NCBI RefSeq assembly: GCF_002585305.1
Contig: NZ_NUNF01000038.1
Location: forward strand, 60,597 to 124,596
DNA: 64,000 bases
Direction of reading: 5' to 3'
DNA from: Bacillus sp. AFS037270
GTDB lineage: Bacteria; Bacillota; Bacilli; Bacillales_B; DSM-18226
The translations under genes were made by a program, and so were the position numbers. The number at the start of each line of letters is the position of its first letter. The stretch's first letter is position 1. The notes under the pieces are model-generated. The model was given only the letters and a program-made list of their open reading frames with translations, did no database searches and was not told the DNA's origin. Shown piece after piece: positions 1-64,000 of this stretch.

Positions 1-207
1 TATAGAATATCTTATTAATTCGGTACGTTTCTCCTTGCTCCTTCTTCAACCTGAAGAAATACCTAATTAGTTACATAGATTAATTCCATTCCTGAGCATT
101 TTCAACTGGAATATCCTTAATTAGTGGTCTTTTATAGCTATTAAGCAATACTTATAAGTTATTACTAGGTTTATTTGAAGATTCGCAGGAAATTAGGGGG
201 AGTAATC

Positions 208-1176
208 TTGAAAGCTATCGTTTATAACCAATATGGCCAGCCCGATGTTCTTAAATTAACAGAAGTGGAAAAACCTGAACCGGGGGACAATCAAGTACTA
301 GTAAAAATTCATGCAGCATCCGTGAATTATGGCAACCTGGTTCTTTTGAAAGGCGAACCGTTCTTAGCCCGCTTTGCCTTTGGTCTATTAAAACCAAAAT
401 ATTCCATCCCTGGAGGGGATATCGCAGGACAGGTCGAAGCCGTTGGCAAAGATGTTAAGCAGTTTAAACTCGGAGATGAGGTTTTTGGTGACTTATCTGG
501 ATGTGGATGGGCTGGTTTTGCCGAGTATGTATCTGTTCCTGAAAATGCTTTAGCACTAAAACCGGCCAATTTGTCCTTTGAGGAGGCTGCTGCGGTACCA
601 ATGGCGGGAGTCACAGCGTTGCAGAGTCTGCGGGATAAAGGTAAAATTCAGCACGGGCAGAAGGTACTGATTAATGGTGCCTCTGGCGGCGTCGGAACGT
701 TTGCCATACAGATTGCGAAAGCATTCGGTGCTGAGGTAACGGGGGTATGCAGTACAAGAAATTTAGACATTCTTGAGTCGATTGGGGCAGACCATTGTCT
801 TGACTATACGAAGGAAAGCTTTACTCAAAGGAGAGAGCGTTATGACTTGATTCTTGGTGTTAACGGTGGTCTTTCGCTTTCAGATTATAAGCGTGTTTTA
901 AATCCCAACGGTATTTTTGTTCACGTCGGAGGTTCCAGCTCTCAAATGTTTCAAGCCATGGCACTGGGGCCTTTGATTTCTATGATTGGGAGTAAGAAAA
1001 TAGGCAGCTTTTTACAAAGGGCAAACCAACAAGATCTAATTTATATGAAGGAATTGGTTGAATCCGGCAAGGTAAAGCCAGTTATTGACAGATGTTTTAG
1101 GTTGAGCGAAGTGCCGGATGCCTTTAGGTATTTTGAAGAGGGGCACGCACAAGGAAAAGTTGTCATTACGATTTGA
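208..1176 (+). CDS. MDR-family NAD(P)-dependent oxidoreductase (quinone oxidoreductase-like)
   Basis: Medium-chain dehydrogenase/reductase of the zinc-independent quinone-oxidoreductase type, about 322 residues. The N-terminal GroES-like half begins KAIVYNQYGQPDVLKL. The nucleotide-binding fold shows the motif INGASGGVGTFAIQIAKAFG near residue 155. Zinc-ligand cysteine clusters are absent, which separates it from the zinc alcohol dehydrogenases later in the window. The TTG at 208 is chosen as start because AGGGGGAG lies about 5 bases upstream; an in-frame TTG at 175 has no such site. Family members reduce quinones or activated alkenes with NAD(P)H in the cytoplasm. The substrate is not inferable. 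It appears monocistronic and is followed by a hairpin repeat array rather than a gene. Confidence 0.85.
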   Translation: MKAIVYNQYGQPDVLKLTEVEKPEPGDNQVLVKIHAASVNYGNLVLLKGEPFLARFAFGLLKPKYSIPGGDIAGQVEAVGKDVKQFKLGDEVFGDLSGCGWAGFAEYVSVPENALALKPANLSFEEAAAVPMAGVTALQSLRDKGKIQHGQKVLINGASGGVGTFAIQIAKAFGAEVTGVCSTRNLDILESIGADHCLDYTKESFTQRRERYDLILGVNGGLSLSDYKRVLNPNGIFVHVGGSSSQMFQAMALGPLISMIGSKKIGSFLQRANQQDLIYMKELVESGKVKPVIDRCFRLSEVPDAFRYFEEGHAQGKVVITI

Positions 1177-1208
1177 AAAAGCGTCAAAATACAAATAAGT
1201 TTTGCATT

Positions 1209-1981
1209 CGGACTATCATCGGCCTTACCATGAGGATGCTGTCCGAATTTGACCCTCATTTGGACAGCTTAACCGCTATTTCATAAGGTTCCTGTCCGAA
1301 CCTACTCTGACTTCGGACTACCTTCCTCCCTTTTCCGACGTTCCTGTCCGAACCTACCCTGACTTCGGACTAACCTTCCTCCTTTTCCCGACGTTCCTGT
1401 CCGAACCTACTCTGACTTCGGACTTACCTTCCTCCCTTTTCTGACGTTCCTGTCCGAACCTCCCCTGACTTCGGACAACCTTCCTCCCTTTTCTGACGTT
1501 CCTGTCCGAACCTACTCTGACTTCGGACAGCCTTCCTCCCTTTTCCCGACGTTCCTGTCCGAACCTACTCTGACTTCGGACTAACCTTTCTCCCTTTTCT
1601 GACGTTCCTGTCCGAACCTACCCTGACTTCGGACAGCCTTCCTCCCTTTTCCCGACGTTCCTGTCCGAACCTACCCTGACTTCGGAAACCTTCCTCCCTA
1701 TTCCCGACGTTCCTGTCCGAATCTACCCTGACTTCGGACAACCTTCCTTCCTTTTCCCGACGTTCCTGTCCGAACCTACTCTGACTTCGGACTAACCTTC
1801 CTCCCTTTTCCGTCGTTCCTGTCCGAACCTACTCTGACTTCGGTCTAACCTTCCTCCCTTTTCCGTCGTTCCTGTCCGAACCTACCCTGACTTCGGACAA
1901 CCTTCCTCCTTTTCCGACGTTCCTGTCCGAACCTACCCTGACTTCGGTCGACCTTCCTTCTTTTCTCGGACTATCATCGGC
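1209..1981. repeat. Tandem array of 13 hairpin-forming 52/53-bp units
   Basis: CCTGTCCGAA recurs at 1291, 1343, 1396, 1449, 1501, 1554, 1607, 1660, 1712, 1765, 1818, 1871 and 1922, so the period is 52 or 53 bp (51 at the last step). Most units contain GTCCGAA, about 11 bases, then TTCGGAC: a perfect 7-bp inverted repeat. A C/T-rich spacer (CCTTCCTCCCTTTTCCCGACGTT or variants, given here in parts) joins the units. Some units have one arm mutated (TTCGGTC, TTCGGAAA). The array is bordered on both sides by the same 15-mer CGGACTATCATCGGC (1209-1223 and 1967-1981). No convincing reading frame crosses it. It fills the whole gap between the oxidoreductase and the small exported protein. Confidence 0.95.
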
Positions 1982-2113
1982 AACTTCCTGCTACTCCTGT
2001 CCGAATCGCCAGATCATTTAAAGGTTGCATCTAAACCCGTTAGAAAATTTGTGAGCTTTTTGTTAACTATTGCAATAATCATATTTTCTCCATATTTTCT
2101 GCAAAGTTTCCCT

Positions 2114-2140
2114 GTAATCTAGAAGAGAAATTTAGATTAC
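2114..2140. promoter_or_regulatory. Inverted repeat just upstream of the small exported protein
   Basis: GTAATCTA (2114-2121) and TAGATTAC (2133-2140) form a perfect 8-bp inverted repeat with an 11-base spacer. It ends directly before the GAGGAGGA ribosome binding site. It could be an operator or a leader hairpin. No regulator in the window is an obvious partner. Confidence 0.45.
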
Positions 2141-2153
2141 GAGGAGGATACTT

Positions 2154-2348
2154 ATGAAAAAAATCATTGCAACACTCGCTTTTGTATCAACAATGGCTTT
2201 AGGAACTTCCGTTTTTGCAGCAGGGGTGGCTGACTGTGCTCACATGGATAAAGGAAAATGTGCAGCAATGTGTGCAAAAGAAATGAACCGCGGTATTTCT
2301 GACTGTGCCACGTCACAAGATTGTCCAATGGAAAATGGATGCCAGTAA
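2154..2348 (+). CDS. Small cysteine-rich exported protein, function unknown
   Basis: A 64-residue protein preceded by a strong GAGGAGGA site with good spacing. Residues 1-23 look like a Sec signal peptide: MKK, then a hydrophobic core, then SVFA-A as a plausible signal peptidase I site. The mature part of about 41 residues carries six cysteines (in ADC, GKC, AMC, SDC, QDC and NGC contexts), many charged residues and no membrane segment. That composition suits a disulfide-stabilised or metal-binding secreted peptide. I recognise no named family. It is monocistronic, with an inverted repeat immediately upstream and a terminator-like hairpin downstream. Bacteriocin or metal-scavenging roles are possible but unsupported. 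Confidence 0.75.
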   Translation: MKKIIATLAFVSTMALGTSVFAAGVADCAHMDKGKCAAMCAKEMNRGISDCATSQDCPMENGCQ

Positions 2349-2391
2349 TTATTAAACTCTAATTTAAAAAGTGCTCTCCGTATGGGGAAAA

Positions 2392-2424
2392 AGAAAGCAG
2401 CCGCTCATCCAACGACTGCTTTCT
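2392..2424 (-). terminator. Rho-independent terminator
   Basis: AGAAAGCAG and CTGCTTTCT form a perfect 9-bp stem. Read on the minus strand the stem is followed by TTTTTCCCC, so it would end transcription of the LamG-gene remnant. It may also act weakly for the plus-strand small protein. Confidence 0.7.
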
Positions 2425-2438
2425 ATAATACATATCTA

Positions 2439-2641
2439 TTATGGAATTGTAGTCACATTTGCCAATTGAGTCACTTGTTCTTGAGTAAGAGCCGTTTCAT
2501 AAATTCTCAGCTCATCCATTTTCCCTTTGAACGGAGTATCCCACCAGTTTACACCCAGAGTAAAGACTCCAGTTGAACCTGTAAAAACATCAGAAATTCC
2601 CACTCCAGTAAACTTAGCATCGAATCCAAAAGGTATTAGAA
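2439..2641 (-). pseudogene. C-terminal remnant of a LamG/concanavalin A-like domain protein
   Basis: Read on the minus strand, about 66 codons end at a stop at 2439-2441. The peptide includes GVGISDVFTGSTGVFTLG, then WWDTPFKGKMDELRIYETAL, then TQEQVTQLANVTTIP. The pattern FKGxMDELRIYxxALTxEQV is the typical C-terminal strand-and-tail of LamG (laminin G-like, Pfam LamG_3 type) domains in secreted glycoside hydrolases and adhesins. No start or N-terminal region is present. Homology stops where an IS110-like fragment on the opposite strand begins (about 2645). A minus-strand terminator follows the stop. This is the broken tail of a formerly larger carbohydrate-binding or hydrolase gene. Confidence 0.7.
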
Positions 2642-2647
2642 GGAGCG

Positions 2648-2850
2648 AACATTAAATTGGGTTCAGTTGTTTCAGACGTTTTGGGTGTTTCAGCTCGAGA
2701 TATGCTTAACGCTATTGCCGAAGGCGAAGAGGATCCTGAAAAACTAGCAAACTTTGCACGTCACTCGATGAAAAAGAAGAAAGATGAGCTGGAACTCGCA
2801 CTTAAAGGTTATATTCAATCCCATCAACGTCTAAACATTCTTGATTTTAT
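2648..2850 (+). pseudogene. IS110-family transposase fragment
   Basis: About 66 codons encode KLGSVVSDVLGVSARDML, then AIAEGEEDPEKLANFARHSM, then KKKKDELELALKGYIQSHQR. This matches the segment of IS110/IS1111 transposases between the DEDD nuclease domain and the Transposase_20 domain. There is no start codon with a ribosome site, and both ends of the transposase are missing. The fragment sits between the LamG remnant and a truncated unknown gene, so it marks an old insertion followed by deletion. Confidence 0.7.
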
Positions 2851-3228
2851 TTGGTAGTTTCCTGTTCCATAAAACCTGGATTTTACAAAACTCAAAGTCA
2901 TCGGGTTATCGTGTTTTTTAAGGGCCTTTATTACATCCTCCTCAAGAAACCACCTCGTTATAGAAAAATCCAATAAAGATTCCAAATCATTTCGAACGTT
3001 TTTTAAAGTTGGTGCTTTGTCTTTTTTAGTTACAATAACATCTTCTTCTGGTTGACAAGCCTCTCCGACTTCATCGTAAAAATCATCGTGTAATAAAAAT
3101 TTATTAGGAGAATGGATAACCGCCAGGTTGTACCATTCAACAGGTCGTAATGAATATTTTAATAGTCTTTTGTGACATTGATTGCATAATTTATAAAGCT
3201 GGTCGGGATCATCGGACGGTTCTACCAC
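2824..3228 (-). pseudogene. Partial gene for an unknown protein, interrupted by IS110 debris
   Basis: A minus-strand frame of up to 134 codons. It reads VEPSDDPDQLYKLCNQCHKR, then LLKYSLRPVEWYNLAVIHSP, and is rich in acidic residues. It contains one CxxC (CNQC). I recognise no characterised family. The last codons, after about SRFYGTG, are antisense to the IS110 fragment, so the C-terminus is probably not native. The only start is a GTG at 3228 without a clear ribosome site, and a stop lies just upstream in frame, so the N-terminus may be lost too. Best read as a truncated hypothetical gene. Confidence 0.5.
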
Positions 3229-3324
3229 ATTAATTTAATTTATTTTACACGCTTCACAAAAATCACTTATCTTCACATTCGTGGAAATACTTAGAAGAAA
3301 AGTCATTATTCGAGGGGGATTTGA

Positions 3325-3492
3325 ATGGATTTTTCATTTCTTATATTAGGGTTGCAATATTTCTTGTTGGTTATGGGTGGTTGCTTGATTGTTTTCATTC
3401 TAGTTTTAATTTTTTCCAATAGACACACAAGGAGTACATTAAATCAAATGGAAAACGAAAAAATGAATGAAATACAAGGAATGTATCGGTGA
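3325..3492 (+). CDS. Small single-pass membrane protein, unknown function
   Basis: ATG at 3325 follows a CGAGGGGGA site at good spacing and opens a 55-codon frame. Residues 4-30 are almost entirely hydrophobic (FLILGLQYFLLVMGG, then CLIVFILVLIF), which is one transmembrane helix. A short charged tail follows (SNRHTRSTLNQMENEKMNEI), ending MYR. The layout resembles the many small membrane peptides of bacilli. No family is recognised. It is oriented away from the remnant gene upstream and has no downstream partner. Confidence 0.55.
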   Translation: MDFSFLILGLQYFLLVMGGCLIVFILVLIFSNRHTRSTLNQMENEKMNEIQGMYR

Positions 3493-3969
3493 ACAGTTTT
3501 CTGTGTTTCCGCAGTTTAAATATTAGCCCTTCCGGCAAAATGTAAAAATCATCCGCTTAAGCTGAGAAGGGCTGTTATACGGATGAGTGTGAACATAGCA
3601 ATTATAATCAACAATTAGAAGTAAAGGAATTCAGGCGTTTCCCAATGCGTTTCGTAAAAGTCGTTTCGAAATATCAAAGTAGTAACCTATTTACAATAAA
3701 AAACTGGATATCGATTTAATCGTTCCAGTAGGTATGATTGATGTGAGGTTTTTCTTATCATTTTCCTTCAACCATTTTCCACCTAATTTAGCGAACATTT
3801 AAGTACTTTATTATTAGGACAATCTGCATCGGTCCCTAGTATCGGCCCCACCTACGGCAGATACATAAATTGGTTAATTTTGGTATTATGCCCAATTTAT
3901 CTGTCCGTAGTTTAGTCTAACATCAGGATAGGCCTAACTTTTGCTTTTACGAGCAAAAAACAACAAAAA
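3493..3969. other. Intergenic stretch without a recognisable gene
   Basis: No frame with a start and ribosome site stands out. The only structure I see is an inverted repeat AGCCCTTC (3525-3532) and GAAGGGCT (3566-3573), too far apart and without a U-run to be a good terminator. It may be decayed sequence continuing the remnant region to the left. Confidence 0.5.
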
Positions 3970-3997
3970 GGCACCCGGATTGGCTCATCCGAATGTC
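3970..3997 (-). terminator. Rho-independent terminator downstream of glucokinase
   Basis: On the minus strand GACATTCGGAT pairs with ATCCGGGTGCC around a short loop (two G-U pairs, one mismatch) and is followed by TTTTTGTTGTTTTTTG. It lies about 80 bases past the glucokinase stop. Confidence 0.65.
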
Positions 3998-4013
3998 TTT
4001 TGTCTAAAATCTG

Positions 4014-4039
4014 AGGCGAAAAACAGTAGTTTTTCGCCT
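4014..4039. terminator. Perfect hairpin at the end of glucokinase
   Basis: AGGCGAAAAAC, AGTA, GTTTTTCGCCT is a perfect 11-bp stem with a 4-base loop. The plus-strand trailer is TTTAATCTTTT; the minus-strand trailer is less U-rich. With the hairpin at 3970-3997 it probably forms a double terminator for the minus-strand gene. Confidence 0.6.
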
Positions 4040-4075
4040 TTAATCTTTTATGAATTAGAAAAAAACTATTGTACA

Positions 4076-5065
4076 TTATTGAAGTACTAACTTATTAATT
4101 AGCTTCTCTTTCGCCAGCCAAGCTCCTCCAATGACCCCTGCGTTATTGCCTAGTGTGGCAATAACAATCTTGACACCATGTGCAACCCTCGGAAAAGCGA
4201 ATTGAATAAATTCCTCTTTCAGAGGTTTCAGCAATGTATCACCAGCTTTTGAGACTCCGCCTCCAATAACGATTTTTTCAGGATTTAAGCCATTGGCTAA
4301 ATTAGCAAGGGCCAATCCTAAATGGTAGGCAACCTCACCTATGACTCTGTTGGCGAGTTCATCCCCTTCGTTTGCAGCGTCAAAAACACGCTTGGCAGAC
4401 AGGGGCTGTCCATCATAATAATCTCGTAATATACTAGTCTCGTTGGTAGAAGCTAATTCCTCCATTGCCAAACGGACAACTCCTGTTGCGGATGCTACCG
4501 TTTCCAGACATCCTGATTTCCCACAATTACAAGGTGAACCATCTTTAGGAACGGATGTTATATGACCTATTTCACCACCGGCTCCATTTACACCATTCAC
4601 AACCTCCCCATTGACGATAATTCCACCTCCTACACCTGTGCCTAATGTGACACAGATTAAGTTTTTAGCCCCCTTGCCGGCACCTCTCCACATTTCACCG
4701 ATTGCAGCAATATTAGCATCATTGTCCACAACAACCGGCAGGGATGTTTCCCTCTCAAGAATGGTTTGTAAAAGGAATCGTTCCCAGCCTAGGTTAACCG
4801 CCACTTCAACGGAACCATCCTCCGAATTCACAGGGCCCGGCGCACCGATTCCGATTCCGACTAACTGATTTTTTGTTTGATTTAATTCTTCTAACTTTTG
4901 ATCAATCGATCTTGCAATCGATACAGGTATGTGTTTGCCCTTATTACTTATATCAGTATCGATCTCCCAGCTATAAATGATGTCACCCTGCAAACTGATA
5001 AAAGCCATTTTAATCGTGGTCCCGCCTATATCAACACCAACTAACCATCTTTCTTCCATAACCAT
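4076..5065 (-). CDS. glcK: ROK-family glucokinase
   Basis: ATP-dependent sugar kinase of the ROK family, 329 residues, the usual length. The phosphate-binding signature VDIGGTTIKMAF starts near residue 11. The catalytic-base region VVDNDANIAAIGE is near 112-124, and GTGVGGGIIVNGE near 142-154. Zinc ligands are H168 with C179, C181 and C186 in CNCGKSGCLE. Glucose is the usual substrate of this group, but N-acetylmannosamine and allose kinases look similar. AAGGA lies upstream of the first ATG. It is separated from the upstream dehydrogenase by a terminator hairpin, so it may have its own promoter. In context it would phosphorylate sugars released by the surrounding catabolic enzymes. Confidence 0.88.
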   Translation of the reverse strand: MVMEERWLVGVDIGGTTIKMAFISLQGDIIYSWEIDTDISNKGKHIPVSIARSIDQKLEELNQTKNQLVGIGIGAPGPVNSEDGSVEVAVNLGWERFLLQTILERETSLPVVVDNDANIAAIGEMWRGAGKGAKNLICVTLGTGVGGGIIVNGEVVNGVNGAGGEIGHITSVPKDGSPCNCGKSGCLETVASATGVVRLAMEELASTNETSILRDYYDGQPLSAKRVFDAANEGDELANRVIGEVAYHLGLALANLANGLNPEKIVIGGGVSKAGDTLLKPLKEEFIQFAFPRVAHGVKIVIATLGNNAGVIGGAWLAKEKLINKLVLQ

Positions 5066-5116
5066 TCACTCATTTCCTTCATGTTTTCCCACTCCGAAAA
5101 GCCCCATTTTTACAAA

Positions 5117-5142
5117 AGAGGCTCCTCGATTGAGAAGCCTCT
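5117..5142 (-). terminator. Terminator between the Gfo/Idh/MocA gene and glucokinase
   Basis: On the minus strand AGAGGCT-T-CTC, loop AATC, GAG-G-AGCCTCT folds into a stem with one internal mismatch and is followed by TTTTG. It lies between the dehydrogenase stop (5207) and glcK. Confidence 0.65.
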
Positions 5143-5158
5143 TGTTAAGTTTGAGAAT

Positions 5159-5200
5159 TGTCTAGCTCCAACGCCCAGTGACTAACGGGCGCTTCTGCCT
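5159..5200. repeat. Short dispersed Bacillaceae-type palindromic repeat
   Basis: TGTCTAGCTCCAACGCCC, a short spacer, then GGGCGCTTCTGCC. The ends TCTAGCTCCA and GCGCTTCTGCC resemble a dispersed extragenic repeat that I recall from many Bacillus genomes. CGCCC and GGGCG form a small stem. Only this copy was noticed in the window. Confidence 0.4.
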
Positions 5201-5206
5201 TTCTCA

Positions 5207-6394
5207 TTATTTTACAGCCGCAGCTGTTTTTTCAAGATTAACCCATTGTCCTTTTTCAGCGGATTCAAGGATTGCATCTGCAATTAATTCAATCTGGTAG
5301 CCATCATTGAAGTTAGGTGAGAATTCAGTACCCTCACTGATTGCTTTAAAGAAATCATATGTTTCAATGATCTTTGTTTCGCCGTAACCAATACCTAGAG
5401 CAGGGATTGGCCATAATCCTTCACCGTAAGGAGTAGCTGGTCCTGTGTAAACAGTTCTGAAGCCTTTTGCATCACTTGGATCATCTGCAAAGCAAACTTG
5501 AAGCTCGTCACGGCGCTCATAGTTAAAGTATAAAGAACCTTTTTCCCCATGAATTTCAAAAGTTAGGAAGTTGTTGCGGCCATGTGCATTACGAGTTGCC
5601 TCGATCGTTCCAATTGCACCATTATCGAATTTGACCATGGTGATAAATTCATCGTCTACATCAACAGCTGCTTTTGGCACATCGTCGCCTCCAGCTTTCA
5701 CTGTACCTAACTTGTCGATGCCGCCAGTTTGAATTGGTCTTTCAGGAATCCATGTTTTTGTGATCGCATTTACATCTGTAACTTCACCTACAAGGTAACG
5801 AGCATAATCAACCACGTGTGTTCCGATATCACCTAGAGCACCTGATCCAGCAATTTTCTTTTGGAAGCGCCATGATAATGGAGAATTCGGATCAGCAGAC
5901 CAGTCTTGTAAGTATGTTCCACGGAAGCTTAGAACTTTACCAATTCTTCCTTCTTCAATATATTTTTTCGCAAGAGCAACAGCTGGTGTTCTTCTGTAGT
6001 TAAAAGCAACTGCGTGTTTTACACCTGCAGCTTTTACTGCTTCTAACATTTCCTTCGCTTGTTCAGCGCCTAATGCTAATGGCTTTTCACAGATAATATG
6101 CTTGCCAGCTTTTGCTGCTGCAATCGCGATTTCAGCATGAGTATTGTTTGGAGTAACAATATCGATGACATCGATTTCTGGGTTGTTAACAACATCTCTC
6201 CAGTCAGTTGCATAGTTGTCAAAACCTAATCTTGCTGCTGCATCTTTAGCTAATCCTTCGTTAACGTCTACTACTGTGTGACGATGAGGAATTGCTGGTG
6301 CTGGCCAGAAAAACATTGGCATACCTGCATATGCAAGTGAATGCGCCTTACCCATAAATCCTCCGCCGATCATACCTACGTTTAATTTTTTCAT
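5207..6394 (-). CDS. Gfo/Idh/MocA-family NAD(P)-dependent sugar/inositol dehydrogenase
   Basis: A 395-residue dehydrogenase with an N-terminal Rossmann fold (VGMIGGGFMGKAHS, residues 6-19) and the family hallmark CEKPLAL near residue 98. The C-terminal alpha/beta domain carries GDIGTHVVDYARYL, which supplies the His/Asp of the active site. Members oxidise inositols, glucose-type sugars or 3-keto sugars in the cytoplasm. A GGGAGGATACTAAA ribosome site precedes the ATG. It follows the IolE-like gene by 65 bases in one operon, an arrangement consistent with inositol-like oxidation followed by dehydration. It is distinct from the three-copy dehydrogenase family elsewhere in the window. Confidence 0.85.
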   Translation of the reverse strand: MKKLNVGMIGGGFMGKAHSLAYAGMPMFFWPAPAIPHRHTVVDVNEGLAKDAAARLGFDNYATDWRDVVNNPEIDVIDIVTPNNTHAEIAIAAAKAGKHIICEKPLALGAEQAKEMLEAVKAAGVKHAVAFNYRRTPAVALAKKYIEEGRIGKVLSFRGTYLQDWSADPNSPLSWRFQKKIAGSGALGDIGTHVVDYARYLVGEVTDVNAITKTWIPERPIQTGGIDKLGTVKAGGDDVPKAAVDVDDEFITMVKFDNGAIGTIEATRNAHGRNNFLTFEIHGEKGSLYFNYERRDELQVCFADDPSDAKGFRTVYTGPATPYGEGLWPIPALGIGYGETKIIETYDFFKAISEGTEFSPNFNDGYQIELIADAILESAEKGQWVNLEKTAAAVK

Positions 6395-6459
6395 TTTAGT
6401 ATCCTCCCACTATTATCTTCTTATTTTTAAAAGTTTGATATTCCTAATAGATGAAACGT

Positions 6460-7281
6460 TTATGCTTGATTTACTTTATCAAATTGATTTAAATAGCTGC
6501 GGCTGATTTTAGCCCCTTGTTTTGGCTCTGGGTAGCTGTCTAACTCAACCGTAATCCAGCCATCATAGTTTGCCTCTTCTAACACTTTAACCATTTCATC
6601 AAATTTTTGATGCCCTTCCCCTAATGGTAAAAACTCACCATTGGCATAATCTTTGAAGTGAACATATTTGATTCGGTCCACATATTTTCTGATGACAGCC
6701 ACTGGATCTCCACCGCCAGCTTCAATGTGAGCTGTATCTGGGCAAAAGTTAATCTTTGTTAATGGCATTAGTTTATCTAATTGTTCAGGAGCCTGAACGT
6801 TCGTTCCTAAATGCGGATGATAACTTGCAATCAGATTATATTTTTCAGCAATTTCAACTACTTTATTAAGTGCATTACCAAGAGCCGTATAATCGCTTTC
6901 AAGAATGCCGTTTGCACGCACCGCTCCGCCGCCGATTACCAGGTGGATTGCACCTGCTTCTGATGCGAATTGTGCTACACTTTCGATTTTTATTAATTCT
7001 TCTTCTAAAATATCAGGGAAAATAAAATTCCCGCCTGTATATACACCAACCAAAGATAAAGAATGGTCATTCATTAATTTTAAAAATTCTTCTTTTTTAT
7101 CTTTATATTGCATCAGGTTTCCATCGAAGATTTCAAAGCCGTCATAGCCAGCTTCCGCAATGTCCTTTAATGCTTCTTCCGTTGATCCATAGGCAAGGTA
7201 GTAATTATCCTTCACACAAGTCACACCTGCCGGATGACCAACTACGCCGCCCCAAGTATTTGTTTGATAACCTAATTTCAT
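6460..7281 (-). CDS. IolE-like TIM-barrel sugar isomerase/dehydratase
   Basis: Xylose isomerase-like TIM barrel, 273 residues when started at the ATG at 7281, which has TATGGAGGTAATCAA upstream; the open frame extends further 5' without support. The motif YHPHLGTNVQ (about 154-163) replaces the usual first glutamate ligand and matches the YHxHxGT signature of 2-keto-myo-inositol dehydratase (IolE). Other probable metal ligands are D182 and H185 (CPDTAHIEAGG), H208 (VHFKD) and E246 (VELD). The role would be dehydration of an inosose or similar keto-polyol made by the next gene. Three copies of the TGTAATCGATTACA-like operator lie upstream. Confidence 0.75.
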   Translation of the reverse strand: MKLGYQTNTWGGVVGHPAGVTCVKDNYYLAYGSTEEALKDIAEAGYDGFEIFDGNLMQYKDKKEEFLKLMNDHSLSLVGVYTGGNFIFPDILEEELIKIESVAQFASEAGAIHLVIGGGAVRANGILESDYTALGNALNKVVEIAEKYNLIASYHPHLGTNVQAPEQLDKLMPLTKINFCPDTAHIEAGGGDPVAVIRKYVDRIKYVHFKDYANGEFLPLGEGHQKFDEMVKVLEEANYDGWITVELDSYPEPKQGAKISRSYLNQFDKVNQA

Positions 7282-7360
7282 TTGATTACCTCCATATCTT
7301 TTGGAATTTAGTGTGCCATATTTCATCCTATAAAAACCGAAGCAACTCACCTTCAATTAT

Positions 7361-7374
7361 AGTAATCGATTACA
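7361..7374. promoter_or_regulatory. LacI-type operator (14-bp palindrome), site 1
   Basis: AGTAATCGATTACA, one base from the window consensus TGTAATCGATTACA, 80 bases upstream of the IolE-like start. Confidence 0.65.
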
Positions 7375-7444
7375 TTTTCGCTAAAATTATTACTCTTCAC
7401 CTTCAATAATATTAATATTTAATCAAAGTAATAAAAAACCTTAA

Positions 7445-7458
7445 TGTAATCCATTACA
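7445..7458. promoter_or_regulatory. LacI-type operator (14-bp palindrome), site 2
   Basis: TGTAATCCATTACA, the same arms with a CC centre. The centre departs from the CcpA cre consensus, which favours a LacI-type catabolic regulator over CcpA for this site. Confidence 0.65.
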
Positions 7459-7577
7459 TTTTTGTTTACAGATGAAATGCTGTTTCCTATAAGAAAGTAA
7501 TGATGTATCCCTATCTATTACTAGTCCTCACTATCATCTGACAAGAAAATAGATGTTGTATCGCTTACATGAATTAT

Positions 7578-7591
7578 TGTAATCGATTACA
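7578..7591. promoter_or_regulatory. LacI-type operator (14-bp palindrome), site 3
   Basis: Exact TGTAATCGATTACA, between the IolE-like operon promoter and the end of the kinase gene. With sites 1 and 2 it could support DNA looping. Confidence 0.65.
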
Positions 7592-7621
7592 CCTAAATTT
7601 GCAACAACTAAATTTCGATTG

Positions 7622-8347
7622 TCACAATTTGTTCACGATAAGTGTAGGAGGAAAGGAAATTGTAAATATAGTTCCCTTTCCTTGCGAACTATCAACATGT
7701 ATGGATCCGCCTAATCGCTCAATAATTTCTTTACATACACTTAAACCTAATCCAGTCCCCTTTTCTTTTGTTGAGAAAAAAGGGATATACAACATCGCCC
7801 TTGCTTCTTCTGACATCCCACATCCATTATCCTTGATGACGATTGTGGCAAATTCATTTTGAACAGACGCAGATAGATAGATTTCTCTTTCATGCTGATC
7901 GTCAATTGCTTCCATGGCATTCTTCATCAAATTCATGATTACTTGTTTTAATTGGTTAGTTGGGATATTCAGTACAACGTCATCATCGGCAGTGGAAGTA
8001 GAGAGTCGGATATTCCTTAATATTGCTTCACCTTCATAGAGCATGGCCATCTCTTTGATCAGTTTATTCAGGGATGTTTTTTGTGCCAAAGGATGTTGTG
8101 GCTTTCCTGCATCCAAAAATTCATTAATGATTTGATTTACACGATCAAGTTCTTCTATCATCACATCCGCATAATATTCCTTGCCTATTTCCTTCAAATC
8201 GGGCTTTAGTAACTGAATAAAACCTTTTATGGTCGTCAATGGGTTACGGATTTCATGAGCGATACTAACTGCCAGCTTTTCAAGATGTTGACGATGGGCC
8301 ATATCTAACGCTGCCAACTTACAGACTTGCAACGGAGCCACCATCAA
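7622..8347 (-). CDS. Histidine kinase core lacking any sensor domain (probably truncated)
   Basis: HisKA plus HATPase_c only, at most 241 residues. The phosphoacceptor H-box is SIAHEIRNPLTTIKGF, as in KinA-type sporulation kinases. The N-box is QVIMNLMKNAMEAI, G1 is DNGCGMS, and G2 is GTGLGLSVCKEI. No PAS, transmembrane or other input domain precedes it. The frame begins inside the end of the SDR gene (29-base overlap), and neither candidate ATG has a ribosome site. It may be translated by coupling, or be the 3' part of a kinase whose front was lost by deletion. If expressed it would phosphorylate an unidentified response regulator or Spo0F-like protein. Confidence 0.65.
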   Translation of the reverse strand: MMVAPLQVCKLAALDMAHRQHLEKLAVSIAHEIRNPLTTIKGFIQLLKPDLKEIGKEYYADVMIEELDRVNQIINEFLDAGKPQHPLAQKTSLNKLIKEMAMLYEGEAILRNIRLSTSTADDDVVLNIPTNQLKQVIMNLMKNAMEAIDDQHEREIYLSASVQNEFATIVIKDNGCGMSEEARAMLYIPFFSTKEKGTGLGLSVCKEIIERLGGSIHVDSSQGKGTIFTISFPPTLIVNKL

Positions 8348-9119
8348 CTCGAAGGTTTACACCATTAATAAAAGAAGCCTTTGCGGATGCAAGGTACACA
8401 ACAGCTGAAGCAACTTCCTCCACCGTCCCTGGCCGTTTCACTTCAACATGCGGACGATTTTCCTTAAGAAATTGCTGGATAGCTTCATCATAACTGATGT
8501 TCAGCTTTTTGGCATTATCCTTCAACAGGTCCTCAAGCATAGGTGTCATGATAAACGCAGGCGATACCGTATTGACAAGTATTCCTTCTGCGGCATATGC
8601 CTTGGATAAGCTTTTTGTAAAATTAATCAGTGCTGCTTTAGAAGCATTGTAATGAGGCATGAATGCGTCTGGTTGAATGCCGGATTCTGATGAAATGTTA
8701 ATAATGCGGCCAAATCCTGTTCTTTTCATAAAAGGAATAATTGCTTTAGTTACACGTACAGTTCCAAAAAGATTGACGTCAAAAATATGCTGCCATTCGT
8801 CTATATCCAATGATTCAAAGTCATCAAATCCACTTGCAATCCCCGCATTATTAACGAGGATGTCGACGGTTTTAAAACGATCAATAGCAGAAGCAACAAG
8901 ATGGTCGACGTCTGCTCGTTTCGTTAAATCGGCTTGAATAGCAAGAACACGTCCTCCGGTTTTTTCGATTTCAGCGGACGCCTCATTTAACGCTTCCGCG
9001 CCGCGTGCACAAATTACAACGTTGGCACCTTCTTCCGCAAACGCCATGGCAATTGCTTTCCCAATACCTTTACTGCTGCCAGTCACAAGTGCGGTTTTAT
9101 TTTTTAATTCCAGATTCAT
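8319..9119 (-). CDS. SDR-family oxidoreductase
   Basis: Classical short-chain dehydrogenase of about 266 residues. The cofactor motif is TGSSKGIG near the N-terminus, followed by NNAGIASG, the catalytic Ser in IINISSESG and the catalytic YNASK. The C-terminus NGVNLRVDGGSVASL is typical and looks intact. The ATG at 9119 is preferred because AAAGGA is adjacent to the earlier in-frame ATG (9131) but about 12 bases from this one. It lies in an operon with an ABM-type monooxygenase and a sugar MFS transporter. It probably oxidises or reduces a polyol or keto-sugar intermediate, but specificity is unknown. Confidence 0.85.
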   Translation of the reverse strand: MNLELKNKTALVTGSSKGIGKAIAMAFAEEGANVVICARGAEALNEASAEIEKTGGRVLAIQADLTKRADVDHLVASAIDRFKTVDILVNNAGIASGFDDFESLDIDEWQHIFDVNLFGTVRVTKAIIPFMKRTGFGRIINISSESGIQPDAFMPHYNASKAALINFTKSLSKAYAAEGILVNTVSPAFIMTPMLEDLLKDNAKKLNISYDEAIQQFLKENRPHVEVKRPGTVEEVASAVVYLASAKASFINGVNLRVDGGSVASL

Positions 9120-9171
9120 TTTTTCATCCATTCCTTTCTATACTAACCTGATAAGATTGTAGTTACCAAAT

Positions 9172-9213
9172 AAGGATTAACTCTAGCTGATACACAGCTC
9201 GGAGTTAATCCTT
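9172..9213. terminator. Long stem-loop between the SDR and monooxygenase genes
   Basis: AAGGATTAACTC and GAGTTAATCCTT pair over 12 bp, with AGCTG and CAGCT as an inner stem. There is no strong U-run on either strand, so it may be an attenuator or an mRNA-stabilising hairpin inside the operon. Confidence 0.5.
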
Positions 9214-9227
9214 ATGTATGTCCAATA

Positions 9228-9521
9228 TTAATTTTTCACTGAAGCCTCAAATAATTCTGCATGGATAGGTTCAGCAACAATGGGTTGAACAGCTTTTATG
9301 AATCTTTTAAAGTGAGGGGTTTCCTCATGCAGTTGAATCGCTTCTTCATCCTTCCATTTCTCAACAAAGATAAAGCCGTTCGCCTCTTCCGGATTTTCAT
9401 AATATTGATAACTAATATTTCCGGACTCCGCTTGAGACGGTTTTGTTACAAGCCTTGCCTCTTCCAAGAATATTTCACGATAAGGCGCATTTACCTTTAT
9501 GCTTGCATGAATGATAATCAT
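9228..9521 (-). CDS. ABM-family (YgiN-like) putative quinol monooxygenase
   Basis: A 97-residue dimeric ferredoxin-like protein of the antibiotic biosynthesis monooxygenase family. It begins MIIIHASIKVNAPYREIFLE and contains the family pattern SGNISYQYYENPEEANGFIF, then VEKWKDEEAIQLHEETPHFK. These small enzymes act without cofactor on quinols or other electron-rich substrates, or protect against reactive by-products. A GGGGGATGTACC-type site precedes the ATG. It sits between the MFS transporter and SDR genes and so probably assists oxidation of the imported compound. No catalytic assignment is possible. Confidence 0.75.
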   Translation of the reverse strand: MIIIHASIKVNAPYREIFLEEARLVTKPSQAESGNISYQYYENPEEANGFIFVEKWKDEEAIQLHEETPHFKRFIKAVQPIVAEPIHAELFEASVKN

Positions 9522-9560
9522 GGTACATCCCCCTTAATTGTTGATGGTATTTCTAAAAAA

Positions 9561-10838
9561 CTAACCTGCGTGTTTTTCTAATACGATTTCGTTTTTATTA
9601 TTTTCTTCGGAAGGAAGCTTCATAAACTTCATTAGATAAGCACCAAGGAAATACGTGCCCGCAAAGATCCAAATAACCCCTTTTGCACCGATAAGTCCGA
9701 TAAATAACCCAACAATTGCCGGTGCGATAAAGTAGGACATCCCTGCACCAAAACTTACTATCGCCATCGCAGACCCTTTATTTTCAGGAGCCAGCGATGC
9801 TACAAGAGCTGAAAGTGGGACGAAACCACAAAGAGTAATCCCCATTAGAATACCGACAATATTCAAGGCTAAGAAACTGCTGCCAAAAACCTGCGGCGTG
9901 TAAAGCATAACTAATAACATGACACCCATGCCGAAGCTGCCAAGCCATTGAATCGTTTTTTGCCAGCCTAACCATTTATCACTGATGTAAGGAATGATTA
10001 GGTTAAAGATGATATTTGCAAACCACATGGTTCCCCACATTTGCAGAAACTGTTCAGTGGTGAATCCATAATTCGACTTCAAGTACATCGGGAAAAAGAT
10101 TGGCAGTGAACCGATCCCCGTCGAATTGATAATCCGGACCACTCCTCCGAGCGCCACTTTCGGCTGTTCGATACAAATGGTGAATCCACTCATTAAGCTC
10201 TTGAGCTTTTCCTTCGGATTTCCCTTTTGTTCTTTTCTTACATCACCTTTTACTACAATAAGACCAACAATTCCTCCGACTAATACCCATGCTACAGCAC
10301 TCCACAATAACCCGATATATCCAATCTTCGGAAGCATGTAAGCAGGGAAATAACTTCCTACAACATAAAGTCCGCCGCTCCACGCTGCCCAGAACAAACC
10401 TACAGCTGTTGCCAAAATCCGCTCTGGACTGCGATAAGTAACCCACACTAAGAAAGAGTAGCAGAATAAAGGATAACCTAAACCACGAATCCCATAAGTA
10501 GGGAGCATAATAGCAAAATTGTTTAACTTTAAACCATATTCAATAAATAGAACCTGACCGATTAACCAAGTAACAAGACCGATAACCATTACTCTCCTGG
10601 GTCCCCACATCTCGGTGAGTACACCTGAAAAGTAAGATGCAATTGCCAACACAGCACCATATACAGCAAATAGAGTCGCGGATTGTTGAACGGTCAATCC
10701 CTTTTCAATCAGATATGGAGACAACCATGCGTGCTCGAGACCGTCACCGGCCATAAAAATTAACGTTGCAACAAATCCCCAAACGACTCCCATTGGAAGT
10801 CCGCCTAAAGTACGTTCTTGACCTACAAGCGTTTTCAT
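9561..10838 (-). CDS. MFS transporter, sugar/polyol type
   Basis: About 425 residues with the 12 hydrophobic segments of a major facilitator. Recognisable parts are GDGLEHAWLSPYLIEKGLTV in the first loop and GVLTEMWGPRRVMVIGL, matching the family's loop 2-3 signature G-x3-D/E-x2-GRR. A charged central loop, VVKGDVRKEQKGNPKEKLKS, follows helix 6. Overall the sequence resembles the RbtT/DalT/CsbX group of polyol permeases, which transport pentitols or related alcohols. The ATG at 10838 is chosen because AGAGG overlaps the earlier GTG. It lies downstream of the dehydrogenase/isomerase pair in the same operon and probably imports their substrate. Confidence 0.82.
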   Translation of the reverse strand: MKTLVGQERTLGGLPMGVVWGFVATLIFMAGDGLEHAWLSPYLIEKGLTVQQSATLFAVYGAVLAIASYFSGVLTEMWGPRRVMVIGLVTWLIGQVLFIEYGLKLNNFAIMLPTYGIRGLGYPLFCYSFLVWVTYRSPERILATAVGLFWAAWSGGLYVVGSYFPAYMLPKIGYIGLLWSAVAWVLVGGIVGLIVVKGDVRKEQKGNPKEKLKSLMSGFTICIEQPKVALGGVVRIINSTGIGSLPIFFPMYLKSNYGFTTEQFLQMWGTMWFANIIFNLIIPYISDKWLGWQKTIQWLGSFGMGVMLLVMLYTPQVFGSSFLALNIVGILMGITLCGFVPLSALVASLAPENKGSAMAIVSFGAGMSYFIAPAIVGLFIGLIGAKGVIWIFAGTYFLGAYLMKFMKLPSEENNKNEIVLEKHAG

Positions 10839-10884
10839 TTTTAACACCTCTATTTTTATTAATTGGGTGCGGGGGGACGGTTCC

Positions 10885-11856
10885 TTAAGCCCACCACATT
10901 TCCGATACTTGCTCTTTAAACAAAGTTCCTTTTAACAGTGTGATTGCTTTCATTAAGCCTTCATCGATAGAAGCCAACATATCTTCATGTTCAATGGAAA
11001 CCACGTAATCATACCCTACTGCACGAAGTGTACTGATCATATCTTTCCACATTTTTTCGTTATGGCCATAGCCAACTGAGCGGAAGGTCCATGAGCGATC
11101 CAATACTTGACTGTAATGCTTCGTATCGAGAACACCATTCACCTTGATATTGGCTTGGTCTAAATAGGTATCTTTTGCATGGAAATGGAAGATCGCATTT
11201 TCACGGCCTAATTTTTTAATGGCCTCAACTGGATCAATTCCTTGCCATACCAAATGACTTGGGTCAAAGTTAGCTCCGATGTTCGGTCCTGCATGTTCTC
11301 TTAGTTTTAGTAATGTTTCCGGATTATAGACAACAAAGCCTGGATGCATTTCGAAAGCAATTTGGTGAATCCCATGCTGTTCAGCGAATTTTGCCTCTTC
11401 TTTCCAGTACGGAATAACCACATCATTCCATTGCCACTCTAAAACTTCTGTATATTCAGAAGGCCAAGAGCAGGTCACCCAATTTGGAAACTTGGCACCC
11501 GGATGATCCCCTGGACATCCAGCAAAACCATTGATAACTGGTACCTCTAACTGTTCAGCCAGTAAAACCGTTTTTCTCCATACATCATGCGCCTCTTTGG
11601 CAGCCTTTACATTAGGATGTAGAGGGTTGCCATGGCAGCTTAGTCCGCTGATGGTTAGTCCCCTGCTTTCAATCGCCTGTCGGAACAATTTGATTTTATC
11701 TGGATTCCCTAACAATTCATCGGGATTACAATGACTGTTCCCTGGATAGTTACCGGTCCCTAACTCAATGGTCTCTACTCCCATTTGGGCTAATTTATCT
11801 AACATGGCTTCGAAAGGAAGATTTTGATATAGAACAGTAAATACACCTAGTTTCAC
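10885..11856 (-). CDS. TIM-barrel sugar phosphate isomerase/epimerase, cassette copy 1
   Basis: A 323-residue xylose isomerase-like (AP endonuclease family 2) enzyme. Probable metal ligands are E169 (AFEMHPGF), D198 and H201 (NFDPSHLVWQG), H226 (FHFHAKDT) and E289 (SIEHEDM). The C-terminus ends EMWWA. The start is GTG, overlapping the preceding dehydrogenase stop by 4 bases. Its AGGAGGT site lies inside the last codons of that gene, so translation is coupled. Two close paralogues occur at 31576 and 48763, each with the same partner. Relatives handle inososes, 3-keto-glycosides or keto-sugars. The reaction here is unknown. Confidence 0.85.
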   Translation of the reverse strand: MKLGVFTVLYQNLPFEAMLDKLAQMGVETIELGTGNYPGNSHCNPDELLGNPDKIKLFRQAIESRGLTISGLSCHGNPLHPNVKAAKEAHDVWRKTVLLAEQLEVPVINGFAGCPGDHPGAKFPNWVTCSWPSEYTEVLEWQWNDVVIPYWKEEAKFAEQHGIHQIAFEMHPGFVVYNPETLLKLREHAGPNIGANFDPSHLVWQGIDPVEAIKKLGRENAIFHFHAKDTYLDQANIKVNGVLDTKHYSQVLDRSWTFRSVGYGHNEKMWKDMISTLRAVGYDYVVSIEHEDMLASIDEGLMKAITLLKGTLFKEQVSEMWWA

Positions 11857-13031
11857 ACTAAAACCTCCTTATTCATCTGAACTTTCACCCATTTTTGCTG
11901 CTCATGGCTTTCCAGAATGGCATCCGTAATCGCCATTGAAATATGACCGTCTTCAAATGTGGCGAAATTCGGTTTATCCTGGAGCGGATCTTTGCCTTCA
12001 CGAATGAACGTATAAACATTGAACATCATATTTTTCAGAGCATCAGGCCAGCCTTCATTATGTCCACCAGGATGATGGATGGCTGATTTTGCTTCCGGTG
12101 AGAAGAGTGCTGGATCGGCAAGCAGGATTTCATTCGGCTTATCCCTGTGCCCCATCCATAATTTTTCAGGCTCTTCTTGGTTCCAATATACAGAACTCTT
12201 GCTGCCATTAATCTCAAAGCTTAGTCGATTTTTTCGGCCTGCACTTACTTGTGAAACAGTGAAGACTCCTCTTGATCCATCTTCAAAACGAACTAGTACG
12301 GATGCATAGTCTTCTGTATTGATTGAAACATCTTCATATTCTAAATCTTCAGTACTTTGTGTGCTGAAAGTGGCCACACTTCCAATTGCTTTCTTTCTAA
12401 CTGGAATGACCGTTGCTAAATCAGCAAATACTTCTACAATCTTTTTACCGGTAACAAATTGAACGGTGTCACACCAATGAGACCCGATATCTGCTACTGC
12501 GCGAGATTTTCCGCCGACTTCCGGTGCTAAACGCCAGTTAAAATCCGTTTCATATAGTAACCAATCCTGCAAATAGCTTCCGTGAACCAAATTCACTTTC
12601 CCAAGGTCACCGTTAGCAATTTTAGCTCGCAGGTTTTGCACACTCGCATGCTGTCTGTAATTAAAGTTCACACCATGTACAACACCCTGTTTTTGAGCCA
12701 ATGCCAACAATTCCGCTGATTCTTCACTATTCATCGCAAGCGGTTTCTCTGAGATCACATGTTTACCTGCTAAAATAATTTCTTTATTGATCGCAAAGTG
12801 CACATGGTTTGGGGTACAATTATGAACTACCTGAATTTCGCTGTCACGCAGCATTTCACGGTAATCTCCGTATGCTTTCGGAATTCCAAGTTCAGCTGCC
12901 TTTCTTTCCGCTTGTTCTTGACTCGTCTCGGCTAATGCTACGACTTCCACGAATCCAAGTCTTCTGATTGCTTCAATATGTGTCGGGCCAATGAAACCTG
13001 TCCCGATGATTCCTACTTTTATTTTTTCCAT
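11853..13031 (-). CDS. Gfo/Idh/MocA-family dehydrogenase, cassette copy 1
   Basis: A 392-residue NAD(P)-dependent dehydrogenase. The Rossmann motif VGIIGTGFIGPTH is at residues 5-17, the family lysine is in SEKPLAM, and ADIGSHWCDTVQFVTGK carries the active-site Asp/His. The ATG at 13031 has GGAGGAC upstream; the open frame extends 19 codons further without support. It is followed with 4-base overlap by an isomerase. The pair is present three times in the window with very high similarity. It presumably oxidises a sugar, inositol or glycoside hydroxyl before the isomerase acts. Three LacI-type operators precede it, so it heads the 13.0-7.6 kb operon. Confidence 0.85.
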   Translation of the reverse strand: MEKIKVGIIGTGFIGPTHIEAIRRLGFVEVVALAETSQEQAERKAAELGIPKAYGDYREMLRDSEIQVVHNCTPNHVHFAINKEIILAGKHVISEKPLAMNSEESAELLALAQKQGVVHGVNFNYRQHASVQNLRAKIANGDLGKVNLVHGSYLQDWLLYETDFNWRLAPEVGGKSRAVADIGSHWCDTVQFVTGKKIVEVFADLATVIPVRKKAIGSVATFSTQSTEDLEYEDVSINTEDYASVLVRFEDGSRGVFTVSQVSAGRKNRLSFEINGSKSSVYWNQEEPEKLWMGHRDKPNEILLADPALFSPEAKSAIHHPGGHNEGWPDALKNMMFNVYTFIREGKDPLQDKPNFATFEDGHISMAITDAILESHEQQKWVKVQMNKEVLV

Positions 13032-13092
13032 TTGTTTTCCGTCCTCCAATCGAACTTTTCGATTCACCCAAGAATGAGTAGAAGTCATTTGG

Positions 13093-13106
13093 TGTAATCG
13101 ATTACA
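13093..13106. promoter_or_regulatory. LacI-type operator, site 4
   Basis: Exact TGTAATCGATTACA, 62 bases upstream of the copy-1 dehydrogenase start. Confidence 0.65.
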
Positions 13107-13177
13107 CTACCTTGCAAAAAAATATGTGTTTAGTCCTAGTAAATAAATAATTTACCTATCCTTCAAACTTCTATAAA

Positions 13178-13191
13178 TGTAATGGATTACA
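13178..13191. promoter_or_regulatory. LacI-type operator, site 5
   Basis: TGTAATGGATTACA (GG centre), 72 bases beyond site 4. Confidence 0.65.
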
Positions 13192-13309
13192 TTTTCGTCG
13201 AAAAAAATTTGAATTTATTCATACATTTAAATTAAGAAATAACCTTTCAGAATAAAATACCTTTTCAATTAGCACTAAAATATTTTACTCTTTTTTTCGA
13301 CACCCTTAT

Positions 13310-13323
13310 TGTAATCGATTACA
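13310..13323. promoter_or_regulatory. LacI-type operator, site 6
   Basis: Exact TGTAATCGATTACA, in the gap between the lacI terminator and the dehydrogenase operon. Confidence 0.65.
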
Positions 13324-13428
13324 GTATAGAATTCAATATTTTTTTTAAAACTTCCTCGATTCTTTTTTAATCAGAATGATAAAAACTGTTCTGGAACCAA
13401 TAGAATCGCTGGTCCCCTAATAATGATA

Positions 13429-13467
13429 AAAAGGGAGTGAACCATTATTAAGTTCACTCCCCTTTTG
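13429..13467 (-). terminator. Terminator of the LacI gene
   Basis: On the minus strand AAAGGGGAGTGAAC pairs with GTTCACTCCCTTT (one bulge) around a short A/T loop and is followed by TTATCATTATT. It begins about 40 bases after the lacI stop. Confidence 0.75.
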
Positions 13468-13504
13468 TTTTTCATTATTTTAATTCTAACAGGAATAAGC
13501 TAAA

Positions 13505-14512
13505 CTACTCTTCTATGGTAAGTTCTTTGCATGATTCACGGACAATGAGTTTATCAGGAAGAATAAATTGATCTTTCTCTATTTCTTCATCTTTAATTAA
13601 TTTTAACAGTAAACGCATCGCTTTTTGACCCATATCAAACGTTGGTTGTGCCACGGTTGTTAGAGCAGGTTCAAAAATTGATGCAAATTGAATATCATCA
13701 AAGCCAACAACAGATAAATCTTCTGGAACTCTTAAACCTTTAGATTTAGCGGCTTTAATGGCACCCATAGCCATTTCATCATTACCGGCAAAAAGGGCTG
13801 TAGGAGGATTCTCTAGTGACAAAAATTTCATCATTAAATTAAATCCACTTTCAAAAGAGAATTCGCCTTCCTGTACAAAACTTGGATCCACAGACAGGCC
13901 GTGTTGCGCCATAGCTTGATGAAACCCCCTACATCGATCTCGTCCAACGACAATATTCAAGGGTCCGGAAATATGTCCAATTCTCTTGTGGTTTAAGCTA
14001 ATTAAATATTCGGTTGCCTTTCTTGCACTGCTAACATTATCAATGGAGACCGTAGGCAGCTTGGAACCCTCATAGTATTCACACGCCAATACTACAGGGT
14101 AATCCTGGGATAAATCTTCTAATATTTTTTGATCGGTCCTTGCCGTTAATAATATCAACCCATCTGCTTTTTTCTGACCTAATATCGTTAAAAAACTAGT
14201 TTCGCTTTCGACATCGTTTCGCGCATCTCCTAGAAGTACTTGATATCCGTTTTCGATGGCAACGGATTCAATTCCGCGCAGCACCGCAGAAAAGAAAGTA
14301 TTGGTTATATCAGGAACCACCACAAGAATTGTTTTGGTTTCAGATCTTCTTAATTGTCTTGCCAGCATATTAGGCTGGTAATTTAATTCTTTTATGGCTT
14401 CTAAAACTTTTTCAGCTGTTTCTTTTTTTACAGTCCCTGCATTACTTATGACTCGGGATACTGTGGCCGTTGAAACATTTGCCATTTTTGCAACATCCGC
14501 AATTCTGACCAT
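13505..14512 (-). CDS. LacI-family transcriptional regulator (intact)
   Basis: A 335-residue regulator. Residues 1-50 form the LacI helix-turn-helix and hinge: MVRIADVAKMANVSTATVSR, then the hinge region with NYQPNMLARQLRR. The periplasmic-binding-protein-like effector domain follows (KTILVVVPDITNTFFSAVL onward). GGGGAAAG precedes the ATG. One copy of the TGTAATCGATTACA palindrome lies 37 bases upstream, consistent with autoregulation. The same motif recurs before four other operons, so this protein is the best candidate for a local master repressor. A paralogue at 55020 shares the effector domain but has lost the DNA-binding region. Confidence 0.9.
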   Translation of the reverse strand: MVRIADVAKMANVSTATVSRVISNAGTVKKETAEKVLEAIKELNYQPNMLARQLRRSETKTILVVVPDITNTFFSAVLRGIESVAIENGYQVLLGDARNDVESETSFLTILGQKKADGLILLTARTDQKILEDLSQDYPVVLACEYYEGSKLPTVSIDNVSSARKATEYLISLNHKRIGHISGPLNIVVGRDRCRGFHQAMAQHGLSVDPSFVQEGEFSFESGFNLMMKFLSLENPPTALFAGNDEMAMGAIKAAKSKGLRVPEDLSVVGFDDIQFASIFEPALTTVAQPTFDMGQKAMRLLLKLIKDEEIEKDQFILPDKLIVRESCKELTIEE

Positions 14513-14548
14513 GTATTGCTTTCCCCTTCAATGTTCGTTTACATTTAT

Positions 14549-14562
14549 TGTAATCGATTACA
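14549..14562. promoter_or_regulatory. LacI-type operator, site 7
   Basis: Exact TGTAATCGATTACA upstream of the intact lacI gene, a position suited to autoregulation. Confidence 0.65.
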
Positions 14563-14785
14563 TTGAGAATTACAATAATTTTCGTAAATCAGCCATAAAA
14601 CGGTATCATTTAAAAACATTTTTCTCCAACAACCTGAAATTAAATGTAAATCAGCCTATAAAAATTGGGCTTGCACAACATAAACATCTGCATTGTATAA
14701 AAAATTCGCGATTAGACCCTACTAAGGGTAAGGTGGTTTCATTATCAATGTTTTAAAAAAACATGTAAAAGGCGGTAGTTATACA

Positions 14786-14989
14786 ATGACTAAATTCCTG
14801 CTCTTTTTCTTATTCTTTGGGTTAAGTATAGCATTTGCTTTCCTAATTGATCTCCTGATGGGAGTAAAAGTTTCCCTGGCCATGAGTAATTATAAAAGAA
14901 CCTTCTCTTTTATGACATTACCTGAATACCTCATTTCGTTCGCCTTTCTACTTACCATGATCATTCCGCCCATTTTATCTTTTTTTTAA
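14786..14989 (+). CDS. Small two-helix membrane protein, unknown function
   Basis: A 67-residue protein whose ATG follows AAAGGCGG at suitable spacing. Residues 3-25 (FLLFFLFFGLSIAFAFLIDL) and 45-66 (EYLISFAFLLTMIIPPIL) are hydrophobic helices joined by a short polar loop, MSNYKRTFSF. No conserved family is recognised. It is divergent from lacI, with about 220 bases of otherwise featureless sequence between. Possibly a short orphan membrane peptide of the kind common in bacilli. Confidence 0.5.
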   Translation: MTKFLLFFLFFGLSIAFAFLIDLLMGVKVSLAMSNYKRTFSFMTLPEYLISFAFLLTMIIPPILSFF

Positions 14990-15082
14990 AAAAAGAGAGA
15001 CACAAGGAAGGCATGATTTTTACTTGTTCGGTTTTTAGTTATGATATCAGTTTGTTGCTAACTGAATCGTTTCCGAATCAAA

Positions 15083-15375
15083 TCAACAAAAAATCGGCAA
15101 TATGTAACGGATAATAAATGCCCCTTCTTCGAGATGTTCGATCGCATTGATCGCAATGAGGATCGAAAGGAAAAGGATGATAATCCCTGTTGGTAATACG
15201 AGTTTATTGGGCTTCTCTATTTTGAATAAATGGGCCGCAACATTGATTGCGGCAAAACAATAGATCGAGATTTTAAAAAAAAGCCAATAATTAATGCAAG
15301 AATGACAATCGGATCCAAACGTTGCAGAAAATCAGCGATGTTAACTTTACTAATTGTTACAAACAAAGGAAATGT
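15083..15375 (-). pseudogene. 3' remnant of a gerAB-type spore germination permease
   Basis: On the minus strand the peptide FPLFVTISKVNIADFLQRLD, then PIVILALIIGFFLK, matches the late helices of GerAB/GerKB-type germinant permeases. The frame breaks in an A/T homopolymer near 15280. It resumes one base shifted as ISIYCFAAINVAAHLFKIEK, then PNKLVLPTGIIILFLSILIA, ending at a stop at 15083-15085. Only the C-terminal third remains. The upstream end is joined directly to the gerAA remnant, so a deletion removed the gerAA 3' half and gerAB 5' half. Not functional. Confidence 0.75.
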
Positions 15376-15815
15376 AGCCCGGCTGTACATATCCGCCTCG
15401 TGTACCGCCGACAATCGCTTGTGTCCAACCGTTAACTAGGATCACTTTATCACCAGACAAAATCGATAATATTAATCCATTCCAATCCTTAACCACTTTT
15501 ACTTCTCCGATGGTCAAAGCATTATCTTTTATAAAATCAAAAATGTTTTTTTCCGGTATTCTGTTTATGTGTGTCTCATCAATAGAATCAATCATCAAGG
15601 AACGCATAACAAATTCACTAACCATATTCTGATCGGCTAAGCCAGATGTATAGATTGCTGCAATTATCGCCTTCGGGTTTCCCATCTCGAATTCCCGAAT
15701 CACAATATCAGGACTGTTTCCCACCTCTTGCCTGAGCTGCTGGAGGTTGTCTTTTAGATGATGATGAAGGGAAAGTCCACCATTTTCCCTCGATATTTCT
15801 TTATCTATACTATGT
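15376..15815 (-). pseudogene. 5' remnant of a gerAA-type spore germination protein
   Basis: The minus-strand peptide GNSPDIVIREFEMGNPKAII, then YTSGLADQNMVSEFVMRSL, then KVVKDWNGLILSILSGDKVI, matches the N-terminal soluble domain of GerAA/GerKA/GerBA proteins. In-frame sequence upstream (KKHSIDKEISRENGGL, then HHHLKDNLQQLRQEVGN) has no proper start. A TTG start about 20 codons earlier is out of frame by one base in an A-run, suggesting a second indel. Homology stops after GWTQAIVGGTRGG, where gerAB-derived sequence begins. Confidence 0.75.
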
Positions 15816-15824
15816 TTTTTTGCT

Positions 15825-16195
15825 TCCTTTTTTTATCAAATAAACACCTATGAAACTACTCCAAATGGCTGCTTCGATTTTGTATTCTTTTAAAATTTGA
15901 AACAGCTTCATTTATTTCAGATGGACAAATTGAACGTACAAACCTTTCCATTTAATCAGGGTTAAAATGATTAGAAAAAGAGGGGGAATTGTTTAATGAA
16001 TATAGATAGTGGTTTGAAGAAAATCTAATGGCTTTTTCATTCCATAAGTATTCAATATGTCAAAGGATCTTTACCTGGGTAATCAAAAACTCCTAGACCA
16101 CATATAAATCGAGACTAGGAGAGATGCAACCGCTAATATAGGAAAGGAAGTGTACCAAAATCCTTATTTAAAACTGACGGTGCCTCAAAAAAATA
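15825..16195. other. Intergenic stretch between the ger remnants and the ABC operon
   Basis: No credible gene. A 7-bp inverted repeat CTCCTAG/CTAGGAG occurs near 16090-16121. Probably decayed 5' flank of the former ger operon. Confidence 0.45.
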
Positions 16196-16221
16196 TCCCA
16201 AGTAGTAGATTGCTACTTGGG
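16196..16221 (-). terminator. Terminator of the first ABC importer operon
   Basis: TCCCAAGTAG, TAGATTG-type loop, CTACTTGGGA: a perfect 10-bp stem. On the minus strand it is followed by TATTTTTTTG. It lies 30 bases past the binding-protein stop. Confidence 0.9.
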
Positions 16222-16251
16222 ACACTAATTTTAGTTGTATTATAAATTTTA

Positions 16252-17367
16252 TTATTTAAAATTTTCCTTTGTATCTAGTGCCCAGTTTACATAAGCGGCC
16301 CTCATATCAACATTTTTCTTATCAACAACTACAGTAGGCACATTCTGAATCTTATCAATAGAGTATCCAAGAACTTGATGCATAAAAACGTTTTTAATTA
16401 GTTCACGGCCCATATCAACAGTACCAACATCAACAGTAGCAGTCAGTTCGCCTTGACGAATGGAATCAAAACCGGAATTAAGGCCGTCTGCACCAATAAC
16501 CATGATGCCTTTCTTACCATCCCATAGTTTTAAGCCGCGTGATTTAACTGCCTGTACCGCACCTAAAGCCATTTCCTCATTCTCTCCATAGATTAAATCG
16601 ACTTTCGGATTGGATTGTAACAAGTTCTCTGCTGCACTCATCCCTTTATCTCGAACATAATCACCGCGTTGTTCTGCTACAATTTTCATACCTGGATATT
16701 CTGAAATTGCCTCTTCGAAACCTTTTTTACGTGAAGTAGCCCAGTATCCAGGTACACCCCAAATTAGTACAATATTTCCTTTTCCTTTCAACTTCTCAGC
16801 GGCATATTTGCCAACCTGGTATCCTGATTGGAACTCGTTGTTATAAGTGATTGCTGCAGTCGCTTTTAAATCCTTTTCATTCCACAATTCTGCTGGATAA
16901 TTAAACAAATAAATCTCCGTTCCCTTTTTACGTGCCTTTTCATAGACGGCGTTCATGGAATCAAAATCGCCTCCAGAACACACTAATATTGCATCAAATC
17001 CTAGTGAAGTCCAGTTTTCAATTGTAGCCACTTGTCTCTCAACGGAAGAAAAATCATCCGGTGCAGCCACTTCAAACTCGAAATTAACTCCAAAACGATC
17101 ATGAATTTCATTCATCATGGTGTAGGCACTATGGATAAAAATATCATAATGTTCAGAAGCAGCAGGTGGTGCAAATCCAATTTTAAGTGTCTTTCCTTGC
17201 GCTTGTTCCTTCACAAATTTTTCAAAATTGCTATCTCCCCATTGATAGACGTTTCCAGAAGATTTTTGTCCTTGAGATGACGAAGTCTCTTGACTATTAC
17301 TGCAACCTGACAATATCAATCCTACAATAGAGAAAAGTAGAATACTTAACTTGATTTTTTTTAACAT
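16252..17367 (-). CDS. Sugar ABC transporter substrate-binding lipoprotein (importer 1)
   Basis: A 371-residue RbsB/LacI-type periplasmic binding protein. The lipoprotein signal peptide ends in LILSGC with C22 as the lipidated residue; a Ser/Gln-rich linker follows. The binding fold begins near TLKIGFAPPAASEHYDIF and continues with typical strands (LGFDAILVCSGGDFDSMNAV; DLIYGENEEMALGAVQAVKS). GGGGGTTAAATC precedes the ATG. It is the last gene of an ATPase-permease-permease-binding protein operon. The ligand is probably a monosaccharide or polyol captured outside the membrane. It lacks the GPxGExAVSAKT linker seen in the binding proteins at 45 and 54 kb. Confidence 0.88.
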   Translation of the reverse strand: MLKKIKLSILLFSIVGLILSGCSNSQETSSSQGQKSSGNVYQWGDSNFEKFVKEQAQGKTLKIGFAPPAASEHYDIFIHSAYTMMNEIHDRFGVNFEFEVAAPDDFSSVERQVATIENWTSLGFDAILVCSGGDFDSMNAVYEKARKKGTEIYLFNYPAELWNEKDLKATAAITYNNEFQSGYQVGKYAAEKLKGKGNIVLIWGVPGYWATSRKKGFEEAISEYPGMKIVAEQRGDYVRDKGMSAAENLLQSNPKVDLIYGENEEMALGAVQAVKSRGLKLWDGKKGIMVIGADGLNSGFDSIRQGELTATVDVGTVDMGRELIKNVFMHQVLGYSIDKIQNVPTVVVDKKNVDMRAAYVNWALDTKENFK

Positions 17368-17464
17368 GATTTAACCCCCTTAAATTTAAGATCAATAGTT
17401 TTGCATGAACAGGCTAACATTTTTAAGTCACCCTGCTTAATTATTTTTTTTAAAATCTCCATGT

Positions 17465-18466
17465 CTAAGAATTTTTTAATTTGCCTTTGAAGTAACCCGT
17501 TAAAACCGGTACTGTGGCTGCCAGTAGAATAATAAAACCTACCACGATCGTCTCCCAAAACGGATCAACATTCAGAAGATTCATAGCATTTTTAATCAGA
17601 TATAAAATGACGGCTCCAATTGCTGTTCCAATTAAGGTTCCTTTACCTCCATTTAAAGCTGTTCCTCCAATGATTGCGGCTGCAATGGCTTCTAACTCGT
17701 AGCCTCTGCCCATTTCAGGCTGAACTGTAGTAAGGCGGGAAGCCAGCAGAATACCTGCAACAGCAGCGATTAATCCAGAAAGCGCATACACCTTAATGAG
17801 AAGCCTATCCACTTTGATACCGGAGATACGAACCGACTCTTCACTACTGCCTAAAGCAAGAATATGCCGGCCAAATTTCATTTTCCGATAGACAACTAGG
17901 AGCAGGATTAGTAAAGCGGCCGCTACGATAACTGGGAATTGCACTCCCAAAATGCGGCCATTTCCAATAAACTGAAAACCTTCTGTCATATATGAACGAA
18001 AAGGAATGGAACCAGTCCAAACATATAGGACGCCTCTGATAATAATCATCATTGCTAAAGTAGCCATAAAAGGTGATAAATTTAATTTAGTTATGATAAT
18101 CCCATTTGTAGCACCTATTAAAACACCCAGGAGTAAAGCAGCTGAAATGGCGATGAAAACATTAACCTCCTGATTAAGAAGCCATGCCACCATGCCACCA
18201 CATATCCCACAAATGGAACCAACTGACAAATCAATTCCACCTGTTGAAAGGACAAAAGTCATACCAAATCCTAATATCATGATGAAGGTAGCCTGTTGTA
18301 AAACGTTTAATAGATTTGTAATGGTTAAAAAATGCTCTGAGGCAAATGACATAACTACCATAATTACTGCGAGAACTATGAAGATACCCGTGAGATATCG
18401 ATCAAATTTCAGCGGGACTCCATAAGAATGATGCTTTTGGATAACTTCCAGACCTTTATTATCCAA
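17465..18466 (-). CDS. Sugar ABC transporter permease (RbsC-like), importer 1
   Basis: A 333-residue BPD_transp_2-family permease with 8-10 hydrophobic segments. Family signatures include FGMTFVLSTGGIDLSVGSIC and GGTALNGGKGTLIGTAIGAV. The start is TTG with GGAGGGGTACAAAA upstream. It lies 37 bases downstream of a second, different permease, so importer 1 probably uses a permease heterodimer as in some RbsC-type systems. It transports the ligand delivered by the lipoprotein at 16252, powered by the ATPase at 19496. Confidence 0.88.
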   Translation of the reverse strand: MDNKGLEVIQKHHSYGVPLKFDRYLTGIFIVLAVIMVVMSFASEHFLTITNLLNVLQQATFIMILGFGMTFVLSTGGIDLSVGSICGICGGMVAWLLNQEVNVFIAISAALLLGVLIGATNGIIITKLNLSPFMATLAMMIIIRGVLYVWTGSIPFRSYMTEGFQFIGNGRILGVQFPVIVAAALLILLLVVYRKMKFGRHILALGSSEESVRISGIKVDRLLIKVYALSGLIAAVAGILLASRLTTVQPEMGRGYELEAIAAAIIGGTALNGGKGTLIGTAIGAVILYLIKNAMNLLNVDPFWETIVVGFIILLAATVPVLTGYFKGKLKNS

Positions 18467-18503
18467 TTTTGTACCCCTCCTCTGAAGTGTCTATATTGCT
18501 TAA

Positions 18504-19496
18504 TTAGCTTTTTCTAGATAGATAACGCTCAATAGCTACTGCAATAATAATGATGATCCCAGTGATGATTAAACGATAAAACTGATCTACCAATAGAAGA
18601 TCCAAGCCGTTTGCAATAAGTCCAAGAATCAGCGATCCCATCATTACCCCAACCATACTTGCCTTACCACCAAACATACTTGTACCACCGATGGCTGCTG
18701 CAGCTATAGCATATAATTCATATCCATTTCCCATTAAAGGCTGTACTGACGTTAGGCGTGAGGTCAGAAGGATACCAGCTACTGATGCCAGTAACCCCGA
18801 AAGTGCATAAACACTTATATTGATTCGATCAGTGGACACACCCGATAGGCGCGCTGCTTCTTTATTGGAACCTGTTGCGATAATAAAACGTCCATACTTA
18901 GTAAATTTAAAAAGAAAATACAGTAAGAAAAAGAGGACCAATGTGATCAAGAATGGCATTGGAATTCCCAGCACATCTCCCTGGGCAAGAAATACAAATC
19001 CTGGAGTAGCAAAACTACTAATTGGTTCCTCTTTAGTTAGTAGAGTTAACAGTCCCCGGGCTATATATAGCATGGCAAAGGTTACTAAAAAGGCTGAAAT
19101 TTTTAGTTTTGTAATGATTACTCCATTAATGAGACCAATTAGGAATCCTAGAATTAATCCTCCCAAGATCGCAATCCACATATTTAAACCACTCATCATC
19201 AGCCAGCCGGTAACCCCGCCAGTGAGTCCTAGAACCGATCCCACTGATAAATCGATACCACCCGTTGAAAGCACAAACATCATTCCAAAAGCAATAATCA
19301 TGATAAATATTGATTGCACTAATAAGTTAGATATATTATCAAACGTTAAAAAACTTGGGATCATCACTGTCAAAAACAGGGACAATAGGATGAGAATAAT
19401 GAATACCCCAACTCCATCCAGTTTGAAAAAGGAGAGAAGACTTTGTTTATCTTTAGACGTTTTGCTAGAATTCTCTGCAATCTTAGTATTAATCAT
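18504..19496 (-). CDS. Sugar ABC transporter permease (RbsC-like), importer 1 second subunit
   Basis: About 330 residues with the same fold as its neighbour: FGMMFVLSTGGIDLSVGSVL near residue 70 and GGTSMFGGKASMVGVMMGSL near 265. The ATG at 19496 is preferred over the GTG one codon earlier because GGAGG lies 9 bases upstream. That start overlaps the ATPase stop (TGATG), indicating translational coupling. It likely pairs with the permease at 17465 in one transmembrane channel. Confidence 0.88.
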   Translation of the reverse strand: MINTKIAENSSKTSKDKQSLLSFFKLDGVGVFIILILLSLFLTVMIPSFLTFDNISNLLVQSIFIMIIAFGMMFVLSTGGIDLSVGSVLGLTGGVTGWLMMSGLNMWIAILGGLILGFLIGLINGVIITKLKISAFLVTFAMLYIARGLLTLLTKEEPISSFATPGFVFLAQGDVLGIPMPFLITLVLFFLLYFLFKFTKYGRFIIATGSNKEAARLSGVSTDRINISVYALSGLLASVAGILLTSRLTSVQPLMGNGYELYAIAAAAIGGTSMFGGKASMVGVMMGSLILGLIANGLDLLLVDQFYRLIITGIIIIIAVAIERYLSRKS

Positions 19497-21022
19497 CACC
19501 TATGTCCTCCTGAAGCGTAGTACATAATGTTCTCCTCTGTAGCCTCTTCACGAGAAAACTCTTTTACAAATTCACCTTTATGCATAACATAGATACGGTC
19601 GGAAAGTCCTAAAAGCTCTGGTAGATCAGAAGAGACCATTAAAATGCCTCCGCTATTCTTTACAAACTCTGACATTAAATTGTAAACTTCGACCTTTGCA
19701 CCTACATCAATACCGATAGTTGGTTCGTCAAAAATCAACACTTTCGGCTTAGAGAAAAGCCACTTAGCTAATATTACTTTTTGCTGGTTTCCACCACTTA
19801 ACAATCTAACTTTTTGATGTACAGTAGGTGTCTTAATGCCCAGACGTTTTTTATAATCTTCCGCTGTTTCTATTTCTGCTTTTTTCTTTAAAATAAATTT
19901 TGCTGAAAGAACACGATTAATAGATGCAAGAGTGATGTTTTTACTTACATCCATTTCTATTAAAGCTCCGTGCAATTTTCGGCTTTCCGGAAGCAGGCCA
20001 ATCCCAGCCTGAATAGCATCACGCGGGGTTCGGATTCTAGTTTCTTTACCGTTTACTCGGATGCTGCCTGAACTGATTTCGTCAGCACCAATTACTGCCC
20101 GGACGGTTTCGGTACGTCCTGAACCAGCAAGCCCGGCAATCCCTACAATTTCCCCTTCCTTAATATGGAAGTTAATGTTTTTCAAAGTTCCTGGCTGGTT
20201 TAAATCTGTAACACGTAAGACTTCTTCACCGGTAGGAACTGTTTCCTTTGCAATAAAGTTCGATATCTCACGGCCTACCATCATGGAAACAAGCTGGTCA
20301 ATATTTGTCTCATTAGAATTGACTGTTGTGATATGCTTGCCGTCACGCATGACATGAAAACGATCAGCAAGTAAGAATAACTCTTTCAGATGATGTGATA
20401 CGTAAATAATGGATACTCCTTGTTCCTTAAGCGCCCGAATGAAATCAAATAAAACTTCACGTTCGTGTTCCGCAAGAGCTGCGGTTGGTTCATCCATAAT
20501 GACAACTGAAGCGCTAATTGAAAGTGCCTTGGCAATCTCGATGACCCGATTTTTCAGAGCACCAAGTTCCATTACTGGTTTTTTTAGATCTTCTATAGTA
20601 GAAAAGAAGTTTCGATAAAGTTTTTCTGTCTCTTGGTACATTTCTTTTTCAGCTAAAATCTTCACTGCACCGCCAAGATAAGATTTATAAATTTCTCGTC
20701 CGAGATATACATTCTCAACTGCAGTTAAATGAGGAGCTAGTGTGGGTTCTTGAAATATTGTACTAATACCAAGTTCCTGAGCATGTCTAGCATCCTTTAT
20801 TTCTACAGATTTCCCCAGAACTTTGATTTCTCCACTATCCTTCTGATATAAACCAGATAAAATCTTAATTAAAGTAGACTTACCAGCACCATTTTCTCCT
20901 ACCAGGGCTAGAACTTCTCCTTTTCGTACATCTAGTGAAACGTTATCAAGTGCCTTTACACCAGGGAATTCCTTTGTGATTCCGGTCAACGAAATCAGCA
21001 CGCTATCATCTTCTACTACCAT
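19496..21022 (-). CDS. Sugar ABC transporter ATP-binding protein (RbsA/MglA-like), importer 1
   Basis: A 508-residue duplicated ABC ATPase. The first half has Walker A GENGAGKSTLIK, and VIMDEPTAALAEHE as Walker B with its flank. The second half has a degenerate Walker A region (GLAGSGRTE), signature LSGGNQQKV and Walker B VLIFDEPTIGID. That asymmetry is normal for RbsA/MglA. It is first in the operon, preceded by TGGAGGACAACAA and, 137 bases upstream of the start codon, by a perfect cre match. It energises uptake through the two permeases downstream. Confidence 0.92.
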   Translation of the reverse strand: MVVEDDSVLISLTGITKEFPGVKALDNVSLDVRKGEVLALVGENGAGKSTLIKILSGLYQKDSGEIKVLGKSVEIKDARHAQELGISTIFQEPTLAPHLTAVENVYLGREIYKSYLGGAVKILAEKEMYQETEKLYRNFFSTIEDLKKPVMELGALKNRVIEIAKALSISASVVIMDEPTAALAEHEREVLFDFIRALKEQGVSIIYVSHHLKELFLLADRFHVMRDGKHITTVNSNETNIDQLVSMMVGREISNFIAKETVPTGEEVLRVTDLNQPGTLKNINFHIKEGEIVGIAGLAGSGRTETVRAVIGADEISSGSIRVNGKETRIRTPRDAIQAGIGLLPESRKLHGALIEMDVSKNITLASINRVLSAKFILKKKAEIETAEDYKKRLGIKTPTVHQKVRLLSGGNQQKVILAKWLFSKPKVLIFDEPTIGIDVGAKVEVYNLMSEFVKNSGGILMVSSDLPELLGLSDRIYVMHKGEFVKEFSREEATEENIMYYASGGHR

Positions 21023-21158
21023 TTGTTGTCCTCCATTCCTATATAATCTACTTACGCATTGATAGTAGTAAGCTAGTTTGTAATTCGTAAAATAACTAGC
21101 AAGTGAATAGTAGTAAAGACCTAGAAATTATAGAAAAAAATTTTACAGAGATCTAGAT

Positions 21159-21172
21159 TGTAAACGATTTCA
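21159..21172 (-). promoter_or_regulatory. cre-type catabolite control site upstream of importer 1
   Basis: TGTAAACGATTTCA matches the CcpA cre consensus TGWAANCGNTNWCA at every position. It is not symmetric like the 14-bp LacI palindrome, so CcpA is the more likely ligand here. It lies 137 bases upstream of the ATPase start, compatible with repression by preferred sugars. Confidence 0.6.
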
Positions 21173-21289
21173 AAATCATTTGGTTTTCTCCAACTAGATA
21201 AACAAATAGTAAACTTCTTGCAAGGTTTCTTACTTTGAACTTACGTAGCTGGCAGTATACAACCCTCTATAATCTTTTTTATTACACCA

Positions 21290-21330
21290 CCCGCAAAATG
21301 GATGTTCATCCATCAGCCCCACTTTGCGGG
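21290..21330 (-). terminator. Compound hairpin after the first isochorismatase-like gene
   Basis: CCCGCAAA (21290-21297) pairs with TTTGCGGG (21323-21330). An inner stem TGGATG, TT, CATCCA is nested inside. It lies 70 bases beyond the isochorismatase stop on the minus strand. The trailing sequence GTGGTGTAATAAAAAAG lacks a clean U-run. The core GCAAAATGGATG recurs at 27276-27287. Confidence 0.6.
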
Positions 21331-21399
21331 AGTCTACTATTATAAAACCTTTGACGTGAGTACGTTTTTGTAAGTTCTATGATTTATTTAGCTCTCATA

Positions 21400-22134
21400 T
21401 TAAGCTTGTTGTAAGTTCTTCTTTGCTGCTTCCACTCTTCCGAACAGTTCGTAACTAGTGATAACGTCTCCGTAGTTCATTTGGATATTTCTTAAAAATT
21501 CCCAATGTTGTCCATAGCCTTGTGGTGTATCATCTGTATGGAAGCTAGGCACTGCTGCCGCACAGTCCGCAAGCACGACTACCTTGTAATTTTGATTCCA
21601 TGCGTCGATTGTCGTCGTAATTACGCAGTTAGCAGTTGAGATACCAGCGATTACAAGAGTATCTGAGCCATTTTCTCTCATGAATTCCCCTAGTGCCGTA
21701 CTTTGGAAGGCGCTGAAACGGCTTCTTCTTACAACCGGTTCTCCTTCCCTTGGCTCAAGCGTACCGGAAAAACTGTCGGTCTGAGGATTGCCCCAGCTTG
21801 CTGGTGACTCAGGAGTTCCACAGTTTAATGCTGGCCATTTTAAAGCACAGATTCCTTTGTCATGCCCATCAGGACGAAGTCCCCACTGTGAAAATACGAT
21901 TTGGCTGCCTTCCTGACGGAAACGTTCAAGGACTTTTTCAACCGGTGCAATAACGTCTTGACCGCTAGGAGCGCCACCTACACTCGGAATATATAACGCG
22001 CCTTCTGGATCGTTACACATCGGTTGCATATCCAATACAAGCAACGTAGTTTTCTTCGGATCAATCTCCTTTGCAATCATGGAACTTCTATCAATTACCT
22101 TATCAATATTTTCGTATGTGAATTTTAGAGACAT
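21400..22134 (-). CDS. Isochorismatase-like cysteine hydrolase, copy A
   Basis: A 244-residue member of the isochorismatase-like hydrolase superfamily. The catalytic Asp is D35 (LLVLDMQPM) and the nucleophile is C170 (ISTANCVITTT). The position of the usual catalytic lysine appears to be arginine (R137, in VVRRSRFSAF). AAGGAGGAATTCGA precedes the ATG. Copy B at 28013 differs by three residues only. It ends an operon of oxidative enzymes. Relatives hydrolyse amides, N-carbamoyl compounds or isochorismate. The substrate is unknown. Confidence 0.82.
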   Translation of the reverse strand: MSLKFTYENIDKVIDRSSMIAKEIDPKKTTLLVLDMQPMCNDPEGALYIPSVGGAPSGQDVIAPVEKVLERFRQEGSQIVFSQWGLRPDGHDKGICALKWPALNCGTPESPASWGNPQTDSFSGTLEPREGEPVVRRSRFSAFQSTALGEFMRENGSDTLVIAGISTANCVITTTIDAWNQNYKVVVLADCAAAVPSFHTDDTPQGYGQHWEFLRNIQMNYGDVITSYELFGRVEAAKKNLQQA

Positions 22135-22189
22135 TCGAATTCCTCCTTAAATTTTGGTTTTTTTCAATTAATATATAGCAAATCGAATC

Positions 22190-22621
22190 TTAAAGATCTT
22201 TGATCGCTTCAAGTGCTGCTTGTGCACATTCAACGTCCTGCTCTGGTGAACCGCCAGAGACACCAATACCGCCAACCAGCTGGCCTTCAAGAAAAATGGG
22301 TAGGCCTCCACCTAAAATGGTCATTTTGTCAACTTGCAATAGTCCTTGTAGTACTGCCGGATTATCTTTAATCGCTTCGTACCAATCAGCTGTAGGCATT
22401 CCAAATCCAAGTGCGGCATAAGCTTTCGTTTGGGCGATTTGAGCTGGAAGAATATTCGCACCATCCATTTTAATAAATCCGGATAAGTTCCCGCCGTCAT
22501 CAACAATGGCAATGTTTTGTTTTATTCCCAACTCTTTAGCCTTACTAATAGCCAAATCGAACATTTTAAGAACCAACTCTTGCGGCAAAACCGCTTTTTT
22601 CGGTATAGATAATACAGCCAT
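22190..22621 (-). CDS. GlcG/HbpS-family (DUF336) protein
   Basis: A 143-residue protein of the GlcG/HbpS family. It shows AISKAKELGIKQNIAIVDDG near the start, the conserved ILGGGLPIFLEGQLVGGIGV and the tail SGGSPEQDVECAQAALEAI. Family members bind heme or cobalamin-like ligands, or accompany diol, glycolate and aromatic catabolism; a few are accessory proteins of unclear function. GAAGGGATTG precedes the ATG. It sits between two cysteine-hydrolase and lactonase-type genes of the same operon. No signal peptide, so cytoplasmic. Confidence 0.8.
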   Translation of the reverse strand: MAVLSIPKKAVLPQELVLKMFDLAISKAKELGIKQNIAIVDDGGNLSGFIKMDGANILPAQIAQTKAYAALGFGMPTADWYEAIKDNPAVLQGLLQVDKMTILGGGLPIFLEGQLVGGIGVSGGSPEQDVECAQAALEAIKDL

Positions 22622-22737
22622 TTTTTTTCAATCCCTTCATTTTGTAAATTTTAATAATTTAATAGAATATATAATTGATACATTTATTTACGAATTAAAA
22701 AGTTCCGTTAATCCAACTTCTCTTTATTTTCGAGCAG

Positions 22738-23505
22738 TCATGGTACTCTTTGGTTCCCTATCTGCAAGGACGGGTAACGTTCATGCACTTTAGGATCGTG
22801 GGCAGGCAGTACGATAGCCTCCATCCCGCGTATCAGATCCATTGCGGCTACTACATTTTCGAAGCTGTAATAGTAACCAATGGGGATATTTGCTTCCAGG
22901 TTTTCGTACATGTAGATCTCATCACCGGGAATAATGACGGTACCCTGCGTGGTCTCTACAGTCACTATTTGGTGGCCGGGGCTGTGGCCGCCGGTCCAGA
23001 TGACTCGGATACCCGGTAATACCTCTGCTTCACCCTCTACTAACTGAAGGCGTTCCCACGCCTCGTCCACCAGCCAGCCGAACACTTCACGCGGGAAGCC
23101 CACCTGGGGAGCGTAGCGCTTATTTTCAGGACTTAGATTATAGTGCCACTCGCGACGGTTGATGATGATTCGAGCATTCGGGAAGAGGCGAGCATTTATA
23201 TAGTGGTCAAAATGTAAGTGCGTTAGTATTAACATATCTACGTCCTCGAGCGCCACACCTGCATCTCTCAGCAGCTCCTCCGTTGTTCGACTTGGAGCGG
23301 AAACGAAGGACCTCTCCTGTTCTTCGGTCAAATAGTCTTCTAAGTTATCTATCCCGGTATCGATAAGAATGGTATGTCCTCTGCCTCTTACAAGATAGAA
23401 GTTTTGCACGATCTTGACCGGATCGTGTCGACCGAAAGCGTGCAGATAAATGACGGTACCCGGTGCGACCCACTCCCCATTGTTCAAGATGTTGACGGTG
23501 TACAT
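22738..23505 (-). CDS. Metallo-beta-lactamase-fold lactonase-like hydrolase
   Basis: A 255-residue MBL-fold hydrolase with the dinuclear zinc motif H96-L-H98-F-D100-H101 (LTHLHFDHYINA). A further histidine is in GGHSPGHQI, the bridging aspartate in VIIPGDE and a late histidine in LPAHDP. This arrangement is that of AiiA/AttM-type lactonases, which open N-acyl homoserine lactones or other lactones. Here, next to a GMC dehydrogenase and an enolase-superfamily dehydratase, hydrolysis of a sugar lactone is more plausible than quorum quenching, but the sequence does not decide. AAAGGGTGAAC precedes the ATG. Confidence 0.82.
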   Translation of the reverse strand: MYTVNILNNGEWVAPGTVIYLHAFGRHDPVKIVQNFYLVRGRGHTILIDTGIDNLEDYLTEEQERSFVSAPSRTTEELLRDAGVALEDVDMLILTHLHFDHYINARLFPNARIIINRREWHYNLSPENKRYAPQVGFPREVFGWLVDEAWERLQLVEGEAEVLPGIRVIWTGGHSPGHQIVTVETTQGTVIIPGDEIYMYENLEANIPIGYYYSFENVVAAMDLIRGMEAIVLPAHDPKVHERYPSLQIGNQRVP

Positions 23506-23561
23506 AAACTTAGTTCACCCTTTCTGATGTTTTGCTGCACTTTTTCAACCGTCGTCAATGA

Positions 23562-24695
23562 CTAACGAGCGAGTTCGTAAAGTCTATACCTCTCCTCCGC
23601 GTCTGCTGCTAGCTCTATACCCAAACCCGGTCCTTCAGGCGCGCTGACGTAACCGTCTTTCAAGAGTATAGGTTCTTTCAGCATTCCTTCCCAACCAGGG
23701 CCACCATAGGCATCATACTCGATCAATGGGGCATTAGGGCATGACAAAATCAGATGCAGACCCGCAGCTAAGCCGACACCCATTCCGGACGAACAGGCAA
23801 TATGAGGGACGCAGGTAATGTTCCAAGCACTGGCCATGTCAGCTACACGCTTAGCCTCAGAGATGCCGCCAACGCTCACACAGTCAGGTTGGAGCACGTC
23901 GAACGCTTTTGGCTCGAGAAGGTCTATATATTCGTAACGAGAGAGCATGGATTCGCCACCAGATAACTGCATATTGACGCGTTCGGATAACCAGCGATGT
24001 TCGTGGATGTATTGACTTAAGCTTCTGGACCTGATCGGCTCCTCTAGCCAAACGACGCCAAGTTCCTCAAACACACGAGCCATCCTGAGAGCAGTCCTCC
24101 GATCATACGCCATGTTAGCGTCCACCATCAGATCCACCTTATCTCCTACCGCCTTCCGCACTCCAGATACAATAGCCTCGTCGGTCTCCAATCCTAGTCC
24201 AACCCTTAACTTCAATGCCGTATAGCCATCCTCAACCGCTTTCACACACTCCGGCACGATTTCCTCAGGTCCTTTCAGACTCGGTGCAAAGTAAGCTCTC
24301 ACTTTCGTTTTGGCCGCCCCTAGGAGCTTATAAATAGGCTGATTGGTGATCTTACCGAACAGATCCCATAGTGCAATATCAACACCACTTAAGGCATAAG
24401 TCTCAATACCACGTCGTCCCCACATATGGGTGGCACTAAACATTCGCTCCCAAAGCATAGCGATTTGTGTAGGATCCTCACCGATAAGTAGGGGGGCAAG
24501 TCTCTCATTGATGATGGGGCCGACTGTCGAAAAGTACTCTGCCGAGAACCCCGCCTCCCCTATTCCGTATAAACCCTCATCGGTGGAGACCTGTACAATA
24601 ATACCTCCCTTTACGTTGACTTCCATGGCTCCCCAACGTAGAGGCTGATCAAGCTTTACACCTAGCGGGAATGCCCTTACATTAGTAATCTTCAT
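23562..24695 (-). CDS. Mandelate racemase/muconate lactonizing-type enolase superfamily dehydratase
   Basis: A 377-residue enolase-superfamily enzyme. Metal ligands are D192 (VDANMAYD), E218 (LEEPIRS) and E248 (LSGGESM). The acid/base dyad of the mandelate racemase subgroup is D271 (LQPDCVSVGG) and H298 (VPHIACSSG), with E326 near the end (LIEYD). The second-strand motif is K162-L-R164 rather than K-x-K. Members dehydrate sugar acids such as galactonate, fuconate or rhamnonate. It follows the GMC/subunit-3 pair directly, consistent with dehydration of an aldonate made by them. AGGAAAGGGGAATAGAA precedes the start. Confidence 0.85.
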   Translation of the reverse strand: MKITNVRAFPLGVKLDQPLRWGAMEVNVKGGIIVQVSTDEGLYGIGEAGFSAEYFSTVGPIINERLAPLLIGEDPTQIAMLWERMFSATHMWGRRGIETYALSGVDIALWDLFGKITNQPIYKLLGAAKTKVRAYFAPSLKGPEEIVPECVKAVEDGYTALKLRVGLGLETDEAIVSGVRKAVGDKVDLMVDANMAYDRRTALRMARVFEELGVVWLEEPIRSRSLSQYIHEHRWLSERVNMQLSGGESMLSRYEYIDLLEPKAFDVLQPDCVSVGGISEAKRVADMASAWNITCVPHIACSSGMGVGLAAGLHLILSCPNAPLIEYDAYGGPGWEGMLKEPILLKDGYVSAPEGPGLGIELAADAEERYRLYELAR

Positions 24696-24697
24696 TT

Positions 24698-25402
24698 CTA
24701 TTCCCCTTTCCTTTCCTTAAGATGAGGGATTAAATCAGCCCAATCATAATCTTCTACGTAATACTCTTTAACGTTGTATTTTAAGGTATTGGTATCAGCC
24801 AATGATTTAGGTCCAGGGAAGCCGATCACTTTCCAACCAACGTAATCCTTGTTACCCCCGTATACCGGGTCGCAATAGTATCCTTGACGAGTGTGCAGAA
24901 CCAAAGCACTGAAGAAGTCTAATCCCTCGTCAAACGTACCTTGGAGAAAAGTATTATGCTCACCCGAAGTATCAAATTTCATATGTTCCGGCTTCGGCCT
25001 TCCTGAAAGCTCAACCAGAACTCCATCCTGCTGTTCTTCACTTGAATTCTTAAAAGTAGAACCGTACTTCTTATGCGAGATTTCGTCTAGCTTTTGGATC
25101 CCCTGACGATAGGTCTCCTGCATATCTGCCATACGTTCTCGCCAAGCTTCTACCTCTTTGCCTGCAATCTTCAGAAATCCTCTACCGTCTGCTGACGCAT
25201 AAATGTAGTCTATACTCGAAAGGTAACGGTCTATAAATCGAACAACGCCAGCCTCTCGGGCTCCAGGATCATGATCTGTTGGTATAATCCGAGCTGTCGC
25301 CTCTTCGATTGTTTCCCACTCATGTTGGGAAAAAAATAAGCGAGTGTCTGACTCTTGATCTACTGGAGAATTTATAACCGGCCAATCTGCTTTGCTTGTC
25401 AT
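24698..25402 (-). CDS. Gluconate 2-dehydrogenase subunit 3-like protein
   Basis: About 234 residues. The family core is SQHEWETIEEATARIIPTDH, then DPGAREAGVVRFIDRYLS, with downstream GYYCDPVYGGNKDYVGWKVI and FPGPK. This is the small subunit that accompanies membrane gluconate/sorbitol dehydrogenases. It normally carries a Tat signal peptide; none is present here. The ATG at 25402 follows AGGAGGGTGTTTCTT. It lies 172 bases after the GMC gene and 2 bases before the dehydratase gene. Probably an assembly or electron-transfer partner of the GMC protein, but in the cytoplasm. No cytochrome c subunit is nearby. Confidence 0.8.
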   Translation of the reverse strand: MTSKADWPVINSPVDQESDTRLFFSQHEWETIEEATARIIPTDHDPGAREAGVVRFIDRYLSSIDYIYASADGRGFLKIAGKEVEAWRERMADMQETYRQGIQKLDEISHKKYGSTFKNSSEEQQDGVLVELSGRPKPEHMKFDTSGEHNTFLQGTFDEGLDFFSALVLHTRQGYYCDPVYGGNKDYVGWKVIGFPGPKSLADTNTLKYNVKEYYVEDYDWADLIPHLKERKGE

Positions 25403-25574
25403 AAGAAACACCCTCCTTTTGGTAAAATAGCTCCGGGAGATTACTTCACTTTAAAGCCATTTTTTGATATATTTATATTGGATAACCCTGACTATAAGTT
25501 ACTAACAAGGCACTTTAATATGTTAAATCTATACATAAAATATAATTTACTTCTTAAATACCCCACTGCACTTG

Positions 25575-27239
25575 TTATTCGACATATTGTGCTTGACGTC
25601 CCTTGGCATGAACTTCAGCGATATAATCACAGACCCTCCAAGCATTAGCCATCATTGTTAGTGTAGGATTAACCCCTAAGGATGTAGGGAAACTACTTCC
25701 ATCTAGTATGTAGAGGTTATCAACATCGTGTGCCTGGCACCACTTGTTCAAAACACTCTTAGATGGATCGTTACCCATTCTAGCAGTACCATGTTGGTGA
25801 CAGGTATTACCGGTTAATTCATTTTCGGGAATTACCTTGATGGTCTTCGTCGCTCCAGCTGCCTCGAGGATTTCAACGTTTTTGTTTATCATCCACTTCG
25901 CCATGTCAATGTCGTTCGCGTGTGGTTTATATGTGATTCTCGCAACAGGTAAACCCCAGGCATCCTTGACATCGGGATCAAGGTCCACTTTGTTAGATTC
26001 TTGAGGCAGATCTTGAAGGATAATACCAATTTTCATTGAGTGGTTGTAGAAGTCGCGATCAGCATCCTTCATGGCTATCCCCCACTCTGGTCTGTCAGGA
26101 CAAACCCAGTTTATAGGGTGTCCAACTTGTGAAGAAGAGGTAATACAACCGCCGATGTATCCCCTTTTCTCATCAGTCTCGTAGAACTGCATCGAGCCTG
26201 CGCTGATGTAGTGGCCAGCAAAACCGTGAAGAGGATCATGGAAATCCTTGTCAAAAATGCCTGTTGCGAACGCGTATTCATGGAATGTTGCGTACTTTCC
26301 AACCAGTCCACTGCTATTCGCCAAGCCGTCTGGGAATAAGTTAGACTTCGACATAAGTAACAACCTCGATGATTCTATAGCTCCAGGACATAAAATAACG
26401 ATGTTAGCCTCCTGTTCAACCTCGTGACCATCTGAATCGATGTAGATTACTCCCTTAGCATGACCCTCTTTATTTACGGTTATCTCACGAATCATACAAC
26501 CTGTTCGCAATTCGCAATTTCCTGTAGCTAAAGCTTCAGGTATAAAGCTAGTTAGCGTGCTTGAACGTGTGGTTCCCGGATCACCGTACTGATTCCAAAA
26601 TCCCGTGAAGTTTGCTGGAGTTCTTCCCCGATATGGCTTCGAAATTGAAGCATGTGGAATAGGAAACGCATTTACCCCTAGCTTCTCAGCACCCTCGTAA
26701 AATTTCTTCCCAAACTTGGTAGGTGGCAAAGGCGGTGTAGGGTACCCTTTACTCCGTCTTGGTTCATACTTGTTTGCTTCTGCAAGTCCAGATACACCAA
26801 ACTCCCACTCAACCTTAGTAAGATAGGGCTCAAGGTCATCATAAGTAATAGGCCAATCCGCCAGATCTGCACCTTCAACATCACCATGTAGAGTGTGCAT
26901 CTGAAAGTCTTGTTCTAATGGACGAGGGACCCAACCTGCCCAGTGAACCGTACCACCGCCTACCATCTGCGGAGTAGGTGAAAACTGGAACGTCCTTGCT
27001 TTATCATTTTCATCAGCTCTAACGGTCCTTGGGCTAATCTTCGGGTCCGGCCAAAGATAGTTTCGGTTAAGATATTTAAGTTCATCACCCGAAAAGTTTT
27101 CTATCTTCATACGAGGACCTTTCTCTAACACGACGACCTTTAATCCTGCTTCTGAAAGCACTTTTGCGGTGGTTCCACCAGTGGCACCTGCCCCTACGAT
27201 ACACACATCGACCTGATCTGGCTTCTTAATATACGTCAT
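25575..27239 (-). CDS. GMC-family FAD-dependent sugar dehydrogenase/oxidase
   Basis: A 554-residue GMC oxidoreductase. The FAD motif VCIVGAGATGGTTAKVLSEA lies near residue 12, followed by VVLEKG. Mid-protein features include MVGGGTVHWAGWVPRP. The C-terminal catalytic region reads TCHQHGTARMGND, with the terminal NPTLTMMANAWRVCDYIAE typical of GMC_oxred_C. Closest in layout to gluconate, fructose and glucoside-3 dehydrogenases. With the subunit-3-like protein downstream it should oxidise a sugar or glycoside. AAAGGGGAAGACAACTAT precedes the ATG. No export signal is seen. Confidence 0.86.
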   Translation of the reverse strand: MTYIKKPDQVDVCIVGAGATGGTTAKVLSEAGLKVVVLEKGPRMKIENFSGDELKYLNRNYLWPDPKISPRTVRADENDKARTFQFSPTPQMVGGGTVHWAGWVPRPLEQDFQMHTLHGDVEGADLADWPITYDDLEPYLTKVEWEFGVSGLAEANKYEPRRSKGYPTPPLPPTKFGKKFYEGAEKLGVNAFPIPHASISKPYRGRTPANFTGFWNQYGDPGTTRSSTLTSFIPEALATGNCELRTGCMIREITVNKEGHAKGVIYIDSDGHEVEQEANIVILCPGAIESSRLLLMSKSNLFPDGLANSSGLVGKYATFHEYAFATGIFDKDFHDPLHGFAGHYISAGSMQFYETDEKRGYIGGCITSSSQVGHPINWVCPDRPEWGIAMKDADRDFYNHSMKIGIILQDLPQESNKVDLDPDVKDAWGLPVARITYKPHANDIDMAKWMINKNVEILEAAGATKTIKVIPENELTGNTCHQHGTARMGNDPSKSVLNKWCQAHDVDNLYILDGSSFPTSLGVNPTLTMMANAWRVCDYIAEVHAKGRQAQYVE

Positions 27240-27272
27240 ATAGTTGTCTTCCCCTTTCTAGCGGGTTTCCTT

Positions 27273-27316
27273 CCGCAAAATGGATGGCTTTAACTATTTG
27301 TCCATCCATTTTGTGG
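27273..27316. terminator. 15-bp hairpin between the DJ-1/PfpI and GMC genes
   Basis: CCGCAAAATGGATGG (27273-27287) pairs with CCATCCATTTTGTGG (27302-27316), with one wobble pair. It may separate expression of the PfpI gene from the oxidative block, or stabilise the processed mRNA. It shares its core with the hairpin at 21290. Confidence 0.6.
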
Positions 27317-27414
27317 AGTATATTTTTTTCTTTGTCAAATATTATATTAGGATCAATAGAATGATAGTTTTCTTTCAATACTATTAATCCCTCATAATAA
27401 TTCGTCCGCACCGA

Positions 27415-27957
27415 TTAAACTTCACTTGCTACAGACACACGTTCTAAGTATCCAACGATTTCACGGGCGAAGGCTGGTAAATCGACAGGTGTTCTGGCCG
27501 TAATTACGTTCCCATCACACACTACCTCAGCATCTACCCACTCGCCTCCAGCGTTAACTACATCATCGCGAATTGGCAGGTATCCCGTCGCTTTCCGCCC
27601 GCGTACTGCACCCGCAGAAACTAGCATCCATCCACCGTGGCAAATAGCTGCTGTTAGTTTTCCAGACTCGTATGCTCCTCTGACCAAATCAACCATTGAT
27701 TTATGAAGTCGCATATGATCTGGGGCAAACCCACCAGGAACGATTACAGCGTCAAACTCATCAAAATTCACTTCATCTGCTGATTTGTCAGCATCCATTG
27801 GATAACCAAGCTTACTATGATAAGTTGATTTTGTTCCAGAGCCAACAACTACAACCGTTGCCCCCTCCTCTTGCAATCGATATACTGGATACCAGGCTTC
27901 CATTTCCTGATAATCGTCTTCGATGAGTAATGCGACTTTCTTACCTTGTAATTTCAT
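27415..27957 (-). CDS. DJ-1/PfpI-family protein (glyoxalase III/deglycase-like)
   Basis: About 180 residues. The nucleophile is C106 in AAICHGGWML, in the usual nucleophile elbow. The glutamate in LLIEDDYQEME and the GGFAPD loop complete the typical site. DJ-1/PfpI proteins act as deglycases, glyoxalases or chaperones and are cytoplasmic. The ATG at 27957 is chosen because GGAGGGAG lies 8 bases upstream; the longer frame starts inside that site. It lies between isochorismatase copy B and the GMC gene and could detoxify reactive carbonyls formed by sugar oxidation. Confidence 0.85.
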   Translation of the reverse strand: MKLQGKKVALLIEDDYQEMEAWYPVYRLQEEGATVVVVGSGTKSTYHSKLGYPMDADKSADEVNFDEFDAVIVPGGFAPDHMRLHKSMVDLVRGAYESGKLTAAICHGGWMLVSAGAVRGRKATGYLPIRDDVVNAGGEWVDAEVVCDGNVITARTPVDLPAFAREIVGYLERVSVASEV

Positions 27958-28012
27958 TTCGATTTCTCCCTCCATTAATTCCTCTAGTAGTACAATCTAT
28001 CAATCTTTTATA

Positions 28013-28747
28013 TTAAGCTTGCTGTAAGTTCTTCTTTGCTGCTTCCACTCTTTCGAAAAGTTCGTAACTCGTAATAACGTCCCCGTAGTTCATTTGGATA
28101 TTTCTTAAAAATTCCCAATGTTGTCCATATCCTAGTGGTGTATCATCAGTATGGAAGCTAGGTACTGCAGCCGCACAGTCTGCAAGCACGACTACCTTAT
28201 AATTTTGATTCCATGCGTCGATTGTAGTCGTAATGACGCAGTTAGCAGTTGAGATACCAGCAATTACAAGAGTATCCGAGCCATTTTCTCTCATGAATTC
28301 CCCTAGTGCAGTACTTTGAAAGGCGCTGAAACGGCTTCTTCTTACAACCGGTTCTCCTTCCCTTGGTTCAAGCGTACCGGAAAAACTGTCCGTCTGAGGA
28401 TTGCCCCAGCTTGCTGGTGACTCAGGCGTTCCACAGTTTAATGCTGGCCATTTTAAAGCACAGATTCCTTTGTCATGCCCATCAGGACGAAGTCCCCACT
28501 GTGAAAATACGATTTGGCTGCCTTCCTGACGGAAACGTTCAAGGACTTTTTCAACCGGTGCAATAACGTCTTGACCGCTAGGAGCGCCTCCCACACTTGG
28601 AATATATAACGCACCTTCCGGATCGTTACACATCGGCTGCATATCCAATACAAGCAGTGTTATTTTCTTCGGATCAATCTCCTTTGCAATCATGGAACTT
28701 CTATCAATTACCTTATCAATATTTTCGTATGTGAATTTTAAAGACAT
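28013..28747 (-). CDS. Isochorismatase-like cysteine hydrolase, copy B
   Basis: A 244-residue protein identical to copy A (21400-22134) except at three positions (T30I, Q210L and G224E, by my alignment). The DNA differs at additional silent sites, so the duplication is not brand new. It retains D35, C170 and the unusual R137. GAGGAGGAATTCGAA precedes the ATG. It lies 28 bases downstream of the FadR-type regulator, so both may share a transcript. Confidence 0.82.
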   Translation of the reverse strand: MSLKFTYENIDKVIDRSSMIAKEIDPKKITLLVLDMQPMCNDPEGALYIPSVGGAPSGQDVIAPVEKVLERFRQEGSQIVFSQWGLRPDGHDKGICALKWPALNCGTPESPASWGNPQTDSFSGTLEPREGEPVVRRSRFSAFQSTALGEFMRENGSDTLVIAGISTANCVITTTIDAWNQNYKVVVLADCAAAVPSFHTDDTPLGYGQHWEFLRNIQMNYGDVITSYELFERVEAAKKNLQQA

Positions 28748-28775
28748 TTCGAATTCCTCCTCATATTTTTGAATT

Positions 28776-29516
28776 TTATTTTATTAGGTCATGACTGGCG
28801 GTTACATGTCCTTCACCCCCTTTAAAGAGCTCTGCTATTTCAAACTCTACTGCCTCCACATGGTCTTTAGCCGCCTTACGAGCTGCAGAAGGTTTACGAG
28901 CTAAGATGGCTTCGGTCAAAATTCGATGGCCCTCATTAGCCTTTTCTCTTCTCCCAGGAAGCTTGATCGTTCGTAAAGAATATTCAATCAGTACATCTTT
29001 AAGATTTTCCATTATATTGATAAAGATTTTGTTTTTAGTCGCTCTTGCTATTTCAATATGTAGAGCGACATCTAATTCAACAAAGGCTTCATCCGATAAT
29101 CTATTATCTTTAAGTTGTTCTAGAATATGGATTAACCCATTGGCAGAACTGGTGGTAATTCTCTCTGCAGCTCGAAAAGCGGTTTCGCTTTCTAGGACAA
29201 GCCTTGCCTCAAACAATTCTGGCACTGTGGTTCCCTCTATCACCAGAAGGGATGCCAAGCTCGAACTAATGGTTTCCCGCCCGCTGCTAACAATGGTGCC
29301 TACACCATGAACTATACGAACAGACCCTTCAGCTTCAAGACTCTTAAGCGCTTCTCGTATAGAGCTCCGGCTAACACCGAACCGTTCCGCAAGCACTTTT
29401 TCTGGAGGCAGTTTATCCCCTACCTTATACTCTCCGCTTTGCAGTATCTCTTGAAGCTTAGCAGCTACATCAAGGGAAACTTTTGATCTTTTAATAGGTT
29501 GAATGTATGATGCCAT
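28776..29516 (-). CDS. FadR/GntR-family transcriptional regulator 1
   Basis: A 246-residue regulator. The GntR winged helix is at residues 15-80 (PPEKVLAERFGVSRSSIREA). A C-terminal FCD all-helical effector domain follows, with metal-binding pattern residues in DVALHIEIARATKN and HRILTEAILARKP. FCD proteins sense organic acids and sugar acids. AGGAGGTGTGAT precedes the ATG. A 35-bp element identical to one before regulator 2 lies about 245 bases upstream. It is the immediate upstream neighbour of the oxidative operon and its likely controller. Confidence 0.88.
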   Translation of the reverse strand: MASYIQPIKRSKVSLDVAAKLQEILQSGEYKVGDKLPPEKVLAERFGVSRSSIREALKSLEAEGSVRIVHGVGTIVSSGRETISSSLASLLVIEGTTVPELFEARLVLESETAFRAAERITTSSANGLIHILEQLKDNRLSDEAFVELDVALHIEIARATKNKIFINIMENLKDVLIEYSLRTIKLPGRREKANEGHRILTEAILARKPSAARKAAKDHVEAVEFEIAELFKGGEGHVTASHDLIK

Positions 29517-29760
29517 ATCACACCTCCTTTATTTTCTGTCGTTTTTATTTTGGCAATTTAGATAATATTAAGAAAATTATCATTAAAAAAATTTAAGTGT
29601 TTTAATGTATTCGCTTTCAAAATATTCTCTAACTCTTAAATCTTTCAATAATCAATAAGTAGGTAGCAGTAGTAGATAATGTGATGTAGGTTCTCTGTTG
29701 CAGGCAATTTGCTGTAGATGATCTGTGGTGATGTTTCGTTGTCGGTTATCTGTTGTCTGT

Positions 29761-29795
29761 TGTCTGTTGTAGGTTGTCTGATATCTAATAACAGA
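29761..29795. repeat. 35-bp element upstream of FadR regulator 1
   Basis: Starts TGTCTGTTGTAGGTTGTCTG and ends ATATCTAATAACAGA. It is identical over 35 bases to 31103-31137 upstream of regulator 2. TCTGTT and AACAGA near its ends form an inverted repeat. It is preceded by reiterated TGTTGTC. Candidate operator of the FadR-type regulators. Confidence 0.6.
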
Positions 29796-29982
29796 TTAAC
29801 CCAGGATGGATGGGTCTGTCAACGAAAAAAATAAAAAAATCTAAATATTTTGTAAATTAATATTTTAGAATTATTTAATGTCTAGTAATAAAAATTGGAA
29901 AATCTGAAATAGTGCAATTTTCCCCATTTAAAATTGTTTTTTTAGTATCCTAATATCATGGGTAATTTGATAGTTAGTGAAA

Positions 29983-30068
29983 ATTCCTTGTCTCATATGT
30001 TACTTACATGATAACTATCAAACAATTAACAATATTGAGTTAATTACTCAGCTATCTTGCGGTCTTTA
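29983..30068. repeat. About 86-bp intergenic element, copy 1
   Basis: Contains CTTGTCTC, then ATGTTACTT, then TCAAACAATTAACAATATTG followed by AGT, then ATCTTGCGGT, in the same order and spacing as 40199-40284. The central TCAAACAATTAACAATATTG is fully conserved. In this copy AATTAAC and GTTAATT also form a palindrome around CAATATTG. It lies just beyond the terminator of regulator 2. Confidence 0.6.
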
Positions 30069-30152
30069 AAGATCTTAGTATTTTTGCTAAATATTTCACT
30101 AAACTCGATTGAATTTTTTGAAAGTCACTTTTAATGAATTGAACATAAAAAA

Positions 30153-30169
30153 ACCGGGCATAGCCCGGT
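30153..30169 (-). terminator. Terminator of FadR regulator 2
   Basis: ACCGGGC, a 3-base loop, GCCCGGT, flanked by A-run and T-run on both strands, so it works in either direction. The minus-strand trailer is TTTTTTTATG. Confidence 0.9.
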
Positions 30170-30250
30170 CCTTTTTGCTTAGCGAAGTTTGTACTCTTGC
30201 CTTAACATTTTGCTAGACATTTCATTCTAACTAGCCGTCATGACTGGTAG

Positions 30251-30967
30251 TCACACATTTTCTCTCTTAAAGAGATCAATTATTTCTAATTCTACCGCTT
30301 CCACATGTGCTCTAGCAGCCTTACGTGCTGCTGAAGGTTTACCAGCTAAGATCGCTTCGACCAAAATCCGATGACCCTCATTCGCCCTTTCTCTTCGTCC
30401 AGAAAGCTTGATCGTTCGCAATGAATATTCAATCAATACATCCTTAAGATTTTCCATTATACTGATGAAAATTTTGTTTTTTGTCGCTTTTGCAATTTCA
30501 ATATGGAGAGCGACATCTAATTCAACATAGGCTTCATCTGATAATGTATTGTCATCGAGTTGTTCTAGAATTCTCCTTAATTCATTCGCGGAAGAAGGAG
30601 TGACTCTCTCAGCAGCCCGAAACGCAATTTCACTTTCTAAAACCAGTCTTGCCTCGAACAATTCTGGTACTGTGGTACCCTCTATGACAAGAAGCGATGC
30701 CAAACTCGAATTAATTGTTTCCCTGCCACTACTACTAGTTACAAATGATCCTACACCATGTACTACACGAACAAATCCTTCAGCTTCAAGACTCTTCATT
30801 GCTTCTCGTATGGAGCTCCGGCTGACACCAAAGCGTTCAGAAAGCACTTTTTCCGTAGGAAGTTTATCCCCTACCTTATACTCTCCACCTTGCAGCATCT
30901 CCTGAAGCTTGGCTGCGACGGCGAGGGAAACTTTTGTTCTTTTTATAGGTTGAATAGATGTATCCAT
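30251..30967 (-). CDS. FadR/GntR-family transcriptional regulator 2
   Basis: About 238 residues, a close paralogue of regulator 1. The winged helix contains KLPTEKVLSERFGVSRSSIR. The FCD domain has DVALHIEIAKATKN and HRILVEAILAGKP. The ATG at 30967 has TTGGAGGTGTCATA upstream; the longer frame is unsupported. Downstream of its stop the DNA still resembles the coding end of regulator 1, so its C-terminus appears shortened by mutation. It has its own terminator (30153) and a 35-bp upstream element shared with regulator 1, pointing to tandem duplication. Confidence 0.86.
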   Translation of the reverse strand: MDTSIQPIKRTKVSLAVAAKLQEMLQGGEYKVGDKLPTEKVLSERFGVSRSSIREAMKSLEAEGFVRVVHGVGSFVTSSSGRETINSSLASLLVIEGTTVPELFEARLVLESEIAFRAAERVTPSSANELRRILEQLDDNTLSDEAYVELDVALHIEIAKATKNKIFISIMENLKDVLIEYSLRTIKLSGRRERANEGHRILVEAILAGKPSAARKAARAHVEAVELEIIDLFKRENV

Positions 30968-31102
30968 TATGACACCTCCAAAATTTTCTATCGTTGTAAT
31001 TCCTTTTTCACACAACAATTTAGGTAATTTAATAACAAATAATTAAAAGTTTAAAGTGATTTTAAAATTTCTCTTTTAATCTTGTTAACGTTAAAAGTTA
31101 GA

Positions 31103-31137
31103 TGTCTGTTGTAGGTTGTCTGATATCTAATAACAGA
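31103..31137. repeat. 35-bp element upstream of FadR regulator 2
   Basis: Identical to 29761-29795, about 136 bases upstream of the regulator 2 start. Same TCTGTT/AACAGA inverted ends. Confidence 0.6.
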
Positions 31138-31512
31138 CTAAAACACGAAAAACGATCTGTCAAAGAAAAAATTAATAATTCGAAAATATTTAACAACTAA
31201 AATTTTGAATTATTATATGATTTGCTGAGGACAAAAAATGTATCTTTCACTTACTGTTTATCATTTAATTAGAATTGAATTTAATATGGAGGTGATTATT
31301 TGACTTTGAATTGATGAATTAAGGGATATGTTGATATTATTTTTATCAGTGTATTCTATTTCTGGGGGACAAAGATTATTTATTTTCACAGAAAAAAAGG
31401 ATAAATAAGACACTTAACAGCGTTCATCTATCCTTTATTTTCTTATATTTATTTTGGCATTTGCTTGAATCTCCAGATTTTCTATCTATTTCATAGCATT
31501 CTCGCCTGAAAA
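31138..31512. other. Intergenic stretch with one hairpin
   Basis: No gene seen. AAGGATA near 31397 and TATCCTT near 31428 could form a weak terminator-like stem followed by TATTTTCTT on the plus strand. The rest is A/T-rich without coding signal. Confidence 0.45.
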
Positions 31513-31549
31513 AACAACTGACCTTGGTTTAATGCCGAGGTCAGTTGTT
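31513..31549 (-). terminator. Terminator of the second ABC/cassette operon
   Basis: AACAACTGACCT and AGGTCAGTTGTT form a 12-bp stem; inner bases GG and CC extend it. On the minus strand it is followed by TTTTTTCAGG. It lies 27 bases after the isomerase copy-2 stop. Confidence 0.9.
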
Positions 31550-31575
31550 ACACATTTGCTTCGTAACCGTTTTAT

Positions 31576-32544
31576 TTAAGCCCACCACATATCCGTTAAC
31601 TGCTCTTTAAACAGGATGTCCTTTAGTAGAGAGATAGCTTTACTTAGCCCCTCATCGTTGGATGCAAGCATGTCTTCATGTTCAATCGAAAGAACATAAT
31701 CATATCCGACAGAACGGAGTGCACTAACCATATCCTTCCACACTTTTCCATCATGTCCATACCCTACTGAACGGAATGACCATGAACGCTCAAGGATATC
31801 GCTATAATGTTTTGTATCTAGGACACCATTAATTTTGATATTGGCTTGATCTAAATAAGTATCCTTTGCATGGAAATGGAAGATGGCATTTTCCCGGCCT
31901 AATTTCTTAATTGCTTCAACAGGATCTATTCCCTGCCAAACAAGGTGGCTAGGGTCGAAATTGGCGCCTATATTTTCCCCAGCGTATTCTCTTAATTTTA
32001 ATAGTGTTTCAGGATTATAGACTATAAAGCCTGGATGCATTTCAAAAGCTACATTTAAACCATGTGACTTGGCATATTGAGCTTCTTCCTTCCAGTATGG
32101 AATAACCACTTGGTTCCATTGATAATTCAGCACATCCAAATATTCAGGCGGCCATGAACATGTAACCCAGTTTGGATTTTTAGCACCCGCATGGTCACCA
32201 GGGCAGCCAGAAAAACCATTCACAACCGGTACCCCTAAACGTTCCGCCAACAAAACCGTTTTTCTCCAAACCTCATGAGATCCGTTAGCAAACTTTTTAT
32301 CGGGATGCAGCGGATTTCCGTGGCAGCTTAAACCACTAATCGTTAACCCTCTGCTTTCTATTGCCTGTAAGAAACCTCTGGCTTTTTCCGGTGACTCCAA
32401 TAATTCATCCGGATTGCAGTGATGGTTCCCGGGATAATTCCCTGTCCCCAATTCCACTGCTTCTACACCCATCTCAGCTAATTTATCGAGCATGGCTTCG
32501 AACGGAAGATTTTGATATAAGACCGTGAAAACTCCTAGCTTCAT
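31576..32544 (-). CDS. TIM-barrel sugar phosphate isomerase/epimerase, cassette copy 2
   Basis: A 322-residue paralogue of the enzymes at 10885 and 48763. It keeps VAFEMHPGF, NFDPSHLVWQG, FHFHAKDT and SIEHEDM, the predicted metal site, and the DMWWA C-terminus. The ATG overlaps the dehydrogenase stop by 4 bases, with AGGAGGT inside that gene's last codons. It is the last gene of the 40.1-31.6 kb operon. Differences from copy 1 are scattered, e.g. HPDKKFANGSHEVWRKT. The same reaction on the same or a related substrate is expected. Confidence 0.85.
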   Translation of the reverse strand: MKLGVFTVLYQNLPFEAMLDKLAEMGVEAVELGTGNYPGNHHCNPDELLESPEKARGFLQAIESRGLTISGLSCHGNPLHPDKKFANGSHEVWRKTVLLAERLGVPVVNGFSGCPGDHAGAKNPNWVTCSWPPEYLDVLNYQWNQVVIPYWKEEAQYAKSHGLNVAFEMHPGFIVYNPETLLKLREYAGENIGANFDPSHLVWQGIDPVEAIKKLGRENAIFHFHAKDTYLDQANIKINGVLDTKHYSDILERSWSFRSVGYGHDGKVWKDMVSALRSVGYDYVLSIEHEDMLASNDEGLSKAISLLKDILFKEQLTDMWWA

Positions 32545-33719
32545 ATAAGTACCTCCTTACCAGCTTGAACCTTCACCCATTTCTGCTGCTGGTTACTTTC
32601 CAAGATAGCATCGGTAATACACATGGAAATGTGGCCATCTTCAAATGTAGCAAAATTAGGTTTGTCTGTTTTCAAGCTCTTGCCATCACGAACAAATGAA
32701 TAGAAATTCAACATCATATTTTTCAATGCATCCGGCCAGCCTTCATTATGGCCGCCAGGGTGGTGGATTGCAGACCTTGCTTCTGGAGTAAACAGGGAAG
32801 GATCTGCTAGCAGAATCTCATTTGCCCGATCCCTGTGTCCGATCCATAGCTTTTCTGGCTCCTCTTGATTCCAGAAAACAGAGCTTTGACTGCCATTGAT
32901 TTCAAAGCTTAATCTATTTTTCCGTCCAGCACTTACCTGGGATACCGTAAATACTCCTCTGGACCCATCTTCAAAACGGACAAGAACGGAAGCATAATCT
33001 TCTGTATTGATTGAAACATCTTCATACTCTTGTTCCTCTATATTCTGTGCACTAAACGTAGCAATTGTATTTTTGGCTTTCTTTCTGACAGGAACAACCG
33101 TTGCTAAATCAGCGAAAACTTCCACAATTCGCTTTCCTGTTACATATTGTACTGTATCGCACCAATGGGAGCCAATATCGGCAACTGCTCGAGATTTCCC
33201 GCCTACTTCTGGGGCGAGACGCCAGTTGAAATCTGTTTCAAACAATAACCAATCTTGCAGATAGCTTCCATGAACCAAGTTCACTTTTCCAAGGTCACCG
33301 TTTACAACCATTGCGTGTAAGTTTTGTACACTGGCATGCTGTCTGTAATTAAAGTTCACCCCATGGACAACACCGTGTTTTTCTGCTAGTTCTAGTAATT
33401 CTGCCGATTCTTCACTATTCATCGCCAGCGGTTTTTCAGAGATGACATGCTTACCTGCCAAAATAATCTCTTTATTAATGGCAAAATGCAGGTGATTTGG
33501 CGTGCAATTGTGCACGACATGGATATCGCGGTCTTGTAGCATTTCACGATAATTGCCATAGGCTTTTGGAATCCCGAGTTCGGCAGCTTTTTTTTCTGCT
33601 GCTTCCTGACTGGTTTCCGCTAATGCAACTACTTCTACAAATCCCAGTCTTCTGATCGCCTCAATGTGGGTTGGTCCAATAAAACCTGTTCCGATGATTC
33701 CAACCTTTATCTTTTCCAT
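32541..33719 (-). CDS. Gfo/Idh/MocA-family dehydrogenase, cassette copy 2
   Basis: A 392-residue close paralogue of 11853 and 49731. It shares VGIIGTGFIGPTHIEAIRRL, SEKPLAMNSEESAELL, ADIGSHWCDTVQYVTGK and the C-terminal KEVLI. Start ATG immediately follows the TAA of the preceding dehydrogenase (TAAATG), with GAGGAG about 12 bases before. In this operon it lies downstream of a different Gfo/Idh/MocA enzyme and an ABC importer, so the cassette is linked to a transporter here, while copy 1 is linked to an MFS carrier. Confidence 0.85.
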   Translation of the reverse strand: MEKIKVGIIGTGFIGPTHIEAIRRLGFVEVVALAETSQEAAEKKAAELGIPKAYGNYREMLQDRDIHVVHNCTPNHLHFAINKEIILAGKHVISEKPLAMNSEESAELLELAEKHGVVHGVNFNYRQHASVQNLHAMVVNGDLGKVNLVHGSYLQDWLLFETDFNWRLAPEVGGKSRAVADIGSHWCDTVQYVTGKRIVEVFADLATVVPVRKKAKNTIATFSAQNIEEQEYEDVSINTEDYASVLVRFEDGSRGVFTVSQVSAGRKNRLSFEINGSQSSVFWNQEEPEKLWIGHRDRANEILLADPSLFTPEARSAIHHPGGHNEGWPDALKNMMLNFYSFVRDGKSLKTDKPNFATFEDGHISMCITDAILESNQQQKWVKVQAGKEVLI

Positions 33720-34790
33720 TTATTGTGTGATCTCCTCTCGCTTTTCAGCTGCCAGTACATCTTCGATATAAACCTTTTCTCCTGTTTTTGTTGACTGAAC
33801 AGCTCCTAAAACCATGGCCAAGCTATTCAAATTATCTCTTCCAGATGTTTCAGGTTCTCTGTTTTCATGAATGGATTCAGCAAACTCTTGTAAGCTTGCC
33901 AAGCGCTCTTCCAACTGTAAATCTACTAAATCTACTTCTAATTTTCCATTTTTTTCAACTGCACCTTGCATAAATACAGATTTAAAGACGTCATGAGGTG
34001 TTACTGTGACCTCATTATTGGCCCAAAAAATTTCTCCTTCTTCACCTTGTATGCGCCAATCTCCATCCCAGGTTGTTTCCCATCCACGTGAAACCCAGCT
34101 TCCTGTATAAGAAACGACTGCACCGTTAGACATTTCAAAAACCACTGAAGCAACCGCATTTCCCTTAAACGAGCTCCATGTAGGATTCCATGAATGCGCT
34201 TTTACGGAAACGGGCTCAAGACCAAGAATTCCTCTAATTTGATCAAAATGGTGAATAGCCATGTCAATAATCAAAGGTTCGTCCATTTCAGTTCTAAATC
34301 CTGTAAAATCAGGTGATTTTTGAAAGTTAATATAAACGCTCCCCAACTCACCAATCACATTTTGTTCAATTACCTTTTTGACTGTTTGAGGTGCTCTTTT
34401 AAAACGGTAATTTTGGCTAACCATAATATTACATCCGCTGCGCTCTGCTGCTTCTACGATTTTCTTGCAATCTTCCAAAGTACCCGCTAAAGGTTTTTCT
34501 ACTATACAATGAAGTCCATGTTCAAATGCCTCCAAGGCGATATTTGCATGATAATCAGGCGGAACCAGGATTAATACGGCATCTGCCTCAACTTCTTTAA
34601 CGGCTTCTGATAAACTATTAAATGCTGTGTTCGGGTTAATTTGATAATACTGACATGCTTTATTCAACAGTTCCTGATTAATATCGACCACCGCGGCCAA
34701 TTCCCAATGAGGTGAGTCCAATACCACTTGAGTCCAGCTCCATCCCCAGCCGCCAAGACCAACTTGAATAATACGTAATGAATTTGTCAT
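33720..34790 (-). CDS. Gfo/Idh/MocA-family dehydrogenase, divergent member
   Basis: A 356-residue oxidoreductase. Its glycine-rich start is atypical (QVGLGGWGWSWTQVVLD) but EKPLAGTLEDCKKIVE is present and MAIHHFDQIRGIL carries the active-site histidines. It is distinct from the cassette dehydrogenases and abuts copy 2 without a gap. TAGGAGGAAATT precedes the ATG. It presumably acts on the same imported sugar or its oxidised product. Whether it is a second oxidation step or the return reduction of a keto intermediate cannot be read from sequence. Confidence 0.82.
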   Translation of the reverse strand: MTNSLRIIQVGLGGWGWSWTQVVLDSPHWELAAVVDINQELLNKACQYYQINPNTAFNSLSEAVKEVEADAVLILVPPDYHANIALEAFEHGLHCIVEKPLAGTLEDCKKIVEAAERSGCNIMVSQNYRFKRAPQTVKKVIEQNVIGELGSVYINFQKSPDFTGFRTEMDEPLIIDMAIHHFDQIRGILGLEPVSVKAHSWNPTWSSFKGNAVASVVFEMSNGAVVSYTGSWVSRGWETTWDGDWRIQGEEGEIFWANNEVTVTPHDVFKSVFMQGAVEKNGKLEVDLVDLQLEERLASLQEFAESIHENREPETSGRDNLNSLAMVLGAVQSTKTGEKVYIEDVLAAEKREEITQ

Positions 34791-34822
34791 AATTTCCTCC
34801 TAAAAATGTTATTTTTTAATTG

Positions 34823-34849
34823 AAAAGGGTGATAAATTATCACCCTTTT
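34823..34849. terminator. Perfect palindromic hairpin after binding protein 2
   Basis: AAAAGGGTGATAA and TTATCACCCTTTT pair over 13 bp with almost no loop. It lies between the binding-protein stop and the next gene of the operon. Such hairpins often stabilise the abundant binding-protein mRNA or attenuate downstream genes. Confidence 0.7.
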
Positions 34850-34854
34850 CTTTA

Positions 34855-35859
34855 TCATTTTTTAAATTTATTCCCCCAAAGATTTGGATCGTCTGCATTT
34901 TCTTTTGTGACTAAAGTTGGTGGAGTGTATTGCATTTTTGGAACTTCTTTTCCATTAAGATGATCGACAGCCGTTTTAACAGCTAACGCACCCATTTCAA
35001 ATGGATCCTGATTAATAGTGGCATCTTGTTCACCATTTTTAATTCGTTTCAATGCCTGCGGAGTTCCGTCAACACCTACAAGCACAATATGTCCTTTTTC
35101 GCCTACCTTGCTGGTTTTAGAAATTTGTCTTAGACCGCTTAGAACTCCGCGCTGCATATCATCGTTATGAGTAAAGATGGCGTTGATCTTTGGATTTGCT
35201 GTTAAAGAATCAGCTGTAATGCCTTGAGATTTTTCTGCAGACCATTCAGCATTTTTTGTAGAAAGTTTAAAATCTGAAGACTGTCCCATTCCTTTATCAA
35301 AACCGCCGCCTCTTAAAATCGCGTGATAGGTTCCTGGTGCACCCGTCAGTTCTAATACAGAACCTTTTCCTAATGTATCCATAATGTATTTAGCGGCCAT
35401 TTTTCCTGCTTCTTCATTGTTAAAAGCTATACTGCTCACAACATCAGCGCCCTTTGAAACAACAGCATCTACCGTAACGACAGGAATACCAGCTTGATTT
35501 GCTTTTTTGACACCTGGAACCAATTCATCAGAGTTGGCAGGTGATAAAATGATTAAGTCAACTTTCTTTGCAATATTGTCTTCAATTTGTCTTAACTGGG
35601 TTTGACTGCTTGATTGGCCATCAAGTACTTCAACATCAACGCCCTGTTTTTTTGCTTCCGCTCTAATTCCCTGGTCTAACGCAACCATAAATTCAAAACC
35701 ACGGCTCCACAATAATACGGCAATTTTCTTTTTCCCATCATTTTTTTCACTAGAAGCAGCTGTTTTTTCAGAACCGCTTGATGATTGATTATTAGAGCTG
35801 CAACCTACCAACAGACTAAACATTAAAGCGAATAATAGAAGACCTTTAACAAATTTCAA
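34855..35859 (-). CDS. Sugar ABC transporter substrate-binding lipoprotein (importer 2)
   Basis: A 334-residue RbsB-like lipoprotein. The signal peptide ends LLVGC with C20 lipidated. The mature fold starts KKIAVLLWSRGFEFMVALD and has IILSPANSDELVPGVKKANQ, and the late segment INQDPFEMGALAVKTAVDHL typical of ribose- or galactose-type binding proteins. The start is TTG with AAAGGGGTGTTTTAA upstream. It delivers ligand to the permease and ATPase encoded upstream. It belongs to a different subfamily from the binding proteins at 16, 45 and 54 kb. Confidence 0.88.
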   Translation of the reverse strand: MKFVKGLLLFALMFSLLVGCSSNNQSSSGSEKTAASSEKNDGKKKIAVLLWSRGFEFMVALDQGIRAEAKKQGVDVEVLDGQSSSQTQLRQIEDNIAKKVDLIILSPANSDELVPGVKKANQAGIPVVTVDAVVSKGADVVSSIAFNNEEAGKMAAKYIMDTLGKGSVLELTGAPGTYHAILRGGGFDKGMGQSSDFKLSTKNAEWSAEKSQGITADSLTANPKINAIFTHNDDMQRGVLSGLRQISKTSKVGEKGHIVLVGVDGTPQALKRIKNGEQDATINQDPFEMGALAVKTAVDHLNGKEVPKMQYTPPTLVTKENADDPNLWGNKFKK

Positions 35860-35904
35860 TTAAAACACCCCTTTAATGTGAATAATTTTTCCCATCCTCT
35901 GTGT

Positions 35905-36921
35905 TTAAGCACTTTTTAAAAACTTTCGACGATAGACATCCAGCAATGCTGCTACCAAGATCACGCTGCCTTGAACAAGTGAATCCCAAGCAGGCGGAAC
36001 GGAAAGCAGGTTGATCGCATTTGATACCAATGAGATTAAAATGACACCCAGAATGGTTCCTAATATATTTCCTTGGCCGCCGAAAAGACTAGTTCCTCCA
36101 ATAACAACGGCTGCAATAACGGTTAATTCAAGACCTGTTCCAGCAGTAGGACCCACTGATTCCAAACGAGCGGATAATAGTAGTCCCCCAATTGCAGCTG
36201 TTACACCAGATATCACATATGTTAAGGTAATAATGGTCTTGGTCCGGACTCCTGAAAGTCGTGCAGCCAATTCATTCCCTCCGCTTGCATATACCGATCT
36301 TCCAAATACCGTATTTTTCAAAATAATATGGGCTATAATTGCGAATACCGCTACCAGAAGGATTAAATATGGAATCGAGAAAAGACTTCCTGTAGCTAAA
36401 GAAACAAAGCTATCTGGAACCGGATCGATATTCGCGCTGTTTGTATAAATTAGCACGATCCCTCTGGCAATACCCATCGTACCCAGTGTGACAATTAATG
36501 GAGATAATTGTAATTTTGTAATAAATAGTCCATTGATCAATCCAAACACTGCCCCAATTAATACCATGATGAAAACGCCTACAATTACTGGTACACCATT
36601 ATAAACAATTAAACCTAAACCAAGGGCAGAAGATACCGCCATTATGGCCCCCACCGATAAATCAATACCGCCTGTTATAATGACAAACGTTACTCCTAGA
36701 GCTAATGTGACAAGAATCGTCGACTGCATTAATAAATTAATAAGGTTCGTTTTTGTAAGAAAAACGGGTGACATAAAGCTGAGTACAATACCGAAGGCAA
36801 CAATGACAATTAAAAGTCCAAGACTTCCTAAATACTGTTTAAGTTTTTTTCGTCCCTGTGTTTTGTCCTTCGAAGATACCAATTCAATCTTTCTATTAAC
36901 TTGCGTCTGCTCCTGTTGCAA
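35905..36921 (-). CDS. Sugar ABC transporter permease (RbsC-like), importer 2
   Basis: A 338-residue BPD_transp_2 permease with LGVTFVIITGGIDLSVGAIM near residue 78 and GGTSLFGGQGNILGTILGVI near 275. The start is TTG at 36921, supported by GAGGTGA 6 bases upstream, giving a 26-base overlap with the ATPase gene and coupled translation. A single permease gene is present, so the channel is probably a homodimer, unlike importer 1. Confidence 0.88.
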   Translation of the reverse strand: MQQEQTQVNRKIELVSSKDKTQGRKKLKQYLGSLGLLIVIVAFGIVLSFMSPVFLTKTNLINLLMQSTILVTLALGVTFVIITGGIDLSVGAIMAVSSALGLGLIVYNGVPVIVGVFIMVLIGAVFGLINGLFITKLQLSPLIVTLGTMGIARGIVLIYTNSANIDPVPDSFVSLATGSLFSIPYLILLVAVFAIIAHIILKNTVFGRSVYASGGNELAARLSGVRTKTIITLTYVISGVTAAIGGLLLSARLESVGPTAGTGLELTVIAAVVIGGTSLFGGQGNILGTILGVILISLVSNAINLLSVPPAWDSLVQGSVILVAALLDVYRRKFLKSA

Positions 36922-38389
36922 ACTTAATCACCTCTTCCTTCGTAATCTTGTCATCTTTAAGTTCTGCAACATTTCTTCCTTCTCTCATAACGATAATTCT
37001 ATCGCTTAATGCTAATAGTTCCATAAGATCAGAAGAAATAATAATTATTGCTAAGCCCTGCGCAACAAGATTTTCAATCATGGCTTGGATTTCTGCTCTT
37101 GCCCCTACATCCACTCCACGGGTTGGTTCATCAAGAAGTAGAATTTTCGGATGAGTGGCCAGCCAACGAGCCAAAACAACCTTCTGCTGGTTTCCTCCAC
37201 TTAAGGAATTTACAGCCGTTTCCAGACTTGGTGTCTTAATTCGAAGTTGTTCTTTATAGCTTTGAACAATTTCCTTTTCACGGTTTTGATCGATAAAGCC
37301 AAATCTCTTAATATTATTTAAGATAGATATGGTGGCATTATCCTTCACACTGGCATTTAACACTAAGCCCTGTGTCTTTCGATCTTCGGTAACAAAACCG
37401 ATACCATGTTTGATGGCATCCTGCGGGCTTTTGATATTCACCTTTTGCCCCTTGATGATGACCTCACCTGTATCAATCGGATCGACACCGAACAAACATC
37501 TAAATATTTCTGTCCTTCCCGCTCCGACAAGCCCGCCTACACCTAGGATTTCACCTTCATGTAAGTCAAAGGATATATTTTCAATTGCACCTTTACGCGT
37601 TAAATTCCGTACTTCAAGCACTTTTTTGCCATGAACCGGCTTTCTTGTTCGTTCCAGGGAAACATCTCTTCCTACCATTAATCGAACAATATTGTTTGGA
37701 GTAATTTCTTTTTTCGTTGCGGATTGAACTAATTTCCCGTCTCTAAATACGGTGATCATGTCCGCCAGTTCAAATACTTCTTCTAAACGATGGGAAACAT
37801 ACATAATGGCCATGCCTTTATCCCGCAAATTTTTAACGATTTGCATCAGACGCTGTGTTTCGGATTCGGAAAGAGAAGCAGTTGGCTCATCCAAAATTAG
37901 CACTCGTGTTTCCCTTGAAAGAGAACGGGCAATTTCTACTAACTGTTGTTCACCAGTAGATAAGGTAGACACAATCGCATTTGGATCAATATTCGCTCCC
38001 AGCATTTTCAATGCCTCTTCTGCCCGTTTCTCTACGTCCTTCCAATTGACCATTTTCCGGCTATTTTTCGGCCAATGTCCCAATGAAATATTTTCAGCAA
38101 CCGTTAAATGCGGAACGAGAAGTAATTCCTGATGGATAACCGCAATTCCATGATTTTGGGAATCTCTCGGATTGGAAAAAGCAACAGGCTCATTATCGAT
38201 GACAATTTCACCACCTTGGTCCGGCTTATAAAAGCCGGCCAAGATTTTAATAATGGTTGATTTTCCTGCCCCGTTTTCTCCTACTAAACATTGAACTTGC
38301 CCGCCATAAATGGTAAAGCTCACATCGGTTAAGGCTTTCACCCCTGAAAACGATTTACTGATGTTTCTCAGCTGCAGGGTATTAATCAT
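36896..38389 (-). CDS. Sugar ABC transporter ATP-binding protein (RbsA-like), importer 2
   Basis: A 497-residue double ABC ATPase. It has Walker A GENGAGKSTIIK, Walker B LILDEPTASLSESE in the first half, and LSGGNQQKVVLARWL with LLLDEPTRGVDVG in the second. The ATG overlaps the epimerase stop by 4 bases (ATGA). It energises importer 2. Its position directly after two isomerase genes in one transcript shows that uptake and isomerisation are co-expressed. Confidence 0.9.
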   Translation of the reverse strand: MINTLQLRNISKSFSGVKALTDVSFTIYGGQVQCLVGENGAGKSTIIKILAGFYKPDQGGEIVIDNEPVAFSNPRDSQNHGIAVIHQELLLVPHLTVAENISLGHWPKNSRKMVNWKDVEKRAEEALKMLGANIDPNAIVSTLSTGEQQLVEIARSLSRETRVLILDEPTASLSESETQRLMQIVKNLRDKGMAIMYVSHRLEEVFELADMITVFRDGKLVQSATKKEITPNNIVRLMVGRDVSLERTRKPVHGKKVLEVRNLTRKGAIENISFDLHEGEILGVGGLVGAGRTEIFRCLFGVDPIDTGEVIIKGQKVNIKSPQDAIKHGIGFVTEDRKTQGLVLNASVKDNATISILNNIKRFGFIDQNREKEIVQSYKEQLRIKTPSLETAVNSLSGGNQQKVVLARWLATHPKILLLDEPTRGVDVGARAEIQAMIENLVAQGLAIIIISSDLMELLALSDRIIVMREGRNVAELKDDKITKEEVIKFATGADAS

Positions 38390-39234
38390 ACTAATACAGC
38401 CTTTTTGAGAAATTGTAATCCTTCTTCACCCAGAGAGTCTTGAGAAGGTGCTAACGGTCTCCATTGTGAAACAGCGCGGGCGATTTCTTTGATTTCAGTT
38501 GTAAATGATTCAATAACAACCGGTCCATCATAGGATATTTCTTTCAATGCCTGGAATACCTCATTCCATGGAATATGTCCTGTTCCTGGCGTACCTCTGT
38601 CATTTTCACATGAATGGAAATTGAAAATTTTGCTGCCAGCCAGTTTAATCGCTTCTGCAATATCTTTTTCTTCAAGATTCATATGGAATGTATCCAATAA
38701 AAATCCAACATTATCACAATCCACTAAATCCAAAAAGTCTAAGCCTTGCTGAACTGTATTAATAAAATCGGTTTCAAATCTATTTAAAATTTCAACTGCT
38801 AATCTAATATTCTTTTCAGCTGCATAATCGGCAACTATTTTCATGTTTTCTGCTGCCCAAGCCCATTGTTGTTCTTTTTCCTCAGGTGTAAGTAAGCGCG
38901 TTTTGCCTGTAGCAGAATACATTGGTCCGGACACTAATGGTGAACCGAGTTCGGCGGCAATATCGATACAAGTTTTAATATATTCAATGCCTTGTTCACG
39001 TATCGCCACATCCTCAGAGCTGATGTCCCGGTTTGGTCCAAATGCCCCGCACACTAACGCTTCAACACCCGTTTTATCTAAATGATTACGAATTGCAGCA
39101 ACATCAATGGTTTCTGGGTCTTCAATACAAATTTCAAGATAATCAAATCCAATATTCTTTACTTTATCAATTAAATTCAAGGTTTGGTTGGAAAAGGGAG
39201 AGACCCAAATAAACGTACTAGCACCAAATTTCAT
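38386..39234 (-). CDS. D-tagatose/D-allulose 3-epimerase-like enzyme
   Basis: A 282-residue ketose 3-epimerase-type TIM barrel. Metal ligands fit the DTE family: E148 (AVEILNRFET), D181 (LLDTFHMNLEE), H207 (FHSCENDRG) and E242 (VVIESF). The substrate-binding arginine is R213 in ENDRGTPGTGHIPW, a hallmark of psicose/tagatose/ribulose epimerases. GGAGAGGAAGAAG precedes the ATG. It would interconvert C-3 epimers of a keto-hexose or pentulose. It lies in the importer-2 operon, with a second isomerase 17 bases upstream. Confidence 0.82.
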   Translation of the reverse strand: MKFGASTFIWVSPFSNQTLNLIDKVKNIGFDYLEICIEDPETIDVAAIRNHLDKTGVEALVCGAFGPNRDISSEDVAIREQGIEYIKTCIDIAAELGSPLVSGPMYSATGKTRLLTPEEKEQQWAWAAENMKIVADYAAEKNIRLAVEILNRFETDFINTVQQGLDFLDLVDCDNVGFLLDTFHMNLEEKDIAEAIKLAGSKIFNFHSCENDRGTPGTGHIPWNEVFQALKEISYDGPVVIESFTTEIKEIARAVSQWRPLAPSQDSLGEEGLQFLKKAVLV

Positions 39235-39251
39235 TCTTCTTCCTCTCCTTC

Positions 39252-40097
39252 TTATTTTGTGTTTGCGAAAAGGGATTTTTCTAGTGATTTAATATGATCA
39301 ATTGATTTTTTTGTATAGTCATCGAAGAATTCTAATCCGCCGCCTTTTTTCATAACTCCAAACGGATCAGCAGCAGCCGGTAAAATTTCAAAAGTGATAT
39401 GTCCTTTGTAATCAATATCCTTTAATGCTTGTAAGGCCGGAACAAAATCAATTTGGCCAAGTCCAGGTGCCTTACGATTGCTATCAGCAAAATGAATGTG
39501 GATTAATGCATCTCCGCTTTTACGAATCGCTTCTGCAATATTATCTTCCTCAATATTCATGTGGAATAGATCGCCCATGATTCCCACGTTTGGAAGGTTT
39601 ACTTCTTTCCACATATCCATTGCTTGATCTAATCGATTCAGCATGTACGTTTCATAGCGGTTCCACGCTTCGATACAAAGGTTAACATTTAATTTGGCTG
39701 CATATTCTGCGCCTTCACGAATGCCTTCAATCGCCCATTTCACTTCATCATCAAAATCAGTTAGTGATGCCGTTTTACCATTTGCCGTTGGGGCTACGAT
39801 CATGACTGGACATTCTACTTCAGCCGACATATCTGCTACTCGTTTAACATAATCAATTGCCTGTCTGCGTTTATTTGGATCCGGATGAGCTAGGTCTCTT
39901 TCTGCATTATAAATCGAGCAAATGGAACCAACAGTGATTCCGTAATCGCTTACAAGATTGCGTACTCTTTTTGTATCATAAGCATCTGGCTCGCCTACCA
40001 ATTCAATAGCGTCATAACCGAACTTTGCTACGCGCTCAATACTTTTCTCAACATCTTCTCCAAAGTAAACTAGTGAATCAAAACTGTACTTAAACAT
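39252..40097 (-). CDS. TIM-barrel sugar phosphate isomerase/epimerase
   Basis: A 281-residue xylose isomerase-like enzyme. The likely metal residues are the glutamate of CIEAWNRYETYM, the aspartate and histidine of MGDLFHMNIEE, the histidine of IHFADSNRKAPGLGQIDF and the glutamate of TFEILP. It resembles the ketose 3-epimerase group but the ENDRG motif is replaced by ADSNRKAPG, so the substrate differs from that of its neighbour. CTAGGGGGATTTGG precedes the ATG. It is the first gene of the importer-2 operon. Confidence 0.82.
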   Translation of the reverse strand: MFKYSFDSLVYFGEDVEKSIERVAKFGYDAIELVGEPDAYDTKRVRNLVSDYGITVGSICSIYNAERDLAHPDPNKRRQAIDYVKRVADMSAEVECPVMIVAPTANGKTASLTDFDDEVKWAIEGIREGAEYAAKLNVNLCIEAWNRYETYMLNRLDQAMDMWKEVNLPNVGIMGDLFHMNIEEDNIAEAIRKSGDALIHIHFADSNRKAPGLGQIDFVPALQALKDIDYKGHITFEILPAAADPFGVMKKGGGLEFFDDYTKKSIDHIKSLEKSLFANTK

Positions 40098-40198
40098 GCC
40101 AAATCCCCCTAGAAATTTTTTAATATAAATCTTTTAAAAGCAGCTAGTAAACAACTTATAGAGTATGAAATACTGTTGTTTATCAACTGGTTTGTAAG

Positions 40199-40284
40199 AT
40201 TTCTTGTCTCTAATGTTACTTTGATTCATGCTTTCAAACAATTAACAATATTGAGTCAAAAGTTCACAATCTTGCGGTTGTTAA
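40199..40284. repeat. About 86-bp intergenic element, copy 2
   Basis: Matches 29983-30068 with conserved blocks TTCTTGTCTC, ATGTTACTT, TCAAACAATTAACAATATTG plus AGT, and ATCTTGCGGT. It lies 100 bases upstream of the importer-2 operon and just beyond the terminator of the orphan ATPase. The same position relative to a terminator is seen for copy 1. Confidence 0.6.
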
Positions 40285-40327
40285 AATATTTTGTATTTTC
40301 AATCTTTATTTCTGTACTAATAGCAAA

Positions 40328-40372
40328 AAAAGATCATAAGCCGCCTGATGCAGGAGGCTGTATGATCTTAAA
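40328..40372 (-). terminator. Terminator of the orphan ABC ATPase gene
   Basis: AAGATCATA-A-GCC pairs with GGC-TG-TATGATCTT around a loop that itself contains CCT/AGG. On the minus strand it is followed by TTTTTTTGC. Confidence 0.85.
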
Positions 40373-40380
40373 TTAGTAAA

Positions 40381-41883
40381 TTATGAAGATGTCTTCACAC
40401 ATGGGCTCACTCCATTCATATGGTGAATGATATCTTCTTCAGTGATATTGTCATTCTTAAGGTTAGCAACTATTCTTCCCCTGTACATAACCAAAATGCG
40501 GTTACAAAGCCCAAGCAGTTCCGTTGTATCCGAGGAGATAACGATAACTCCTTTTCCTTCTTGTGCCAGCTCATGGATTTTAAGATAGATTTCCGTCCTG
40601 CTGCCAATATCCATACCTGTGGTCGGTTCATCTAAAATATATAGATCACTTTCCGTGATAAGCCATCTGCCCAGCATCACTTTTTGTTGATTTCCGCCGC
40701 TTAAATATTGAATATTTTGATCAATATGATCCACCTTGATATTAAGATCAATCACTTTTTCAAGGGTCTGATCCGCCTCAATATTCCGATTAACCAATTT
40801 TAAAATGTTTTGCGTTTCCAAACTGGCAATAGTCATGTTATTGGCTACACTCATATTCATAAATAATCCTGATGTTAAGCGATCGTCATTAACATAGCCA
40901 AATCGGTTATGGACAGCATGAATGGGATGTTTAAAATTGACTTCATTATTTTTCCAGTAGATACTTCCGCTATCTTTTTTACTTTGTCCAAAAATAACCT
41001 TTGCAAGTTCAGTTTTCCCCGAACCTGCTAAACCTGCAATTCCAATAATCTCACCTTCATGAAGGATGAGATTGACATCTTCTACATAAGGTTTTTGGGT
41101 TACATGCTCAACCCGCAATAATTCCTTACCTGTTGTTGTAATCATTGGAGGATAATAATGTTTTAGATTGTAACCCAGCATTAGATTGGTCATTTCTTTC
41201 AACGTGATATCTTTAACTCGATGGGTTGCCACATGCTTTCCATCGCGAATAATCGTCACCTTGTCACATATTTCGTGAATTTCGTTTAATCGATGAGTAA
41301 TAAAGACGATGCCAACACCTTGATCTTTATATTTTTTGATAATCCTAAAAAGGTTTTCTCTTTCCTGCTCCGTTAAATTTGCTGTCGGTTCATCCATAAA
41401 TAGAATTTTCGATTTTTGAACAATCGCTTTTGCGATCGATATTAAATAATGCTGTCGTACTGGGATATTGCTTACTTTTTCTTTCGGATTGATGCTGACA
41501 CCAAGCTCGTCGAGAATTCTTTTGGCTTCTATTTTCATTTTTCTATGATTCACAAAAAATTTAAATTTTTTTGGCTGGTTCCCAAGAAAAATATTTTCCG
41601 CCACACTCATGCCCTGGACCAAATTAGGGATTTGATGAATAACAGAAATGCCTTTGCGCTGTGCGCTCTGAGGACAATCAAAGTGAAATTTTTTGTCATT
41701 CACTTCGATCACTCCGCAATCCGGTTTAAACACCCCTGATGCAATGTTTATTAGAGTGGATTTTCCCGCTCCATTCCCACCAATTAGAGCATGAATTTCA
41801 CCGGCTTTTAATTCTAGGCTCATATTATTTAAGACTTTATTATCAAAAAAGGATTTGCTGATATGATTTAGTTTTAATAGCAT
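40381..41883 (-). CDS. Orphan sugar ABC transporter ATP-binding protein (RbsA-like)
   Basis: A 500-residue double ABC ATPase with Walker A GGNGAGKSTLIN, Walker B ILFMDEPTANLTEQE, a signature YLSGGNQQKVMLGRWL and LYILDEPTTGMDIG. No permease or binding-protein gene is adjacent; a terminator follows it and AraC 1 diverges from it. The sequence is clearly different from the other three ATPases of the window. It may serve permeases elsewhere or the orphan binding protein at 45 kb. All catalytic motifs look intact. Confidence 0.88.
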   Translation of the reverse strand: MLLKLNHISKSFFDNKVLNNMSLELKAGEIHALIGGNGAGKSTLINIASGVFKPDCGVIEVNDKKFHFDCPQSAQRKGISVIHQIPNLVQGMSVAENIFLGNQPKKFKFFVNHRKMKIEAKRILDELGVSINPKEKVSNIPVRQHYLISIAKAIVQKSKILFMDEPTANLTEQERENLFRIIKKYKDQGVGIVFITHRLNEIHEICDKVTIIRDGKHVATHRVKDITLKEMTNLMLGYNLKHYYPPMITTTGKELLRVEHVTQKPYVEDVNLILHEGEIIGIAGLAGSGKTELAKVIFGQSKKDSGSIYWKNNEVNFKHPIHAVHNRFGYVNDDRLTSGLFMNMSVANNMTIASLETQNILKLVNRNIEADQTLEKVIDLNIKVDHIDQNIQYLSGGNQQKVMLGRWLITESDLYILDEPTTGMDIGSRTEIYLKIHELAQEGKGVIVISSDTTELLGLCNRILVMYRGRIVANLKNDNITEEDIIHHMNGVSPCVKTSS

Positions 41884-42108
41884 CCTCCCACCACTTCCTT
41901 AAAACAACTCAAAGATTTTCCTCTAGTTTAGAATACAAATTCTCCCTTGTAAAATTAATTTAATTGTTAGAAAACTATAGATTCTTGTGGGATATTGCTA
42001 TAGTTATTGAATTTATTAACTTATTTTTCAATAATATTACTAAATTTTATCACATTTTTGACAAGTTCTATTATAACCCCTTTTAAGGGAAAATGCAGAG
42101 GAGGTACT

Positions 42109-42918
42109 ATGGAAAAATTACCAGCATTACTACAAACTCCGCATTTAACCTCGGTCGTTGAACTCAGCCAAGTCCGGAAGCAAAAATGTAATGCATTACA
42201 TAGGCATGAGTCTGCCGAAATTCTGTTTATCCAGGATGGCACAGCAAACGTTAACGTAAATGGTCAAATATTTACTGTCAATAGAGGTGACCTTGTCCTT
42301 ATTAATCCTAATATGGAGCATGATGCCCTTTCTTGTGTTGATAGCAGTTTGAAAGGATTCTCCTTAACCTTTTCAGGTTTACATTTATCACTGCTTCCAG
42401 AGGGATTTATGATAGCTTCGGATGAAAAGCCGGTATTGAACGTTCAAGAGCAGCATATCACTATTCAAAAATACATAGAGGATATTTATGAGGAATTTAA
42501 AAATAATGATCCTGGTTCTCAAGAGATCATTTCCTCGCTCTTAAAAACCCTAATCATCAAAATCCTGCGTATTTTGTTCACGACAGATTCTAGTCAAAAT
42601 GCCACTATTTCGGAAAAAGTAAAAAAATATATTTCTGAAAATTACAACCGTGACGTTTCTCTTAATGAATTAGCCAGCGTAGTTTTTGTAAACCCTTACC
42701 ATTTGTCCCACACGTTTAAAGAGGAAATGGGGATCGCCCCTATTCAATATCTTATTACCTATCGAATTGAGGTAGCAAAAACCTTGCTGTTAAGCACAAA
42801 TTCGCCGATAAGTGAAATCGCTTCCAAAGTAGGTTATCCGAATGCCAATTATTTTAACTTATTGTTCAAAAAGTACACCGGTTATTCTCCAGGTAAATTT
42901 AGAAAAAAATCATCCTAG
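42109..42918 (+). CDS. AraC-family transcriptional regulator 1
   Basis: A 269-residue regulator. The N-terminal cupin-like sensor has RHESAEILFIQDGTANVNVN and FTVNRGDLVLINPNMEHDAL. The C-terminal double helix-turn-helix has SLNELASVVFVNPYHLSHTF and ISEIASKVGYPNANYFNLLF. The ATG at 42109 follows AGAGGAGGTACT; a longer open frame upstream is unsupported. It is divergent from the orphan ATPase and convergent with the zinc dehydrogenase. It probably senses a sugar and activates neighbouring catabolic genes. Its 5' coding region contains a 14-bp palindrome of the local operator type. Confidence 0.88.
   Translation: MEKLPALLQTPHLTSVVELSQVRKQKCNALHRHESAEILFIQDGTANVNVNGQIFTVNRGDLVLINPNMEHDALSCVDSSLKGFSLTFSGLHLSLLPEGFMIASDEKPVLNVQEQHITIQKYIEDIYEEFKNNDPGSQEIISSLLKTLIIKILRILFTTDSSQNATISEKVKKYISENYNRDVSLNELASVVFVNPYHLSHTFKEEMGIAPIQYLITYRIEVAKTLLLSTNSPISEIASKVGYPNANYFNLLFKKYTGYSPGKFRKKSS
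42187..42200. promoter_or_regulatory. Operator-like palindrome inside the araC 1 coding region
   Basis: TGTAATGCATTACA has the same TGTAAT/ATTACA arms as the LacI-type operators, with a GC centre, 78 bases after the start codon. It may be a roadblock operator or chance. Confidence 0.35.
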
Positions 42919-42949
42919 CGAACTACTACTGTTTTTAAAATAAAGGGAA

Positions 42950-42977
42950 GGCTGCCACTAATATTCAAGTGGCCGCC
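42950..42977. terminator. Bidirectional terminator between araC 1 and the zinc dehydrogenase
   Basis: GGCTGCCACT and AGTGGCCGCC form a stem with one mismatch. CTCTTTTGGG follows on the plus strand and TTCCCTTTATTTT on the minus strand. Confidence 0.65.
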
Positions 42978-42995
42978 TCTTTTGGGTGATGCAGA

Positions 42996-44036
42996 CTAAA
43001 TCCCTACCATGATTTTAATGACATCTTTATTGTATAAAGCTTCATTTATTCCCTCGATGATTTGCTCCAAGGCAATGGTTTTGGTAATGATCTCATGAGG
43101 GTTAAAGAGGCCATTTTTAATTAGTTGTATCGCCTGCTGCCAAGTTCCATAGCTACCTGCATATGAACCCACAATGGTAAGCTCTTTACTAAAAATATCA
43201 AAAGGCTTTATATCGATAGCAGCATCTGCCGGCGCAGCTCCATACGCGATTAAGGTTCCACCGCGTCTGACCATTTCAAATGCCTGTCTATAAGTATACG
43301 AGGATCCCACCGCCTCAAATACAAAATCAGCCCCTCTTCCTTCTGTTAGCTCCTTTACGGCCTCAATGGGGTTTTCTTGGCCGGCATGGATGACATGGTC
43401 TACACCTATTGCTTTAGCCTTTTCAATCCGGCTTTGATTGAGCTCGGTGAGGATGACTTGCGCGGCCCCATTTAATTTTGCCAGCTTTCCTAAGGCCAAA
43501 CCCATAGGGCCTGCACCAATGATCGCTACCGAGCTGCCTATGGTCATCCTGGCCCGCTCTAAACCGTGAATGGCACAAGCAAGCGGTTCTATATAAGCCG
43601 CTTTTTCCCAATCCATTTCATCTGGCAAAGTATAGATATTTCCTTGCGGTACCTTTACATACTCTGCAAAGGCACCGTCCACATGAACACCGATTTGCTT
43701 AATAGATTCACATAGTAACTTCTGACCAACACGGCAAAAATAACAATGATTACAACTTATATTTATATCCGCGGTAACTTTGGCCCCAATAGCAACAGAT
43801 TTCACCTGTTTTCCTACATTTACGATTTCTCCCGAAAACTCGTGACCCATAATAAGGGGAAACGGAGCTGGGAAGTGGCCCTTAAAAATATGAGGATCAG
43901 TCCCGCAAATACCGCATTTTTTCACCCTAATTATAACCTCATCTTCCGAAATTTCCGGGATAGGGACTTCTTCCAAACTTAATTCTTCCTTCTTATGAAG
44001 GACAGCTGCCAACATCCTTTGACTCAAATCAATCAC
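42996..44036 (-). CDS. Zinc-dependent alcohol/polyol dehydrogenase 1
   Basis: A 346-residue MDR dehydrogenase with both zinc sites. Catalytic: CGICGTDPHIFKGHF and GHEFSGE. Structural: CNHCYFCRVGQKLLC. The NAD fold has VAIIGAGPMGLALGKLAKLN. The arrangement resembles sorbitol/xylitol and threonine dehydrogenases. The annotated GTG start has a poor ribosome site; a TTG three codons later (44027) with GGGTGA 5 bases before is equally likely. Converges with AraC 1. Likely oxidises a polyol to a keto-sugar. Confidence 0.85.
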   Translation of the reverse strand: MIDLSQRMLAAVLHKKEELSLEEVPIPEISEDEVIIRVKKCGICGTDPHIFKGHFPAPFPLIMGHEFSGEIVNVGKQVKSVAIGAKVTADINISCNHCYFCRVGQKLLCESIKQIGVHVDGAFAEYVKVPQGNIYTLPDEMDWEKAAYIEPLACAIHGLERARMTIGSSVAIIGAGPMGLALGKLAKLNGAAQVILTELNQSRIEKAKAIGVDHVIHAGQENPIEAVKELTEGRGADFVFEAVGSSYTYRQAFEMVRRGGTLIAYGAAPADAAIDIKPFDIFSKELTIVGSYAGSYGTWQQAIQLIKNGLFNPHEIITKTIALEQIIEGINEALYNKDVIKIMVGI

Positions 44037-44185
44037 CCGCCATAATTTCTCATAACCAGTTACTGTTAATTTCTTTCTATAGTAATCTTATTAAAATTTA
44101 AATTATAAGAAAATTAAGTATATTGATGTATTTATATACTATATTGGGGATTTATGTGTTTTTTATAGTCATTTGACACCAAAAG

Positions 44186-44207
44186 AGGCTTCTCGAGTGA
44201 GAAGCCT
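44186..44207. terminator. Bidirectional terminator
   Basis: AGGCTTCTC, GAGT, GAGAAGCCT is a perfect 9-bp stem with A-run before and TTTTTAA after. It ends the araC 2 transcript on the minus strand (TTTTGG trailer). Confidence 0.85.
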
Positions 44208-44217
44208 TTTTAAAATG

Positions 44218-45108
44218 TTATTCTACTGTTATGGCGTTTATTACATGACGACCAACAAACATACTGGGTTCTAACGATTGAGATGCCTCCCGTTTTGAAC
44301 TAATTTCACTTTTTCTGTATTTACCTGGTGGAGTCCCTGTCACCTTTTTAAAAAGTAGATTAAAATAATTTGGATTTTCGTATCCAATCATAGCAGCAAT
44401 TTCTTTTACAGACAGATTAGAATGCTTCAGCAACCGTTTTGCCTCTTCTATGCGACACTGAATCAAATAATGTATAGGAGGCATCCCCACTTCCTCTTTA
44501 AAAATATGCGCTAAATGGTAGGGGCTTACATAAACTAGATTGGCTAAATGGTTTAAAGTCAGCTCTTGTCTGAAATTCTCTTCTATATATTTTTTTACAT
44601 CAAAGCATATTGAAGAAACGGATTGGTGATCTGAATTTTTCAGGAGGCGAGTAATTTTAATAATAGCTGCTTGCAATATGGAAGAAATGACATCTTGGTA
44701 TCCAGCATGTTGGGTACGATATTCCCTTAATATAATATTTAAATAGTTATTTATCTCCATTTTTTCTTCTTGTAAATGAATAATAGGAAAATTATTTGAA
44801 TTTGTGAACCAACCCTTATCATTACCATTGATATGCAGATTTGACATATTTAAATATATCGCTTTAAAAGATTCATCCGTGTATGGTTTTCTTTCGATAG
44901 GACTAAACGGATGAAGAATAATAAGATCTCCCCCTTGCACGATAAATGGTTTGTTTTCAAAAACAAATTCTACACACCCCTCTTGAATATAGATAATCTC
45001 TGTAAAATGAGAATCAGAATGTTTTTTATCCCCATTGGTTTTTTTTTCATTTATTTCTTTAATCGTAATTAACCGGGGAGTATTTAAAAGAATTGCAGAG
45101 TATTCCAT
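44218..45108 (-). CDS. AraC-family transcriptional regulator 2
   Basis: A 296-residue regulator similar to AraC 1. The cupin-like N-terminus has DSHFTEIIYIQEGCVEFVFE and FIVQGGDLIILHPFSPIER. The C-terminal double helix-turn-helix has TLNHLANLVYVSPYHLAHIF and VKEIAAMIGYENPNYFNLLF. AAAGGAGG lies 14 bases before the ATG, slightly long. It is downstream of the orphan sugar-binding lipoprotein but separated from it by a terminator. It probably responds to the ligand of that system. Confidence 0.86.
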   Translation of the reverse strand: MEYSAILLNTPRLITIKEINEKKTNGDKKHSDSHFTEIIYIQEGCVEFVFENKPFIVQGGDLIILHPFSPIERKPYTDESFKAIYLNMSNLHINGNDKGWFTNSNNFPIIHLQEEKMEINNYLNIILREYRTQHAGYQDVISSILQAAIIKITRLLKNSDHQSVSSICFDVKKYIEENFRQELTLNHLANLVYVSPYHLAHIFKEEVGMPPIHYLIQCRIEEAKRLLKHSNLSVKEIAAMIGYENPNYFNLLFKKVTGTPPGKYRKSEISSKREASQSLEPSMFVGRHVINAITVE

Positions 45109-45214
45109 GCCCTTGCCGTATGCCTCCTTTCATTATAAATAACACTAAGTAGTCCTTTTTGACCAAAGGTAGACTTTGACTGCTTTTTAATAAATAAGGA
45201 GTTTTTCTTAAAAA

Positions 45215-45240
45215 AAGAGGCTCTAAAAATTGAGCCTCTT
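45215..45240. terminator. Bidirectional terminator after the orphan binding protein
   Basis: AAGAGGCTC and GAGCCTCTT form a 9-bp stem. T-runs flank it on both strands (nine T on plus, seven on minus). Confidence 0.9.
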
Positions 45241-45256
45241 TTTTTTTCAGCTGTTG

Positions 45257-46435
45257 TTATTTTGCTGCACCTTGAATAGATTTTGGTGCCTCTTGGTGGT
45301 AAACAAGTTTCCATGCACCTAATACATTTTCTTTCGTTACATTTAAAGCGGGAACGGCTACATAAGCAGGTGCTTCTTTACCAAGTATAGAATAACCGGC
45401 TAAAATTGCTTCTGAAATCCCCTGGTCATATGGCAGCTGGGCACCTAGACCTTTAATCAAACCATTTGATGCAATGTCTAAAGCTACGTTTGTCCCTAAA
45501 TCAATGGTCGTAATGACAAAATCTTTCTTTCCTGCAGTACGGGCTGCTGCTAATGCACCTTCAGCTGGAACGTCCCAAACGACAAACATTCCATCAAGGT
45601 CACGATTTTTGGTAAGCATACCTGATGCTACTTTTTCCCCATCGTTAGGGCCAATGATTCCGCCGCGTTCAACGATTTTGATTTTCGGATATTTTTCTTT
45701 GATTGTTTTTTCAAAGGCTTCTGTACGCTGTTTGGTCACAAAGTAATCAGCATCATGATAGATTACGCCGATCTTCCCTTTTCCACCAAGCTGTTTCGCC
45801 ATGATTTCAGCTGCTTGAACACCATTGCCATAGTTGTCTGCAGATACAACGCTCACATAATCCTTGCCGGCTTCTAATCCTTTTGGTTTATTATCCATGA
45901 ACACGACTTTGACTCCTGCATCTGCCGCTTTCTTAAAAGCGGATGCAGTTGAAACAGGGTCTACTGGTATCCCCACGATAATATCCGGCTTTTTAGCTAA
46001 AACTGTTTCGATGTCGGATACTTGTTTTTCAGCCTTAAACTGGGCATCAGTAACAGCTACGACTTTAATTCCCATCTTTGCAAAAGTTGCTTTTAAGCCA
46101 TTGATTTGTGCTGTTGCCCAGTCATTACCAGCATAGTGCATAACAATCGCCGCTTTGTATTTGCCTTCTTTAATCTTTTGTACTTCTTCTTCCGTAAGCT
46201 TCAACGTTTTTGCAGAAACGGCCGCTTCCCCACTTGGACCTTTACTTAAAATCTCTTGGTCAGGGATATCTTGGTTTATCGTTATTGGACCTGAAACTAC
46301 TGCCGTTTCTTCTGTTTTAGTGCTCTCTGTCTCTTTGCTTCCGCTGCTAGTTGTGCTGCTTTCCTTCCCGCACCCGACAAGTGCGATACTAGTAATAAAT
46401 AGAATCATAGTGATAATAGACAGTAACTTTTTCAT
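45257..46435 (-). CDS. Orphan sugar-binding lipoprotein (RbsB-like, with N-terminal linker)
   Basis: About 392 residues. The lipoprotein signal peptide ends SIALVGC with C22 lipidated. A Ser/Thr/Glu-rich spacer leads to an unusual conserved linker: GPSGEAAVSAKTLKLTEEEV, then QKIKEGKYKAAIVMHYAG. The binding fold follows (IIVGIPVDPVSTASAFKKAA; VVSADNYGNGVQAAEIMA). The ATG at 46435 follows GGGGGCTAATC. No permease or ATPase is adjacent. It is the closest relative in the window to the C-terminal domain of the hybrid kinase at 57064. One LacI-type operator lies 94 bases upstream. Confidence 0.86.
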   Translation of the reverse strand: MKKLLSIITMILFITSIALVGCGKESSTTSSGSKETESTKTEETAVVSGPITINQDIPDQEILSKGPSGEAAVSAKTLKLTEEEVQKIKEGKYKAAIVMHYAGNDWATAQINGLKATFAKMGIKVVAVTDAQFKAEKQVSDIETVLAKKPDIIVGIPVDPVSTASAFKKAADAGVKVVFMDNKPKGLEAGKDYVSVVSADNYGNGVQAAEIMAKQLGGKGKIGVIYHDADYFVTKQRTEAFEKTIKEKYPKIKIVERGGIIGPNDGEKVASGMLTKNRDLDGMFVVWDVPAEGALAAARTAGKKDFVITTIDLGTNVALDIASNGLIKGLGAQLPYDQGISEAILAGYSILGKEAPAYVAVPALNVTKENVLGAWKLVYHQEAPKSIQGAAK

Positions 46436-46528
46436 GATTAGCCCCCTATTGAGCATCGAATTTTTTTAACACTTTGATTAAAATATCGAATTTTACTTGT
46501 TGTTATGTATCACATCCTCTCTCTGAGT

Positions 46529-46542
46529 GTAATCGATTACAT
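46529..46542. promoter_or_regulatory. LacI-type operator, site 8
   Basis: Exact TGTAATCGATTACA upstream of the orphan binding-protein gene. Confidence 0.65.
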
Positions 46543-46697
46543 TTTTTTATTAATTAAAAATTATTTTTTACTGTTTTTCTTTAGGTGATCATGTTTTCTA
46601 TTAAAAAGGTTTTAAGTATTTGAATAGATTTACTGGGCGAACCAGTTGCAATTAAACGCCTGCATCCGCCCCGATTATATTTTTTTCAATTAGGTTA

Positions 46698-47540
46698 TTA
46701 CTTACATCCAATTCCTTTTAACTTTTCTGTCAAGTAATCAATGGATGTTTTTGCATACCAATCAGGATCTGCTTTTCTAGTACCAAATCCAATTTCCATT
46801 GAGAGGTAGCCCTTGTAATCGATTTCCTTTAATGCTTTTAATACGGAATCCCAATTTACCGTTCCTTGTCCAGGCGGTAAACGATCGTCATCCGAAATAT
46901 GAACATGATGCAACTTATCTTTCATTTTATAAACATAATCACTCGGTACTTCATTACGATATAGGGCATGGAACGTATCAAACATCACTTTCACATTGGA
47001 TTCACCTGATTCTTCTGCCAACTGCAGGGCATCATCTGCCGATTCAATTAAATTACAATCAGCAGCTTGAGGTTCAACTACTAATGTGATTCCAAGGTCT
47101 TTCGCATATTTTGCCACATCTTGCAAACCTTCGCGGCTATACTTCCATGCTTCTTGTTTGTTCATACCAAAACCAAACCAGCCGGCAAGCCACATCACAG
47201 TTGGGCATTCCCAGTCATGCGCTAAACGAATGACTTCCTTATAATGATTGATCGTAAATTCACGCTCTTCTTTCAAAGCTGAACTTGGATTCACTCCAGG
47301 TCCTCCTCCAGGTGCGGGAAGCATAGCAGCTACATTAAGATTATTTCTTTTTAAATGCTGAAGAATTTCCTTACGTCTTTGTGTGGATAGATAATCAGGC
47401 CATGCATGCGGACTCGCACAACCTATTTCAATTCCATCATATCCAAATGCAGCAATTCGACTAATCACTTCTTCCAATGGATAAAAGGGCAACATGGATG
47501 GAAAAGAATTATAAACCCAAGTATTAAATGAAAGTTTCAT
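46698..47540 (-). CDS. TIM-barrel sugar phosphate isomerase/epimerase
   Basis: About 280 residues when started at the ATG at 47540, which has AGGAGGATCAAAAA upstream; the longer frame is unsupported. Likely metal residues are the glutamate of LVVEPQAADCN, the aspartate and histidine of MFDTFHALYRNE, the histidine of VHISDDDRLPPGQGTVNW and the glutamate of SMEIGFG. The DDRLPPGQG loop resembles IolI/hydroxypyruvate-isomerase type enzymes. It follows the zinc dehydrogenase by 56 bases in one operon and may isomerise the keto-sugar that enzyme produces. Confidence 0.82.
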   Translation of the reverse strand: MKLSFNTWVYNSFPSMLPFYPLEEVISRIAAFGYDGIEIGCASPHAWPDYLSTQRRKEILQHLKRNNLNVAAMLPAPGGGPGVNPSSALKEEREFTINHYKEVIRLAHDWECPTVMWLAGWFGFGMNKQEAWKYSREGLQDVAKYAKDLGITLVVEPQAADCNLIESADDALQLAEESGESNVKVMFDTFHALYRNEVPSDYVYKMKDKLHHVHISDDDRLPPGQGTVNWDSVLKALKEIDYKGYLSMEIGFGTRKADPDWYAKTSIDYLTEKLKGIGCK

Positions 47541-47596
47541 TTTTTGATCCTCCTCAAAAATTAAGTCATAAAGCAAATTTTTGTTATTCAATGTGA

Positions 47597-48631
47597 TTAT
47601 TCCCAAACAAACACAGCTTTTTCTGTCTTTCTTTCGTCAAACAAACGGAAAGCTGTTTCCGCTTCTTCCAATTTAAATTGGTGAGTAACCAACTTTTCTA
47701 CAGGCAGATTCTTTCTAACAATAAACTCCGCAATTTCATCAAATTCTTGAATTGGGAAGTACCAAGAACCCATTACAGAAATCTGTTTTCGAATTAATTG
47801 CGCACTTGGTTTGATTGTCGTCTCTTTACTTTCCCCGATAAAAGCGACACGTCCATGTGCTCTCACGCAATCTAATGCATCATTCTCACCGTAAGGGCTT
47901 CCGGAACAATCAATCGCAGCATCTGCACCAAGACCCTTTGTAATACGAGCGATTTCTTCTTGAACATTCATTGTTTTACCATTGATGGTATAATCCGCAC
48001 CCAATTCCTTCGCAAGCTCCAAGCGCTCATCAAGCATATCAACAGCAATAACGGTTGCGCCTAATCCTTTGGCGATCATCACACCCGCACCGCCCATAGG
48101 ACCCATTCCAAAAATAACGAGATAATCTCTACCGGAAATTCCTAATCTCTTTTGTGCGTGATAAAGGGTTCCAACAGCGTCGGTTGAAACAGCGGCCGTT
48201 ACGAAACTCATGCTATCTGGCAATCTCATACAGTTTTCAGCTGGAACGACCATGTACTCTGCGTCACCACCGTGAGAGTCAAAGCCGATACATTTAAACT
48301 CTTTGCAGAACATTTTGTAGCCGCTCTTACAATGTGCACATTCACCACAGCCAAGAGCTAAGTAAACAGCAACTCTGTCACCCGCTTTGTAATTGGAAAC
48401 GCCAGCTCCTACTTCCGTGATAACTCCTGCAGGTTCATGCCCTGGTACCGTGCATCCGCATTTTGTTCCTTCAAAAACGGAAGTTCCATAATATAAGCTC
48501 ATATCGCTTCGGCAGATCGCTGATGCTTTTAACTGAACTAATACTTCCCCTTGGCCAGGCGTTGGAATTTCAACCTGGCGAATCTCTACCTTTTTATCTC
48601 CTGGAAAAAATACAGCATTCATTATTGTCAT
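47597..48631 (-). CDS. Zinc-dependent alcohol/polyol dehydrogenase 2
   Basis: About 344 residues. Catalytic zinc region SAICRSDMSLYYGTSVFEG with VPGHEPAG; structural zinc cysteines CGECAHCKSGYKMFC. The Rossmann segment is YLVIFGMGPMGGAGVMIAKG. The ATG at 48631 is chosen because GGAGG lies 7 bases upstream. It differs clearly from dehydrogenase 1 (42996), for example in an extra Cys pair TKCGC after the first ligand. It lies in an operon with the isomerase at 46698, so it probably oxidises the substrate that enzyme then rearranges. Confidence 0.84.
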   Translation of the reverse strand: MTIMNAVFFPGDKKVEIRQVEIPTPGQGEVLVQLKASAICRSDMSLYYGTSVFEGTKCGCTVPGHEPAGVITEVGAGVSNYKAGDRVAVYLALGCGECAHCKSGYKMFCKEFKCIGFDSHGGDAEYMVVPAENCMRLPDSMSFVTAAVSTDAVGTLYHAQKRLGISGRDYLVIFGMGPMGGAGVMIAKGLGATVIAVDMLDERLELAKELGADYTINGKTMNVQEEIARITKGLGADAAIDCSGSPYGENDALDCVRAHGRVAFIGESKETTIKPSAQLIRKQISVMGSWYFPIQEFDEIAEFIVRKNLPVEKLVTHQFKLEEAETAFRLFDERKTEKAVFVWE

Positions 48632-48714
48632 TGTACTGCCTCCAATCATTCATCATTAATTTTGAAAAACAATTATCCTATCATATTTCCTTGAAATGAG
48701 CTGCGGGAGGGAAC

Positions 48715-48757
48715 AGCCCCTCCCTTTGGAAGCAAGAGAACCGTCCCCATGCTTCCA
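48715..48757. repeat. Paired inverted repeats after cassette copy 3
   Basis: GGAGGG...CCCTCC (about 48705-48723) and GGAAGCA...TGCTTCC (about 48728-48756) form two adjacent stems. Neither has a U-run on the minus strand. The loop text GAACCGTCCCC resembles GGGGGACGGTTCC near 10870 after cassette copy 1, so this may be a dispersed repeat. Confidence 0.4.
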
Positions 48758-48762
48758 AAAAA

Positions 48763-49734
48763 TTAAGCCCACCACATCTCGGTAATTTTCTCCTTGAACA
48801 TGGCCCCTTTTAAGAGAGTAATAGCTTTGCTTAGTCCCTCGTCGGTGGAAGCAAGCATATCTTCATGTTCGATGGAAATGACATAATCGTATCCGACCGC
48901 TCGAAGGGCACTTACTATGTCTTTCCACATTTTTTCGTCCGAGCCGTATCCGACTGATCTAAATGTCCAAGAGCGGTCTAAAATTTGGCTATAATGCTTT
49001 GTATCTAAAACACCATTAATCTTGATATTTGCTTGATCTAAATAAGTGTCCTTCGCATGGAAATGGAAAATCGCATTTTCCCTGCCAAGCTTTTTGATGG
49101 CCTCGACCGGGTCAATTCCTTGCCAAACAAGGTGGCTCGGATCAAAGTTTGCACCAATGTTTTCGCCGGCATGCTCCCTTAACTTTAGTAGAGTTTCAGG
49201 ATTATAAACTACAAATCCTGGGTGCATCTCAAAAGCTATTTGATTAATGCCGTGCAACTTCGCGAATTTTGCTTCCTCTTTCCAATAAGGAATAACGACT
49301 TCGTTCCATTGCCAGTTCAGCACTTCTAAATATTCCGGAGGCCATGAGCATGTAACCCAGTTTGGATTTTTTGCACTTATATGATCACCCGGACAGCCGG
49401 AGAAGCCATTGATAACAGGAACTTCCAAAAGTTCTGCAAGTAATACCGTTTTTCGCCAAACGTCATGTGACTCTTGAGCAATGTTTACATTTGGATGAAG
49501 CGGGTTACCGTGGCAGCTTAAGCCGCTGATCGTTATTCCCCTAGTTTCAAGCGCTCTCAGGAATGATTTTCTTTTTTCAGGAGATTCAAGCAATTCATCC
49601 GGATTACAGTGATGATTGCCGGGATAATTCCCTGTCCCCAATTCAACGGCCTCCACACCCATGGCTGCCAGTTTATCCAACATTTCTTCAAAAGGCAGGT
49701 TCTGATACAAGGGGGTAAATACACCTAATTTCAC
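48763..49734 (-). CDS. TIM-barrel sugar phosphate isomerase/epimerase, cassette copy 3
   Basis: A 323-residue paralogue of 10885 and 31576 with the same metal-site motifs (AFEMHPGF, NFDPSHLVWQG, FHFHAKDT, SIEHEDM) and EMWWA end. The start is GTG overlapping the dehydrogenase stop by 4 bases, with the AGGAGGT site inside that gene. In this copy the pair lies downstream of importer 3, so all three cassettes have different transport partners. Confidence 0.85.
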   Translation of the reverse strand: MKLGVFTPLYQNLPFEEMLDKLAAMGVEAVELGTGNYPGNHHCNPDELLESPEKRKSFLRALETRGITISGLSCHGNPLHPNVNIAQESHDVWRKTVLLAELLEVPVINGFSGCPGDHISAKNPNWVTCSWPPEYLEVLNWQWNEVVIPYWKEEAKFAKLHGINQIAFEMHPGFVVYNPETLLKLREHAGENIGANFDPSHLVWQGIDPVEAIKKLGRENAIFHFHAKDTYLDQANIKINGVLDTKHYSQILDRSWTFRSVGYGSDEKMWKDIVSALRAVGYDYVISIEHEDMLASTDEGLSKAITLLKGAMFKEKITEMWWA

Positions 49735-50909
49735 GCAAGTACCTCCTTGCTAGCCTGAACCTTCACCCATTTCTGCTGCTGGTTACTTTCTAAGATTGCG
49801 TCTGTGATACACATCGAAAGGTGCCCGTCTGCAAATGTCGCAAAATTAGGCTTGTCTGTTTTCAGACTTTTGCCGTCGCGAACAAATGTGTAGAAATTGA
49901 ACATCATATTTTTCAATGCATCCGGCCAGCCTTCATTATGCCCTCCAGGATGATGAATAGCAGACCTTGCCTCCGGTAAAAACAACGCCGGATCCGCTAA
50001 TAGAACTTCATTTGCTTTATCCCGGTACCCAATCCATAGCTTCTCAGGTTCTTCTTGGTTCCAGAAAATCGAGCTTTTGCTTCCGTTAATCTCAAAGCTT
50101 AGTCGATTTTTCCGTCCAGCACTTACTTGAGATACCGTAAAAACGCCTCTTGATCCATCTTCAAACCGGACAAGCACGGATGCATAGTCTTCTGTATTAA
50201 TTGGTACATCATCATATTGCATATCTTCCGCCGTCTGTGCCCCGAAAGTTGCTACGTTTCCTGTCGGTTTCTTTCTTACTGGAACAACAGTTGCTAAATC
50301 GGCAAAAACTTCGACAATCCTTTTGCCTGTTACAAATTGGACGGTATCACACCAATGGGAACCAATGTCCGCTACTGCGCGTGACTTTCCGCCTACTTCC
50401 GGCGCCAAACGCCAGTTGTAGTCTGTTTCATATAATAACCAGTCCTGCAAGTAGCTTCCGTGAACCAAGTTCACTTTCCCAAGATCACCTTCAGTGATTT
50501 TCGCTTTTAAGTTTTGTACACTCGCATGCTGTCTGTAATTAAAGTTCACCGCATGGATGACACCTTGCTTTTCTGCTAACTCCAACAATTCTGCTGATTC
50601 ATCACTGTTCATAGCCAGTGGTTTCTCCGAGACAACATGCTTTCCAGCTAAAATGATCTCTTTGTTGATGGCAAAATGAAGATGATTTGGTGTACAGTTG
50701 TGCACGACCTGGATTTCGCTGTCTTTCAGCATTTCTTGGTAATCACCATAGGCTTTCGGGATTCCAAGTTCGGCTGCTTTTTTTTCAGCAGCTTCCTGAC
50801 TTGTTTCTGCCAAACCAACTACTTCTACAAAGCCAAGTCTTCTGATGGCTTCAATATGGGTTGGCCCGATAAAACCAGTACCAATGATACCAACTTTAAT
50901 CTTCTTCAC
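49731..50909 (-). CDS. Gfo/Idh/MocA-family dehydrogenase, cassette copy 3
   Basis: A 392-residue close paralogue of 11853 and 32541. It has VGIIGTGFIGPTHIEAIRRL, SEKPLAMNSDESAELL, ADIGSHWCDTVQFVTGK and a KEVLA end. AGGAGGAAGAAAGGTGAAG precedes the ATG. The gene is separated from the importer-3 permease by a small repeat array (50990-51113). Presumed NAD(P)-dependent oxidation of a sugar, inositol or glycoside. Confidence 0.85.
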   Translation of the reverse strand: MKKIKVGIIGTGFIGPTHIEAIRRLGFVEVVGLAETSQEAAEKKAAELGIPKAYGDYQEMLKDSEIQVVHNCTPNHLHFAINKEIILAGKHVVSEKPLAMNSDESAELLELAEKQGVIHAVNFNYRQHASVQNLKAKITEGDLGKVNLVHGSYLQDWLLYETDYNWRLAPEVGGKSRAVADIGSHWCDTVQFVTGKRIVEVFADLATVVPVRKKPTGNVATFGAQTAEDMQYDDVPINTEDYASVLVRFEDGSRGVFTVSQVSAGRKNRLSFEINGSKSSIFWNQEEPEKLWIGYRDKANEVLLADPALFLPEARSAIHHPGGHNEGWPDALKNMMFNFYTFVRDGKSLKTDKPNFATFADGHLSMCITDAILESNQQQKWVKVQASKEVLA

Positions 50910-50989
50910 CTTTCTTCCTCCTGTTCAAAAGTTGATCGTGTTGTTCAAGGATGCAAATTTATAGACCTTATAGGGTCATTCCGCTTTTT

Positions 50990-51113
50990 TTGAAAAGAAT
51001 TCCGCCGCTTTTATCATTAATTCCGCCAATTTCCGAGGAAATTCTGCCAGTTTTCTCATTAATTCCGTCAATTTCCGGGGGAATTCCGCAGAATTTTGCT
51101 ATTATTTCGCGGA
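50990..51113. repeat. Three-copy imperfect repeat of about 42 bp
   Basis: TCATTAATTCCG-type blocks recur at 51014, 51056 and 51099 (42 and 43 bp apart). They alternate with AATTTCCGAGGAAATT and AATTTCCGGGGGAATT, which are near-palindromes. No reading frame. It lies between the importer-3 permease and cassette copy 3, inside the presumed transcript. Confidence 0.65.
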
Positions 51114-51128
51114 AACCTCTATTAAAAT

Positions 51129-52109
51129 TTACCTCTTCAACGCTTTCTTACCGAAAGCCACCGCCAAGATAATGATAATTCCTTTGATAATCATTTGCTG
51201 GCTGACATCAAGACCCATGATAATCAAACCATTGTTGATCGTACCAATCATTAAGGAACCAACAATAGTTCCGATAATCGTTCCTACACCGCCAAACAAG
51301 CTTGTTCCACCAAGAATAACCGCAGCGATAACAGAAAGCTCATCGCCTTCACCGAAGGAGAAACGTCCGGCATTCATACGGCCCGCATAGAGAAGACCAG
51401 CTAAACCAGCCATTAAACCCGTTGCAAGGAAAACTATTAGCTTGATTTTCATTGTCTTTACACCAGAGAATCTAGCCGCATTTTCGTTACCGCCTGTTGC
51501 CAATACCTGGCGGCCAAATGATGTCTTACGAAGTAATATATGGGCAATCACTGTAAATACTAGAGTCCAAATAAGTAAAACTGGAATTGGACCAATGTCC
51601 CCTGAACCAAAGATGAAATTGAAATTTGCGTCTACAATCGGAACTGGAGCAGTATCTGTAACCCACATCGCAGCACCTTTAACGGCTCCCATCGTTCCCA
51701 GTGTTACCAAGAAGGAAGGAATCGCTACTTTTGTAACAAGCAACCCATTGATTAATCCAACCACAAGTCCAGTACCTACACCACCGATGAGTCCACCAAT
51801 AATGCCATAACCCGCTTGGATGGCTAATGCACCGACTAGAGAAGAAAGGGCAGCAATGGAACCAACAGAAAGGTCAATCTCCCCTGTACTAATAACAAAT
51901 GTCATTGCCAACGCCATCAAAGAAATCGTCGCTGTTTGTCTAACAATGTTTAATAAGTTCCCTGAAGTTAAGAAACCTTCATCACTTAAGCTGATAGAAA
52001 AATAGATTAATACGCCCACGAAGGCAAAATAGACAATATAATTACGCCACTCGAATCCCTTCAATGAAGGAGTTGCTGGCTTTTGAATACTAGAAACCTT
52101 GGATTGCAT
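51129..52109 (-). CDS. Sugar ABC transporter permease (RbsC-like), importer 3
   Basis: A 326-residue BPD_transp_2 permease with LAMTFVISTGEIDLSVGSIA (GE rather than GG before IDLSVG) and GGTSLFGGVGTIIGTIVGSL. The ATG at 52109 has GAGGAGGAATTACAAT upstream and lies 20 bases inside the ATPase gene, so translation is coupled. It is the sole permease of importer 3. Confidence 0.88.
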   Translation of the reverse strand: MQSKVSSIQKPATPSLKGFEWRNYIVYFAFVGVLIYFSISLSDEGFLTSGNLLNIVRQTATISLMALAMTFVISTGEIDLSVGSIAALSSLVGALAIQAGYGIIGGLIGGVGTGLVVGLINGLLVTKVAIPSFLVTLGTMGAVKGAAMWVTDTAPVPIVDANFNFIFGSGDIGPIPVLLIWTLVFTVIAHILLRKTSFGRQVLATGGNENAARFSGVKTMKIKLIVFLATGLMAGLAGLLYAGRMNAGRFSFGEGDELSVIAAVILGGTSLFGGVGTIIGTIVGSLMIGTINNGLIIMGLDVSQQMIIKGIIIILAVAFGKKALKR

Positions 52110-53586
52110 ATTGTAATTCCTCCTCTGATTTAATCTCCCTGCGGGTCATTTCCTTTTTAATTTTCCCATCATGCATAACGATGACACGATCACTCAAAGC
52201 AAGCAGTTCTGGAAGTTCGGAAGAGACCACAAGGATTGCCTTGCCGTTTTCGGCCATGGCTCTAATAATCTCCACAATTTCCGTTTTTGCACCAATATCC
52301 ACACCAATCGTTGGTTCATCCAACATCAAGACAGTAGGGTCGTTCGCCAGCCATTTAGCTAGAACGATTTTTTGCTGATTACCGCCCGATAACAACCCGG
52401 CCTTTTTAAAAATATTATCCGTTTTAATATTTAACTTCCTTACAAATTCATTACTAATCTCATTGGATTTCTTACTATCAATAAAAGCTCCTTTTTTCAC
52501 CTTCGAAAGAATTGGAAGAATCATATTATCCTTGACACTATGTTCAAGGACCAATCCTTGCATCCGGCGGTCCTCCGGAATCAGTGCAAGTCCGGCTTCT
52601 ATGGCATTCTTAGGATTCTTAATGGATTGTTTTTGACCATTGATGTAGATGTCTCCACTCTCAATGGGATCAATCCCGAAGAGATTTCGAAGTAATTCCG
52701 TTCTTCCGCTTCCCATCAACCCGGCGATTCCGACGATTTCACCCGGCTGAATTTTAAGATTAATATCCTGGACATGTTCGGCATTTAAGTTTCTTACTTC
52801 AAAAATGGGCGGCACGTCCGTTGCGTAGGAACGTTCTTTCCATTCAAAAGCTTGGTCAAATTGCATACCGACTATATGTGAAATTACACTATCAAGATCG
52901 GTTTCACTGCATTTTTCTGTTGTGACATATCGTCCATCACGCATAATCGTGATTCGGTCACATATTTCAAAGATTTCATCCATCCGGTGAGAAATATAGA
53001 TGATGGAATAACCTTTTGCTTTCAATTTGTTAATAAAACTAAAGAGTACTTCAGTTTCATTTTTGGTTAAGGACGAGGTTGGCTCATCCATAATTAGAAT
53101 CTTTGCTTCTTGGGAAAGTGCTTTGGCAATTTCCGTCATCTGCCAATAGCCAACCCCCAAATTTTGAACTACATCATTTGGTCTAATATCTACGCCTAAT
53201 TCTTCTAGCAATTTTTCTGTTTTCTTCTCACAATCCTTATCATCGAGCAGCCCTAATGATGTTTTCTTCTCACGAGTAAGATAGATGTTTTGGGCGACGG
53301 TAAGGGTAGGAATTAAACTAAACTCTTGGAAAATCATCGATATATTATTCTTTTGAGCATCATCATAACTTTTAATGCTTACCGGTTTTCCTTCAATTAA
53401 AATCTCGCCGCTGTCTGCAGAGTATACGCCTGTGAGGATTTTCATTAACGTCGATTTCCCGGCACCATTTCCCCCCATCAAGGCGTGAACTTCACCTTTT
53501 TTGACGGAAAAATGGACATCGTTTAAAACGGTAATCCCATTAAAAGCTTTATTAATACCTCTCATTTCGAGAATCGGTTGTTCCAT
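52090..53586 (-). CDS. Sugar ABC transporter ATP-binding protein (RbsA-like), importer 3
   Basis: A 498-residue double ATPase with Walker A GGNGAGKSTLMK, first-half Walker B ILIMDEPTSSLTKNE, signature LSGGNQQKIVLAKWL and LMLDEPTIGVDIG. AAAGAAGGTGAACTTGG precedes the ATG. It follows the binding-protein gene, from which it is separated by a stable hairpin. Powers uptake through the permease at 51129. Confidence 0.9.
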   Translation of the reverse strand: MEQPILEMRGINKAFNGITVLNDVHFSVKKGEVHALMGGNGAGKSTLMKILTGVYSADSGEILIEGKPVSIKSYDDAQKNNISMIFQEFSLIPTLTVAQNIYLTREKKTSLGLLDDKDCEKKTEKLLEELGVDIRPNDVVQNLGVGYWQMTEIAKALSQEAKILIMDEPTSSLTKNETEVLFSFINKLKAKGYSIIYISHRMDEIFEICDRITIMRDGRYVTTEKCSETDLDSVISHIVGMQFDQAFEWKERSYATDVPPIFEVRNLNAEHVQDINLKIQPGEIVGIAGLMGSGRTELLRNLFGIDPIESGDIYINGQKQSIKNPKNAIEAGLALIPEDRRMQGLVLEHSVKDNMILPILSKVKKGAFIDSKKSNEISNEFVRKLNIKTDNIFKKAGLLSGGNQQKIVLAKWLANDPTVLMLDEPTIGVDIGAKTEIVEIIRAMAENGKAILVVSSELPELLALSDRVIVMHDGKIKKEMTRREIKSEEELQYAIQGF

Positions 53587-53612
53587 CCAAGTTCACCTTC
53601 TTTTTATGTTAG

Positions 53613-53634
53613 AGGCTGCTTTCAAAAGCAGCCT
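53613..53634. terminator. Hairpin between binding protein 3 and its ATPase
   Basis: AGGCTGCTTT, CA, AAAGCAGCCT: perfect 10-bp stem with a 2-base loop. The minus-strand trailer is CTAACATAAAAAG, without a U-run, so partial attenuation or mRNA protection is more likely than full termination. Confidence 0.7.
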
Positions 53635-53651
53635 TTATCCTTTTTTAAAAA

Positions 53652-54821
53652 TTATTTCATCGCATTTTTTACTGTGTCAGGAGCCTCTGTTCCGTAGATT
53701 AACTTCCATTCATCTAATACATTCTCTTTCGTAACTTTGATGGATGGTGAAGCAACATACGCTGGTGCTTCTTTTCCTAATAGGGCATAGCCGGCAAGGA
53801 TCGCTTGTGCTACACCTTGGTCATATGGCAGCTGTGCTCCAAGACCTTTAACAATTCCATCTTGTGCTATGGAGATTGCTACGTTTGTACCTAAGTCAAC
53901 TGTTGTAACAACTAGGTCATCCCTGCCAGCCGTTCTTGCTGCAGCCATAACACCTTCAGCCGGTACATCCCATGGTGCGAAGATACCATCAATATCATGG
54001 TGTCTTGTCAACATAGCAGATGCTACTTCTTCTGCCTGATTTGGACCAGTAATCCCACTTTTTGCGACAATCTCAATATTTGGATATTTTTCTTTGATTC
54101 TTTTTTCAAAAGCATCAGAACGGTTTTTGGTTACAAAGAAGTTTACATCGTGATACAAAATGCCGACTTTACCCTTTCCGCCAAGTTTTTCAGCCATGAT
54201 GTCTGCTGCGGTTGCTCCGTTACCCATGTTGTCACCAGACACAATACTGATGTAATCTTTACCTGCAACTAAACCTTGTGCAGCACCATCCATGAATACT
54301 AACTTTACGCCTTGGGCAACAGCCTTTTTATAAGCTGGTGCGGTAGATACGGCATCAACTGGAACAGAAATCATAATGTCCGGCTTTTTCGCTAAAACGG
54401 TTTCGATATCATTTACTTGCTTTTCCGCTTTGAACTGTGCATCTGTTACAGCAACGATCTTGATGCCCATCTTCTTAAATGTATCCTTCATCGCACCAAC
54501 TGCGGCATTCATATAGTCAGTACCAGAGTAGTGCATAACAATCGCCGCTTTATAATTACCTTCTTTAATCTTCTTTAGCTCATCTTCCGTAAGCTGCAAT
54601 GTCTTAGCTGAAACGGCCTGTTCTCCGTTCGGCCCTTTATCTTGTACCGCTAAATCAGGAATCTTTGGATTGATCGTTAATGGTCCTGAAGCTGTTTCTG
54701 AGTAGTTATCATTCTTTTTCGTGCTCGCTTGTTCAGATGTAGATTTTTTTCCGCCACACCCTGCAAGAAAAACACTTAAAACAAGTAACAGTAAAACTGT
54801 AATAGAAAAACTCTTTTTCAT
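53652..54821 (-). CDS. Sugar-binding lipoprotein (RbsB-like, with N-terminal linker), importer 3
   Basis: About 389 residues. The signal peptide ends SVFLAGC with C22 lipidated. The linker GPNGEQAVSAKTLQLTEDEL, then KKIKEGNYKAAIVMHYSG, is shared with the protein at 45257 and with the hybrid kinase. The binding fold includes IMISVPVDAVSTAPAYKKAV and GLGAQLPYDQGVAQAILAGY. The ATG at 54821 follows AGTGGGGGTAATCAA. It is the first gene of importer 3. Two LacI-type operators lie upstream, between it and the LacI paralogue. Confidence 0.88.
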   Translation of the reverse strand: MKKSFSITVLLLLVLSVFLAGCGGKKSTSEQASTKKNDNYSETASGPLTINPKIPDLAVQDKGPNGEQAVSAKTLQLTEDELKKIKEGNYKAAIVMHYSGTDYMNAAVGAMKDTFKKMGIKIVAVTDAQFKAEKQVNDIETVLAKKPDIMISVPVDAVSTAPAYKKAVAQGVKLVFMDGAAQGLVAGKDYISIVSGDNMGNGATAADIMAEKLGGKGKVGILYHDVNFFVTKNRSDAFEKRIKEKYPNIEIVAKSGITGPNQAEEVASAMLTRHHDIDGIFAPWDVPAEGVMAAARTAGRDDLVVTTVDLGTNVAISIAQDGIVKGLGAQLPYDQGVAQAILAGYALLGKEAPAYVASPSIKVTKENVLDEWKLIYGTEAPDTVKNAMK

Positions 54822-54941
54822 TTGATTACCCCCACTATAATAGTTATTTAGTTGAAGCTCGTTATTTGTCGGTACCACCTTACAAACTATAAGTGTGGCA
54901 CCACCCCCTTTTCATAAATGTAAGCTTAATAGAATATTACT

Positions 54942-54955
54942 AGTAATGGATTACA
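54942..54955. promoter_or_regulatory. LacI-type operator, site 9
   Basis: AGTAATGGATTACA (GG centre) upstream of the importer-3 binding protein. Confidence 0.6.
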
Positions 54956-54998
54956 TTCATTTAAGTTATAAAACCAGGCTTCTATGGACTTCAGAAAA

Positions 54999-55012
54999 TG
55001 TAATTGATTACA
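54999..55012. promoter_or_regulatory. LacI-type operator, site 10
   Basis: TGTAATTGATTACA, 57 bases from site 9 and just past the LacI-paralogue stop. Confidence 0.6.
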
Positions 55013-55019
55013 TTTTTTT

Positions 55020-55895
55020 CTAAAAAATTTTCACATACTGCTGACAAGACTGTCTTACAATCAACTGGTCAGCTAAAAACATTTGCTCGTGTTTGATTTC
55101 CTCTTTGTTGATGAGCCTCAATAGTAAATCCGCCACTTTCTCACCAATTTCAAACGCGGGCTGGACAATCGTTGTCAGACCTGGTTCGAATATGGACGAG
55201 AATTTCAGATTATCAAAACCGAGAACCGAAATATCCTCTGGCACCTTAAGCCCCTTAGATTTAATGGCTTTAATGACTCCCATTGCCATTTCATCATTGG
55301 CAGCGAAAATCGCAGATGGGAGTTGACCAATGGCAAAAAACTTCATCATAAGGTTAAAACCGCTTTCAAAAGAGAAATCACCTTCCTGGACTAACACAGG
55401 ATCCACGATAAGGTTGTTGCTTGACATTGCTTGATAAAATCCTTTGAGACGGTCTCGGTTCAAGACACTATTGAGAGGTCCAATAATGCAGCCAATTCTT
55501 TCGTGTCCCAAATCGATTAAATATTCCGTTGCTTTTCTGGCACCGCTTATGTTATCAATCGAAACAGTTGTGATGTTGGAACCTTCCATATACTCACACG
55601 CAAGGACCAACGGAAATCTTTGGGCCGCCTCTTCAACGGTTGCTGCATCCGTTTGGGCAGTTAATAAAGCCATTCCATCTGCTTTTTTTTGATCCAAAAG
55701 GTTTAAAAACCACTTTTCTCGTTCCAGATCATTGCCTGTATCGCCGAGTATAACTTGATATCCATTTGTAACCGCTACTGCTTCAATCCCCCTAAACACC
55801 TTTGAAAAAAACGGATTTGTAATGTCAGGCACAACAACTAGAATGGTTTTAGCAGAAACAATTTCCTTCTTTGCTACATCTACAATCCCTACCAT
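55020..55895 (-). CDS. LacI-family paralogue lacking the helix-turn-helix DNA-binding domain
   Basis: About 291 residues from the ATG at 55895 (AAAGGACAAATAACAAAG upstream). It begins MVGIVDVAKKEIVSA and then enters the effector domain KTILVVVPDITNPFFSKVFR. The intact paralogue (13505) reads MVRIADVAKMANVSTATVSR and continues for some 45 more residues before the same KTILVVVPD. So most of the DNA-binding helices and hinge are missing, in frame. The effector domain is complete to the C-terminus and closely similar to the paralogue. It may be a dominant-negative partner or a sugar-binding protein, or a decaying gene. An operator palindrome lies 38 bases upstream. Confidence 0.82.
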   Translation of the reverse strand: MVGIVDVAKKEIVSAKTILVVVPDITNPFFSKVFRGIEAVAVTNGYQVILGDTGNDLEREKWFLNLLDQKKADGMALLTAQTDAATVEEAAQRFPLVLACEYMEGSNITTVSIDNISGARKATEYLIDLGHERIGCIIGPLNSVLNRDRLKGFYQAMSSNNLIVDPVLVQEGDFSFESGFNLMMKFFAIGQLPSAIFAANDEMAMGVIKAIKSKGLKVPEDISVLGFDNLKFSSIFEPGLTTIVQPAFEIGEKVADLLLRLINKEEIKHEQMFLADQLIVRQSCQQYVKIF

Positions 55896-55932
55896 CTTTG
55901 TTATTTGTCCTTTCTTGTTTCTATATTTGGAT

Positions 55933-55946
55933 TGTAATCGATTACA
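55933..55946. promoter_or_regulatory. LacI-type operator, site 11
   Basis: Exact TGTAATCGATTACA upstream of the LacI paralogue. Confidence 0.65.
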
Positions 55947-56073
55947 AAATTGTCGTCTAATCATCTTCCGACAAGGTTTTTTTTCAACTGAAATCGTTTT
56001 CCATCCTTTTGGACACAATCATCGTTCATTCGGACAATAAAATCATAAATTTTTTAAAAAAACAAAAAAAATT

Positions 56074-56098
56074 GAGGTCCGGTAAACCCGGACCTCAC
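56074..56098 (-). terminator. Terminator of the LytTR response regulator
   Basis: TGAGGTCCGG and CCGGACCTCA form a perfect 10-bp stem. On the minus strand it is followed by ATTTTTTTTG. The stem overlaps the last bases of the gene. Confidence 0.9.
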
Positions 56099-56808
56099 AA
56101 CGATTTATTTTTTTGTAATTCTGCTAACTTATTCTTGGAAACCTTTGCTGTCTCCTCATAATTTTTAAAATATGCTTTGTACGTTTGCCCTGCGGTTTCA
56201 ATCCTCTTTAAATATTGCAAATTAATAATATAGGAACGATGGGAGGCTACAAAACGGGAATCAAGGAGTTCTTCAAGATTCGTTAATGCCTCATTTAACT
56301 CTATTTTTAGATCATTCGTATGGATAACAGCCTTTCGGTCTGCTCGTTCAATAAAAATAATGTCATCTAATGGTATAAATGAAAACTGATTGGACTGTTT
56401 AACCATTAAATCCTTCTTAACCGATGGGCGCTCGCTTTCAGCCGCAGGCTTGGCAAGTGCAGCTGCTCGTCCTAACGCTGCATAAAGACGGTCACGGTCA
56501 ATAGGTTTGACAATGTAATCGATTGCATTTACATCAAAAGCTTCTAAGGCAAACTCATCATGTCCGGTAATAAAGATAACTTGCAATGACGGGACTACTT
56601 TTTTACAAGATTTCACCGCTTCCATCCCATTCAACAATGGCATATTAATATCAACCAAAATGATGTCTGGCTTTTCTATCATCACCTTGCAAATTAAATC
56701 CTCACCATTAACGGCTTCTCCAACCATTTCATAACTCTGCAAAGGTTTAATGAGATGCTTCAATAGTTTTCTGGATGGTGCATGGTCCTCTGCAATTAAA
56801 ACTCTCAA
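56095..56808 (-). CDS. LytTR-family response regulator
   Basis: A 237-residue regulator. The receiver domain (1-120) has acidic residues in LIAEDHA, phosphoacceptor D53 in LVDINMPLLNG and the late lysine in YIVKPIDRDRL. A linker follows, then a LytTR DNA-binding domain from about 135 (VKQSNQFSFIPLDDIIFIER; DSRFVASHRSYIINLQYLKR; VSKNKLAEL). LytTR proteins bind direct repeats upstream of target promoters. It is divergent from the hybrid kinase at 57064 with a 255-base intergenic region, so the two probably form a regulatory pair. Its own terminator overlaps the end. Confidence 0.9.
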   Translation of the reverse strand: MRVLIAEDHAPSRKLLKHLIKPLQSYEMVGEAVNGEDLICKVMIEKPDIILVDINMPLLNGMEAVKSCKKVVPSLQVIFITGHDEFALEAFDVNAIDYIVKPIDRDRLYAALGRAAALAKPAAESERPSVKKDLMVKQSNQFSFIPLDDIIFIERADRKAVIHTNDLKIELNEALTNLEELLDSRFVASHRSYIINLQYLKRIETAGQTYKAYFKNYEETAKVSKNKLAELQKNKSL

Positions 56809-57063
56809 AAGATCACCTCATATTAAAAGCTTTTATTTAAGTGGAACATTAATATAAAAATAATAGATAACATACTACTATTTGAAATCGCTGTCAAACT
56901 AACTACTCTCAGTATAAGGCAGTTTAAGCAGGATAGGAAGTATTTTAATATTAAATAGGTATGGCGGTTTTTTGCAGTTTTAAAGAAGAATTACTGTGGA
57001 CTATACTAAAGCTACGGCTTCAGGAAAATGCATGACTATTCTTTCGGAAGGCAGGGTATAAAA

Positions 57064-59637
57064 ATGGAAATCACCCCTAACGAAAATTTATATAAAGAAG
57101 TTTTACAAACCATGTCTGAATGCGTCATTATTCATAAAAAGTCGGGTAGAATGATTGCGCTTAATGAAAATGTTGAAAAAGTACTTGGTATTAAATCCGA
57201 TTTATTAACGGAAGCAAATGTAAGCAAATTAGATTATGTAAAAGAAGACGGATCCTCCCTACCCTATTCAGAATTGCCTGGAATCATCACCCTCGAACAG
57301 GGGATTCCTTTCCATGATTATGTCTTGGGAGTAAGCGATCGAAATAATGGGACTAAATGGCTTTCCATTACTTCAAAACCACTTAAATTACATAAAGACG
57401 GGGAACAAGCCGCGCTTGTGACCATATCGGATATTACCGAACGAAAAAAGATGGAACAAACAATCCTTCAAGCAAAAGAAGCGGCGGAAAAAGCAAACCT
57501 AACCAAATCGGACTTTCTTTCCAAAATGAGTCATGAACTCCGGACCCCTTTGAACGGAATCCTTGGTTTTGCCCAGCTATTAGAAATAGATGAAACCTTA
57601 AATGAGGAGCAGCAGGACTTTGTCCAAGAGATCTTAAGCGGAGGAAAGCATCTGTTAAGCTTAATTAATGATATTTTAGATTTATCCAGAATCGATACAG
57701 GCCAATTAAAAGTTTCAATTGAAGAGGTAGATCTGCTGACCATTATCAATGAATGTATCCATATCGTGCAGCCGCTTGCCATGAAAAAAAGAATTACAAT
57801 TCATAATCAAATGGACCATTCGCAAACTGTAACCGTTCTTGCCGATCCGATTCGCCTAAAACAAATCCTACTTAATCTTCTCGATAATGCCATCAAATAT
57901 AACCGGGAAGACGGCAAAGTCATGATTTTCTCTTATATGAAACAAAACGAGGCAGTTATTCATATTGCCGATACAGGAGTCGGGCTTTCAGTTGAAGAAT
58001 ATCAGAAAGTGTTTGTCCCATTTTATCGGATTAAAGGGACACAAGAGGAAGGTACGGGCATTGGATTGTCTTTGGTCAAGCAGCTTGTCCAGGTGATGGG
58101 CGGAAAAATCAGTGTGACAAGCAAAAAAGGAATAGGCAGTGATTTTTGCTTTCGACTCCCTCTTCCCTATGAATTAAAGGCCGCGATGCAATGGGGTGAA
58201 GAAGTGATCGATCTTCCAGCTAAGAATGGCAAGACTGATCACTACTGTTTGCTATATGTGGAAGATAATCAATCTAATTTAAATTTGGTCATGAGCATCC
58301 TGAAATCGGAACCCTCCTATACAATCTTAACGGCACGTTCCGGAAAAGAAGGATTAGAACTGGCTAAGACTGAAAAAGTCGATTTAATTCTGCTGGATCT
58401 TAACCTACCGGATATCCATGGTTTCGAATTATTTGACCGTTTAAAAAAGGATGAAAATACGAAAGATATCGTGATTATTGCGGTAAGTGCCAATGCTATG
58501 CCCCATGACATCCAGCATACATTAAACAAAGGGTTTGATAATTATGTGATAAAACCCATTAATGTGAAGGGATTCTTAACAACGGTAAACGAGACTCTAA
58601 CGAGTACGATCAATCAAAATATTCCCGAGCGTAAAATTTTAAGTACAGGTCCATACGGTGAGGAAGCTGTTTCTGCTAAAACACTACAGTTATCGGTAAA
58701 GGATCTAAAGCAACTGAAGGATAAAAAATATAAGGCTGCCATTTCCATGCACTATACAGATAATGATTGGTCCAGGTCTCAAGTGGAAGGGTTAAAAGCT
58801 ACTTTTAAGAAAATAGGTATTGAGGTAGTTGCGGTGACAGATGCACAGTTTAATTGGGAGAAGCAAGTGGAAGATATTGAAAACATCTTAGAATTAAAGC
58901 CAGATATTATAGTAGGGATTCCTGTTGATCCGGAAAAAACGTCAAACACCTTCCAAGTTGCGTCGAGAACTGGGGTTCATCTGGTCTTTATAGACAATGT
59001 ACCAAAGGGATTACTGCCTACAAGGGATTATGTAAGCATTGTATCTGCTGACAATTATGGAAACGGTAGTGAGGCAGCACATATTATGGCCGAGAAATTA
59101 TCTTACAAAGGCAAGATTGGGGTTATTTATCATGCTGCCGACTTCTTCGCCACAAAACAAAGGACAGAATCATTTGAAAATATGATAATGAAACATTATC
59201 CAAACATCAAAATTGTGGACCGTAGAGGGATTGTAGGTCCATATGAAGGAGAAATTGCAGCAACTAGTATGTTAACGAAAAATAAAGATTTGGCCGGAAT
59301 CTTTGTTGTATGGAGTGATCCTGCCGAAGGAGTCATAGCTGCAGCACGTAAGGCAGGCGCTGATCATCTAGTTATCACAACGATTGATATGGGGGTTAAT
59401 GTTGTATTAGAAATGGTTAAAGATGGACTTATTAAGGGATTGGGTGCCCAGCTGCCCTATCAACAAGGAGTGGCGGAAGCCATCTTGGCAGGTTATGCAC
59501 TGATTGGAAAACAGGCTCCAGCTTATGTAGCTGTTCCCCCTTTAAGAGTAACAAAAGAGAATGTTCTTGATGCTTGGAAGTTAGTTTATAACGAGGAAGC
59601 TCCGGATGTTATTAAAAGGTTTATAACTAATGAATGA
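57064..59637 (+). CDS. Soluble hybrid histidine kinase: PAS-HisKA-HATPase-REC fused to a sugar-binding-protein domain
   Basis: About 857 residues from the ATG at 57064 (AGGCAGGG upstream; an ATG at 57028 is also possible). PAS about 8-128; HisKA H-box FLSKMSHELRTPLNGILGF with H157; HATPase N-box LLNLLDNAIKYN, DTGVGLS and GTGIGLSLVKQL. A receiver domain (about 393-512) has VEDN, phosphoacceptor D445 in LLDLNLPDIHG and IKPI. From about residue 515 to the end comes an RbsB-like domain with the same linker (GPYGEEAVSAKTLQLS) as the lipoproteins at 45 and 54 kb. There is no signal peptide or transmembrane segment. The likely role is a cytoplasmic sugar-responsive kinase acting on the divergent LytTR regulator. 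Confidence 0.9.
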   Translation: MEITPNENLYKEVLQTMSECVIIHKKSGRMIALNENVEKVLGIKSDLLTEANVSKLDYVKEDGSSLPYSELPGIITLEQGIPFHDYVLGVSDRNNGTKWLSITSKPLKLHKDGEQAALVTISDITERKKMEQTILQAKEAAEKANLTKSDFLSKMSHELRTPLNGILGFAQLLEIDETLNEEQQDFVQEILSGGKHLLSLINDILDLSRIDTGQLKVSIEEVDLLTIINECIHIVQPLAMKKRITIHNQMDHSQTVTVLADPIRLKQILLNLLDNAIKYNREDGKVMIFSYMKQNEAVIHIADTGVGLSVEEYQKVFVPFYRIKGTQEEGTGIGLSLVKQLVQVMGGKISVTSKKGIGSDFCFRLPLPYELKAAMQWGEEVIDLPAKNGKTDHYCLLYVEDNQSNLNLVMSILKSEPSYTILTARSGKEGLELAKTEKVDLILLDLNLPDIHGFELFDRLKKDENTKDIVIIAVSANAMPHDIQHTLNKGFDNYVIKPINVKGFLTTVNETLTSTINQNIPERKILSTGPYGEEAVSAKTLQLSVKDLKQLKDKKYKAAISMHYTDNDWSRSQVEGLKATFKKIGIEVVAVTDAQFNWEKQVEDIENILELKPDIIVGIPVDPEKTSNTFQVASRTGVHLVFIDNVPKGLLPTRDYVSIVSADNYGNGSEAAHIMAEKLSYKGKIGVIYHAADFFATKQRTESFENMIMKHYPNIKIVDRRGIVGPYEGEIAATSMLTKNKDLAGIFVVWSDPAEGVIAAARKAGADHLVITTIDMGVNVVLEMVKDGLIKGLGAQLPYQQGVAEAILAGYALIGKQAPAYVAVPPLRVTKENVLDAWKLVYNEEAPDVIKRFITNE

Positions 59638-59660
59638 AATATATAAATAAAACAGGAGAA

Positions 59661-59688
59661 AAAACCAACCTTTCGTTGGTTTTTTCTT
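59661..59688 (+). terminator. Terminator of the hybrid kinase
   Basis: AAAAAACCAAC, a short loop, GTTGGTTTTTT followed by CTT. Lies 24 bases after the stop. Confidence 0.9.
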
Positions 59689-59697
59689 AAAGTTCGA

Positions 59698-59960
59698 CCG
59701 GCATGGGTGCAGTCTCTAGGGTGAAAGTCCCGATCCATGTAGGCAGTAGTAATGGTTAGCTTAATGCAAGGGTGTCCGTGGTAACTCGGAATCTGAACGA
59801 AGCGAGCGGCAACCCTCCGGTCTGAGGAACACGAACTATAAGGCTAGGTATCATTGGATGAGTTTGCTTTACAAAACAAAGTCCTTACTGCCGAAGGTGG
59901 TACAGAGTAAATGAAGCAGATCTAAAAAGCTCAGAGGCTCCTCCCTTCAAGTATTGGTTA
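59698..59960 (+). mobile_element. 5' fragment of a bacterial group II intron
   Basis: The sequence has landmarks of group II intron domain I, as I recall them from maturase-encoding introns of bacilli. They are TCTAGGGTGAAAGTCCCGAT, then GTAACTCGGAATCTGAACGA, AGCGAGCGGCAACC, GAACACGAACTATAAGGCTA and GGATGAGTTTGC. No maturase reading frame and no domain V-like hairpin follow within the next 250 bases. The copy is therefore truncated and presumably inactive. Exact ends are uncertain. Confidence 0.65.
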
Positions 59961-60188
59961 GATTAAGCGCTGATATTTTACATATCCACGCCAATTAATA
60001 TATTTATTAATTGGTTTCGATTATTATTAATTTTAGTGATTATAATCAAGATTGGTATGATAATCTCTAAAAATTTTAAACACTGCGTCTTTTCCACAGC
60101 TAATGTTACACGCCTAATTGATCATTAAGGTTATATTCTAGCAATCGTAATCTTCCACTAGACTAATCAAATATGAATATAAAAAAAA
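59961..60188. other. A/T-rich intergenic stretch
   Basis: Nothing recognisable between the intron fragment and the HxlR-gene terminator. Confidence 0.5.
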
Positions 60189-60210
60189 CGGATGGCTTCT
60201 CCGCCATCCG
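60189..60210 (-). terminator. Terminator of the HxlR gene
   Basis: CGGATGGC, 6-base loop, GCCATCCG; followed on the minus strand by TTTTTTTTATA. Lies 17 bases past the stop. Confidence 0.9.
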
Positions 60211-60226
60211 AATGCTACTTTTTGTT

Positions 60227-60550
60227 TTATTGTTCCGATTCTATTTGCAGCCAGTCTTGTGACCATTTCTCAATTTCTCTAATGATGGGCTCTAAGGCTA
60301 GTCCTTTATCGGTTAGGGAATATTCAATACGTACCGGTGTCTCGGGGAACACCTCGCGTTTAACAATTCCTTGATTCTCCAATTCCTTTAGACGCTCCGA
60401 AAGAACCCTTCCACTAATTCCCATAGAAGATTCTAGTGTGCAAAAGCGTTTCGACCCTGTTAGCAGCTGGTAAATCACAAGACCTGTCCAGCGCTGGCTC
60501 ATCATCACCATGGCTTTTTCGAATCGAGGACAAATTTCAGGTTGATTCAT
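60227..60550 (-). CDS. HxlR-family transcriptional regulator
   Basis: A 107-residue winged-helix regulator. It has the N-terminal cysteine and helix CPRFEKAMVMMSQRWTGLVI, the recognition region GISGRVLSERLKELENQGIV and the wing VRIEYSLTDKGLAL. The single conserved N-terminal cysteine (C7) is the sensor residue in redox-responsive members such as YodB and HypR, so thiol or quinone sensing is possible. It is divergent from the FAD monooxygenase-ribA-ribD operon and probably controls it through a site next to that operon's promoter. Confidence 0.88.
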   Translation of the reverse strand: MNQPEICPRFEKAMVMMSQRWTGLVIYQLLTGSKRFCTLESSMGISGRVLSERLKELENQGIVKREVFPETPVRIEYSLTDKGLALEPIIREIEKWSQDWLQIESEQ

Positions 60551-60619
60551 GGTTTCCCCTCCTATTCATATTTATCATATTACAAATCATAACAAAATTA
60601 CAATACAATATAAAATTAT

Positions 60620-60648
60620 TTGACACAACTTCATTTCAAAAATATAAT
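60620..60648 (+). promoter_or_regulatory. Sigma-A promoter of the monooxygenase-ribA-ribD operon
   Basis: TTGACA (60620-60625) and TATAAT (60643-60648), exactly 17 bases apart: both hexamers match consensus. It gives a 5' leader of about 135 bases. Confidence 0.8.
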
Positions 60649-60649
60649 A

Positions 60650-60673
60650 AGTTACATAAAGTAAGTAAGTTAT
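60650..60673. promoter_or_regulatory. Probable HxlR operator overlapping the transcription start
   Basis: AAGTTACATAAAGTAAGTAA follows the -10 box directly. TTAC-N5-GTAA (60652-60664) is an inverted repeat of the kind bound by HxlR-family repressors, placed to block the promoter. Confidence 0.5.
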
Positions 60674-60791
60674 TGGGTCGTATGATATAATAACATCAGC
60701 AGCATTATAATCATAATTAATTGTTCGTTACCGATAAATTTTTATTAAATTAATCCTATATATATGAGACTAAATAAGGTGGTCCTTAAAC

Positions 60792-61901
60792 ATGAAACTT
60801 GAAGCAGATGTTTGCATTGTCGGTGGTGGTCCAGGCGGCGCATTATTAGGATATTTGCTTGCGAAAAAAGGTATAACAACCATCGTTCTCGAACGTCACA
60901 CAGGGATCGACAAAGAATTTCGTGGCGAACATCTCAATCAGGACGGAGAACGAGTTTTAAAAAAATATAATCTGTATAATAAAGTACAAGACGCTGGGCT
61001 GCTTTTAATGGAACGCATTGAATACTGGCAGCATGGACACGTAATAAAAACTGTTACACCGGCAGCTGGCGAAGAGCACGTCGGTATCCATGTTCCGCAG
61101 AAGAATCTATTAAGTGTATTAATTCGTGAATCAAAAACCTATCAGAATTACAAGCTTTTAATGGGGACAAAAGTGACTGAATTAAGCTTTAATAATAATG
61201 GGGATGTAACAGGTCTTAAAGCAACAAAGGGAGACCAAGAAGTAACCATAAAAAGTAAAATCGTGGTTGGAGCCGATGGCCGTTTTTCAACAGTTAGAAG
61301 ACTAGCGGAAATCCCCTTTTCAACCATTAAACATGGGTACGACTTGCTTTGGGCGAAAATCCCAAGCCCAGAAGGATGGGAACCGACCATTAAAAATGCA
61401 CTAATCGGCGGCAAGCAGCTAGCACTGTTTACCCAGCAGGGCGGATTTATTCAGATTGGCTGGAATATTGAAGAGGATTCGTACCCAGTATTGAAAAAAG
61501 AATCATTTGCACCATTTATTGAGCAAGTGATTGAGGCTTTTCCAGAGCTGACAGAAACTGTTCATCAGCACATTCAATCATGGAACAATTTTATCTTATT
61601 AAAAGTTCAAAGCAGTCAATCACCTGTATGGGCGACGGACGGGGTTGTTATTATGGGGGATGCCGCTCATACGATGAGTCCTACAGGTGCCTTTGGGATT
61701 AATTGCGCTCTATTAGACGCAGATGTGCTAGCTGATATTATTGAGGAAGCACTCGACAAAAATGATCGGAGTGCCGCACAGTTAAGAAAATTAGAAGACG
61801 CTAGGCGGGCTGATGCAGAGAAATTACAGATGCAGCAATTGATAAAAGAACAAACCTATCAAGATAATTTTAAAATTCCTGCACTGCCAACAGGCGTTTA
61901 G
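60792..61901 (+). CDS. FAD-dependent monooxygenase (PHBH/UbiH-like)
   Basis: A 369-residue flavoprotein. The FAD motif is CIVGGGPGGALLGYLLAKKG (8-27), the DG motif VVGADGRFSTVRRLAE is near 157-172, and the second FAD motif GDAAHTMSPTGAFGIN near 290. That is the layout of class A aromatic-ring hydroxylases. AAGGTGG precedes the ATG. It is the first gene of an operon with ribA- and ribD-like genes, which may supply flavin or make a pteridine-type substrate. The ring hydroxylated is unknown. Confidence 0.85.
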   Translation: MKLEADVCIVGGGPGGALLGYLLAKKGITTIVLERHTGIDKEFRGEHLNQDGERVLKKYNLYNKVQDAGLLLMERIEYWQHGHVIKTVTPAAGEEHVGIHVPQKNLLSVLIRESKTYQNYKLLMGTKVTELSFNNNGDVTGLKATKGDQEVTIKSKIVVGADGRFSTVRRLAEIPFSTIKHGYDLLWAKIPSPEGWEPTIKNALIGGKQLALFTQQGGFIQIGWNIEEDSYPVLKKESFAPFIEQVIEAFPELTETVHQHIQSWNNFILLKVQSSQSPVWATDGVVIMGDAAHTMSPTGAFGINCALLDADVLADIIEEALDKNDRSAAQLRKLEDARRADAEKLQMQQLIKEQTYQDNFKIPALPTGV

Positions 61902-61935
61902 AAACCAATAAAAACATGGGATTGGGGAAATGATC

Positions 61936-62667
61936 ATGGAACAAGTTCAATTAAAGACTGATGTCCTTTCATTATTAGAGGATAAAATAAAATTGATTAA
62001 AAAAGGCGATGAGGCCATCTATCTGGTCGGTCCAATTAAGCTGCCAGTTAATTTATATGGGGAAACGATTGAGTTTAAATGGTACAGCTGGTTGAAGACC
62101 AAGCATGTTACAGAAGATTTCCAACAAGTCATCCAGCACTTATTTTCTGCTAAATTAGCGGAATTTCAACAATCAAGTGTCCTTGTTTACGGAGATTTTG
62201 AATACGGAGATGATGCCTTGATTCGGATGCACTCCATCTGTCACACTGGCGATATCTTTGGCAGCAAGCGCTGCGATTGCGGCTTCCAGCTTAGACAATC
62301 CATGAAAATGATTGTCGAGCATGGTACGGGCGCCTTATTCTACCTCGCTAATCACGAAGGCAGAGGAATTGGTTTATTTAGCAAGGCGATGGCCTATATT
62401 CTTCAAGAAAATGGATATGATACAGTTGAGGCGAATGAAGGGTTAGGTTTTGCTGATGATACTAGAAACTATGATGACGCAATTGAGGTATTAAAGGCAC
62501 TACGATCAAAGCCAGTTACACTGATTACCAACAATCCGAAAAAACTGAAAGCCTTGAAAAATGCCGGTGCCCCACTTTCAGGCAGAACTCCACTATGGGG
62601 CGACGTTTCTGAGTACAACGAGAAATACTTAAAGACAAAAGTTAAAAAATCTGGACATTTAGAGTAG
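61936..62667 (+). CDS. ribA: GTP cyclohydrolase II (RibA-like, divergent active site)
   Basis: About 243 residues. Zinc cysteines are conserved (ICHTGDIFGSKRCDCGFQL). The next motif is YLANHEGRGIGLFSKAMAY where typical enzymes have YHRQEGRGIGL, so the usual catalytic-site tyrosine position looks replaced by leucine. EANEGLGFADDTRNYDDA and LITNNPKKLKAL follow the family. There is no DHBP synthase (RibB) domain, unlike the usual Bacillus RibBA fusion. The ATG at 61936 is 8 bases from GGGGA. The product could be the normal pyrimidine or a formylated variant. Confidence 0.8.
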   Translation: MEQVQLKTDVLSLLEDKIKLIKKGDEAIYLVGPIKLPVNLYGETIEFKWYSWLKTKHVTEDFQQVIQHLFSAKLAEFQQSSVLVYGDFEYGDDALIRMHSICHTGDIFGSKRCDCGFQLRQSMKMIVEHGTGALFYLANHEGRGIGLFSKAMAYILQENGYDTVEANEGLGFADDTRNYDDAIEVLKALRSKPVTLITNNPKKLKALKNAGAPLSGRTPLWGDVSEYNEKYLKTKVKKSGHLE

Positions 62668-62730
62668 CTGGATAAGCTTGAGAAACAGGATGGTATGAAT
62701 ACCATCCTAGTGGCAGGAGGATATAGGTTT

Positions 62731-63816
62731 ATGAATGATGAATTTTATATGCAATTGGCATTAAAAAATGCCCAAGCCATGAAAGGTCAGACTGACCCGA
62801 ATCCGCTAGTTGGCGCAGTGATTGTTAATGAAAACCGAATTCTAGGGGTCGGGGCTCATATGAAAGCCGGCGAACCGCATGCTGAAATCCATGCTCTTCG
62901 AATGGCAGGGCATCACGCAAAGGGAGCTACCATCTATGTAACACTTGAGCCTTGTTCCCACCATGGCAGAACGGGCCCTTGTGCGGTGGCACTTGTCGAG
63001 GCCGGAGTTAAAAAAGTCGTCATCGCGACGTTAGATCCGAATCCTGTTGTCGCAGGAAACGGTGTAAAAATCCTTAAAAATGCAGGAATTGAAGTCGTGA
63101 TTGGGGTTTGTGAGGAAGAATCCCGCCAAATGAATGAAGTATTTAATAAATTCATCGTCGAGAAGAAACCATTTGTCACCTTAAAAACAGCCACCACTCT
63201 CGATGGCAAAACCGCTACCCATACAGCTAGCAGCAAGTGGATTACCGCTCCTGATGCACGCCGCGATGTACATCAGTTAAGAAGTGAAAATATGGCGATC
63301 CTTGTCGGGGTCAATACAGTGGTTGAAGACAACCCTGAACTAACCTCAAGAATTCCAAATGGACGGAACCCGATTAGGGTGATTTTGGATTCAAGGCTCA
63401 GAATTCCTTTGGATGCTAAGGTGGTAACCGATCAGCAGGCAGAGACGTGGGTTTTTACTAGTGAAAATTACGACAAAGAGAAACGAAAACAGTTAGAAGA
63501 ACAAGGCATCTCCGTCTTTGTAACAAGCGGCTCAAGCCAAGTTGATCCGGAAGATGTGATGAAGACCCTCGGGGAAAAGCTTGTGTCCTCCGTGTTAATT
63601 GAAGCTGGTGGAACCATTAATGCTGCTCTTTTTGAAAAACAGTTAATTGATAAAGTTGTCCTATACGTGGCTCCTAAGCTAGTCGGGGGACAGTCCGCCC
63701 CTACCTTCTTAGAAGGAACAGGTATTGCGGAGATGGGCAATGCTGTTGAGTTAGCTAATCTAAACGTTTCGCCAATTGGGCGAGACTTTAAATTTACAGG
63801 ATATCCGATATATTAA
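62731..63816 (+). CDS. ribD: Bifunctional pyrimidine deaminase/reductase RibD
   Basis: About 361 residues. The N-terminal deaminase domain has zinc motif HAEIHALRMAG and EPCSHHGRTGPCAVALVEAG; the C-terminal reductase domain begins near KPFVTLKTATTLDGKTATHT with SKWITAPDARRDVHQLRSEN. It would perform steps two and three of riboflavin synthesis after GTP opening. The ATG at 62731 has AGGAGGATATAGGTTT upstream. It lies 63 bases after ribA. ribE and ribH are not in the window, so this is not a complete riboflavin operon. Confidence 0.9.
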   Translation: MNDEFYMQLALKNAQAMKGQTDPNPLVGAVIVNENRILGVGAHMKAGEPHAEIHALRMAGHHAKGATIYVTLEPCSHHGRTGPCAVALVEAGVKKVVIATLDPNPVVAGNGVKILKNAGIEVVIGVCEEESRQMNEVFNKFIVEKKPFVTLKTATTLDGKTATHTASSKWITAPDARRDVHQLRSENMAILVGVNTVVEDNPELTSRIPNGRNPIRVILDSRLRIPLDAKVVTDQQAETWVFTSENYDKEKRKQLEEQGISVFVTSGSSQVDPEDVMKTLGEKLVSSVLIEAGGTINAALFEKQLIDKVVLYVAPKLVGGQSAPTFLEGTGIAEMGNAVELANLNVSPIGRDFKFTGYPIY

Positions 63817-63848
63817 AAATGGACGGTGCTTGTCACCATCCATTTTTT
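63815..63848 (+). terminator. Terminator of the monooxygenase-ribA-ribD operon
   Basis: AAATGGA-C-GGTG pairs with CACC-A-TCCATTT around CTTGT, followed by TTTTTAG. Confidence 0.85.
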
Positions 63849-63860
63849 TTAGATGAAAGA

Positions 63861-64000
63861 GCTGTTCATTTACCGAAACGGGAGTAAGGTGCACTTCAAC
63901 AGGCAATGAAGGTGCTCTTCATTTACCGTAACGGGATAAGTTGCTCTTCAACGGGCAATGAACGTCCTCTTCATTTACCATAACGGGATAAAGTGCTCCT
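63861..64000. repeat. Start of a second 52/53-bp tandem repeat array (runs off the window)
   Basis: TTCATTTACC recurs at 63865, 63918 and 63970, i.e. 53 and 52 bp apart. Units read roughly CTCTTCATTTACCGTAACGG, GATAAGTTGCTCTTCAACGG, GCAATGAA. TTCATT and AATGAA form inverted ends within a unit. The array is cut by the window edge, so its copy number is unknown. Confidence 0.8.

Follow-up and report, generated by a model that had tools for sequence, protein, structure and literature searches.

We identified a predicted soluble hybrid histidine kinase in which a complete sugar-binding-protein domain follows the receiver, at the C-terminus of the chain, in the stretch of 64,000 nucleotides analysed here (the window; Table 1). 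The domain architecture, the conservation of catalytic and pocket residues, the origin of the binding domain among transporter-type binding proteins and the linkage to a regulator gene can all be read from the sequences compared. We think it rather likely that the fused domain serves as a cytosolic receptor for an imported sugar and sets the phosphorylation of the LytTR regulator encoded next to it, and the domain was probably gained only once.

Table 1. Position, strand and basis of assignment of the features discussed (positions are those of the window).
Feature	Position	Strand	Basis
SBP2, second lipoprotein sugar-binding protein	45257..46456	-	Closest paralogue of the fused domain in the window; VGC lipobox-like N-terminus
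Isomerase/dehydratase-like protein	48763..49734	-	One weak relative, a myo-inosose dehydratase model, below cut-off
Gfo/Idh/MocA dehydrogenase	49731..50909	-	Pfam; nearest model levoglucosan dehydrogenase, below cut-off
Permease	51129..52109	-	Pfam BPD_transp_2
ABC ATPase, CUT2-type	52090..53586	-	Pfam
SBP1, lipoprotein sugar-binding protein of the adjacent operon	53652..54878	-	Pfam; hydrophobic N-terminus with LAGC
LacI-type protein without DNA-binding part	55020..56018	-	No Pfam match to LacI HTH
LytTR response regulator, presumed partner of the kinase	56095..56808	-	Pfam Response_reg and LytTR; neighbour in 24 of 25 relatives
Divergent promoter region, with conserved element 56910-56933	56809..57063		Comparison of 17 aligned regions
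Hybrid histidine kinase with C-terminal sugar-binding domain, predicted cytosolic	57064..59637	+	Open frame; Pfam; at least 56 clusters sharing its four families
PAS-like region, residues ~5-123	57076..57432	+	Secondary structure of a model; PAS_9 in 24 of 44 relatives
HisKA, residues 148-213, phospho-acceptor H157	57505..57702	+	Pfam
HATPase_c, residues 261-368	57844..58167	+	Pfam
Receiver (Response_reg), residues 397-506; E400, D401, D445, S475, K497	58252..58581	+	Pfam; conservation
Sugar-binding domain (CUT2-type), residues 515-851	58606..59616	+	Paralogue of mature transporter lipoproteins

Domain organization and predicted location of the kinase

The kinase gene encodes 857 amino acids in one frame with zero internal stops. 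An alternative in-frame ATG at 57028 would give a protein of 869 amino acids, and a separate copy of the kinase in the databases (P0002, with 10 differences in 869 positions) is written in this longer form; the start at 57064, which has AAGGCAGGG immediately upstream, is preferred. The initial annotation had described a single frame joining HisKA (H157), HATPase_c, a receiver (D445) and a binding domain, and this was borne out by the open frame and by Pfam matches to HisKA, HATPase_c, Response_reg and Peripla_BP_4 with E-values of 1e-22 to 2e-41. H157 is a histidine in all 57 rows of the family, the HATPase_c residues N271, N275, D303, G305, G307, G330 and G332 are each present in 57/57 rows, and D445 is an aspartate in 56 of the 57, the remaining row having a gap at this position. 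The protein thus combines HisKA, HATPase_c and a receiver with both phospho-acceptors, as a HisKA-type hybrid kinase does. An HPt domain usually, though not universally, links the receiver of a hybrid kinase to the final regulator; no Hpt family was found among the Pfam matches of the 37 window proteins scanned, a scope outside which an unlinked HPt would lie.

A PAS domain had also been claimed for the N-terminal part. Pfam gave no PAS match in the window kinase itself at E 0.01, whereas PAS_9 was matched in 24 and PAS_4 in 21 of the 44 relatives scanned with Pfam, and a structure model places strands and helices in a PAS-like order at residues ~5-123. The PAS claim is therefore upheld indirectly, through the relatives and the model, and not by a match of the kinase's own. 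Together with the further PAS domains present in some relatives, these observations would suit a kinase that takes its main signal through the PAS-like region, with the binding domain modulating this signal or restricting it to sugar-importing cells. We regard such an arrangement as possible but doubtful, as PAS-only kinases of like kind occur unlinked to this sugar cluster, whereas the fused kinase sits in sugar clusters.

Neither an export signal nor a lipobox was found in the fused kinase. Its hydropathy over 19 residues peaks at 1.37, whereas the two lipoproteins reach 2.46 and 2.50 and the permease 2.48, in line with the missing signal peptide and membrane helix reported in the initial annotation. 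The cytosolic placement of the binding domain made there is also supported: lacking an export signal, the kinase and its binding domain are predicted to reside in the cytosol, and the fused domain would belong to the CUT2 binding-protein family without being exported. Membrane anchoring of the family was rejected. Just 4 of the 57 rows have a 19-residue stretch with a hydropathy of at least 1.6, and this stretch lies inside folded domains in P0008, P0027 and P0061 and at an extended N-terminus in P0043.

Linked regulator, sugar genes and ligand pocket

A LytTR regulator gene adjoins the fused kinase gene in 24 of 25 relatives (seven loci in L001-L006 and L008, 13 in L032-L044 and five in L058-L062; L007 was excluded, having no fused kinase). 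The two genes are divergent in 16 of these relatives; in the other eight both are on one strand and the regulator gene is downstream, the matches being 26-138 bases apart. Locus L058 has no LytTR gene in the 19.5 kb around the kinase. A regulator with at least 69% identity occurs in 18 genomes of the family sample, 17 of which contain the fused kinase, and all 17 fused-kinase genomes of this sample carry such a regulator. In genome G074 (locus L052), the regulator and the transporter operon are present and the fused kinase is absent; 2.4 kb off, behind two other genes, is a LacI repressor whose C-terminal domain is 35% identical to the fused domain. At loci L053-L057, with regulators of 48-58% identity, a related kinase is located 0.03-2.6 kb from the regulator and shows no binding-domain match, the kinase match in L057 stopping before the receiver. 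Likewise, Jeotgalibacillus locus L045 has a kinase-LytTR pair that lacks the binding domain; the frame of this kinase stops within the receiver. Since these more distant pairs have no binding domain, the domain was a later addition to a two-component system that already existed.

The conserved element between the divergent genes shows the exact core pattern in 13 of the 17 regions aligned and lacks it in four. With a matrix built from eight distinct sites, the window's own site included, the element scored 28.9, the next matches in the window scored 13.4, 12.3 and 11.8, and a reversed-sequence control reached at most 8.5. Further regulator sites in the window were rejected on these scores, and the element itself may be a plain promoter.

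Read along the minus strand, the regulator gene is followed by a LacI remnant and by genes for the lipoprotein SBP1, the ATPase, the permease, the Gfo/Idh dehydrogenase and the isomerase-like protein. The adjoining sugar transporter and sugar-oxidation genes agree with the sugar-related setting that had been proposed. The DNA-binding part of the LacI protein is absent in the window, L002 and L003, in L001, L006, L033 and L041 the LacI match is split or short, and the DNA-binding part is readable in Domibacillus (loci L004, L005 and L008). With the LacI gene incomplete in several loci, control may have passed to the two-component pair. Against the ATPase (52090..53586), none of the NCBIfam sugar ATPase models scored above cut-off among the matches listed. 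The dehydrogenase reached 207 bits with the levoglucosan dehydrogenase model NF052479, which has a cut-off of 650, and levoglucosan was dropped as a proven substrate. Published levoglucosan clusters combine a similar dehydrogenase with isomerase-like proteins and an ABC transporter, according to the available portion of their description (PMC10066097). There are hints that the substrate could be an anhydrosugar, a glycoside or an inositol-like compound. The window as a whole holds four Gfo/Idh genes (5207-6394, 11853-13088, 32541-33719 and 49731-50909) among several sugar transporters, and three of the four are 86-88% or more alike. It also contains a tandem array (1288-1965) of 12.9 copies of a 53-base unit with 90% matches.

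The ligand pocket was examined at what we take to be the equivalents of the ribose contacts in E. coli RbsB. R700, W750, D775 and Q796 are kept in 57/57 rows and H563 in 56/57; position 644 is D in 51 rows and E in six, and S751 replaces a D only in the window protein and P0002, the D being present in 55 of the 57 rows. Comparing the kinase and transporter-type groups over the columns that are at least 90% conserved in both, the same residue was found in 111 of 114. Positions 567, 569 and 645 are variable, the commonest sets in the kinases being N-W-N (21/57), N-F-S (18/57) and S-W-N (10/57). A lipoprotein with T-Y-G at these positions was found in 17 of the 28 distinct loci scanned, the window included (a 29th locus, L046, overlaps L002 and was not counted as distinct). 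The window kinase differs from SBP1 at all three positions, and so may not sense the substrate of the adjacent operon. It shares N-W-N with SBP2, which points to the ligand of SBP2, or a close relative thereof, as what the kinase probably senses. Co-evolution of the kinase domain with SBP1 was not seen: the pockets differ, and SBP1 is still 99% identical after the exchange of the kinase's C-terminal half in the window.

The mismatch with SBP1, the cytosolic placement and the dehydrogenase and isomerase-like genes of the cluster might also be expected if the domain sensed an intracellular catabolite, e.g., a keto-sugar product of the Gfo/Idh dehydrogenases; the kinase would then report on flux through the pathway and might reduce expression of the genes. 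We consider this unlikely, given that the pocket letters are those of SBP2, a binder of an external ligand. It is less probable still that the domain has ceased to be a ligand receptor and now acts as a structural, dimerisation or docking module. Such a role would be in keeping with the variation at positions 567, 569 and 645 and with the rate of evolution of the domain: its dN/dS of 0.14-0.23 (six pairs among L001, L002, L003 and L006) indicates purifying selection, yet weaker selection and faster evolution than for the transporter lipoprotein of the adjacent operon (0.03-0.06). It is at odds with the conservation of the core pocket residues (56-57 of 57 rows) and with the pocket class, which was left unchanged when the C-terminal half was exchanged between lineages.

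Origin, distribution and exchange of the sensor half

The fused domain begins at residue 515, directly behind the receiver, and has the two-lobed fold and the Pfam match above gathering score (Peripla_BP_4, residues 559-815) that characterize CUT2 binding proteins. It is 65.6% identical to mature SBP2 over 337 amino acids and 57% identical to mature SBP1, also over 337 amino acids and without gaps. What it lacks compared to the lipoproteins is the hydrophobic signal with its lipobox-like cysteine and the tether behind it.

From 210 domains collected, 79 rows were sampled for a tree (29 of 57 kinase-fused, 30 of 120 transporter-type and 7 of 19 ABC-fused domains, and all others minus one distant row). 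In this careful tree a branch with a support of 100/98 separates the kinase-fused domains from all the others; an earlier quick tree, which included a very distant outgroup row, had given the kinase-fused branch a support of 0. Based on the separation in the careful tree, a single fusion of the binding domain to the kinase is likely. The 120 best matches to the kinase half divide into 56 proteins with the binding domain and 64 without it. The kinase and receiver halves of these 64 are 36-61% identical; 63 of them end at most 14 residues past the receiver match and none (0/64) matches the binding domain. As the domain-less kinases end at the receiver, the binding protein must have been joined onto a hybrid kinase that was already complete.

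A search of other genomes for the same domain order returned 56 clusters with the four identical Pfam families among the 120 clusters listed, the query not counted and P0063 (1360 amino acids, chimeric-looking by eye) and P0030 (a fragment) left out; a rescan of 44 rows found all four families in 44/44. Of 193 genomes from one family, 17 carry the fused kinase gene; in a sample of 397 genomes from an order it was found in 8, three of them Domibacillus genomes that were already in the set. The genera listed include Neobacillus, Bacillus, Domibacillus, Peribacillus, Halalkalibacter, Fictibacillus, Niallia, Mesobacillus and Ammoniphilus. Judged by its sequences, the fused architecture is a conserved Bacillales family.

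Identity between the window operon and Neobacillus loci reaches 99%. Compared to L001, L002, L003 and L006, identity is 99% in the transporter lipoprotein and 92-98% in the PAS and kinase parts, whereas it is 79-80% in the receiver and 64-65% in the binding domain, and the DNA identity falls at about base 1020 of the kinase gene, near 58083. Four downstream genes of the window were tested and gave zero matches in these four loci, and the 593 bases 3' of the kinase gene have no match in the other loci compared. Since identity drops within the gene and the downstream DNA is unmatched, an exchange of the 3' half and its flank took place in one lineage. An Rfam match to group II intron D1-D4 (85.7 bits) is located at 59775-59942, 137 bases 3' of the kinase gene. 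This stretch is missing from the other loci compared, and no intron-protein frame of at least 100 amino acids lies between it and the next gene. It is extremely improbable that the fused kinase is an assembly artefact or an accidental read-through of two genes: although the gene is a chimera when set against its closest relatives, a pattern that might be mistaken for an assembly error, the same four families recur in the 56 clusters, the fused gene is found in the 17 of 193 genomes and P0002 has the identical chimera, so that misassembly or a frameshift was discarded.

Proposed signalling and comparison with known systems

Concerning ligand, coupling, phosphate route and target promoters, we infer the following scheme. 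A soluble hybrid kinase of Bacillales would have gained a signal-less copy of a CUT2 binding protein directly behind its receiver. Sugar imported by the neighbouring transporters would close the two-lobed cytosolic domain, and the closure would alter how kinase and phosphatase activity are balanced at H157. Phosphate would then pass to the LytTR regulator encoded by the adjacent gene, either directly or with the kinase's receiver (D445) as an intermediate or brake, and the regulator would in turn control transcription of the transporter and sugar-oxidation genes. We favour sensing of imported sugar because the domain is a paralogue of two neighbouring lipoproteins minus their signal peptide in a protein without a membrane segment; because catalytic and pocket residues are conserved, selection is purifying and the branch support is 100/98; and because the LytTR gene adjoins in 24/25 relatives, the regulator co-occurs in 17/18 genomes and domain-less pairs exist. 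Counted against it were the pocket unlike that of SBP1, the faster evolution of the domain than of SBP1, the lack of a LytTR gene at L058, the S751 in place of D and the support of 0 in the first tree.

On a broader view, which we offer tentatively, an external sugar receptor would have been internalised several times, at the C-termini of a kinase, of LacI repressors and of ABC ATPases, to read imported sugar, the sensor half of the kinase being exchanged between lineages while the kinase half was kept. If so, one binding-protein family would serve both capture outside and sensing inside the cell, and whether bacteria monitor imported sugar with the receptor family used for outside capture would become testable. 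The kinase would also be a soluble sugar-regulated enzyme that is easily purified and engineered, with an exchangeable ligand module. Several fused kinases are publicly named 'ribose transport system substrate-binding protein', as are the domain-less kinases P0249, P0256 and P0277, where the name was probably carried over from fused kinases; a misleading ribose name given with and without the domain hides the family in annotation.

The initial annotation had regarded the kinase as of a kind not recognised. Many proteins share its domain order, and none with a known function was found in the published work searched, a scope outside which subscription papers and preprints lie. As far as searched, a cytosolic C-terminal binding-protein sensor on a kinase is undescribed; in the accessible parts of the literature found, the binding-protein receptors described for sensor kinases all act outside the cytoplasm. 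P0243 and P0249 are Bacillales PAS hybrid kinases that resemble the kinase and receiver halves of the window kinase and lack the binding domain. Four proteins (P0006, P0010, P0013 and P0025) have two tandem copies of the binding domain behind an apparent signal peptide.

Related binding domains also occur behind other cytosolic proteins. LacI repressors with an extra C-terminal binding domain were found at L007:12969-15092 and L052:3871-5952 (the latter assigned without a Pfam scan) and in P0083, P0084 and P0086, and in Jeotgalibacillus (L007) the gene lies behind the same kind of transporter genes. As in the window kinase, the domain in the L007 and L052 fusions (33-35% identical) is placed C-terminally on a cytosolic regulator; these proteins are, however, DNA-binding repressors and not kinases, and several of their pocket letters differ from those of the window kinase. 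In 19 clusters (P0064-P0082; two scanned with Pfam here, the rest taken from precomputed Pfam), an ABC ATPase without a strong hydrophobic segment carries a C-terminal binding domain of the same subfamily as that of the kinase, 48-55% identical and likewise behind a cytosolic enzyme. Unlike the kinase, these are transporter subunits and not signalling proteins; perhaps they represent importers that sense their own substrate from inside.

In a Bacteroides hybrid two-component system, an N-terminal periplasmic sensor and a DNA-binding output are combined in one chain. The window kinase has its sensor at the C-terminus, and no DNA-binding Pfam family was matched in it. A periplasmic sugar domain is described for such hybrid systems (PMC3404733) and for BT1754, an example of them (2x7x), whereas in the window kinase the sugar-binding domain stands behind the receiver of a soluble protein that is accompanied by a separate LytTR regulator. 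The systems XylFII-LytS for D-xylose and CuaDSR for cellobiose control sugar uptake through a binding protein, a kinase and a regulator (PMC6321045, PMC10384115). As far as the available parts of these papers describe them, they resemble the window system in combining a histidine kinase and a response regulator with a sugar-binding protein of the transporter type, and the linked regulator and sugar transporter genes of such three-component systems are indeed present in the window. They differ in having a separate binding protein that acts outside the cytoplasm on the extracytoplasmic part of a membrane-bound kinase, whereas in the window kinase the binding domain is fused, C-terminal and predicted to be cytosolic.
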